This document shows, in pieces, positions 1 to 36,542 of a stretch of 36,542 nt of DNA. The translations under genes were made by a program, and so were the position numbers. The notes under the pieces were generated by a model that worked only from the letters and a program-made list of their open reading frames with translations, did not search any database and was not told where the DNA came from. Position 1 is the first letter of the stretch, and every line of letters begins with the position of its first letter. The DNA is from a virus: IMG/VR virus record IMGVR_UViG_3300027896_005002, positions 379,488-416,029 of that record, one strand, 5' to 3'.

Positions 1-485
1 GTTATTGTATAAATACCATCATTTAATTCAGACCCTTCTATTTTAAGTCTTTGTTGCGATAACCAACCATCTTGAATAAAACTGCCTGATCCTCTAGTGA
101 TTACATTCGGATAAACAAATGTTACATCAAATACCTGAATAAAAGGTGCAAAAATTATATGATCTATTGTCGTCGTTGGAAAATTAATAATATTACTATC
201 ATTAGTATTAAAAAATAATCTACAAATTGAAGTTATTGAAAAAGCAGGTTGTTGAACTGGATTAATAATTGTTTTTCCATCAAGTATTCTTCTTTCTTCT
301 TCCAATTCAAATACTTGTGCATGAGTTTCATCAACATATTTTTTACTAGAAATATCGACTAACATTAAATTATTAACTGTTTTAATATCTGATGAAATAC
401 TGTCCTGTAATTGTTTATTTTGACTAATCAAATCATCGATTTGTTTTTGAATTAGTCCTTTATCCCTGTCACTTAAAGTCGGCAT
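1..485 (-). CDS. Phage structural protein, N-terminal part (runs off left edge)
   Basis: The frame is open from an ATG at 485 to the left edge, giving about 161 residues of a longer protein. An AGGAG ribosome site lies 6 bases before the ATG, and the gene starts 10 bases after the 205-aa gene ends. The first 60 residues are charged and look helical or coiled-coil (MPTLSDRDKGLIQKQIDDL). Near the cut end a segment reads GSGSFIQDGWLSQQRLKIEG followed by NDGIYTI. That closely matches GSFISDGWVARQKVTVSG plus NNGVYEIS in the large fibre at 31501-36542, so the two proteins share a small beta-rich module. A virion or baseplate/fibre role is inferred from this shared module and from position; the exact function is unknown. 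Confidence 0.75.
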   Translation of the reverse strand, partial: MPTLSDRDKGLIQKQIDDLISQNKQLQDSISSDIKTVNNLMLVDISSKKYVDETHAQVFELEEERRILDGKTIINPVQQPAFSITSICRLFFNTNDSNIINFPTTTIDHIIFAPFIQVFDVTFVYPNVITRGSGSFIQDGWLSQQRLKIEGSELNDGIYTI

Positions 486-495
486 CTCATCTCCT

Positions 496-1113
496 TTAAA
501 ATATTTTACCTGTATCAGTCCCAACGCTCGGGATTGGAGGAAATGCTGGCGGTACTGGTCCAACTGCAACACCAGTTATTGTCGTGTTTACAATTGCAGT
601 TTGAAAAGCAGCCGCAACTCCATATCCTATTCCATTTGCTAATTGAAAATTTTTTGTTCCTACTAAACCTACAGCAACCATTTGAGCTAATATAATTGAT
701 GCCATCATCGGTCCTATTATACCAACAATTATTCCTGTACCAGTTCCAATACCTACTATAGTTGATACACCTTGAACTATAGCTGTTGTCATGTGAGAAG
801 CCACTGCATTTCCAATTGCCATTGACATTGGTTGCATTTTACTGCCTATCAACCCTTGTGCAGTACATTGCAAAAAAATCAAATTTCCAACAGTTGATCC
901 TATAATTATTCCACCAGATAATGTACCAATTGATGCACCTGTTCCCAATCCCAATCCAGTTGACACCCCATTATATATTGCAGTTGACAATACATTAGTT
1001 ACAATTCCATTTCCAATAGCCATTGACAATTGTGGCACCATTGTTCCTGTAAATCCTATAGAAGCAAGTTGTGCCTGGATTTGAGCTCCAAGCAATGATC
1101 CATTAATTGGCAT
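496..1113 (-). CDS. Glycine/alanine-rich protein with three internal repeats, baseplate-linked
   Basis: This 205-aa protein is hydrophobic and rich in Gly, Ala, Ile and Thr. It contains three diverged repeats of about 60 residues, each with a pattern like IGFTGTMVPQLSMAIGNGIV followed by a TAI..GV segment and a Gly-rich stretch (starting near residues 10, 72 and 135). The C terminus is proline-rich (PVPPAFPPIPSVG). There is no obvious signal peptide. It starts inside the last codons of the upstream endonuclease gene (11-base overlap) and has no clear ribosome site of its own, so translation is probably coupled. Its place just after hub and spike suggests a baseplate or spike-linked role, but I do not recognise the family. 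A membrane-active protein is an alternative, given the hydrophobic repeats. Confidence 0.75.
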   Translation of the reverse strand: MPINGSLLGAQIQAQLASIGFTGTMVPQLSMAIGNGIVTNVLSTAIYNGVSTGLGLGTGASIGTLSGGIIIGSTVGNLIFLQCTAQGLIGSKMQPMSMAIGNAVASHMTTAIVQGVSTIVGIGTGTGIIVGIIGPMMASIILAQMVAVGLVGTKNFQLANGIGYGVAAAFQTAIVNTTITGVAVGPVPPAFPPIPSVGTDTGKIF

Positions 1114-2506
1114 GATTAATTACATTTCTGTTTTTATGTCGTAATTTAGTATAAAAACCTTCTTGTTTTATCTGTACATTATTTTCATATAATATTTTTT
1201 TCACTCTTTTTTTAAGAACATTATATTTATAACATATTTGTCTAATCGACGTATTATTCTGATAATCTATCAGAATATTTTTTTTAATATCATCAGTAAT
1301 AATTGTCAAATTATGATCTTTATTAACTTTATCTAAATGTTTACCATAATTTTCATTATATTTTTCAATTTGTTTTTTCTTTCTATCATCCTTAGCATCT
1401 TCTGGCAAAATTTTATTAAGATCTTCTCGTTTTATTTTATATTTTTTATCAAGTTTATGTAAACTACAATTTGTACGATATTCACTAATAATGTCATTAA
1501 TACAATATGACATTACAAACTGACGAAATTTTTCAATATCATTTAAATAATCTTTTATCCATAAATGATATATTTGATCAATAATTCTATATGTTGTATT
1601 ATATTTTTCTGCAAGTTTTGTTAAATTCAATCTATTAATTATACAATCTTTAATTATTATTATTTTGTCTTTTTCATATATTTCAATAAATTTTTTTAAT
1701 GATATATCTTTAGTATAATCTAATTCATAAAAATCAAGTCTAATATTTAATTTTTTGTCAATATCAAGTATATCAAACACATTCAATTTGTTTTTATCAT
1801 AAATTTCAAATTGTTCATTAGGATATAATTTTTTAATAATTTGCATTTTTTGTTGATCTGATTTTTTAAAATATCCTTTTACTTCAACAAAAATATTATC
1901 GTCAATTAAATAAAAATCAGGACAATAAGTATGATCTATATTATTTATTTGATAAGTAAATTGTCTTACATGTTCATGACAATAGAATCTTTTATTTTGT
2001 TGTATTAACCATAAACCAAATTTAAATTCCCATGATCCTTGATATGTTTTTCCTTCATAAAAGTACCATCGACATTGACCAGCTCCCACTGATGGAGCTT
2101 TACCAAAATTCGGATGATTTTTGCCAACACCTAATCCTAATTTTATTTGTTCTTGTCTAGCTTCATTACAAGTTTTCAATTTAATATTAGCGTGTTTAAG
2201 TATAATACTTATAGTTTTTCTACTTAAATTATATTTTCTTTCAAGTGATCTTAAATTATTGCCAGACTTTTGATATTCATTAACAATGTTTTTGCCAATA
2301 TCTGATTCAAAAATTTTTTTATTTTTTTGTATTAAAAATGAACGTTTAATTTGAATATTATTATATTGTAATAGATCTTTAATTACTGATCTACTTACAT
2401 TATATTTTTTAGAAATTTTTCTTATTGGTAAACCATTTTTGTATTCTTTAATTAAATTTAAACCTTCATCTGTTGTTGATAATTCTCTAATTTTTTGAAT
2501 TGACAT
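1103..2506 (-). CDS. Homing-type endonuclease: HTH repeats plus PD-(D/E)XK nuclease core
   Basis: This 467-aa protein combines helix-turn-helix repeats with a nuclease core. HTH-like units (pattern: I.K.Y..SR..I...L) sit near residues 25-50, 80-105, 285-310, 340-365 and 425-455. A NUMOD3-like HPNFGK lies near 131-136. The core has E160 (YQGSWEFKFG), D197 (YCPDFYL) and E208-V-K210 (VEVKG), the E...D...ExK layout of PD-(D/E)XK/Vsr-like phage endonucleases. Such genes are typically free-standing homing endonucleases. It is richer in A/T and Lys/Asn/Ile than its structural neighbours and sits between the spike gene and a baseplate-type gene, which fits invasion of an operon. An AGGAG site precedes the ATG but lies in a hairpin (2517-2541). 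Catalytic activity is inferred from the motif only. Confidence 0.85.
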   Translation of the reverse strand: MSIQKIRELSTTDEGLNLIKEYKNGLPIRKISKKYNVSRSVIKDLLQYNNIQIKRSFLIQKNKKIFESDIGKNIVNEYQKSGNNLRSLERKYNLSRKTISIILKHANIKLKTCNEARQEQIKLGLGVGKNHPNFGKAPSVGAGQCRWYFYEGKTYQGSWEFKFGLWLIQQNKRFYCHEHVRQFTYQINNIDHTYCPDFYLIDDNIFVEVKGYFKKSDQQKMQIIKKLYPNEQFEIYDKNKLNVFDILDIDKKLNIRLDFYELDYTKDISLKKFIEIYEKDKIIIIKDCIINRLNLTKLAEKYNTTYRIIDQIYHLWIKDYLNDIEKFRQFVMSYCINDIISEYRTNCSLHKLDKKYKIKREDLNKILPEDAKDDRKKKQIEKYNENYGKHLDKVNKDHNLTIITDDIKKNILIDYQNNTSIRQICYKYNVLKKRVKKILYENNVQIKQEGFYTKLRHKNRNVINHAN

Positions 2507-2516
2507 ATTAATTTCT

Positions 2517-2541
2517 CCTTTAAATAATTGTCATTTAAAGG
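2517..2541 (-). promoter_or_regulatory. Hairpin covering the endonuclease ribosome binding site
   Basis: A perfect 9-bp inverted repeat (CCTTTAAAT, 7-base loop, ATTTAAAGG on the minus strand) ends inside the AAAGGAG ribosome site of the 467-aa endonuclease. In long read-through mRNA from the spike gene this stem could hide the site. In T4, hairpins that block ribosome sites in some transcripts are established for late genes and for I-TevI; applying that here is inference. No U-run follows, so it is a poor terminator candidate. Confidence 0.55.
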
Positions 2542-2563
2542 TTGACCAGTTATCAATTAATTA

Positions 2564-4507
2564 TTAAAATGTTGCGCTCACAGTTTTAGAGCCCATTAGT
2601 GGAAGTCCCGTCAAATAATCTAAATGGCTAGGAGGGCCGCTACCAGGCAATCCTGTGACAACACCGTTTTGAACAGCAGTACCTCCTATTTTTACTAATG
2701 GTGCTTTAACATTCACAGTTGTTGCGCTTACTATATCAACCCCTAATAATCCATTAACTGTTACTTTTTGAGTGCTTGCATTTACATCAACAGTTCCAGA
2801 TAAAGTTTTTATTGAAATATTTCCAGCTGTGACACTAACTGTAAAATTTCCAAGAACTATTGATATTGTTTTGTCGCCTAATAATAATGTTTCTTTACTA
2901 CTACCGGCAATTAATTTTACGTCTTTACTTCCTAAAGTCAGTAATTCTTTTTTATCACCTAATAAAATATTCTCAGTATCACCTTTAGTTGCTATATCTC
3001 TAACTACACCTTCACCATATTTTTCTTGTTTTTTACCAACAACAATTTCTTGATAATCACCACCATAATTTGTCATTTTGTCATTAACATAATTTTCAAC
3101 CTTAGCACCTAAAATATTTTCTTGTATCTTACCTTTAACAGTTAAAGTATATGACCCATCAACATCTACAGTTTTATTTCCTCTAACTTTTTCATACATA
3201 TTTCCCGTATAATCAGAATATGCTGCATATCCATCAATATCAGGTCCATTAACTATAATTCTTAATGACCGATCTAATGTCCATTCACAACTTCTCAATG
3301 TTTGAGAATCTGATCCGTAATGTATCAATACTTTACCCTTTGTGTCAAGCTCAATTGATTTTTCACCAACATTTGTTTTACCTATAGACATTCGAATACT
3401 ACCATCAGATGCAAATTCTAATGACCGACCAGCACCTAATGGATGCACTGAAGATGAAGCAGCAAGATATACAAATGCATGACCTTCTTTGTCAACATCA
3501 AATTTTGAGCCACTACCAAATTTTAACTGATAAGCAGATGCAAGATTATACAATTCATTTGGTTTACAAAGTATATCTGCAATAGCTATAGAATTATCTG
3601 CAGATGGAAAAATTTGAGGTCTTAATACTTTACCGTAGCGTTCAATATCTGATCGTTGATTACCTACTAAAGTACCAAGAATTTGACTGACCAATAATCG
3701 ACCTTTTGATGTGTCTTCAGCAAAATCATCTATATCGTATTTTTCAATTATATCAAGAGCAGCATTTGCTATTTCTTTTACTTCAGTTCGTACTTCCGTA
3801 AATGCTTTACCATTTGCATCAACTACCTGTCCATCAGTAACTACATATAATAATTGACCGTTTTCTAATATTATTGGTTCTATTGTCGGTGCATTTGGTC
3901 TAATAACTAATCCATTTAAAATTCTTGCACCACCTGTATAAATATGATTGTTTGTCGAATTACTATAAATGGTTTTATCTATGCTCGAAATGAGTATTTC
4001 ATTAAGTTTTGAATCAGATAATAAAATATTTTCATCAAGATAAACTTCAGAACCATGAGTAGACTCAAGACCAACATCGCCAGGATATTGTTTTCTTTTC
4101 TTTAATCTTTTGATGTTGTATCCAATTTTATCATGAACATCATTTATAGATAGAACATCATCAGTAGCTTTACCTTGAGTATAGATGTAATTTAATGCTC
4201 TAAAGTATTCAGCATCTATATAACTTAATATTATTGGATGTCCAATTTTGTTTGTGAATTTTATGAATCCGCAAATAACAATTGATCCAACTTCAGGCAT
4301 TCCACCAATAAATGCTCTACCTGTAAAAAATGGGTTTGTAACAGGAACATTTTTGGAAAGAATAGGATTTGAACTAAATTGAATGTCAACTACATTTCTT
4401 TCATTGTCAACGCGCACAATTCTACCAATTTGTAAAAACTTATAGAAGTCTACAAATTGTTTTAAAGATGGATCATCACCTTTTTGTACGTATGCTTTCT
4501 TTGGCAT
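2564..4507 (-). CDS. Baseplate central spike protein (gp5/VgrG-like OB fold plus beta-helix)
   Basis: This 647-aa protein has an N-terminal OB-fold-like segment (about residues 25-115; IGRIVRVDNERNVVDIQF, then GGMPEVGSIVICGF) as in gp5/VgrG/GpV-type spikes. A middle region follows (PLGAGRSLEFASDGSIRMSI). From about residue 430 to 600 there is a repetitive beta-helix stretch with short strands such as KVRGNKTVDVDGSYTLTVKG, then repeated LLGDK/LTLGSKD turns. The tail end (VVTGLPGSGPPSHLDYLTG) looks like a spike tip cap. I see no lysozyme domain, unlike T4 gp5. The gene follows the hub gene directly (7-base gap), the usual order. The protein would form the trimeric membrane-piercing tip below the tube. 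A GAGG ribosome site precedes the ATG. The class is well supported; the host receptor or envelope target is not visible. Confidence 0.85.
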   Translation of the reverse strand: MPKKAYVQKGDDPSLKQFVDFYKFLQIGRIVRVDNERNVVDIQFSSNPILSKNVPVTNPFFTGRAFIGGMPEVGSIVICGFIKFTNKIGHPIILSYIDAEYFRALNYIYTQGKATDDVLSINDVHDKIGYNIKRLKKRKQYPGDVGLESTHGSEVYLDENILLSDSKLNEILISSIDKTIYSNSTNNHIYTGGARILNGLVIRPNAPTIEPIILENGQLLYVVTDGQVVDANGKAFTEVRTEVKEIANAALDIIEKYDIDDFAEDTSKGRLLVSQILGTLVGNQRSDIERYGKVLRPQIFPSADNSIAIADILCKPNELYNLASAYQLKFGSGSKFDVDKEGHAFVYLAASSSVHPLGAGRSLEFASDGSIRMSIGKTNVGEKSIELDTKGKVLIHYGSDSQTLRSCEWTLDRSLRIIVNGPDIDGYAAYSDYTGNMYEKVRGNKTVDVDGSYTLTVKGKIQENILGAKVENYVNDKMTNYGGDYQEIVVGKKQEKYGEGVVRDIATKGDTENILLGDKKELLTLGSKDVKLIAGSSKETLLLGDKTISIVLGNFTVSVTAGNISIKTLSGTVDVNASTQKVTVNGLLGVDIVSATTVNVKAPLVKIGGTAVQNGVVTGLPGSGPPSHLDYLTGLPLMGSKTVSATF

Positions 4508-4514
4508 ATATCCT

Positions 4515-6647
4515 CTATGTTTTTGGCGCCATAGTTAATGGAATGATAGATTTTGCTGTTTGTGATTTGACTTGAACATTTGTTATTTGATCTAATGTTA
4601 ATGGCTGTTGAAAACTTAATGTTGGTCTTTCGCCAGCTTTAGTTGATATCGTCATTGATGAAATTATAGCTGCTTTTTCATTACTTTCTTGACCTTTAGG
4701 CACAATTTTTAAATCTTCAGTCAAAACTAATCCTCGTCCAAAAGGAAATCCATTTCCTAATAAACTATATCCTTCATTATCTGTAACCTGTTGAAATTGT
4801 CTGGGATCATATTGTGATTGTTGTGTTTTAAAATATTTAAATGACCCTTGAAATTGTAAAATGTCATCAAGCGTTTTATAATGATAATTTGGTCGTTCAG
4901 CTACAAATTGTAAATAAGCTTGTGAATCACATAATTTTGTAATATTCTTAAGTAAATTATCTTCATTAAAATCGACATTTTTTCCTGCAACATTTGGCTG
5001 TACAGTACCGGCACCTTCACATTGTGTAAGTAGTTGCTTAATTGGATTGCCGTCTGGATCCAAAATTTTCTTTCTTCTAGCTGTTAAAGTTAAAGTCGTG
5101 TCAAAAGATGATCCAAAAGAAAACGAATGATCAATTCCTGTTACATAATAAAATTCATCTTTACTAGTTATATATACCGGATAACCTAGTTTAATTTCAG
5201 GTCGACCAACAATTGTTATAGAACCATTTACTATTAAACTATTTCTTCTTGCAAGTTCTCTTTGAGCATACAACATTGCATCCTGAGGACTTGTTAAAAA
5301 ATTTGTTTGTGCTTCTTCAATACGTAATCCATATTTTTGTAATTTATCAAAATCAATAGCATATCCATAAGATGAATTCACATCTTTACCATATAAATAT
5401 CCATTTACAGGCGTTCCACATACATCAATTCTAGTAATAACCTGACTTTCATCTTCAGTTGAACTCATACTGACAATATCAATATCATTAATAACATATA
5501 CGGGATTTTTTCTAGTGTCCATATTGTAAAATTGCGGTTTTAATACAATAGTGCCGTCAACATCTTGATAAAATTCAAGGTGCGCCTGGTCTTTTGCTTC
5601 ATTGGCTACATCTAATCTATTTTGAAAATTTGATTCAAAAACTGGAGGTTCTGCCGAATTAAAAGGTGCTGCACCAAATGAAAACATTTTTGAAATATCC
5701 ATCCACGGTAAATCTTTACTTACAGGAGGTATTGCTGGATCTTCATTCGTTATTGTTACTGGTCTTGATCCATAAATATATTTATATGCATCCATGTCTA
5801 AAACAAGGTCACTTACTCCAGTATATTGATTTGCATTTTTATCAATGTCCTTATAACCGTAAACATAAAAAGCACCAGCTAAATCTTTAAACTTTTCTTG
5901 CCATGCTTTCATTAATTGATCAGAATATTTTCTATTACTATCAATAGTTATGTTAACAGTCTGTCCATTTGCCAAAACACTACCTGATCTATTATCTAAA
6001 TTTTGAGGCAATAAAAAGTTTTCACCAGTTGTAAAATTCAATAAATCTCTAATAACACCAGGAGTACTTAATTGAACATAATATGATCCATAAGGATGAG
6101 CTGTGTCTTTACTTAGTTCTTTTTGACTAACCTGAGCCGTTGGATCTGTCACCATAGCTGTTGTATACACAGAAGCATTAACATTAACTTTAGTAATTGC
6201 TAACCATCTCATCATATCTTGACATGTAACAGTGACTGATAGTAAATCACCTGCAACTTGTACTTCTGATAAATTGCTTATAACACCCCAAAATACTGGA
6301 TAATAAGGATATTCACCATTAAGAACAAATCTACCCTTCATATAAACTTGAATTTCCATCATTGTAGATAATATATTTTTAATACTGCCATAAACACCAT
6401 CCATCATATGTTTTGGTGCTTTAACATTTATAGTTGCTTCACCTGGTACTCTATCTATACCTTTAGAAACTGTTATACTTTCTACAAAATTCATAAAATC
6501 AACTTCAATATTATTACCTGAACCATCTTTCATTGTAATTGTTCGCTTCAAATTATTATTGTTCTGACTACCGCTATCAATGAATATTATGGCATCAGGT
6601 GCAACTGCATCAACTATTGGTTGTTTATAAAAATTATTTCCAGTCAT
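4515..6647 (-). CDS. Baseplate hub protein (gp27/GpD-like)
   Basis: This 710-aa protein matches phage hub proteins of the late-control-D/gp27 type, which form the ring joining tube and spike. Typical parts are an N-terminal strand region with VDFMNFVESITVSKGI and GEATINVKAPK; a central domain with DLVLDMDAYKYIYG; and a C-terminal domain with ARRNSLIVNGSITIVGRPEI and GYPVYITSKDEFYYVTGIDH followed by TLTARRKKI. The last 150 residues are an extension with Gln-rich stretches (FKTQQSQYDPRQFQQV). It starts in a TAATG overlap with the upstream connector gene and is followed 7 bases later by the spike, so hub and spike are probably translated in step. Length is larger than T4 gp27, as in many large myoviruses. 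The role is inferred from motif pattern and gene order. Confidence 0.85.
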   Translation of the reverse strand: MTGNNFYKQPIVDAVAPDAIIFIDSGSQNNNNLKRTITMKDGSGNNIEVDFMNFVESITVSKGIDRVPGEATINVKAPKHMMDGVYGSIKNILSTMMEIQVYMKGRFVLNGEYPYYPVFWGVISNLSEVQVAGDLLSVTVTCQDMMRWLAITKVNVNASVYTTAMVTDPTAQVSQKELSKDTAHPYGSYYVQLSTPGVIRDLLNFTTGENFLLPQNLDNRSGSVLANGQTVNITIDSNRKYSDQLMKAWQEKFKDLAGAFYVYGYKDIDKNANQYTGVSDLVLDMDAYKYIYGSRPVTITNEDPAIPPVSKDLPWMDISKMFSFGAAPFNSAEPPVFESNFQNRLDVANEAKDQAHLEFYQDVDGTIVLKPQFYNMDTRKNPVYVINDIDIVSMSSTEDESQVITRIDVCGTPVNGYLYGKDVNSSYGYAIDFDKLQKYGLRIEEAQTNFLTSPQDAMLYAQRELARRNSLIVNGSITIVGRPEIKLGYPVYITSKDEFYYVTGIDHSFSFGSSFDTTLTLTARRKKILDPDGNPIKQLLTQCEGAGTVQPNVAGKNVDFNEDNLLKNITKLCDSQAYLQFVAERPNYHYKTLDDILQFQGSFKYFKTQQSQYDPRQFQQVTDNEGYSLLGNGFPFGRGLVLTEDLKIVPKGQESNEKAAIISSMTISTKAGERPTLSFQQPLTLDQITNVQVKSQTAKSIIPLTMAPKT

Positions 6648-7198
6648 TATACATTCCTAACATCGAAAGTTTCAGTAATCATGAATTGAAAATCAAATTC
6701 AAAATTAAATGGTTTTTGATCAGTTTCATTTATTGTCATAGATTCAAATGATCCTCTATAAATAACATCATCGTATGCAATAATTACTCTACCGACTGAT
6801 TTTATTAATCCACCACCACCTGTAAGTAGTGGACTTGAATTTGTTACTCGTCTATTATAATTTCTACCATTATTACGATAAATTTCAATAAGACTTTTTA
6901 AATTTCTGTAACCTAATGTATCCTTTCTACCATCTGTAGTCAATCCATTTGTACCATAAAACATTGCGGATTTTCCTGAACAATTCATAACATCAAGTTC
7001 ATCATAATCAAAGTTAAAAACATATGATGCACTATTTCTAGTTGCTGGTCTGTTTCTAGCTTGTGTTACTTTTTTTACAAATGTTTTATTAAATTCTTCA
7101 GGATTTATTGCAAGTACTAATGTAGGCGGCGGTTCATCAATGTCCAATTCAAAAAACATCGGTTTTGAAGCTAGTTTGCATCCTAAAATATTAACCAT
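6647..7198 (-). CDS. Tube-hub connector/baseplate protein, paralogue 2
   Basis: This 183-aa protein is clearly related to its upstream neighbour at 7191-7919. Shared blocks are NGLTTDGRKDT against LGLTSDGRRDT, IEIYRNNGRNY against VQIYRNNGTLY, and IAYDDVIYRGSFESMTINE against MNYDDAVYRGYFDSFNLNE. Both end in a strand-rich EFDF/EYDF segment. The position between tape measure and hub is where gp48/gp54- or XkdP-type tube initiator proteins sit in contractile tails, so I infer a ring at the start of the tube. I see no LysM motif. It overlaps the upstream gene by 8 bases and the hub gene by one (TAATG), which suggests coupled, stoichiometric translation. The duplicate pair parallels T4, where gp48 and gp54 are two separate rings, but homology to those is not shown. 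Confidence 0.7.
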   Translation of the reverse strand: MVNILGCKLASKPMFFELDIDEPPPTLVLAINPEEFNKTFVKKVTQARNRPATRNSASYVFNFDYDELDVMNCSGKSAMFYGTNGLTTDGRKDTLGYRNLKSLIEIYRNNGRNYNRRVTNSSPLLTGGGGLIKSVGRVIIAYDDVIYRGSFESMTINETDQKPFNFEFDFQFMITETFDVRNV

Positions 7199-7919
7199 TT
7201 GTTTGTCCTGTTGGTATGTTGACTATATCAAGAGTTGATCTATCATTTCTAATAGCACCTGGTGTTGGAACAGTTGTAACATTAGTAAATGATAAAACTC
7301 TACCGGGATAAACTTCTTTTGTTACTTTGAATGTAAAATCATATTCAAGTTGATATGGTTTTTCTGCAATTTCATTAAGATTAAAACTATCAAAATATCC
7401 TCTATACACGGCATCGTCATAATTCATTACTACATAGCCTTGAGCAAGTATACGATTAGTTTTAGAATCATACAATGTTCCATTATTTCTATAAATCTGT
7501 ACAAATTGTTCAAACGATTTAAAATTATCTGTGTCTCTACGACCATCACTTGTTAATCCTAATTGACCGTAAAAACTTGCAGATTGTCCAGATGCTGATA
7601 ATGAATCTAATTGTTCACCCCAATGTTCTTCAACAAAACCAGCCCAAGTTCTTTTATGATTAATTAATTGACTGTATTGTTCAGATAAATTATGTGGATT
7701 AATTTTCATTGTCAAATCTGGTAATGTATAACTACTTGGTAATCCACCAATTTGCCAAATAATTAATTTTTTATTTCTAACTGTACCTTGTCTTACTTGA
7801 CTAGGAATAGGAATACCTGAATATTGATCAAGATTCCTATTAAGTCTGATATCAGTTTCACTAATAGTATTTATCGTGTTTTGTAATCCAAAAATTGCAT
7901 CACTTGTACTTATACCCAT
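7191..7919 (-). CDS. Tube-hub connector/baseplate protein, paralogue 1
   Basis: This 242-aa protein is the longer member of the tandem pair with 6647-7198. The N-terminal 60 residues (SDAIFGLQNTINTISETDIR) are unique. The rest holds the shared core (LKMNP/INPHNLSEQYSQLINHKR, LTSDGRRDT, YRNNGTLYD, YDDAVYRGYF, YDFTFKV) and ends in a 40-residue Pro/Thr-rich tail. It starts in a TAATG overlap with the tape measure stop. In contractile tails the gene right after the tape measure usually encodes a tube initiator or LysM-type baseplate protein that contacts the tape measure C terminus; I infer that role here. The unique N-terminal arm is a candidate for tape measure or hub contact. Confidence 0.7.
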   Translation of the reverse strand: MGISTSDAIFGLQNTINTISETDIRLNRNLDQYSGIPIPSQVRQGTVRNKKLIIWQIGGLPSSYTLPDLTMKINPHNLSEQYSQLINHKRTWAGFVEEHWGEQLDSLSASGQSASFYGQLGLTSDGRRDTDNFKSFEQFVQIYRNNGTLYDSKTNRILAQGYVVMNYDDAVYRGYFDSFNLNEIAEKPYQLEYDFTFKVTKEVYPGRVLSFTNVTTVPTPGAIRNDRSTLDIVNIPTGQTNG

Positions 7920-10576
7920 TAAGCACCTACCGTTTTCTCATCATACAAAACTCTATAGATTATTTGCTCAATTTCTTGTCTGTCGCGCTGATTAATATTA
8001 AGTGTAATATGATTTGTTATTGCTGGCCTTGTATCTACAGCCTTGGCAACACCACCGCCTCCTTTAAGCATAGACATTAATGTATTTAAATTATTAATGC
8101 CAGCTTTTTGTGTTGCATCTTTATCAAAAACATACTCATTTTTATGAACTGCACCTGCAATATCATTATCAGATCCTGTACCAGTATATCCACCACGTGC
8201 ATAACCTGCACCTTTTACTACTGGTGTATTTGGACGAGCAGCAGCAGCCATTCCCTCTGATGCAGCTAATTCTCGACCAGTCATTGTACTTCTATTAACT
8301 TCTATTGTTTTAATATCGACAGGCTTTTGCTTCTTTTCAAGTCCAAAAAATTTTGTAAGATTTTCAATTGCTTCAGCAGCAGATGCTAATAAAGGACCCA
8401 TTGTGTTTGTCAACCAATCATAAATTTGTTCTATTACTTGCCAAATTTTTTCTTGTATAGATGTTAATGCAGCTCTTGTACCCATTTCAATTATATGAGC
8501 TTGTTCTTTTTCCTTTTTTCTTAATTCCTTAGCTTGTTCTGCACCAATTTGTGTTCCAATACCTTCAAATTTTTTACCACTTTTAGAAAATTGCTCTATT
8601 AATCGTAATACTCCAGGTGATATTCCTATTGTTGGCATCAATTTATTAAGTTCAAATCTATGTGATTCAATTGCTTCTCCAAGTTTATCAGGAATAATTT
8701 TGCCAAATTTATCTATAGTTCCACTTAAAAGACCACCGCTTGCTTTAATCATTGCTTTAACTTGTGCTTCAATTCGCGGTCCCACATCCATTTTCTCAAA
8801 TTCATTTAATAATGTAGATGCAGATTTTCCAATAGCACCATTTGTACTCAATTGCATAACTAAAACTTTTTGAGTATCAGTCATTGTGTTAACACTATTT
8901 AACATTTCAGTTGCAAGTTGTTCAGCTTGTTTTTGCGGCATCTTAAGACCCTTTGTCAAGTCTCTAAATGAAGCAGAAACTTGAGTTATATCATTGCCAT
9001 ATATAGCTAAACCTTGAGCAGCATTCATGACATTTGAATAAAATCTTGATGTTGTTATGCCTGCTTCTTTAGCATCATTTTTCATTATAACAAAAGTATC
9101 AGTAATTTGTTGACCCGTTTTCTTAAATTCATTTCTAAGATCACCAGCTTCAGATGCAACCTCTTCAAAAGATTGACCGGTTATTGTACCAATTTGTTCA
9201 ATATCTGCCATAAATTCTTTAAAATTATGTCTTGCAGTTTTTTGTGTAATATCAAGTGCAAAACCAGCTTTAGTTAATGCTTCAACATTTTTTACTGCAT
9301 CTTCATATGTCATTCCAACTTCATTATAAAGACCTCTTAATGATTCTCTAAATGCATTAGCTTGACCAACTGCACCTTTATCAATTGCATCTCCCAATTT
9401 GCCAAATCCTATAGACCCTGATGCTGCTAATTTTAAAATATTCTTCTGTGCAGTTTTAATCTCTTTATTAAAATTCAACAACATCATAATAGCAGTTGCA
9501 ATTCCACCCAATGCCATTAATGGTCCCGCAAGCTTTCCTGCTACAGTCATTAATTCACCACCCACATATCCTGCAGCTCCTGCTCCTGGACCACCACCAG
9601 CAACAACACCAGCTGCAACTCCTCTACCAGCGCTTTTAACAGCTTGTCGTTTTTCTTCCTTCAATATTTTTTTACGTTCAAAAAATCCAATACCTTGTTG
9701 TTTAAGTAATAATCCATGTAACTTTATTTCATTAAGTTGATCTTTTAGATCTTCTTTCTTCATCTTTCTAGTTTTCTTGTATAAATCAAATTGCTTTTTC
9801 TCAAATTTTGATTGCTTTTCATTAAGCGGTAGCATCTGCTTTGCTCGTTTTAATCTCTCTTTTTCAGTTAATTCTGGATGAGTTTTTTGCATTTCTTCAG
9901 CTAATTTTTCTTGCATTGCTTTGCGCTGTTTTATAATATCATTCATCTCAGTATTTAATTCATTTAATCTATCACTAGATCTTTCCTCTTCTTGTGAAAC
10001 ATCCAAAGCAGACTTATCCAGATCTTTTATATCACTTTTAATTTTTAATTTACTTTTATTTAATTGTGATAATTTATCCTCTAATTCATTACTGCGTTTT
10101 TTCAATTTATTTTCATTTTCAATATCAGTTGTTAATTTCTTATTTAAAACACCTTCTAATTTTTTAATTTTTAATGCATCTTCATCAGAATCTGTCCCAT
10201 TTTCTTTAAGCTCCTGTATCTTCTGTTGAATCTTAATTAATTCATCTTCTGTTGCTTTTCTAGTTTCTATAGCTTTATTAGTATCAACTTCCAACATTTT
10301 ATTTTCAATATTCAATTTTTTAATCTGATCTACAACCAACTTATGTTTACCTTTGGTTTTAGTAATATTGTCAGCAATGGCACTCTGCTTATCTAATATA
10401 GTCGAATGTTCTTTCTGTAATTTCAATAAATCTTTTTGAGTTTTCATCCATTTTGGATCAATCTCTACAGAACGTAACCCTTCAGTTATTTGTTTACTCA
10501 ATTCCTGCATTTTTTGTTTGTCAATTTTACCAAAATTGACATCAACAGTCATTGATGCATCACTGTTCCGTGCCAT
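7919..10576 (-). CDS. Tail tape measure protein
   Basis: This 885-aa protein shows tape measure architecture. Residues about 20-300 are charged coiled coil (runs rich in Lys/Glu/Leu/Ile). A Gly/Ala-rich hydrophobic part follows near 320-370 (GVVAGGGPGAGAAGYVGG, then ALGGIATAIMMLLNF). Then come helical repeats with TAP-like features (KLAASGSIGFGKLGDA; YEDAVKNVEALTKAG; EVASEAGDLRNEFKKTG). The C terminus has the common ending GGYTGTGSDNDIAGAVHKNE, then YVFDK. By the usual ruler rule of about 1.5 Å per residue, a tail near 130 nm is expected. The gene lies after the chaperone genes and before the connector pair, the classic order. It overlaps the upstream gene by 17 bases and has a GGAG ribosome site. 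It is cleaved or ejected with DNA in known systems; no clear peptidase or muralytic domain is visible. Confidence 0.9.
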   Translation of the reverse strand: MARNSDASMTVDVNFGKIDKQKMQELSKQITEGLRSVEIDPKWMKTQKDLLKLQKEHSTILDKQSAIADNITKTKGKHKLVVDQIKKLNIENKMLEVDTNKAIETRKATEDELIKIQQKIQELKENGTDSDEDALKIKKLEGVLNKKLTTDIENENKLKKRSNELEDKLSQLNKSKLKIKSDIKDLDKSALDVSQEEERSSDRLNELNTEMNDIIKQRKAMQEKLAEEMQKTHPELTEKERLKRAKQMLPLNEKQSKFEKKQFDLYKKTRKMKKEDLKDQLNEIKLHGLLLKQQGIGFFERKKILKEEKRQAVKSAGRGVAAGVVAGGGPGAGAAGYVGGELMTVAGKLAGPLMALGGIATAIMMLLNFNKEIKTAQKNILKLAASGSIGFGKLGDAIDKGAVGQANAFRESLRGLYNEVGMTYEDAVKNVEALTKAGFALDITQKTARHNFKEFMADIEQIGTITGQSFEEVASEAGDLRNEFKKTGQQITDTFVIMKNDAKEAGITTSRFYSNVMNAAQGLAIYGNDITQVSASFRDLTKGLKMPQKQAEQLATEMLNSVNTMTDTQKVLVMQLSTNGAIGKSASTLLNEFEKMDVGPRIEAQVKAMIKASGGLLSGTIDKFGKIIPDKLGEAIESHRFELNKLMPTIGISPGVLRLIEQFSKSGKKFEGIGTQIGAEQAKELRKKEKEQAHIIEMGTRAALTSIQEKIWQVIEQIYDWLTNTMGPLLASAAEAIENLTKFFGLEKKQKPVDIKTIEVNRSTMTGRELAASEGMAAAARPNTPVVKGAGYARGGYTGTGSDNDIAGAVHKNEYVFDKDATQKAGINNLNTLMSMLKGGGGVAKAVDTRPAITNHITLNINQRDRQEIEQIIYRVLYDEKTVGA

Positions 10577-10973
10577 CTACAATCTCCGTTTGTTCAGTTC
10601 CTAATTTTTTGTCAATACTACTTTTAATCTTACCATCTAAGATACAATATTCATTAAATAGCATTTCTACTAATTCATCACCAAAAGATAAAACAATTTG
10701 CCTCTTATCGTCAACAAATGATTTCGGATCTAATTTTACATCATTTATAGCAATAATAGATCTTGCTATTGTTTCAACTTTTAATGTATGAGTAGCAGCA
10801 TCAGCATCATTATATTTTGCACAACTTTCAAAAACATCTATTGTTTCTTGTGAGGTTAATGGTGCCAGTAATATTTTTACTTTGGCTATTTCTACTTGTC
10901 TTTCACTATAACCAAAAGATTCTAATGACTTTAATGCAGTTAATGCATCTACAACTTTTTTAATTTGATTCAT
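10560..10973 (-). CDS. Tail assembly chaperone-like protein, paralogue 3 (gp26-like)
   Basis: The preferred start is the ATG at 10973 (137 aa). It has an AAGGA site upstream, and the open frame beyond it only encodes a Lys-rich run made by A-rich DNA. The pattern (IARSIIAINDVKL..KSF, then L..FGDELVEMLFNEYCIL) matches the two genes upstream (10960-11430 and the N-terminal part of 11414-12793). It sits between tube and tape measure, where tail assembly chaperones are found, and phage T4 gp26-type baseplate proteins have similar size and layout. The open frame overlaps the end of the previous gene, so a +1 or -2 frameshift could fuse the two (see 10985-10991). It overlaps the tape measure start by 17 bases. 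Confidence 0.7.
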   Translation of the reverse strand: MNQIKKVVDALTALKSLESFGYSERQVEIAKVKILLAPLTSQETIDVFESCAKYNDADAATHTLKVETIARSIIAINDVKLDPKSFVDDKRQIVLSFGDELVEMLFNEYCILDGKIKSSIDKKLGTEQTEIVDGTEQ

Positions 10974-11430
10974 TTGAATTTTCCTTTTTTTGTTCTTCTT
11001 TTTTAATCTGTTCTTCTTTTTTAATTTGATCTTCTTTATATCCAACAACATTTGTTTCTGCAGTCAATTTTATTTTTTCAAAATATTCATCAATATCACC
11101 AACCAATTTTGCATATTCTCTATACACATAATCAACCAATGTTTGTTGCCACTGTCCTATAACTGATTTTTTAATATTTATATCAATAGTTTCAGTCGAC
11201 ATTCCATTAATTTGCGTTATTGATCTACTTAATGTTTCAATCTTATGTTTATAGACAAATGCCTGTCCCCACGTATTCATACATTCAATAAAAGTAGCAG
11301 TTTCATCTTCTGCACCTAATGACTTTATTACTACTTCAAACTCATCACCAATTGTTACAGTTGCAGTCCGTTTTTCCAGTTCAGCTACAGCATTTAATGC
11401 ATCTAAAGCACTATCAAACTTTTTTACCAT
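10960..11430 (-). CDS. Tail assembly chaperone-like protein, paralogue 2
   Basis: The start at 11430 (156 aa) is chosen for its GGAGG site 6 bases upstream; a longer reading adds 8 residues with no better site. The core (IGDEFEVVIKSLGAEDETAT, KIETLSRSITQINGMS, YVYREYAKLVGDIDEYFEKI) aligns with the 137-aa gene downstream and with the start of the 459-aa gene upstream. The C terminus ends in a tandem KKEEQI-type repeat encoded by purine-rich DNA, with a run of seven A just before the stop. In known phages, chaperones bind the tape measure and help tube growth, and the second product is often made by frameshift. Here the overlap with the next gene is 14 bases. Family membership is inferred from position and paralogy. 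Confidence 0.75.
   Translation of the reverse strand: MVKKFDSALDALNAVAELEKRTATVTIGDEFEVVIKSLGAEDETATFIECMNTWGQAFVYKHKIETLSRSITQINGMSTETIDINIKKSVIGQWQQTLVDYVYREYAKLVGDIDEYFEKIKLTAETNVVGYKEDQIKKEEQIKKEEQKKENSNESN
10985..10991 (-). promoter_or_regulatory. A7 run, candidate slippery site between chaperone genes
   Basis: The minus strand reads C, seven A, then GG within codons CAA AAA AAG GAA of the 156-aa gene, 7 codons before its stop. It contains the heptamer A AAA AAG. The downstream 137-aa gene is in the +1 (equal to -2) frame, and that frame is open upstream to about 11051. A -1 slip would hit TGA after four codons, so only +1 or -2 would make a fusion. The same stretch also holds the AAGGA ribosome site of the downstream gene, which is the simpler explanation. 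Confidence 0.3.
10989..11041 (-). repeat. Purine-rich tandem repeat (Ile-Lys-Lys-Glu-Glu-Gln)
   Basis: About three copies of an 18-base unit encode the peptide unit QIKKEE at the end of the 156-aa chaperone paralogue (KEDQIKKEEQIKKEEQKKE). The unit is nearly pure A/G on the coding strand. It is a likely site of copy-number change and provides the long open overlapping frame upstream of the next gene. Confidence 0.6.
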
Positions 11431-12793
11431 GATTAACCTCCATATGAATTTCATCTAAATTTTGTTGTTTAATTTGTGATATCATATTCTCTTGTTCATT
11501 CTCAAATTTATTTTTTGCAGATTTATTTGTTAAAATACTATCCCTCATATTAAGCACTCGTTCTTTACTATCAGTAATCTTAGGATTTTTAAGTGATTCT
11601 ATTATTTTCATTACCTCAGTTTTTTGATCTTCTTCCTCTTTAATATATTGTTCAATAAAATTAGTTGTAGTTTCATCACTCTCATTTGCAACTTCATTTA
11701 ATATACTATCTTTATTTTTCAACATTGAAAATGATGTTATAGTTACAATGTCTGAGTAATCTACTCCATTAATGAAATACTTATTTGATTTCATTTCTTC
11801 TTTAATATTTTCTGCAACTACATCATCACCTAATGTAGATACCTGAATAAATCCAACGTTAATTCCTTTTGGCGCCTCTGGTAAATTAATAACTATTGCG
11901 TTAGATAATTTTTTCTCATGTAATATTTTTGCTCGACGTACATTTTCTTTTTTGATTCTAAGTTCTTTATAGAATTGATATTCTTCATGTTCTCGAACTA
12001 TTCTGTCATGTTCATCTTCAACAAACGCCTTTGTTAATATTTGTTGTACTCTACTATTTCGATCAAGAATAGATTCATCAGGTCTTTTCACTAAAGCATC
12101 AAATAATTCATCTGCTGTATTTTCTATCATAATTTTTCCATTTTCATTTTTTTGAATTTCTGCGCGCTCTTCACGTTCTAACTGTTCTTCCTGTAAAATT
12201 CTTTTCTTATTTTGAATTTGTTGCATTGCTTTTGGATTAACAAATGCACAAATACTATCTGTCATATATTCAACTCTAGCCCAATCAATTTTATTCTGAT
12301 TTAATAAATCTTCTTGTTGATTTAAATAAATCCAAATTTGTTGAATATATGATATTCCTTTTGACTCAAATTCAGGATTACCAGTTATTACTGCACTATT
12401 AAGGGATGATTTAGTAGCTTTTAATACTGACCAATATAATCTTGAATCATCAGTTTTAACGAAATCATTGATAAGTTTGATTGCATTATGATAACGATTC
12501 ATTAATTTCAAATATTGTTCAAAAACTTTTATAATTACTTGTTTTGGCCAGTCTTTTATTTTCTCTCTACAATCATTTATCTTACAACCATTAATTGAGT
12601 AGATCGATCTTTGAACGGTATCCATCGCTGCAAGTAAATTGTAATCATTATGTAAATCTTTATATGTTTCGACAATAAAAGATTCTTCAGATGCACACAG
12701 CGTTCTAATAACAATAATAAAATCATTACCGAACGTTAATGTCTCTTTTAAATAACCATCAAAAATTAACGCTTTAATATCATTAAATTTCAT
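11414..12793 (-). CDS. Chaperone-like paralogue 1 with long C-terminal extension
   Basis: The start is ambiguous. I prefer the ATG at 12793 (459 aa), because the first residues (MKFNDIKALIFDGYLKETL) line up with the start of the next paralogue and because the farther ATGs at 12862 and 12853 lie inside a hairpin. No strong ribosome site precedes 12793. Residues 1-135 match the two small chaperone-like proteins downstream (FGNDFIIVIRTLCASEE; TVQRSIYSINGCKI; VFEQYLKLMNRYHNAIKLI). The remaining 320 residues are charged and mostly helical (EEQLEREERAEIQKNENGK; EDEHDRIVREHEEYQFYKEL) with a strand patch near SNAIVINLPEAPKGI. The extension has no family I recognise. A three-gene paralogue set with one long member suggests a specialised chaperone or a hub/scaffold adaptor. 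Confidence 0.7.
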   Translation of the reverse strand: MKFNDIKALIFDGYLKETLTFGNDFIIVIRTLCASEESFIVETYKDLHNDYNLLAAMDTVQRSIYSINGCKINDCREKIKDWPKQVIIKVFEQYLKLMNRYHNAIKLINDFVKTDDSRLYWSVLKATKSSLNSAVITGNPEFESKGISYIQQIWIYLNQQEDLLNQNKIDWARVEYMTDSICAFVNPKAMQQIQNKKRILQEEQLEREERAEIQKNENGKIMIENTADELFDALVKRPDESILDRNSRVQQILTKAFVEDEHDRIVREHEEYQFYKELRIKKENVRRAKILHEKKLSNAIVINLPEAPKGINVGFIQVSTLGDDVVAENIKEEMKSNKYFINGVDYSDIVTITSFSMLKNKDSILNEVANESDETTTNFIEQYIKEEEDQKTEVMKIIESLKNPKITDSKERVLNMRDSILTNKSAKNKFENEQENMISQIKQQNLDEIHMEVNHGKKV

Positions 12794-12845
12794 AGAATTT
12801 AAACCAACAAATTTTGTGAATGTAATTAGAGAAAAGAGAGGAATT

Positions 12846-12883
12846 GAGGGCATTCTCCTCATTTAGAGTCAATGAATGCCCTT
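12846..12883 (-). terminator. Stem-loop after the tail tube gene, possible attenuator
   Basis: The inverted repeat GGGCATTC ... GAATGCCC gives an 8-9 bp stem with an 18-base loop, just downstream of the tube stop (12903). It is followed on the transcript by a pyrimidine-rich stretch (TCAATTCCTCTCTTTTCTCT) rather than a pure U-run. Its position after a very abundant protein fits partial termination or 3' protection of tube mRNA. The ATG at 12862 is in its loop and the ATG at 12853 in its stem, so it is unlikely to be coding. Confidence 0.45.
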
Positions 12884-12902
12884 GGAGGTTTCAAATATAA
12901 AT

Positions 12903-13541
12903 TTATGCCAACGATATCAATTTACTGATAGTAGTAGGATCACGATCAACAAGTGTATCACCATAAGCACCGCGACCAGCAGCAGGATCATAAACATCAG
13001 TAATGTTTACTGCACAATCCTGCATAATCGTTGATGCACCAATTTCAAATGTAATATTATAATCTTGCATCCAGCAACCTTCATAATAAGTCTGAATAAT
13101 ATTACCTGTCAGTCCACCTGTTTTACTTGTTCCTCTTTGTACTGTATAGGATCCTGTGCCAATGAAATCAGGAACAATAATTTGTTCCTTAATATCAAAA
13201 GGCCAACGATGATGTTTCAATGACCGAATAATTCCTGAAGCACCAGCATTATAACCAAGAACCTGCATAATATTTACAAGATACATTACAGCAATACTTA
13301 AAGAACCAGTTAAATCAGTGACACCAACTGATTGTTCAGCTGTTCTATCACCATGACCGATTCCTCTTACGGGTTCTGTCGGTCTTGATTGTGCCGGCGC
13401 CCAAGATTGTAGTAAACCAATTTGGTTTGCTGTAGGATCAGCTCCACCTGGATGAGCAGTAAATACTTTTACTTTTTGACTATTAAGTAAACTAGTATTT
13501 GGAGTAGATCCTTGTTGATAAATATAACTATTAGTAGCCAT
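12903..13541 (-). CDS. Tail tube protein
   Basis: This 212-aa protein lies between the sheath (with one small gene) and the chaperone genes, the normal site of the tube gene. Size and pattern fit gp19-like tube proteins: a polar N terminus (SYIYQQGSTPNTSLLNSQKV), a mid-region with SLSIAVMYLVNIMQVLGY, and strands with IIVPDFIGTGSYTVQRG, YYEGCWMQDYNITFEIG and IMQDCAVNITDVYDPA near the end. A strong GGAGGG ribosome site sits 6 bases before the ATG, the best in the window, as expected for a protein made in hundreds of copies. A stem-loop follows the gene. The protein would form stacked hexamer rings inside the sheath. Identity rests on order, size and strand pattern, not on a searched match. Confidence 0.85.
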   Translation of the reverse strand: MATNSYIYQQGSTPNTSLLNSQKVKVFTAHPGGADPTANQIGLLQSWAPAQSRPTEPVRGIGHGDRTAEQSVGVTDLTGSLSIAVMYLVNIMQVLGYNAGASGIIRSLKHHRWPFDIKEQIIVPDFIGTGSYTVQRGTSKTGGLTGNIIQTYYEGCWMQDYNITFEIGASTIMQDCAVNITDVYDPAAGRGAYGDTLVDRDPTTISKLISLA

Positions 13542-13563
13542 TTGAACCCTCCATTATTATAAA

Positions 13564-13932
13564 TTAATCGTCTAACATTGCCTTTTTTATTTCATCAACC
13601 ATTTTTTCATCTTCATTACTAAATGTCGTTAATACTGGATCAATCATTTCCCCGGCTTCGTCAGCAGTAACAGATGATTCCATGTCCTTAACAGGTTCCA
13701 TTTTCGGTACAACACCTTTTGGTTGACCAGGTGTTTGTTCAAAATCATGTCTTGGCGAATTAAACCTGTCAGTATTTATTGCATCATATAAATAATTATC
13801 TGAATCTAATTTAATCGGCTTTTCTTCAAATCGATCAACATCACCAGGTAATGACCAAAATTTATCTTCATCACCTAAGTGAGGTTGATCTCTTTGTAAA
13901 ACATTACCATAATAAGACGCCGACTTTTTCAT
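13564..13932 (-). CDS. Small acidic protein between sheath and tube
   Basis: This 122-aa protein is polar and rich in Asp, Glu, Pro and Lys (LQRDQPHLGDEDKFWSLPGD; GQPKGVVPKMEPVKDMES), probably mostly disordered, with a short helix at the end. That helix, DEKMVDEIKKAML, matches DEEMIDEIVKEML at the start of the 53-aa protein at 18023-18184 (9 of 13 identical). The ATG immediately follows the sheath stop (TAA|ATG), so it depends on re-initiation or coupling with sheath translation. I recognise no family. Its place between sheath and tube and the shared motif suggest an assembly adaptor or minor virion protein; this is inference. Confidence 0.7.
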   Translation of the reverse strand: MKKSASYYGNVLQRDQPHLGDEDKFWSLPGDVDRFEEKPIKLDSDNYLYDAINTDRFNSPRHDFEQTPGQPKGVVPKMEPVKDMESSVTADEAGEMIDPVLTTFSNEDEKMVDEIKKAMLDD

Positions 13933-16704
13933 TTAGAGTTTTGCTCTAATATTAAATGTCACTCTAATATATGATAATTCAAATACTGGCTTATAGAAAG
14001 CTTCAGCTACTAAATAGTTAGGATCAGTGTCTGACGGTGTAGCTGTAACATTTGTATAATCAGAAATAATTTCAGCTTCCTTAAGAGCTGATAATGTTGC
14101 AGCGAGAGTAGAAGCAACATTACTTGCAGTATTGGGTAAGAATTTCTTACCAATATACTGATCAAGACTAGATCTAGCCTGAATTTGAACCTCATCCATA
14201 ATTGTAACAATGTTCGGTGCTTTATTAAATGGGTTACTCATATCAGTTGTTAAAGCATGACGAACTTTCAAAATTCCACTATCAGAAACAATTACTGTTA
14301 TACCAGCAGAAGCAGTTTCATCCATTTCAATCTCATCCATATCTCGAACTAACCGTTTGAATCCAGTAATTGTCTTTCTTGTCATAGGTTCTGCAACATC
14401 ATATGCTGTAGTTACATTCAATCCTACAAGAGCGGCAGCAATGTAACTACCATCAACAATATATTCAGATTCAACTCCTCGTTCATCAGTTAATCCAATT
14501 ACAGCACCATCAGGATAAACTGCAACAATACGAGAATAACCTAAAGCTTTTGCATAAACTGCAGCATCTTGAGATTCGGTTCCTACAGCAAATCCAATAA
14601 AAGCAGTTCTTTCTGATCTTCGTCTTTCAGATGACATTGTAGCTAAGTTAGTCTTAAGTGCAGATATTACTGTAGCAGAAGTAGTAACAACATGAATTAC
14701 TCGAGGTTTAATTCCATTAATCGGCTTTTCTGTCTCAGCTAAAGCTTCAATAAATGCTTCATCTGATGCTACATCCTGACCAGGTTCCTTTAAAACTTGT
14801 TTACACATAACAGCAACAGCACCATTAACCATCATTAAAAATGCTGATAATGTAATTTGATTACTAATGTCCAAAGCACCATATTCATTAGTAATATCTT
14901 TAAATAGTGTAAATACTTTAGGCGTAAAATCTGTCTTTTGATAATAATATGTGATGTAATATGTAGAACCTACTGAAGGTTCACGTCCACTTCTATCAAA
15001 AGTCTGAATATTTGTTACATCACCAACACCAGTGTTCAAAGTATCAGAAACAATCAACCTTAATCCATACATAACATATTCTGGTCCTTGACAACTAGTT
15101 ATTACAGCTGACGTTCCGGTCTTGAATGGACCTGCAATACCAGTACCAGGACCACCAGATCTTGTGCCAGGAATGTCATCATTATGACAATGAATTGTAA
15201 TTGTGTCACCTGGTGAATATGTTCCATCTGGTGTAATAGTAAATTGTAATCCTGTACGAGCATCAATATATGTACTTCCTGTTTTACCGGCACCATTAGA
15301 TCCTAAAATATTAGTAGATGTAACAGCAAAAACAGTCGAACTTGAAAATTGAATTGTTACAACTTCGTCAACTGCTTTAGTTTTACTAGCTTTTAGATGC
15401 GCACCAGAAGCGTCCATAAAAGTCGGTGTAGGTGTAGTTGAATATCCTGTAACCTTAGCATTAAATAATGAACCATTAGCTGAAGTACTAATCTTATATG
15501 TTCCAGTTCCTGCAGCACCTGCAATAACAACTTGTATTGCATAAGATTCATCCATTAGCTGACTTCTCCAGTATGACACTTCAACTAAAGATCCACCACC
15601 AGGAATATTCTTCAAATATACTTTTCCTGTTTCACCATCAACTCTTGTAACTGCAACTTGTGTACCATTTACATATACAGCTGCTTTTGTTGGGTCATCA
15701 GTAATAACATTGCGACCATTACCGTCAACAATTGGTAAATATTTGACTGTTAAAACATTTTCAACACCGGTAAATTGTGACGAAACATCTTCTTTAATAA
15801 TTCGATCATCAACTAACATTGTTGCAATCTGGTCTTCAAAATAAATGGATCCAGAAGTATGCGTCATTACAGTTTCTAACACTCCAGCACCCCATTGTAT
15901 CTTATTGCCATCAAGAACAACAAAATCAACACCTTCAACATAGTTTGCTAAATCTGGAGAATCACCAACTGAAACAACACTCGTTAATCCACTTTGCGGC
16001 AATAAATCAAAAGTATCAGCATATTGATTAAAGTAGTAAGTCAATGTTACTGTATCAGTTATTAATGGTGCAACAGCAAATGTTACAACACCATCAATAC
16101 CATTAACATCAGAAACTGTAACAACTAAACCATTAACTTTTGCAACAACATCAGTAATAGTTGTTGTTGGAACACCACTACCTCGACCATCAACAATTGG
16201 TTTATGTGATGTATAAAATATTCTATTAGTTCCATTAGCTTGTGTCGATTCATCTTCATTATTGATCTTTGTATCAGTCAATTTGAAATAATAAGTAATT
16301 GCAACAAAATCAGTAGCTTTTGGAGGTAATTGAAGAGTTACAAGACCATTAAGACCATCAACTCTAACAACAGGTACTGGATTATTATTAACACTTGCAA
16401 TTACATCAGATACTCTATTTGTTATGGTCCCAGTACCATCACCAGTTACTATGGGATAATAAGTAACTTGAAATACCGTATTTAAACCATCAGCTTGTCC
16501 AGAAACATCTTCATTAGAATACTTGTTGTCGATATAAGCAGATGATCCACGAACAACATCCTGATTCAACAACAATTTCTGTTCTTGACCTGTGCCAATA
16601 ACAATAGGAATTCTTAATCCGCCAAGTAAACTTGCAACGTTCGGATCTAACAAAGTCCTATCATACACACCAGGCGCCAAATAACCGGAAACAAATGCTG
16701 CCAT
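13933..16704 (-). CDS. Tail sheath protein with three inserted Ig-like repeats
   Basis: This 923-aa protein is a contractile tail sheath. The N terminus (FVSGYLAPGVYDRTLLDP), the mid-core near residues 650-760 (KPRVIHVVTTSATVISALKT; RTAFIGFAVG; GYSRIVAVYPDG; YIAAALVGLNVTTAYDVAEP) and the C terminus (QARSSLDQYIGKKFLPNT; AEAFYKPVFELSYIRVTFNI) follow the sheath pattern. It is long for the family because residues 65-142, 149-226 and 305-380 are three related beta repeats with consensus ED.S.Q..G.N, Y.PIV.G.G, VNG..V.V..V.G..G.V and V.ITYYF. These are probably surface domains on the outside of the tail. A related repeat occurs in the 675-aa protein at 22984-25011. An AGGAAA site precedes the ATG. 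The sheath would contract to drive the tube through the host envelope. Confidence 0.92.
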   Translation of the reverse strand: MAAFVSGYLAPGVYDRTLLDPNVASLLGGLRIPIVIGTGQEQKLLLNQDVVRGSSAYIDNKYSNEDVSGQADGLNTVFQVTYYPIVTGDGTGTITNRVSDVIASVNNNPVPVVRVDGLNGLVTLQLPPKATDFVAITYYFKLTDTKINNEDESTQANGTNRIFYTSHKPIVDGRGSGVPTTTITDVVAKVNGLVVTVSDVNGIDGVVTFAVAPLITDTVTLTYYFNQYADTFDLLPQSGLTSVVSVGDSPDLANYVEGVDFVVLDGNKIQWGAGVLETVMTHTSGSIYFEDQIATMLVDDRIIKEDVSSQFTGVENVLTVKYLPIVDGNGRNVITDDPTKAAVYVNGTQVAVTRVDGETGKVYLKNIPGGGSLVEVSYWRSQLMDESYAIQVVIAGAAGTGTYKISTSANGSLFNAKVTGYSTTPTPTFMDASGAHLKASKTKAVDEVVTIQFSSSTVFAVTSTNILGSNGAGKTGSTYIDARTGLQFTITPDGTYSPGDTITIHCHNDDIPGTRSGGPGTGIAGPFKTGTSAVITSCQGPEYVMYGLRLIVSDTLNTGVGDVTNIQTFDRSGREPSVGSTYYITYYYQKTDFTPKVFTLFKDITNEYGALDISNQITLSAFLMMVNGAVAVMCKQVLKEPGQDVASDEAFIEALAETEKPINGIKPRVIHVVTTSATVISALKTNLATMSSERRRSERTAFIGFAVGTESQDAAVYAKALGYSRIVAVYPDGAVIGLTDERGVESEYIVDGSYIAAALVGLNVTTAYDVAEPMTRKTITGFKRLVRDMDEIEMDETASAGITVIVSDSGILKVRHALTTDMSNPFNKAPNIVTIMDEVQIQARSSLDQYIGKKFLPNTASNVASTLAATLSALKEAEIISDYTNVTATPSDTDPNYLVAEAFYKPVFELSYIRVTFNIRAKL

Positions 16705-16869
16705 AGTAATTTCCTTTCACAAAATATATACAATAACTTTTGTTTTACAGCAATGAATTTAATTTTAATGAATTTTAATTTAATTAATCTTAATTACATT
16801 CACAACAATAAGGCAGGATTATAAATCATACAGTAAATGGTCATTATATAAAACAAATATTAAATCAAA
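16705..16869 (-). promoter_or_regulatory. AT-rich intergenic region upstream of sheath, possible promoter
   Basis: This 165-base gap is the largest non-coding stretch in the block and lies just before the highly expressed sheath gene. The minus strand carries two TATAAT hexamers (16843-16848 and 16818-16823), but neither has a convincing -35 box at 16-18 bases (nearest are TTGATT at 14 and ATGACC at 15). Near 16752-16785 there is an imperfect direct repeat of AATGAATTTAATTTT. A dedicated late promoter or leader is plausible here, but the sequence does not prove one. Confidence 0.3.
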
Positions 16870-18009
16870 TTAAGAAATATTTGTCGCTTGCCAAGTTGTT
16901 TCTACGCCAACATTATTAAAAACTTTTTCAATATTTATTTTCTTTAAAACGAATCTCCACTGTGGCGATGTTGGAAATAAAGCTCCTGTTATATACACAT
17001 TAATTCTCATATTAAACGGAGAACTTGTGTATTGTTCAACAGTATATCTGGCAATGTTAGTTCCATCATTATACGGCAATGGTATAAAACAATCACTGGT
17101 CGTATGAGTTGTATTCCTTTGTACCATTGCTGCAACTACTACAAAACTATCCCATGTTAAACTAACATCTAAATCAAACCACGCACCACTATTTAACGAC
17201 GCATTTAAATAAACATATTCTCCAGTATTAATCATTATCCCATTATATAAAACATTGCCATAAGAATCAATTGAAAAATTACCTATCTGTGGAATAACTT
17301 GTCTAAAATCAACTATGTCAGCTGCAAGAATATTTGGATTACCACTATGTCTGTGAATTTCAGCAAGTTTGTAATAACGATGATAAACACTATTAGCATC
17401 TAAACCATCTACTGGAATTGATGTTGTTCCTTCAGCCACTAACACATCTTGAACAATTCTAAATCTATTAGCAGACTGTACATTCAAAGTTGCATCTTTT
17501 ATAGTAGTATCATGATATTCGCTACCGGCTTCTGAACTAACTTCTGCCAGATAAGTATCAACATATACTGTATCTATACGGTCAGATCCTGGCACGCTAA
17601 TTGTGGGTATGACTGTTGTAGTATAATTATCATCTTCTAATGTTCCCGATGTTCCTTGTTGATTATATTCTATACTACCAAATAACAATAATGGATAACC
17701 TTTAACTATTAACATTGCAGGTTGATCTGCTGATCCACCAGTTACTGTAAAATTACTAACAGTTGTAACTACGCTTTGTGATACTGACCAAGAATTTATA
17801 CCAATAGCACCATCACCAATATTTGATTCAAGAAATCTTCTTATAAAATCAAAACTTCTATAAGAAATTTCTGACAATTCATAATCTAATACTGCCTTAC
17901 CTGTTTGTTCTGCAAACAAATACCTTCTTTTTGCTTTACTTTCTAATTTTGATATTGGTAGAGGAATATAAGAATATATTCCAATATATGAACCAGCAGG
18001 ATTACTCAT
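16870..18009 (-). CDS. Baseplate or fibre-attachment structural protein (putative)
   Basis: This 379-aa protein is strand-rich and starts MSNPAGSYIGIYSYIPLPIS behind an AGGGAG ribosome site. A central part (RIDTVYVDTYLAEVSSEAGS, then RFRIVQDVLVAEGTTSIP and YHRYYKLAEIHRHSGNPNIL) resembles a block seen in tail-fibre/baseplate proteins of many large phages, where YxDxxxxEV strands precede a repeated R..V..V.EG and LA.I.R. pattern. The C-terminal third (DCFIPLPYNDGTN; SPQWRFVLKKINIEK) looks like a beta-sandwich. It is encoded just before the sheath, with a 165-base gap between them. A baseplate wedge or fibre-anchor role is inferred from pattern; a neck decoration is an alternative. Confidence 0.55.
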   Translation of the reverse strand: MSNPAGSYIGIYSYIPLPISKLESKAKRRYLFAEQTGKAVLDYELSEISYRSFDFIRRFLESNIGDGAIGINSWSVSQSVVTTVSNFTVTGGSADQPAMLIVKGYPLLLFGSIEYNQQGTSGTLEDDNYTTTVIPTISVPGSDRIDTVYVDTYLAEVSSEAGSEYHDTTIKDATLNVQSANRFRIVQDVLVAEGTTSIPVDGLDANSVYHRYYKLAEIHRHSGNPNILAADIVDFRQVIPQIGNFSIDSYGNVLYNGIMINTGEYVYLNASLNSGAWFDLDVSLTWDSFVVVAAMVQRNTTHTTSDCFIPLPYNDGTNIARYTVEQYTSSPFNMRINVYITGALFPTSPQWRFVLKKINIEKVFNNVGVETTWQATNIS

Positions 18010-18022
18010 TATTTATCTCCCT

Positions 18023-18184
18023 TTATTGTTCTCGTTGTTTCAATGGATCTAAATACTTTGGAAAATTTAATGATTTTCCAAGCGTATTATCTACATCAGA
18101 ATATAAATTAGGATTGTCAATCGTCCTCGGTGTAGGCTCTAACATTTCTTTTACAATTTCATCAATCATTTCTTCATCATCCAT
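18023..18184 (-). CDS. Small acidic protein (53 aa) sharing a helix motif with the 122-aa protein
   Basis: A short open frame starts at the ATG at 18184 and ends in TAA at 18023-18025, filling the gap between the 409-aa and 379-aa genes. The protein begins MDDEEMIDEIVKEMLEPTPR and ends NFPKYLDPLKQREQ. Residues 3-15 match DEKMVDEIKKAML at the end of the 122-aa protein (13564-13932). A weak AGAGAG site precedes the ATG, 11 bases after the upstream gene ends. The motif match, tight fit and spacing support a real gene. Its function is unknown; both motif carriers flank the sheath region, so a common assembly partner is possible. Confidence 0.65.
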   Translation of the reverse strand: MDDEEMIDEIVKEMLEPTPRTIDNPNLYSDVDNTLGKSLNFPKYLDPLKQREQ

Positions 18185-18195
18185 TGTACACTCTC

Positions 18196-19425
18196 TTATA
18201 ACACCATTGTTTTTGAATTAATTAAAGAATACCTTGGAACGGGTCTTACAAGCATCGGTGTCAAATCATCAACAGGCTGTAGACCTACTTTATAATCAAC
18301 ACCGACTTGTGTAGAATCAAATGATCTTGCAGCTCTAACACCAAATTCAGCATCATCATATCGACCCGTGTCTTCAACTCTACTCAAAAATACTTGTTTA
18401 ATTACACCTAATATTGGTTGATACGCTTCCCATTCAACATTAATATCAAATGATAAATCTGCTAAAAAAGCTAACTCATTTGATGTTTTTACTTCATCTT
18501 CTTCAGTCTCGCCTGATATATTAACATTCTCAATGTATATTCCATCATTTACTAATTTATCTTGTAACACTGACCACAAATACATTGCTGTTAGATCTGT
18601 TAATTGTTCTTCAGTATCAGTGTCTTGTGCTGTTATAGATAAATTTACCGTTAATTTCCATTTGCCCAAATAAGATCTTGCGACTTCCTGTCTTGATGGA
18701 TACACTACTACAACTTGTAATCCACCCTTTTGCAAAAAATTACCAAATGCCAAAATTACACCAGGAATTGCAGTATTATTATAAGTTTCTGATTCAACTT
18801 CAATTACCTGTGATTTTTCACCAATATACTGATAATCTGCAGTAATTTGTCCATAATCCTCTATCGGTTTTAAAAAGATAATTCTACCATTAACATAATC
18901 TATTGTATAATGTAAATCTCGTAACAATCTTTGAGCAGTTTCAGATATTAGATATTCACTTCCTGGATTTATGTTCTTATATTTTAAATCTGCATATGTT
19001 ACAGGAGTCACTTGATATTCAAGTATTCCAACTTGAATATCTAATACCTCATCTGCAACAGTTAAATATGGTTGAACTGTAAACTTTTCATTATCAACCA
19101 TTTCAACAACATAAAATCCCGGCTTTACAAGATTTTCAACATTTCGAATATCTTCTCTAACCCATTCAATCATACGTCCAGGTCTATTTTTCAAATTTGC
19201 TAATGTCGTATAAGATGTTATAATCCCTTTAAAATTATCAGCACCCAATTTAACATATTGCGCACTTGCAGTTTTAACAACAATAGAAAATTTTGGTCTT
19301 TCTGGCAATTGAAATTTGTTTGTTATAACAAGACTGCCATTACCAAACACTGGATGGTCTACAAATAAAGCTTGCAACTCCTGTATTATAATTTTTTTTA
19401 CAACGTTCGTGATTCGAAAGAACAT
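18196..19425 (-). CDS. Neck/tail-terminator or connector structural protein (putative)
   Basis: This 409-aa protein starts MFFRITNVVKKIIIQELQAL behind an AAGGTG site. The N-terminal strands (GSLVITNKFQLPERPKFSIV) and the mid-region (EYLISETAQRLLRDLHYTID, then YVNGRIIFLKPIEDYGQITA) lead to a C-terminal part with WKLTVNLSITAQDTDTEEQL, LWSVLQDKLVNDGIYIENVN and LAFLADLSFDINVEWEAYQP. That last part resembles tail terminator/completion domains that hold a strand of the form DL.F.INVEWE. It lies upstream of sheath and tube and downstream of the HK97-gp10-like gene, the usual neck region. The VNGRI.. strand resembles the Ig-like repeats of the sheath, but that match is weak. The role is inferred from order. 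Confidence 0.5.
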   Translation of the reverse strand: MFFRITNVVKKIIIQELQALFVDHPVFGNGSLVITNKFQLPERPKFSIVVKTASAQYVKLGADNFKGIITSYTTLANLKNRPGRMIEWVREDIRNVENLVKPGFYVVEMVDNEKFTVQPYLTVADEVLDIQVGILEYQVTPVTYADLKYKNINPGSEYLISETAQRLLRDLHYTIDYVNGRIIFLKPIEDYGQITADYQYIGEKSQVIEVESETYNNTAIPGVILAFGNFLQKGGLQVVVVYPSRQEVARSYLGKWKLTVNLSITAQDTDTEEQLTDLTAMYLWSVLQDKLVNDGIYIENVNISGETEEDEVKTSNELAFLADLSFDINVEWEAYQPILGVIKQVFLSRVEDTGRYDDAEFGVRAARSFDSTQVGVDYKVGLQPVDDLTPMLVRPVPRYSLINSKTMVL

Positions 19426-19480
19426 ACTCTGTCACCTTGTTTGATCAATGCTATTAGGATTAATTGTTTTCATATACTCA

Positions 19481-19756
19481 TTAAAATGATTTATGAAATC
19501 TTGTAAATCTATCTACAGGAAATTCACCTTCAATATCATCACCTATTTTATCTTCTTCAGGTGAATAATTAGCAATAGAAATCTTTCCAGGTGTAGCAAT
19601 CTTTGTTACTTTATAAATAGATCCCTTATTGAGACCTTGTACCTGATCAACTAATGTCACAGGATCACCAACTTTAAATACTTTTGCAACTTTGTCAGTA
19701 ATTCCTGCTTCTTTCATTAATCGATCAATAACCCTAGATTCAAGTTCATTATCCAT
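19481..19756 (-). CDS. Small SH3-like barrel protein
   Basis: The start at 19756 (91 aa) is chosen for its AAGGAG site 5 bases upstream; a longer reading adds 14 basic residues without a site. Residues 1-25 form a helix (MDNELESRVIDRLMKEAGI). Residues 30-75 form a small barrel (FKVGDPVTLVDQVQGLNKGS, then IYKVTKI, then ISIANYSPEED), similar to SH3/KOW-type folds. Charged ends frame this core. It lies between the actin-like gene and the 409-aa gene with 13 and 55 bases on either side. I do not recognise a specific family. SH3-like barrels of this size can bind peptides, nucleic acid or a structural partner; no choice among these can be made from the sequence. Confidence 0.65.
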   Translation of the reverse strand: MDNELESRVIDRLMKEAGITDKVAKVFKVGDPVTLVDQVQGLNKGSIYKVTKIATPGKISIANYSPEEDKIGDDIEGEFPVDRFTRFHKSF

Positions 19757-19769
19757 ATTTTCTCCTTTT

Positions 19770-20858
19770 TTATTCTTCTTCATATTCGGATATAGCACTA
19801 TATAGACATCCTCTAGCTACTGCAAACATGGGATCCTGTGCCATTCTAATATCTTTAATATTAAATGGAAATTTAATTTTTTCAATTTCTTTTTTGAAAA
19901 CAACATCAAAAGATTTTATAAGTGATGTTCCACCAGCTAAAACAATTGAAATAGGTTCTGGAAATTCGGGAACATCTTCAGCTTGTGACAATTTCTTTTC
20001 AAAACATTTAATAACATAATTTATAAGATTTATATAAAAAATGCGTATAGATTCTTCATGTCGACCTTTTGGAGCTAATAAATCAATGCCTGCTTCTTTA
20101 ATTGCAGTTATTTTTGATGTTCTTTCACCAATTGCCATGGCAGCACTATTATCAATCCAATCACCTGATCTTGATACTGAAAATTCAATTGATGCTGTCC
20201 CTAAATAACTCAAACATGCATTACACATACCGGCACCAAAGCTAATTGCTAATCCAGTAAAATTTTCCTCATCAAGTTCAGAATAACAAATAGCTCTTGC
20301 TTCATTAATGGGCTGTGCATCAAAGCCAAAAGATTCAATAAATGATTTTAAAACATTCTCGTGATAAATAATATTATAATCGGCATCAATTGGATTTGCA
20401 GGAATTGAAAATTTACAAACTTCTTTATCACAAATAGGTTCACCCAAAACATTTTTAATAATTGTTTTTATCATTAATAATGCTTCAGGTTCTCTTGTAC
20501 TAATGACACCTTTTTGTAAAGGTCTGCGAACTTCTCTCTTAAATATATTTGCAAAATTAAGAGCTTCTTGACCGATTACATATAATGATTTAGCATCATC
20601 AGATTCAATATAATGTGCTTTATTTAATGTCAACATATTACGAGAAAGTTTATCATTTTCAATATCAAAAAAAGCATCTCGTTGTGTTCTAATCTTTACT
20701 TCATCATCTTCTTGCATTATGGCACTATTAATAAATGCTGTGCCGATGTCTGCACCTATACCTTTTTGACGTTTAACTGGGATGTCCGTCTTTTCTTGTT
20801 TTTCATCAGTTGACATCTTGACCTTCCTTTTTAATTGTTTAATTTTCATTTGTTTCAT
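19770..20858 (-). CDS. Actin/Hsp70-fold ATPase-like protein (MreB/StbA type)
   Basis: This 362-aa protein shows actin-superfamily motifs in order. Phosphate-1 is GIGADIGTAFINSA near 33-46. A DnaK-like path follows (FSIPANPIDADYN near 150-162; IESFGFDAQPINEARAIC near 174-191). Phosphate-2 is GLAISFGAGMCNA near 202-214. Then comes SVSRSGDWIDNSA, and the adenosine motif ISIVLAGGTSLIKSF near 305-320. The usual phosphate-2 Asp (as in DLGGGT) is Ser206, so ATP hydrolysis may be altered. Two starts have good sites: 20858 (AAAGGAG) and 20816 (AAGGAAGG); I keep the longer. It follows the 215-aa gene after 10 bases. Phage actin homologues are known for plasmid or DNA positioning; one inside a tail operon is unusual. 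Filament formation is not shown. Confidence 0.8.
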   Translation of the reverse strand: MKQMKIKQLKRKVKMSTDEKQEKTDIPVKRQKGIGADIGTAFINSAIMQEDDEVKIRTQRDAFFDIENDKLSRNMLTLNKAHYIESDDAKSLYVIGQEALNFANIFKREVRRPLQKGVISTREPEALLMIKTIIKNVLGEPICDKEVCKFSIPANPIDADYNIIYHENVLKSFIESFGFDAQPINEARAICYSELDEENFTGLAISFGAGMCNACLSYLGTASIEFSVSRSGDWIDNSAAMAIGERTSKITAIKEAGIDLLAPKGRHEESIRIFYINLINYVIKCFEKKLSQAEDVPEFPEPISIVLAGGTSLIKSFDVVFKKEIEKIKFPFNIKDIRMAQDPMFAVARGCLYSAISEYEEE

Positions 20859-20868
20859 AAAATCTCCT

Positions 20869-21516
20869 TTAATTTTTATTAATCTGCTTTATCTTCTTAG
20901 CAACTGATTTAGCTTTAATATCTTTTTGCTGTGTTACATCACCAATATCACCATTGATATTTGTTTTTAATTCTTTACCATCATCAATATTAACAAAAAC
21001 ATTACCAACAGATTTATCTATTTCATTATTAACTTTCTGTGGTTGTACTGTCGGTAATTTATCTACAATCTTATTTACAATTTCATCAACATCAACATTT
21101 TTTGATGATTCCTTTTTTAATTCCTGTAATATTGCAGCTGTTGATTGACCCAACATTTCGCGAAATAATTCTTTTATTTCATCTTTATTTATACTAGGTT
21201 TCTGTTCTTGATAAACTACAGGTTCATTAATAACTGGTTTTTCAGATGAATATGACATCTTCTGAACATATTGTTTACCTTCAATAACATCAATCCAATC
21301 TTTTGAATAAGCTGCTAATAAATCAGCAGATCGTCTAACTTCATCAACAGAAATATCTAATATTTGATTATATTGAACAATTTTATTAATATCTCTTATT
21401 ATTACCTGACCAACAACTCTACCAATAATTCTAACATTCTCAGGCCTCAAAGTCTTCATATGCTCATACCACATTTGCTCAGTTAAAGAATATCTATCAT
21501 TTAAAATGATATTCAT
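20869..21516 (-). CDS. Helical protein upstream of the actin-like gene
   Basis: This 215-aa protein starts in an ATGA overlap with the HK97-gp10-like gene. Residues 1-85 look like a compact helical domain (LTEQMWYEHMKTLRPENVRI, then VDEVRRSADLLAAYSKDWID). The rest is polar and linker-like with two amphipathic helices (KDEIKELFREMLGQSTAAIL; VDVDEIVNKIVDKLP) and a basic Lys-rich end (KAKSVAKKIKQINKN). I recognise no family. It is directly before the actin-like gene, so it could be its partner (as ParR is for ParM) or a neck protein. No DNA-binding motif is evident, so the ParR idea is only a hypothesis. Confidence 0.65.
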   Translation of the reverse strand: MNIILNDRYSLTEQMWYEHMKTLRPENVRIIGRVVGQVIIRDINKIVQYNQILDISVDEVRRSADLLAAYSKDWIDVIEGKQYVQKMSYSSEKPVINEPVVYQEQKPSINKDEIKELFREMLGQSTAAILQELKKESSKNVDVDEIVNKIVDKLPTVQPQKVNNEIDKSVGNVFVNIDDGKELKTNINGDIGDVTQQKDIKAKSVAKKIKQINKN

Positions 21517-21965
21517 GTTAAACCTTCATCAATTGCAATATCCATACAGGCATCTCTAATTTTATTGACAGATATATCAAAAAAACCTTTGCCACGTTTA
21601 AATCCTGGATGAACCCACTTTCCAGATTTATTTATATTTCGTCTATTGGCAACACGAAAAATTGTTTGTCCCCTACTAGTTGTAATTGGTATCGGACCTG
21701 CATCAACTAAATATCTCATTTTATGACGTTTAACACCATCATTCAATATACCGGCGTAATCTGCTCCAATTTCAAATTTTACACCATCTCGTTTAATTGT
21801 TGCACCAACATTATCAATCAAATTTCTAGTATTTATTAAATGTCGTTTAGTAATCTCATGTTTAAAAATCTTTACACCTTTTCTTGCAACTTTCTCAATA
21901 ATTTGACGTCGTTTTGAATCTAAAGCTCTATCATTAACAACTATTGTTTTAAGTTGCAATTTCAT
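21513..21965 (-). CDS. HK97 gp10-like tail completion/neck protein
   Basis: This 150-aa protein fits the HK97-gp10-type neck family. It has a helical, basic N-terminal half (RALDSKRRQIIEKVARKGVK, then ITKRHLINTRNLIDNV), then strands with GVKFEIGADYAGILNDGVKR. The hallmark end HPGFKRGKGFFDISVNKI is preceded by ITTSRGQTIFRVANRR. In known phages this protein sits at the head-tail joint, where it helps tail attachment. It has a weak ribosome site and starts 2 bases after the upstream gene ends, so it is probably translated by coupling. Its presence anchors the identity of this stretch as neck genes. Confidence 0.75.
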   Translation of the reverse strand: MKLQLKTIVVNDRALDSKRRQIIEKVARKGVKIFKHEITKRHLINTRNLIDNVGATIKRDGVKFEIGADYAGILNDGVKRHKMRYLVDAGPIPITTSRGQTIFRVANRRNINKSGKWVHPGFKRGKGFFDISVNKIRDACMDIAIDEGLT

Positions 21966-21967
21966 AA

Positions 21968-22420
21968 TTATACAACATCAGGATCTATTGAAGGATCCGG
22001 CATAATTGGTGCATGCGGTATAATAAATGGTTCAGCTGTCGTAAATGGAAATGATACTAAATTATACCTTGATTGTTGATCCCATTCATATTCAGAAATT
22101 GTTGCTCGATCACTATTTTTTTTATTATAAACATTCATCGCTGTTTGATCAAATATAGCTTGCGGCATCTCACTTGACTGCTTACCGACTAAAGACCGTT
22201 GTTCCTTAAATAATTCAGGCTCAACATAATTTTTATTACGTTCAACAGGATCACTTATATTAACAGTTGCAATTTCTGTTGAAATATCGTCATCATTAAA
22301 CTTTTGTTTTATTGTTGCAGTATTTGGTCCTAATGGCAAATTTGCAACATCATTTAAAGATCCACCCAAATTTCTTTTGCCTAAAATATTTGCCGGAGCT
22401 ATAATTACATCATTTGACAT
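21968..22420 (-). CDS. Neck-region protein of unknown function
   Basis: This 150-aa protein is polar and probably partly disordered (NILGKRNLGGSLNDVANLPL; NISDPVERNKNYVEPELFKE) and ends in a Pro/Asp-rich segment (IIPHAPIMPDPSIDPDVV). There is no signal or membrane segment. It has an AGGA site 6 bases before the ATG and lies 8 bases after the BIG2-type gene. I do not recognise a family. Position between the Ig-like protein and the HK97-gp10-like protein suggests a head-tail joining or minor virion protein. Confidence 0.65.
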   Translation of the reverse strand: MSNDVIIAPANILGKRNLGGSLNDVANLPLGPNTATIKQKFNDDDISTEIATVNISDPVERNKNYVEPELFKEQRSLVGKQSSEMPQAIFDQTAMNVYNKKNSDRATISEYEWDQQSRYNLVSFPFTTAEPFIIPHAPIMPDPSIDPDVV

Positions 22421-22428
22421 AATTAATC

Positions 22429-22869
22429 CTATGACACTGTTATTACTATATGATTACTTTCAAACCCACCACCAATTTTTGCATAAATTTCTGCTGTACC
22501 TGTCGCAACAGCTGTCACTAATCCTTCAGAAACTGTTGCATGACTAGCATTAGTTGTAAACCATGTTGCAACACCAGTAACATCTTTACCTTGAGCATCT
22601 GGTGTAATTGACGGTGAATATTGTTTCTCTCTAAACAATAATGCTAATAACTGAATTGTATTACCAACAACCATTGTTTGAGAAAGACCACAATAAATTA
22701 CAAGATTTCTTGGATTATTAAGAAATCCGTCTTTCATTAAAGTTCTAGCATTTGCAAGTGAAAACGGCGTTAATTGAGAAAAAGTATCTACATCAGAATT
22801 TGTTACTACAGATTCATTATACTCTCTTAACGCAGTACGAGATTGACCTAATTCAATAAAATCGCTCAT
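22429..22869 (-). CDS. Neck-region protein with BIG2 Ig-like domain
   Basis: This 146-aa protein has an N-terminal helical half (SRTALREYNESVVTN; FSLANARTLMKDGFLNNPRN) and a C-terminal BIG2-type Ig fold from about residue 65 (IQLLALLFREKQYSPSITPD; GVATWFTTNASHATVSEGLV; TAVATGTAEIYAKIGG; HIVITVS). BIG2 domains on phage virions are usually surface decoration or host-binding modules. The ATG has an AAAGGAG site. The first five codons (MSDFIEL) resemble the start of the upstream 675-aa protein (MSDFDDE), perhaps by chance. A role as a neck whisker or decoration is inferred. Confidence 0.75.
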   Translation of the reverse strand: MSDFIELGQSRTALREYNESVVTNSDVDTFSQLTPFSLANARTLMKDGFLNNPRNLVIYCGLSQTMVVGNTIQLLALLFREKQYSPSITPDAQGKDVTGVATWFTTNASHATVSEGLVTAVATGTAEIYAKIGGGFESNHIVITVS

Positions 22870-22898
22870 ATATCACTCCTTTACCAGTAGAAAATTTA

Positions 22899-22982
22899 TC
22901 AAAATTTAATTACTTCTTCATTTGTCATCCAATTACGATAATAAAAAATTGGACAATTTATTTTATCAGTTACTTCAATCAT
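22899..22982 (-). CDS. Possible 27-aa small open frame
   Basis: The ATG at 22982 comes one base after the stop of the 675-aa gene and the frame ends in TGA at 22899. The peptide MIEVTDKINCPIFYYRNWMT plus NEEVIKF is not low-complexity. No ribosome site is seen, so it would need re-initiation. It fills most of the 114-base gap before the BIG2-type gene. It could be a real micro-protein, a remnant of a larger gene, or chance. Confidence 0.3.
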   Translation of the reverse strand: MIEVTDKINCPIFYYRNWMTNEEVIKF

Positions 22983-22983
22983 A

Positions 22984-25011
22984 CTAAAACATGGAATTTT
23001 CAAAATTTATAGTTCTGCCCTTAGGATCATCAAAATCAGGTCCTTTATCAGTTCTTATCTTATCAGCTTCTTGAAGCTCTCCATCTTTTATAACATTGTC
23101 ATCTGTATAATGAGCATGTGGATTTCTTAATCCAACAAAATTTCTATAATTAAGTAAATCTAACTTCATTGATGTCACAAACTCATATCTTATATCTGTC
23201 ATGTCGACACTTTCAACTGAAAAATGTTGTTGTGTCGGAATACCTTTTATATCCGGTGTTGAAATAGGACCTATAGCATATATTTGTCCTCGTCTACGAA
23301 CAATAAAATCTCTTTGCGTAATCGTTGGCGAAATTGTTGTCCATGTTTCTTCTATATTTTCAAGTTTCATACCTCGTTCAGTCCACATTATCTTTTGATC
23401 AGACTTAAATGGCGATATTCTTATTTCATAAGGTCCTTCATAACCACCAATAAAAGCAGTTCCCCAACATTTTTTACAAGGACCAACTTTTGCTTGTTTA
23501 TGTGTGCGTTCATCTTTCAAATAACATTCACATTTCCTGCCTGTTGTCTTTTTAATAAATAATAATACTCTTTCTCCGGCTTGATCTAATAACCATGAAT
23601 TTCTTCTTATTGCCTCTAAATACATATAATCTAATCGTTCACCGTTTGCTGTCACAGGTTCACATATATTAAGTCTAGTCTCACTACCATCACTTAAAAT
23701 AGTTGTAACTTTATAATGAGGTAATGCTGACAAATTCATTCTAAATAAATTGACCATATACTTATAAGTAATTGTTACAACAGATGTCGGTAATGGAACA
23801 ACAGGTTCAACCCATTTATTTAAAACATTATCAAATACTCGTTCAGTTTCAAGTTTAACAATGCCCGCTAGACCATCAACAGATTTTATTGTAGCTAATC
23901 TATTATCAACAAGAACTTGAACCGATGCCGGTTTATCAGAATATGGATCTAGATTTGTAGTTGTATTTGTTTTATTGGTAACTATAGGAACATTTCTAAC
24001 TTGGATATTATAATCACCTCTAACATCTTTTATTAATGGCAAAAATGTTAATCCATCATTTATATGAAAATAATCAAATTGTACTTCTAATGGTTTATCT
24101 GAACTTTTAGCATAAAAACTTACTTGTAAATCAATACCAGAAAATCCTAAATAAGATCTCATTAACACCCAACTACTACCATCAAAATAAGATGTTGATA
24201 CATCAGTTCCTGTTCGACTTATTCTAAATTTACCTTTAAAATCAACTGTTACAATCTCAGTTCTATCAATTATTTGTGAACTAACCATTAATGTACTAAC
24301 ATAATAATCAAATGCAGCAGTGCGATATCTAGATATTTTTACAAACGAATAATCATCAATAGATACAATAAACCCGACCTCAGAATTAGATAAAACATCA
24401 GTCACAGGCCAATTAAATATTTCAAATTGTGTCTCAATATCAAATTGATCTCTCATATAAAATTTTGATCTAAAATATGCTTGTCTATTGTTTCCAAATA
24501 CATCAACAAAATGAAGAGCACCAGATTGATTTATTAATCTATCAGGATCTAATGCTTGCCATCTGCTATCATTCACAATTTGACCAGGAAAATCGGTAGC
24601 AGCATCGTCAACTTTCATTTTAAATTTAAATTGTTCTGATACATCTTCTTGTACAACCAAGACATTCAATGCAGAGTCTCTATAAAATGTCGTCGTTACT
24701 GGAACGTCATTTACTTTAATAAAGGTTTTGTCTTTTACAGAATAAACATGATCTGCAGTTATCGAATCATGTGAAACAATATTCTGTAAATATTGAGCAT
24801 CAACTTGTGATCGATAAATATTATAGCCAATAATATCAGAATTCATAGGCATCATATCATCCCAACAAATATCTAATGTGTTTTTAATATAAGGAAAACT
24901 TACCGTCGCATTAGTTGGAACAATATTATTTTCTTTTGGCACAATTGTTATTGGCGGTACAACATGACTATGTTCATGTTCAATGCAATTTTCATCATCA
25001 AAATCGCTCAT
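22984..25011 (-). CDS. Multidomain structural protein with CxC...CxxC motif
   Basis: This 675-aa protein is modular. An FN3-like strand set lies near 37-70 (LDICWDDMMPM, then DIIGYNIYRS). A concanavalin/LamG-like sandwich lies near 150-318 (EVGFIVSIDDYSFVKISRYR; STSYFDGSSWVLMRSYLG; LEVQFDYFHIND). An Ig-like repeat at 340-420 matches the sheath repeats (VPIVTN, VDNRLATIKSVDGLAGIVKL, VVTITYKY). A C-terminal domain carries C494-x-C496 and C512-x-x-C515 (CECYLKD; GPCKKCWGTAFIGGYEGP), a likely metal-binding knuckle. It lies between the glycan genes and the neck genes, with a weak ribosome site. I infer a large neck, collar or baseplate protein; the Cys motif with GTAF.GGY recurs in phage structural proteins that I cannot name further. 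Confidence 0.7.
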   Translation of the reverse strand: MSDFDDENCIEHEHSHVVPPITIVPKENNIVPTNATVSFPYIKNTLDICWDDMMPMNSDIIGYNIYRSQVDAQYLQNIVSHDSITADHVYSVKDKTFIKVNDVPVTTTFYRDSALNVLVVQEDVSEQFKFKMKVDDAATDFPGQIVNDSRWQALDPDRLINQSGALHFVDVFGNNRQAYFRSKFYMRDQFDIETQFEIFNWPVTDVLSNSEVGFIVSIDDYSFVKISRYRTAAFDYYVSTLMVSSQIIDRTEIVTVDFKGKFRISRTGTDVSTSYFDGSSWVLMRSYLGFSGIDLQVSFYAKSSDKPLEVQFDYFHINDGLTFLPLIKDVRGDYNIQVRNVPIVTNKTNTTTNLDPYSDKPASVQVLVDNRLATIKSVDGLAGIVKLETERVFDNVLNKWVEPVVPLPTSVVTITYKYMVNLFRMNLSALPHYKVTTILSDGSETRLNICEPVTANGERLDYMYLEAIRRNSWLLDQAGERVLLFIKKTTGRKCECYLKDERTHKQAKVGPCKKCWGTAFIGGYEGPYEIRISPFKSDQKIMWTERGMKLENIEETWTTISPTITQRDFIVRRRGQIYAIGPISTPDIKGIPTQQHFSVESVDMTDIRYEFVTSMKLDLLNYRNFVGLRNPHAHYTDDNVIKDGELQEADKIRTDKGPDFDDPKGRTINFENSMF

Positions 25012-25015
25012 AATT

Positions 25016-25501
25016 TTATTCTTTCAAAAAGTTTTCAATGATTGGAAATAATTCATCTGCTGTATTAAAAGCATTAACATTTTGTTTTGTGTTAGTCCAA
25101 ACATCAAATTGATTAACTCTCAAAAATGATTTTGATTTCAAAATATTTTTATTATATGAATATCCAAAAATATTTGGATCAGACAATCCAAAAATAGCTA
25201 TTCCTGGAGTTACCAAGCTCATACAATTGCACATATGAGGTAAAAAATTATCAACACTTATCCAAGAATAACAATCAGATAACTTTTGTTGCAACTTTTC
25301 AAATGATAACCCGTACATTACGTCATCTACATTTTGTAAAACTTGTTCACCAAATGTACCAATCTGAATTAATTTGTAATTTAATGTTTTAAGTAATGGT
25401 ATTAGTTGTATCCAATATGGATACGACTTTGGATGTGTAGGTGTAAAACTATAAGGACTAATAATAATAAAATCACCAACCTTTTTAGTTCTAATATTCA
25501 T
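25016..25501 (-). CDS. GT9-like glycosyltransferase, C-terminal half (split gene)
   Basis: This 161-aa product is the second half of a GT9 (heptosyltransferase-type) Rossmann domain: DFIIISPYSFTP, then WIQLIPLLKTLNYKLIQIG, and SWISVDNFLPHMCNCMSLVT followed by PGIAIFGLSDPN. The matching first half ends the 577-aa gene upstream. Removing 586 bases between the two AATAT copies (26084-26080 and 25498-25494) restores a single frame reading QMYNIRTKKVGDF. The gene starts in an ATGA overlap with the inserted homing endonuclease. Alone this half lacks the N-terminal acceptor domain, so it is probably inactive unless the two pieces pair. It may be a separately expressed subunit or a decaying remnant. 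Confidence 0.75.
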   Translation of the reverse strand: MNIRTKKVGDFIIISPYSFTPTHPKSYPYWIQLIPLLKTLNYKLIQIGTFGEQVLQNVDDVMYGLSFEKLQQKLSDCYSWISVDNFLPHMCNCMSLVTPGIAIFGLSDPNIFGYSYNKNILKSKSFLRVNQFDVWTNTKQNVNAFNTADELFPIIENFLKE

Positions 25502-26079
25502 TTATTTTTCCATAATTTTTTATGTGATTTACTTATTTTTCTTTTAGTTTCTTCAGAATGATGAAATTTACCTTTTAAAGCTTTACTTAATTTCTCTTTT
25601 GTTTCTTTAGAAAGATGTCTACCTAACATCGGTGGTTTTTGATTTTTTCTAGCTTCTCTTATTTTTGTTTTTGTTTCTTCTAAAAGATGTTTACCTTTCC
25701 AAAAACCTTTTCGTCCAAACATTCCATTTTTTTTACCTCTATTAGCTTCACCGATTTTTCTTTTTCTTTCATCAGAACATGGTAATCCGCATGAACCATC
25801 ACCGCCTTCAGTATCATTAGTTAATGGCCATTTTAATTTTCTACCAAAAGCTATCCAATTTTTTTCTCTTTCCTGCCAAATATTTTCATCACATTGTTCT
25901 AAAATACAATAATTTGGTTTTAATCCTTGTTTAAGTAAAGATTGAATCCAATAATATTTATGTGAAAGGCGCTTACTCTTAAGATGACCATTAAATCTAT
26001 CATATGGATTATTTGCTTTACCAATATAACGTACTTCTAAAGTTTGAGGATCAATTAATCCATAAATAAATGTTTTCAT
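25494..26079 (-). mobile_element. Homing endonuclease insertion splitting a glycosyltransferase gene
   Basis: The insert is 586 bases, flanked by AATAT direct repeats (26080-26084 and 25494-25498), and consists almost only of the GIY-YIG gene. It has no room for a group I intron core, and its length is not a multiple of three, so it is neither a spliced intron of known type nor an intein. Excision restores the host frame (…MYN-IRTKK…). This is best read as a free-standing homing gene inserted into a coding sequence, with stop and start overlaps (ATGA) at both ends. Confidence 0.65.
25498..26079 (-). CDS. GIY-YIG homing endonuclease with NUMOD3 repeats
   Basis: This 193-aa protein has the GIY-YIG nuclease core at the N terminus (FIYGLIDP, EVRYIGKANNPYDRFNGH; the Arg/His/Glu set is plausible at R43 region, H32 and E-rich part). 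NUMOD3-type DNA-binding repeats follow from residue 100 (SDERKRKIGEANRGKKNGMF; LLEETKTKIREARKN; LSKETKEKLSKALKGK; SEETKRKISKSHKK). Size and layout fit phage homing endonucleases of the Seg/I-TevI kind. It overlaps both neighbours by ATGA and lacks a strong ribosome site. Its neighbours are the two halves of one GT9 domain, so it has inserted into that gene. The cleavage site would be the uninterrupted GT9 sequence near AATAT. Confidence 0.88.
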   Translation of the reverse strand: MKTFIYGLIDPQTLEVRYIGKANNPYDRFNGHLKSKRLSHKYYWIQSLLKQGLKPNYCILEQCDENIWQEREKNWIAFGRKLKWPLTNDTEGGDGSCGLPCSDERKRKIGEANRGKKNGMFGRKGFWKGKHLLEETKTKIREARKNQKPPMLGRHLSKETKEKLSKALKGKFHHSEETKRKISKSHKKLWKNK

Positions 26080-27809
26080 ATATTATACATTTGTTTATAA
26101 GCTTCAGCCAATGTCTTTTTCCATGCTTTATCCGTCATGAATTTATAAACGTTGTATTGATCTATATTATTTAATAAACTTTTAGCATCTGCAATCGAAG
26201 CTTGTTTTATATTCTTTATATCATTAAAAACTTCGGGATAAGTTGTAAAAAATATGTGTGTTTTATTTTTATTTTTATTAAAATAATCATTCAAAATACT
26301 TTTAAAACAAAAATGATCTCCAATTCCATTTTCTAAAACAACAAATGAATAATCATTTGGTCTTACATTCCACTCAAACATCTTTCGCATAAAGACTTGT
26401 TCATCTTTAAGTGCCATATTAGCAGCTTCATCATGTGATCTATTTCCTCCTGCCGGATTACAGAAATGCCATGTTTTAGCACTTGGATCAATTAATAACT
26501 TATAACCTTTTCTCTTTATCTCATAAGTCAACATAGTTTCTTCTCTATGTCCTATAGGAGATAAATTCAAATTATAAGCTGCAATTGACTTACGATATAT
26601 GAATGAGCTATATAAATGATCAACTTCTTTGATTAAATAATCAGTTTGTAAAAACCATTGATCATTTAGTCCTAGAAAAATATCTTCAATTTTATTTGAT
26701 GTAATTGCTGGTGCATACTTTATTGCAGTAGAATTAATTACTAGTCCTGCAATTGCTCCAACATTATAATCAACATGTCGTATAAGTTTTTCTAATACAT
26801 CATTTTCTGGTACATTATCATCATCTAGACGCCATATCCATTCAGTTTCTGCAATTTCCAATGACTTGTGATAATTTAAAACTTGACCTTTTGCTTCACC
26901 AAATATTACTTTCCAAGATATATTGTAAAAATCAAACAATGAAAAAATATGACTATATATTGGATCCGTTCTTAAGTCTTTATGTTCGTTCCAGCGTTCA
27001 GGCGGTAAAGAATCATCAAAAATAATAATGCACTTTGGTTTATAAGTTTGATTACATACTGCAGTTAAAGTTAATGGTAAGGTTGAAAACTGACGATTTT
27101 TTGATGAAATTACACAAGTAATATCTACATTTTTTGCCTTTGTTTTTTGTATCTTTTTAAATTTATAAATCTTATTTGATCCTATACTTACTTGACCTTT
27201 GTCACCATAAACATAAAAATGATTTACTTTCATAAGTAAAAAATTATTAAAATCAAGAAATTTTATAATCTCATCTGGCCAATGATCTTTTACTGTATGA
27301 ATCTCAGCATAAATATAGTCAAGTTTATCAATAAATTCCGTTTTAAGACTCAATAAAATATCATATTCAGCACCTTCACAATCAATTTTTAAAATAAAAC
27401 TTTCATCTTTATATTCTGTCATTATTGCAGATAAAGTATTTACTTTAACAGATTCACTATTATTTTCACATTTATCAGTTGTAATAGCTAATCCACCAGT
27501 GCCAACTGTATATAATGTCTTAATTTCATTACTAATAGCTTCATTTCTAATAATAATATTTTTAATTTTATATTTTTCAATATTTTTTGATAATTTTCCA
27601 AAATTTTTAGATTCAGGTTCTATTGCAATTATTTGCTTTGGTTTGAATTCAGATGCAAATATTGAAAACATTCCAACATTTGCACCAATATCTATTACAA
27701 TTTTATTTTTTATTTCTTCTTCTTCTACACAATATGAATTTTTTACAAATACTTCATCAAAAATAAAATTATCTTCTCTTTTTAAATCAATGTACTTCTC
27801 TTCAAACAT
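26076..27809 (-). CDS. FkbM methyltransferase + GT2 + N-terminal half of GT9
   Basis: This 577-aa protein fuses three parts. Residues 1-225 are a FkbM-type SAM methyltransferase (VIDIGANVGMFSIFAS at 38; IAIEPES at 61; ILKIDCEGAEYDILLS at 139). Residues 228-480 are a GT2-like transferase (DITCVISSKNRQFSTLPLTL; DDDN at 329-332 as the metal-binding acidic motif; HREETMLTYEIKRKGYKLLI near 421). Residues 488-577 are only the first half of a GT9 domain (FVVLENGIGDHFCFKSILND; THIFFTTYPEVFND), which ends abruptly at IYNI where the homing gene begins. The enzyme would transfer and methylate a sugar. It lies in the glycan block between two fibre genes and the neck genes, so the target may be a virion fibre or a host polysaccharide; neither is shown. 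Confidence 0.82.
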   Translation of the reverse strand: MFEEKYIDLKREDNFIFDEVFVKNSYCVEEEEIKNKIVIDIGANVGMFSIFASEFKPKQIIAIEPESKNFGKLSKNIEKYKIKNIIIRNEAISNEIKTLYTVGTGGLAITTDKCENNSESVKVNTLSAIMTEYKDESFILKIDCEGAEYDILLSLKTEFIDKLDYIYAEIHTVKDHWPDEIIKFLDFNNFLLMKVNHFYVYGDKGQVSIGSNKIYKFKKIQKTKAKNVDITCVISSKNRQFSTLPLTLTAVCNQTYKPKCIIIFDDSLPPERWNEHKDLRTDPIYSHIFSLFDFYNISWKVIFGEAKGQVLNYHKSLEIAETEWIWRLDDDNVPENDVLEKLIRHVDYNVGAIAGLVINSTAIKYAPAITSNKIEDIFLGLNDQWFLQTDYLIKEVDHLYSSFIYRKSIAAYNLNLSPIGHREETMLTYEIKRKGYKLLIDPSAKTWHFCNPAGGNRSHDEAANMALKDEQVFMRKMFEWNVRPNDYSFVVLENGIGDHFCFKSILNDYFNKNKNKTHIFFTTYPEVFNDIKNIKQASIADAKSLLNNIDQYNVYKFMTDKAWKKTLAEAYKQMYNI

Positions 27810-27819
27810 AAACCACTCC

Positions 27820-28461
27820 TTATAGATTCCATTTATTTTGATAATAACTTTTATCTATGCAAATATCTTTAACTGCTGATACATGATTTACTAAATGAGG
27901 TATCACTTTTATTTTATAATTATTTTTTCTCATTACATTACAATAATCTAAATCATATAAATGAAATCCTTTTATATCTTCAGAAAATTTTAAATCAGTA
28001 TTAGTTGCCATAAACATGCCATCAATATAATTTACATCATCAAAACTCTCATTAACTGTCCATAACCAAAATTCTTTCTGTTTACCACTTAATACTTGTC
28101 CCACTATATCTGATCTATTACACTCCCACCAAAAACCACGTGGATTTCCTTTAGTACCTACTAAACCAACAAGACCTGTATCTGGAAAAGAATTAAAAAT
28201 AAAATCTACTCTACAAAATAATGGATTTAAATTATTATCCATTAAATCAACATCTTCATGAATGAAAAATTTTGTTTTAAATTTACACTGTAGTATAGCT
28301 CTATTATAATTTTCACATATTGAAGTCTCTCCACAAACCTCAACTACTTGTAAATCAGGCAATTTATTATTGTTTAAATAATCTTTAATGGGATTAAGAG
28401 ATGGTAATAATACGGATTCAAAAACATCATGATTTTTTATACTACAAATTACTGAAAACAT
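27820..28461 (-). CDS. GT2-type glycosyltransferase (Glyco_tranf_2_5/StrF-like)
   Basis: The start is set at the ATG at 28461 (213 aa); a longer reading uses a TTG two codons upstream. The N terminus has a Rossmann-like strand (MFSVICSIKN) and an acidic HEDVDL at 68-73 for the metal-nucleotide sugar. GLVGLVGTKGNPRGFWWECN follows, then GFHLYDLDYCNVMRKNNYKI and NHVSAVKD near the end. This order is typical of the StrF-like GT2 group found in large phages and capsule clusters. Weak ribosome site; 10 bases from the next gene. Donor and acceptor cannot be read from the sequence. Confidence 0.75.
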   Translation of the reverse strand: MFSVICSIKNHDVFESVLLPSLNPIKDYLNNNKLPDLQVVEVCGETSICENYNRAILQCKFKTKFFIHEDVDLMDNNLNPLFCRVDFIFNSFPDTGLVGLVGTKGNPRGFWWECNRSDIVGQVLSGKQKEFWLWTVNESFDDVNYIDGMFMATNTDLKFSEDIKGFHLYDLDYCNVMRKNNYKIKVIPHLVNHVSAVKDICIDKSYYQNKWNL

Positions 28462-28538
28462 TATCAAGTTTCTTTTTGTTCAATTTTCTAATATCAAATA
28501 TTCATATTCATATTTATTTGCATTAATTTTACTTTACT
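28462..28538 (-). other. Short AT-rich spacer
   Basis: These 77 bases hold no gene. They contain a small direct repeat (AAAGTAAAGTAAAGTAAAA on the minus strand) right at the stop of the GT8+GT9 gene, and a weak AAAGAAA just before the next ATG. No clear terminator or promoter is seen. Confidence 0.5.
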
Positions 28539-30182
28539 TTACTTTGAATTTTGATAACAATTTATGATACAATTATAAACTTCATCAATCTCAGGTAAAT
28601 AGTCACTCCAAGGACCTTCTTTAGATTCAGCGGTTGCACCACCTTCAATCCATGTTGTTGGTCTTTGATCACAATCATCCAAAGTTAACTTCTTATATAG
28701 TGCAATTGCTCGATGATAGTTAGACACTTCACCTTGTTCAGTTTTTCTATAAGGTAATACATGATCTGGATGTTTACATGTAGGTATAAGAACAATCCAA
28801 TTATTGAATGCACCTGCTATATGAACTGGAGCAGAATCATTTGACAATAAAACTGGAGCTCTAGATATAGCACTAATAAGACTTCCAACAGTCGTGCGAT
28901 CAATTAAACTAAAAGAATTACTTGGTAAATCTAATTGAAATGCACCTCTATTTGTCTGATTATCAGTTCCAATTAAACAAACAGGGGCTTTAGTAGATAT
29001 TTTATTTACAAGTTCTTGCCACCATTCTCTTGGAAATGTTTTACTTTCCCAATGTCTTCCAGGATGAACAAGAACAGCTTTACTAAGATCAAAACCTTCC
29101 AATGTAGCATTTAATTCATCATCATCTTCTTTTTCTACAGAGAGTTTTATAATCTTTTCTTGCAATGGAAGAATTCTATGCATAGTGGCTAAAGAACAAT
29201 AATCAACTGTATGGCACATTAAATTAGAGACAACAGAATATGTAACAGTCGTGGGATCAGGAAATGTTAACATTCTAAAATAAGGATAATCACTTTGTGA
29301 TTGAAATTCCTGATGTCTACATACATTATATGGTATATGTTTAAAAAGTCTGGGCCAATGAGTTAAAATATTAACATCAGCATCTTTATAAACTTTTTTA
29401 ATGTATTGTATTGTAGGTTCTGCATCAATCTGATCACCCATTCCCCCAGAAACAATTACAGCTATATGTCTTTTGTAATCATAATTTGGAGAATCTTCTC
29501 GCCATTTTTTCAAATCTTTGCCAATTAAGTCTTTAATACCTACTGTTGTTGTAAAATACTTATAACCTGCATAATGTATAATATATGAAGCATGTCTTTC
29601 TTCACCGGAAAAATCTAAACATGTCATTCGATTAAATTTATAAGACAAATCGTACATTAAAGATTTATCTTCAGGAATTCTTCCAGCTTCATCAAGAGCA
29701 ATTGTTAAATTCAAATAACCTTGTTCAAAATAGCTTGAAAATTCTAAATCAGGTTTTTTAAAAATATGTCTATGACATTTTGATGCAATAATCACTCCAG
29801 TGTTATAATATTTGCCATTCCATCGAAGCTTTTCATAGTTCACACCATAAGCTTGAGATGTTTCTACCAAAGAATATTCACGAGAAACAAACTTAGCTTC
29901 ATTAAACATTCCAAGTTGACCATAAGGAACTTTATCAAATAAATTGGGACAGTCATCACGAATAATAAGATCAGTATCAAGATAAATAATTCTATCAAAT
30001 TTATTAAGAAGGTCTGCTATTCTAAATTTTTCCCAATGTGGAGTCGATGAAAAAGACACACCATTAAGAATAATAAATTCTGCTCCTATTTTGTCAGCAT
30101 AAGCTTTTAAAATAGGATGTGTAAATTCCGCTAATGATTCACTTTCTTCACCTATGCACAATGTAACTATTGCATATTTCAT
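28539..30182 (-). CDS. GT8 + GT9 fused glycosyltransferase
   Basis: This 547-aa protein has two transferase domains. Residues 1-235 are GT8/glycogenin-like: YAIVTLCIGEESESL, FRIADLLNKFDRIIYLDTDL with the DTD metal site at 69-71, and KYYNTGVIIASKCHRH. Residues 240-535 are a complete GT9-like domain: HIAVIVSGGMGDQIDAEPT, VLVHPGRHWESKTFPREWW, APVCLIGTD, and LLSNDSAPVHIAGAFNN with PTCKHPDHVLPYR. It is the intact model for the split GT9 in 25016-27809. It starts right after the RCC1-type gene stop (TAG|ATG). GT9 enzymes usually move heptose-like sugars; the presence of GT8, GT9, GT2 and methyltransferase suggests a complex glycan. Whether it modifies a virion protein or host surface is not visible. 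Confidence 0.82.
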   Translation of the reverse strand: MKYAIVTLCIGEESESLAEFTHPILKAYADKIGAEFIILNGVSFSSTPHWEKFRIADLLNKFDRIIYLDTDLIIRDDCPNLFDKVPYGQLGMFNEAKFVSREYSLVETSQAYGVNYEKLRWNGKYYNTGVIIASKCHRHIFKKPDLEFSSYFEQGYLNLTIALDEAGRIPEDKSLMYDLSYKFNRMTCLDFSGEERHASYIIHYAGYKYFTTTVGIKDLIGKDLKKWREDSPNYDYKRHIAVIVSGGMGDQIDAEPTIQYIKKVYKDADVNILTHWPRLFKHIPYNVCRHQEFQSQSDYPYFRMLTFPDPTTVTYSVVSNLMCHTVDYCSLATMHRILPLQEKIIKLSVEKEDDDELNATLEGFDLSKAVLVHPGRHWESKTFPREWWQELVNKISTKAPVCLIGTDNQTNRGAFQLDLPSNSFSLIDRTTVGSLISAISRAPVLLSNDSAPVHIAGAFNNWIVLIPTCKHPDHVLPYRKTEQGEVSNYHRAIALYKKLTLDDCDQRPTTWIEGGATAESKEGPWSDYLPEIDEVYNCIINCYQNSK

Positions 30183-31400
30183 CTATCTTAAGTCCCTTGC
30201 TGGTCTGCCCCATGTTCCAGACGCATTAATGTTTGATAATAATGATCTTTTCCAAGTTCCCGCAACATTAACCCATAATATAGGTCTACGTTTCCATACT
30301 CCTGCTATATTTATCATTATGTCAATTCCTGTTTGCATTGTTACGAAACTATGAGCACCAATAACTGCAACAGGAGATGAATAATTAGTAAGTGTATTAT
30401 TACCAATTTGTCCAAATGTATTTGTTCCCCAACCCCAAATAGTCCCAGTACTTTTCAAACCAAATATGCATGGTCCTCCAGTAGTTCTAATTTGAATAAA
30501 ACTATGAGCACCTATTACTGCTACAGGTGATGAATAAGAATTTGTTGTGTTATTTCCTATTCCATTACCAAAACCCCATGTCCAAACAGTTCCATCAGAT
30601 TTTAAACCAGCAGTCGTAAAATTTGTAGCTTGTTGAATATCAATAAAACTATGAGCACCTACAACTTGTACAGGTGACGAATAAGACGTAAGATTATTAG
30701 TACCAAGTTCGCCATAAGAATTACTTCCCCAACACCATACTTGTCCTGTTGATTTTAATCCAAATGTTGCATATGTACCCAAAGCAAATGCAATAAAACT
30801 ATGATTACCAACAACAGCCACTGGAGATGTTTTTGCAGTTATACTATTATCACCTAATTGACCAAATCCATTAGAACCCCAAGTCCATAAACTACCATCA
30901 GCCTTTAACCCAGCAGAAAAATTAGCAGAAGTTATACCACCAGTTCTGATTACTCGAAAACTATGACTTCCTACAACCTGAACTGGAGAAGAACGATTTG
31001 TAAATGTTCCATCACCTAATCCTGCAGCTTGATTATTTCCCCAAGCCCAAGCTTGTCCATTAACTTTTAATCCCATACACAAACGAGCACCTGTTATAAC
31101 TTGAATAAAACTATGAGCCCCTACAATAGTTACTGGAGAAGAATAGGAATTTGCAGTATTATTTCCTATTTGTCCATAATCATTTGCACCCGTTACCCAA
31201 GCAGAACCATCTTGTTTAAGTCCAATGTCATTTGTAAGTCCTGCTTCAATTATCATAAAACTATGAGCGCCTAAAACAGCAACTGGGGAAGAATAAGATG
31301 TTGGTTGAGTATTAATGCCTATTTGACCATAAGAATTACAACCCCATGACCACATTAACCCGCCGGTTTTATAAGCCGTCATATTATTTGCACTACCCAT
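30183..31400 (-). CDS. RCC1-repeat beta-propeller tail fibre/receptor-binding protein
   Basis: This 405-aa protein has seven RCC1-type repeats, each starting like WSWGCNSYGQIG and continuing SSPVAVLGAHSF. The starts read WSWG, WVTG, WAWG, WTWG, WCWG, WTWG and WGWG, enough to close a seven-bladed propeller. One blade (WTWGFGNGIGNNTT) is shortened. The C terminus carries three short repeats (INIAGVWKRR, VNVAGTWKRS, INASGTWGRP) that occur at the ends of phage fibre proteins. It has a TAAGGAG site 4 bases upstream and follows the large collagen-like fibre. Propellers of this kind on phages are candidates for receptor binding. It is a good candidate for the host-contact tip, but partner and ligand are unknown. 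Confidence 0.82.
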   Translation of the reverse strand: MGSANNMTAYKTGGLMWSWGCNSYGQIGINTQPTSYSSPVAVLGAHSFMIIEAGLTNDIGLKQDGSAWVTGANDYGQIGNNTANSYSSPVTIVGAHSFIQVITGARLCMGLKVNGQAWAWGNNQAAGLGDGTFTNRSSPVQVVGSHSFRVIRTGGITSANFSAGLKADGSLWTWGSNGFGQLGDNSITAKTSPVAVVGNHSFIAFALGTYATFGLKSTGQVWCWGSNSYGELGTNNLTSYSSPVQVVGAHSFIDIQQATNFTTAGLKSDGTVWTWGFGNGIGNNTTNSYSSPVAVIGAHSFIQIRTTGGPCIFGLKSTGTIWGWGTNTFGQIGNNTLTNYSSPVAVIGAHSFVTMQTGIDIMINIAGVWKRRPILWVNVAGTWKRSLLSNINASGTWGRPARDLR

Positions 31401-31437
31401 ATTACTCCTTAGAATCTATAGACTAAGTATATGCAAT

Positions 31438-31488
31438 CTACTTAAATAAGAAAGCTATAATTTCAGAAATTATTTGAGTTTTTGTCAT
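31438..31488 (-). CDS. Possible 16-aa open frame between fibre genes
   Basis: An ATG at 31488 preceded by AGGGA begins MTKTQIISEIIAFLFK and ends at TAG. It lies alone in the 100-base gap between the collagen-like fibre and the RCC1 gene. The ribosome site is in place and the peptide looks like an amphipathic helix. It is too short to judge; it may be a leader peptide or chance. Downstream, CTTAG ... CTAAG around TCTATAGA forms a short stem that overlaps the ribosome site of the RCC1 gene. Confidence 0.25.
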   Translation of the reverse strand: MTKTQIISEIIAFLFK

Positions 31489-31500
31489 AAGATCCCTACT

Positions 31501-34500
31501 TTAAGTTACATATTGTACATATATTGTTCCATAAGGAATACCTGAAGTAGATGGTGGATCACCTGTTCCATAACGAATCGGTGCAACAACATTTGAAGTT
31601 CCTGCAACATCGCCTGTAATAGTAACAGAGTTAAATGATGGATCAGTCCCAACATTTCCAGAATAACCAGAAATTCCACTATATCCTGACTTTCCTGAAT
31701 AGCCTGACGTCCCTGAATATCCTGAATATCCTGATATGCCTGAATATCCACTTGTTCCTACACCTGAATAACCTGAAATACCCGAATATCCACTATAGCC
31801 TGATATACCTGAATATCCTGATGTTCCTACACCAGAATATCCTGATGTTCCTACACCAGAATATCCTGATGTTCCTACACCACTATATCCACTTTGTCCT
31901 GAATATCCCGATTGTCCTGAATAACCAGAAATCCCTGAATATCCACTATAGCCTGATATACCTGAATATCCTGATATTCCTGAATAACCACTTTGTCCAG
32001 AATATCCCGATTGTCCTGAATAACCAGATGTACCTACACCACTATAACCACTTTGTCCTGAATATCCTGAAGTTCCTACTCCAGAATAACCGCTCTGTCC
32101 AGAATAACCGCTCTGTCCAGAATATCCTGAAATGCCTGAATATCCTGATGTTCCTACACCACTATATCCACTTTGTCCTGAATATCCTGAAATACCTGAA
32201 TACCCTGAAGTTCCTACACCCGAATAACCTGATGTTCCAGAATAACCACTTTGTCCTGAATAACCACTTTGTCCTGAATATCCTGAAATACCAGAATATC
32301 CTGAAAGACCTGTAGTAAGAGGACCAAATATTGATGAAGATGTACTACCTTCATATACGAAATGAATCTTTGTTGTGCTTGCACTACGTCCATATATTTT
32401 TACAACAATTTGATCTGTTACATTTAACCCATGTGATGACGAATCATATTTATATACTACAAATTCTTGAGCACTTAATAAAGTAGTTGATGTTATAGCA
32501 GGTGATACTATTTCAAATAAAAGAGTTTCAGTTCCACTAGGATATGCTCGGGTATAAACTTTTGCAACTACAAAATCTCCAGTTGAAACAGCATCTACAT
32601 AACTCCATGCATGAAATACCCAATAGCCACTTGGTATGTAAGTTACAGTAGGATCACCATAAACAGTAACATAATTTTTAATCAAAATATCATCAGGCGG
32701 AGCAACAGTTCCAGAATCATCTTGTTGTCCTCCAGATGGAATAGATCTATTAAGTTTATTGTATAATGGAAAAACAGTTACATTTTCAAAGAAAAATGTT
32801 GTCCCTACCAATCCACTGTAACCTGATGATCCTGAATAGCCGCTTTGACCTGAATATCCTGAAGTACCTGAATAACCAGATGTGCCTATACCAGAATATC
32901 CTGAAGCACCAGAATATCCTGAAGTACCTACACCAGAATATCCACTTTGTCCAGAATATCCTGATATGCCTGAATATCCTGAAGTTCCTACTCCAGAATA
33001 TCCTGATTGTCCTGAATAACCAGATGTACCTACACCAGAATAACCACTTTGTCCTGAATATCCAGATGTACCTGAATAGCCTGATGTTCCTACGCCAGAA
33101 TAACCACTTTGTCCTGAATATCCTGACAAACCATCAATTCCACTATATCCTGATATTCCAGAATAGCCTGATATTCCTACACCACTATATCCACTTTGTC
33201 CTGAATATCCCGATTGTCCTGAATAACCTGACGTTCCTACGCCAGAATAACCTGATGTTCCAGAATAACCTGACGTTCCTACGCCAGAATAACCACTTTG
33301 TCCTGAATATCCCGATTGTCCTGAATAACCTGATGTTCCTATACCCGAATAACCACTTTGTCCAGAATATCCTGACAAGCCATCAATTCCACTATAACCT
33401 GATATTCCTGAATAGCCACTTTGTCCCGAATATCCAGATACCCCACTATATCCTGAAGTGCCTGAATATCCACTTGTACCTATGCCTGAATAACCTGATA
33501 TTCCTGAATATCCCGATGCACCATCAACTCCAATATAGCCTGATGCTCCTGAATATCCTGACACTCCACTATATCCACTTTGACCTGAATAACCTGATGA
33601 ACCACTATATCCTGATGTTCCTATTTGACCTGAATATCCTGATATTCCTAGTGTACCATCAATTCCTGAATAACCAGATTTTCCACTATAACCACTAACT
33701 CCTGTTGTTGCAGTCAATTTGCCACTATATCCAGAAACACCACCAGTAACTACTATTGTAGATCCATCTGCAATATTAGTCAAATTTACGTCTAATGTAA
33801 TATCATTTATACCTGGTTGATCTACAACATAAAAATTGCTAGATCCAGGTATTAAATTCTTAAATTGAAGATCAACACCTTGTTTTATTTTAAATAATCC
33901 AACTCCTCCTACTCCGACATTAGACGCAGTATTTGCTTCTCCAGTTCCTCCACCAACTCTACCTGAAAGAGTTCCAAATTTATTTGCATTAACGATCTGA
34001 GCTTCTAAAGGATCATTTAAATCTGTACAACCCTGTTTAACTATTATCCAACATCTAAAAACATCTGCTGAATTAAAAGGATTTTGCGCAATCAATTTAT
34101 TTGTAGCAGCTTGAGCATATGCTAAATCTGGATATACTACTTGACCGTATTGAAGATCATTTGCATCTTCTGGAGCATAAAGCGACATTGTTTGAATTGT
34201 CCAGCCTCCAGGTGTAATGTCAGACACAAGACCCAATCCCGACCCTGTGTCATAATGTTCTGGATCTATGATTGTTGTCGGTGCTAAATCATTTACCCAA
34301 ACACCAGGAGCTGATTGATAATAATATTGAAACGTCACTGGCTGTTCTGAAGCTGTAGGATAAATATTAGGTTGTTTTTTGTCAACAGTATAATATGTAC
34401 CATTATCCCATACATGACCTTCTGATCGATCAATACTTAAATTTACTCCACTATCAGTTCTCGGAAAATATTCATTGCCATCAATATTAAATGGCCCAAA

Positions 34501-36542
34501 TGAATCCCAAAAACATTGTGTTTGAACCGCCATGTCAGGTTCAAAATTAGGCTCTGTCAAACAATTAATAAGTGTTAACCTATTATTATGATCTATCCAA
34601 CCTATTCTAATAATACTTCTAAGTTGAACAGGTGTAAATTCAGATACTTGTAAAACTATAGATCCACTTGAATTAATTCCTACAATTGTAGTATCATCTG
34701 TTGTTCTATAAGGTGTTGTTTGTCCTGTAAATGTTGACCAACTAACAAACTGTACTGTTGGATTTAAAGTATCTGTAGTATTATCAACAATTACTCCTGT
34801 CCCAGCAGATAGTTGAAATGTATGATAAGGAGCAATGTTTTCAAGTGATAAAATACCTCCAACCAATAAACCCGTGGAATTTGCATTGTATAGAAGTTCA
34901 ATTTGTTGAGAACTTAATGGTTGACCAGAATATCCTGATATTCCTGAATATCCACTGTGTCCAGAATATCCCGATGTACCTACACCACTATAACCACTTT
35001 GTCCAGAATATCCAGAAATACCGCTATAACCACTTTGTCCAGAATAGCCACTAATGCCAGAATAACCTGATGTACCATCAATTCCTGAATATCCACTAAT
35101 ACCACTATAACCTGATAATCCTAATTGTCCTGAATATCCACTGCCTCCCGAATAGCCAGATATACCACTGTAACCTGATGTGCCATTAATTCCCGAATAT
35201 CCACTTTGTCCTGAATATCCTGAAGTTCCTACGCCAGAATATCCGCTTTGTCCAGAATAACCACTTGTACCTACACCAGAATAACCACTTTGTCCTGAAT
35301 ACCCTGAAGTACCAGAATAACCTGATGCTCCAATATTACCTGAATATCCACTTATGCCTATTTCTCCCGAATAACCTGATGTGCCTACACCAGAATATCC
35401 TGATGTTCCTACGCCAGAATATCCACTTTGTCCTGAATATCCAGATGATCCTATACCTGAATAACCACTATATCCTGAATATCCTGATGATCCTATACCT
35501 GAATAGCCTGATACTCCTATACCTGAATAGCCTGATGTTCCTACACCTGAATAGCCAGAATAACCACTTATTCCTGAATATCCTGATACAGCTGATACTG
35601 TAAAAGTAGTATCAATAAAAGATGCTCGTGATGATCCTTGATATACAAAGTGAACAGTTCTTGCAGTCGCATTGTTATTAAAAACTAATACTCTAACAAC
35701 AATTCTATCTGTAGTCAATAATGTAATATCATTTACGACTGTATAAATTACTACTTTATTTTGTGCAGTCCCAGATGTTGTTGCTGTTATTGCAGATGTT
35801 GCATCTGATATAAACAAAGAAGTAGTACTACCATCTATTCCTCGCTTACATACTTCAAATTTTGCAGTTACTATTGGACCACCACCTACGGCACTTACCC
35901 AAAACCATCCATTAAAAGTCCAGTTTCCTGCAGGTATTGATAATTGTCCGGGAACATTAATTTTTGTTATATAATTGTCTATAGGCACACCGTTCGGGTC
36001 ATCATTTGTAATAGATAATGATTCATCTATCTCAATGCCAGTTGCAGGCACTCTAGTTAATGTTTCATTATCCACTGTTAATGTAACACTAGCTCCTGCA
36101 ATTTCTGCAGTTAATGTATCAGTAAATGCTAATGTTAAAGTTAAAGCAGATACTATACTTATTTCATAGACACCATTATTAAAATTTGACCCTGAAACTG
36201 TTACTTTTTGTCGTGCAACCCAACCATCAGAAATAAAACTTCCTGATGTTCGAGTTATAGTATCAGGATCAGAATTAACAAAAGCTATATTTGTTCCAGT
36301 AGTTATAGGTGTAACTAAATCACTATTAGGGTTATCAAACCACAATCTAAGTCCTGCTGATGCTCCATTTATTCCTGAATAACCACTCCATCCAGAATAT
36401 CCTGATATTCCAGAATATCCACTGTGTCCAGAATATCCTGATGTACCTATACCAGAATAACCTGATTGTCCACTGTAACCAGATATGCCTGAATAGCCAC
36501 TTTGTCCAGAATATCCTGATGTACCTATTCCAGAATATCCAC
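31501..36542 (-). CDS. Giant collagen-like tail fibre (partial, start beyond right edge)
   Basis: At least 1,680 residues are in the window, and the frame stays open to the right edge; a TTG at 36345 is not the true start, because GYSG repeats continue upstream of it. Four arrays of Gly-Tyr-Ser-Gly-X triplets (31657-32308, 32811-33738, 34921-35589, 36364-36542) alternate with globular parts. The part after the first array has a GSFISDGWVARQKV module and a beta domain with IPAGNWTFNGWFW ... HFVYQGSS; a related domain (IPSGYWVFHAWSY ... HFVYEGST) precedes the last array. A longer unrelated domain near 33740-34920 lies between arrays 2 and 3. The C terminus (RYGTGDPPSTSGIPYGTIYV) is a common fibre ending. 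A long flexible or triple-helical fibre is inferred. Confidence 0.85.
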   Translation of the reverse strand, partial: GYSGIGTSGYSGQSGYSGISGYSGQSGYSGIGTSGYSGHSGYSGISGYSGWSGYSGINGASAGLRLWFDNPNSDLVTPITTGTNIAFVNSDPDTITRTSGSFISDGWVARQKVTVSGSNFNNGVYEISIVSALTLTLAFTDTLTAEIAGASVTLTVDNETLTRVPATGIEIDESLSITNDDPNGVPIDNYITKINVPGQLSIPAGNWTFNGWFWVSAVGGGPIVTAKFEVCKRGIDGSTTSLFISDATSAITATTSGTAQNKVVIYTVVNDITLLTTDRIVVRVLVFNNNATARTVHFVYQGSSRASFIDTTFTVSAVSGYSGISGYSGYSGVGTSGYSGIGVSGYSGIGSSGYSGYSGYSGIGSSGYSGQSGYSGVGTSGYSGVGTSGYSGEIGISGYSGNIGASGYSGTSGYSGQSGYSGVGTSGYSGQSGYSGVGTSGYSGQSGYSGINGTSGYSGISGYSGGSGYSGQLGLSGYSGISGYSGIDGTSGYSGISGYSGQSGYSGISGYSGQSGYSGVGTSGYSGHSGYSGISGYSGQPLSSQQIELLYNANSTGLLVGGILSLENIAPYHTFQLSAGTGVIVDNTTDTLNPTVQFVSWSTFTGQTTPYRTTDDTTIVGINSSGSIVLQVSEFTPVQLRSIIRIGWIDHNNRLTLINCLTEPNFEPDMAVQTQCFWDSFGPFNIDGNEYFPRTDSGVNLSIDRSEGHVWDNGTYYTVDKKQPNIYPTASEQPVTFQYYYQSAPGVWVNDLAPTTIIDPEHYDTGSGLGLVSDITPGGWTIQTMSLYAPEDANDLQYGQVVYPDLAYAQAATNKLIAQNPFNSADVFRCWIIVKQGCTDLNDPLEAQIVNANKFGTLSGRVGGGTGEANTASNVGVGGVGLFKIKQGVDLQFKNLIPGSSNFYVVDQPGINDITLDVNLTNIADGSTIVVTGGVSGYSGKLTATTGVSGYSGKSGYSGIDGTLGISGYSGQIGTSGYSGSSGYSGQSGYSGVSGYSGASGYIGVDGASGYSGISGYSGIGTSGYSGTSGYSGVSGYSGQSGYSGISGYSGIDGLSGYSGQSGYSGIGTSGYSGQSGYSGQSGYSGVGTSGYSGTSGYSGVGTSGYSGQSGYSGQSGYSGVGISGYSGISGYSGIDGLSGYSGQSGYSGVGTSGYSGTSGYSGQSGYSGVGTSGYSGQSGYSGVGTSGYSGISGYSGQSGYSGVGTSGYSGASGYSGIGTSGYSGTSGYSGQSGYSGSSGYSGLVGTTFFFENVTVFPLYNKLNRSIPSGGQQDDSGTVAPPDDILIKNYVTVYGDPTVTYIPSGYWVFHAWSYVDAVSTGDFVVAKVYTRAYPSGTETLLFEIVSPAITSTTLLSAQEFVVYKYDSSSHGLNVTDQIVVKIYGRSASTTKIHFVYEGSTSSSIFGPLTTGLSGYSGISGYSGQSGYSGQSGYSGTSGYSGVGTSGYSGISGYSGQSGYSGVGTSGYSGISGYSGQSGYSGQSGYSGVGTSGYSGQSGYSGVGTSGYSGQSGYSGQSGYSGISGYSGISGYSGYSGISGYSGQSGYSGQSGYSGVGTSGYSGVGTSGYSGVGTSGYSGISGYSGYSGISGYSGVGTSGYSGISGYSGYSGTSGYSGKSGYSGISGYSGNVGTDPSFNSVTITGDVAGTSNVVAPIRYGTGDPPSTSGIPYGTIYVQYVT
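31657..32308 (-). repeat. GYSG collagen-like array D
   Basis: About 650 bases of short repeats encode GYSGQS, GYSGIS and GYSGVGTS units. Gly falls every third residue, with breaks where GVG drops one residue. No proline is present. Synonymous codons vary from unit to unit, so the array is old or under selection at protein level. Confidence 0.9.
32811..33738 (-). repeat. GYSG collagen-like array C
   Basis: The longest array, about 930 bases, with the same GYSG triplet units plus some nine-residue units such as GYSGIDGLS and GYSGIDGTL that keep the triplet frame. It ends near VTGGVSGYSGKLTATTG, where it meets the large globular domain. Confidence 0.9.
34921..35589 (-). repeat. GYSG collagen-like array B
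   Basis: About 670 bases; units include GYSGEIGIS, GYSGNIGAS and GYSGQLGLS, which are nine residues long and preserve Gly every third residue, next to eight-residue GYSGVGTS breaks. Confidence 0.9.
36364..36542 (-). repeat. GYSG collagen-like array A (cut by right edge)
   Basis: In-frame repeats continue from GYSGINGAS to the window edge (GYSGHS, GYSGIGTS, GYSGWS units), showing that the fibre gene starts outside the window. Confidence 0.88.

Follow-up and report, generated by a model that had tools for sequence, protein, structure and literature searches.

A stretch of 36,542 nucleotides at the end of a virus record of 416,029 bases (hereafter the window) encodes an actin of the volactin family inside a contractile-tail operon, and the gene directly before it, its partner, carries a C-terminal motif that is common to genes located beside cellular volactins. 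We propose that these two genes make up a volactin-type system of viral actin and adaptor, in which the adaptor would dock on the neck of the virion. We consider the chances of this reading to be about even; within it, positioning, as opposed to assembly, is the less certain half.

An actin of the volactin family in a contractile-tail operon

Both open reading frames of the preliminary description are present, with the actin (362 aa) at 19770..20858 and the partner (215 aa) at 20869..21516, separated by 10 nt. The surrounding operon is a contractile-tail operon. In the order of transcription, its 5′ part comprises a fibre gene, p675, p146, p150, the neck gene, the partner and the actin, and its 3′ part comprises p105, p409, p379, the sheath, p122, the tube, the tape measure and baseplate-side proteins (labels composed of p and a number were coined for this analysis from the protein length in amino acids). 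The HK97-gp10-like neck or tail-completion protein (21513..21965) matches phrog_5, 'tail completion or Neck1' (E 6.9e-6), its Pfam match to PF04883 (E 0.016) being below the cut-off; the tail sheath protein (13933..16704) matches phrog_2839 (E 4e-26) and gp178 of Bacillus phage G (E 5e-69); and the tape-measure protein (7919..10576) matches phrog_24 (E 5e-11). Homologues of phage G proteins are also encoded by p675, a conserved neck-side gene upstream of the pair (22984..25011; gp175, E 1e-31), by p409, a neck/tail gene conserved on the downstream side of the actin (18196..19425; gp177), and by the gene for the tube-like protein (12903..13541; gp179/gp180). The 105-aa gene p105 (19481..19798), which overlaps the 3′ end of the actin gene by 29 nt, was found in 13 loci and is limited to close relatives. 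All of the genes located so far lie on the minus strand. The structural operon also contains a homing-endonuclease-like gene at 25498-26079 (phrog_314, E 5e-16), and an RCC1-repeat (regulator of chromosome condensation) protein is encoded at 30183-31400, with the fibre on one side and tail genes on the other.

The preliminary description of the 362-aa protein as having an actin/Hsp70 fold was borne out, in that the protein is a full actin-fold member of the volactin family. It aligns with positions 3-321 of the 321 positions of the Pfam profile PF25216 (Volactin) at 272.5 bits (cut-off, 35; E 7.8e-81), whereas the match to MreB_Mbl is only marginal and far weaker (28.5 bits; cut-off, 27), and no HSP70 match was found in Pfam. 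Among the NCBIfam models, neither MamK, the best (29 bits versus a cut-off of 400), nor MreB (23.9 versus 366) reached its cut-off. Profile searching, which might have assigned the protein to a non-actin family, placed it in an actin family. The AlphaFold2 (AF2) model, the input of which was a 49-row alignment from the scanned loci with rows from phage records left out, has a pLDDT of 92 and a pTM of 0.89, with the first 25 residues disordered; the protein stops after the actin fold and lacks the substrate-binding domain of Hsp70. Comparison with solved structures, which had been suggested for ParM, MreB and DnaK, identified the MamK filament as the closest fold (5ljv; VIA Z 28.5, 296 residues, 2.9 A), followed by BeeR, MreB and actin, and the viral models near this fold in BFVD are of Hsp70 types alone, including closterovirus Hsp70h. 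A sequence search of solved structures gave no real match; the identity of the window actin to haloarchaeal volactin-family members is 41-43%.

The phosphate-2 motif SxGxGM.N, with Ser in place of Asp, and the motif GD.xD are present in the window actin, and Ser206 had been proposed to alter nucleotide hydrolysis in this protein in particular. However, Ser206 is invariant in all 163 family members sampled (83 viral and 80 cellular), as are Asp37 and Gly39 (phosphate 1), Glu186 (connect region), Gly208, Gly210, Asn213, Gly232, Asp233, Asp236 and GG 309-310 (adenosine motif); one of the two seed patterns for this sample contained the Ser, and the planctomycete members (SCGGGMF) entered by the other. 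The Ser was also read in the volactin orthologue of Haloferax mucosum (L132). Volactin of Haloferax volcanii (HVO_2015), which shares the PF25216 family and, judging from this orthologue, the phosphate-2 Ser with the viral actin, forms dynamic filaments in vivo, the tips of which attach to the membrane (PMC10869688). Therefore, because Ser206 occurs in all members sampled, it is a family trait and not a local change, and its interpretation as a lesion of hydrolysis was rejected. In a codon comparison of five close relatives, with dS near saturation (mostly >1 for the actin), the dN of the actin was 0.13-0.23 and that of the partner was two to three times as high. With its nucleotide site retained, the viral actin would bind nucleotide and probably polymerise into a filament.

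A profile scan of IMG/VR identified 492 stretches encoding relatives of the actin, the best 80 of which were read, and a further 200 matches came from prokaryote genomes scanned in the same way; the cellular carriers among the best 80 of these 200, which were likewise read, are haloarchaea, Planctomycetota and assorted bacterial MAGs. No match to phages was found at the DNA level, and tblastn against 50,697 deposited phage records matched LR745208 (485 kb) and LR756511 (595 kb) only, both of which are metagenomic huge phages. In a tree of 63 actins, 47 phage actins form a single clade (support 94/84) that excludes the planctomycete, gas-vesicle-type bacterial and haloarchaeal actins, and the tail-operon form therefore appears to have been inherited along with the operon. 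An exception to this rule is the actin of LR756511, additional to these 47, which forms a separate long branch in the tree, lies outside the tail operon and has no recognised partner. Exactly one copy of the actin is present in each of the first relatives (7/7) and in each of the large virus records (15/15), and no Tubulin-family gene was detected in the 15 large actin-bearing records at the search threshold, PhuZ not being among the controls. We found no earlier account of a tail-operon actin in the titles and abstracts of the volactin papers listed or by searching the open-access literature, and the word 'actin' is absent from the text of the huge-phage paper. Among the haloarchaeal carriers, two genomes (G025 and G026) each have a second volactin-family copy within open frames of >1000 aa, and in H. 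mucosum a CetZ tubulin gene (L132:1657-2820), which was not seen in the other haloarchaeal loci, lies 450 bp after volactin.

Co-inheritance of the actin and its partner

Gene order was read by running HMMs of the window genes over all loci. The order p675, neck, partner, actin, p409, sheath and tube recurs across the viral loci, with the neck-like match located elsewhere in L050, L091 and L094. Among informative loci, defined as distinct (duplicates removed) and with flanks present on both sides, 79 contain both the partner and the actin, two contain neither, and none contains only one of them. The order partner-actin-p409 is kept in 79/79 informative loci with the pair, which upholds the place assigned to the actin at the outset, between a tail-completion gene (phrog_5) and sheath-side genes (phrog_2839).

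A second scan was seeded with p409 alone, to avoid seeding by the actin, and covered 80 loci. The actin is present in 70 of them, the contig ends upstream in four, and the remaining six (L180, L225, L210, L246, L216 and L217) have neither actin nor partner, with no volactin found elsewhere on their contigs. The preliminary description had named absence from all close relatives with the same tail block as evidence against its view; instead, nearly all of them carry the gene. In the p409 tree, in which contigs ending upstream were marked 'actin' by default, the pair-less loci are scattered and fall within actin-bearing groups at three or more points. The partner and the actin were thus lost together at least three times, although, because adjoining genes can be removed by one deletion, this co-loss is weaker evidence than it would be for unlinked genes. 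In phage G, which is cultured and has a related tail operon, homologues of p675, p409, the sheath and the tube follow one another in order (gp175, gp177, gp178 and gp179/180), and no actin or full partner was found. Because the pair is nearly universal but absent from phage G and from derived lineages, we deduced that it is old, yet dispensable for such a tail.

Some of these loci contain additional genes. A Ferritin/Dps-like gene lies between the partner and the actin in L060 (6942-7634; PF00210, E 6.5e-7), L037 (7274-7912), L074 (6751-7449) and L052 (7044-7946), the Pfam assignment being for L060 only, and a similar gene is retained in the actin-less loci L210 and L246. In L005, inserted ORFs that by eye resemble mobile endonucleases (4908-6050 and 7390-8436) stand on either side of the actin.

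A C-terminal motif common to genes beside cellular volactins

The partner had been described as an adaptor-like neighbour with a helical head. It remains adaptor-like, but the head proved to be a small beta-rich domain (strands 26-31, 36-39, 44-48, 51-55 and 74-78 in the AF2 model) preceded by a single N-terminal helix. The protein consists of this N-terminal alpha/beta domain (approximately aa 10-80), a middle that varies and a C-terminal motif that is conserved, with further helices predicted at 110-152 in the middle and 200-213 at the C terminus; AF2 confidence is restricted to residues 10-80 and to some of the helical middle. Although the sequence diverges fast, 42 homologues align as head (V.I.DL...V......I....A..S.DL..AI), variable middle and tail (PvFIPskI.pedaeanIkvqse.s.ggsvsdAaaALKalRkk), the core of the tail being FIP...A..ALK.LRk. 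Searches of Pfam, PHROGs and NCBIfam gave chance matches only, with no DNA-binding family, and a peptide-pattern scan that used this partner by itself gave no match, so that the family is visible only by profile. The head has weak fold matches (Foldseek E 3e-4 to 1e-2) to phage G gp158, which resembles the N-domain part only, and to small phage proteins that stand alone. For two such proteins, of Xanthomonas phage DIBBI and Iodobacter phage phiPLPE, the genes, paired with the fold matches by length and place and not by accession, lie directly after capsid-region genes; sequence support for these two matches was not found. The tail motif is absent from gp158, from the DIBBI and phiPLPE proteins, and from complete loci without actin.

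A tail profile made from 95 phage partner tails and zero cell sequences was run on every ORF of 80 cellular loci. The gene directly upstream of volactin was top-ranked in 46/56 haloarchaeal loci (the genes being mutual orthologues and not 46 independent cases), 5/8 planctomycete loci and 5/11 gas-vesicle-type loci. The best E for an upstream gene was 2.5e-6, and E was < 0.05 in 31 haloarchaeal, three planctomycete and two of the 11 gas-vesicle-type loci. Four further matches had E < 0.05: those in L108 and L116 are upstream genes overlooked by the longest-ORF rule, that in L096 is the gene directly downstream, and that in L131 is an ORF where no upstream gene had been called. In a reversed-protein control, first rank was obtained in 3/56 haloarchaeal loci, and 20 column-permuted profiles gave mean first ranks of 1.65 (haloarchaeal), 0.5 (planctomycete) and 1.15 (gas-vesicle-type); none of these control scores was significant. 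One permuted profile reached 18 haloarchaeal first ranks, so that rank counts are lumpy through orthology; the lack of significant control scores is the better control.

The haloarchaeal upstream gene is DUF7139 (E 3e-48), of which we found no mention in the literature searched. Volactin has an upstream gene with the same tail motif, as in the phage pair, but is itself cellular, shapes disks and has no tail genes nearby. The DUF7139 proteins have N-terminal hydrophobic stretches, which by eye suggest a multi-pass membrane protein, and the motif occurs once or twice in their tails (e.g., L122:4978-5895, L153:4992-5894 and L114:5006-5899, as in other haloarchaeal loci). Because the apparent membrane N terminus fits the tip-tethered volactin filaments (PMC10869688), we regard the DUF7139 protein as a candidate membrane anchor of these filaments. 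In planctomycetes, the upstream gene encodes a coiled-coil-like protein of 450-700 aa. Bacterial actins of the family occur in gas-vesicle clusters (GvpL/F, GvpA/J and GvpK), often adjoining a 130-200-aa protein that is winged-helix-like by eye, and possibly constitute an actin system for gas vesicles; such clusters (L096, L100, L102, L104, L105, L106 and L107) also contain ArsA-like and CDC48-like genes. No phage tail genes were seen near motif-paired cellular volactins in the loci viewed.

Possible roles of the viral actin and its putative adaptor

What might such a pair do in a tail operon? The simplest explanation of these facts would be that a single actin type and a single grip motif recur while the remainder of the adaptor is exchanged to suit the cargo. 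The 362-aa nucleotide-binding actin would polymerise, the C-terminal motif of the partner would grip it, the small N-terminal domain would dock on the virion in its neck region, and the filament would keep in place, transport or spatially arrange virions (or tails) within the host cell, whether finished or still being assembled. The neck-like cargo end and the location of the genes in the neck/tail block make the virion or the tail the likely cargo, and the dispensability of the pair, though not decisive, favours positioning over an assembly role in the strict sense. The partner is an adaptor candidate on the basis of the AF2 model, the alignment of its homologues and its co-inheritance with the actin.

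Filaments of this kind have precedents. MamK, the magnetosome actin, acts on magnetosomes, and ParM/ParR and AlpC/AlpA act on DNA. MamK, the best PDB fold and NCBIfam match to the viral actin, positions large particles but belongs to another family and has another cargo. In AlpC/AlpA of prophage CGP3 and in ParM/ParR, an actin and a small adaptor that joins the filament to the cargo are co-encoded; these adaptors, however, bind DNA sites, the genes lie outside a tail operon, and no sequence kinship was found. PhuZ of the nucleus-forming jumbo phages is likewise a viral cytoskeleton of large phages and positions capsids and DNA, but has a tubulin fold. The cargo of PhuZ and AlpC is capsids or DNA, and neither is known to be encoded among tail genes.

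An actin-fold ATPase and its partner might instead form a tail or neck assembly machine, acting as a chaperone or in the control of length or joining and then leaving the particle. The position of the pair among neck, sheath and tube genes, constant across the 79 informative loci that have it, and the resemblance of the partner N-domain to small neck-region proteins are consistent with this, but the same tail operon functions without the pair in phage G and in at least three derived lineages, the closest folds are those of filament formers, the chaperone features of Hsp70 are absent, and the motif is likewise paired with an actin in cells where no phage tail genes came into view; we thus consider a transient assembly factor unlikely. 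Closterovirus Hsp70h, an actin/Hsp70-fold ATPase, is reportedly linked with the virion tail, and by analogy both proteins might be built into the neck or tail. This would suit a late structural operon and the Hsp70 homologues found nearest among viral models. However, Hsp70h is of the Hsp70 type and comes from an unrelated virus, the likeness (TM 0.6, 13-16% identity) is generic and expected for any actin/Hsp70-fold protein, and relatives dispense with the pair, which makes incorporation into the virion quite unlikely.

DNA partition, or the positioning of replication sites in the manner of AlpC/AlpA, is in our opinion very unlikely, even though DNA positioning is the best-known use of phage actins (PMC4446434, PMC5539076) and the pair has the adaptor gene ahead of the actin gene. 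The pair belongs to a late structural operon and not to replication genes, the partner resembles neck-region proteins in its N-domain and matches no DNA-binding family, although its fold matches leave room for binding to DNA, and the interval 19400-22500 contains only chance-like two-copy repeat families and no centromere-like iterated repeats; a partition system was dropped on this last ground. Finally, the viral actin could disturb the cytoskeleton or shape of the host, either by co-assembly with a host volactin or by capture of host filaments through the adaptor tail. The phage tail motif is recognisable beside cellular volactins, which makes cross-binding conceivable; yet these viruses supply their own actin, and most known cellular carriers are haloarchaea, whereas the phages come from many metagenomes, so that we attach hardly any probability to an attack on the host.

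Returning to the actin-plus-adaptor reading, an actin has been kept inside the tail operon across a large, uncultured group of huge phages, and our findings suggest that these viruses build a filament of their own by which their particles are held or moved. That huge phages possess a dedicated virion cytoskeleton, composed of a tail-operon actin filament and a neck-docking adaptor that grips it by a short tail motif common to membrane, coiled-coil and gas-vesicle-cluster neighbours of archaeal and bacterial volactin-type actins, is a possibility that we rate somewhat below even. The common C-terminal motif turns the guess of an adaptor into a testable statement, names DUF7139 as a candidate membrane anchor of volactin that is workable at once in H. 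volcanii, and points to a possible bacterial gas-vesicle actin system. If the proposal is true, cell shape, gas vesicles and virions would all be served by a single actin and a single grip motif joined to interchangeable cargo domains.
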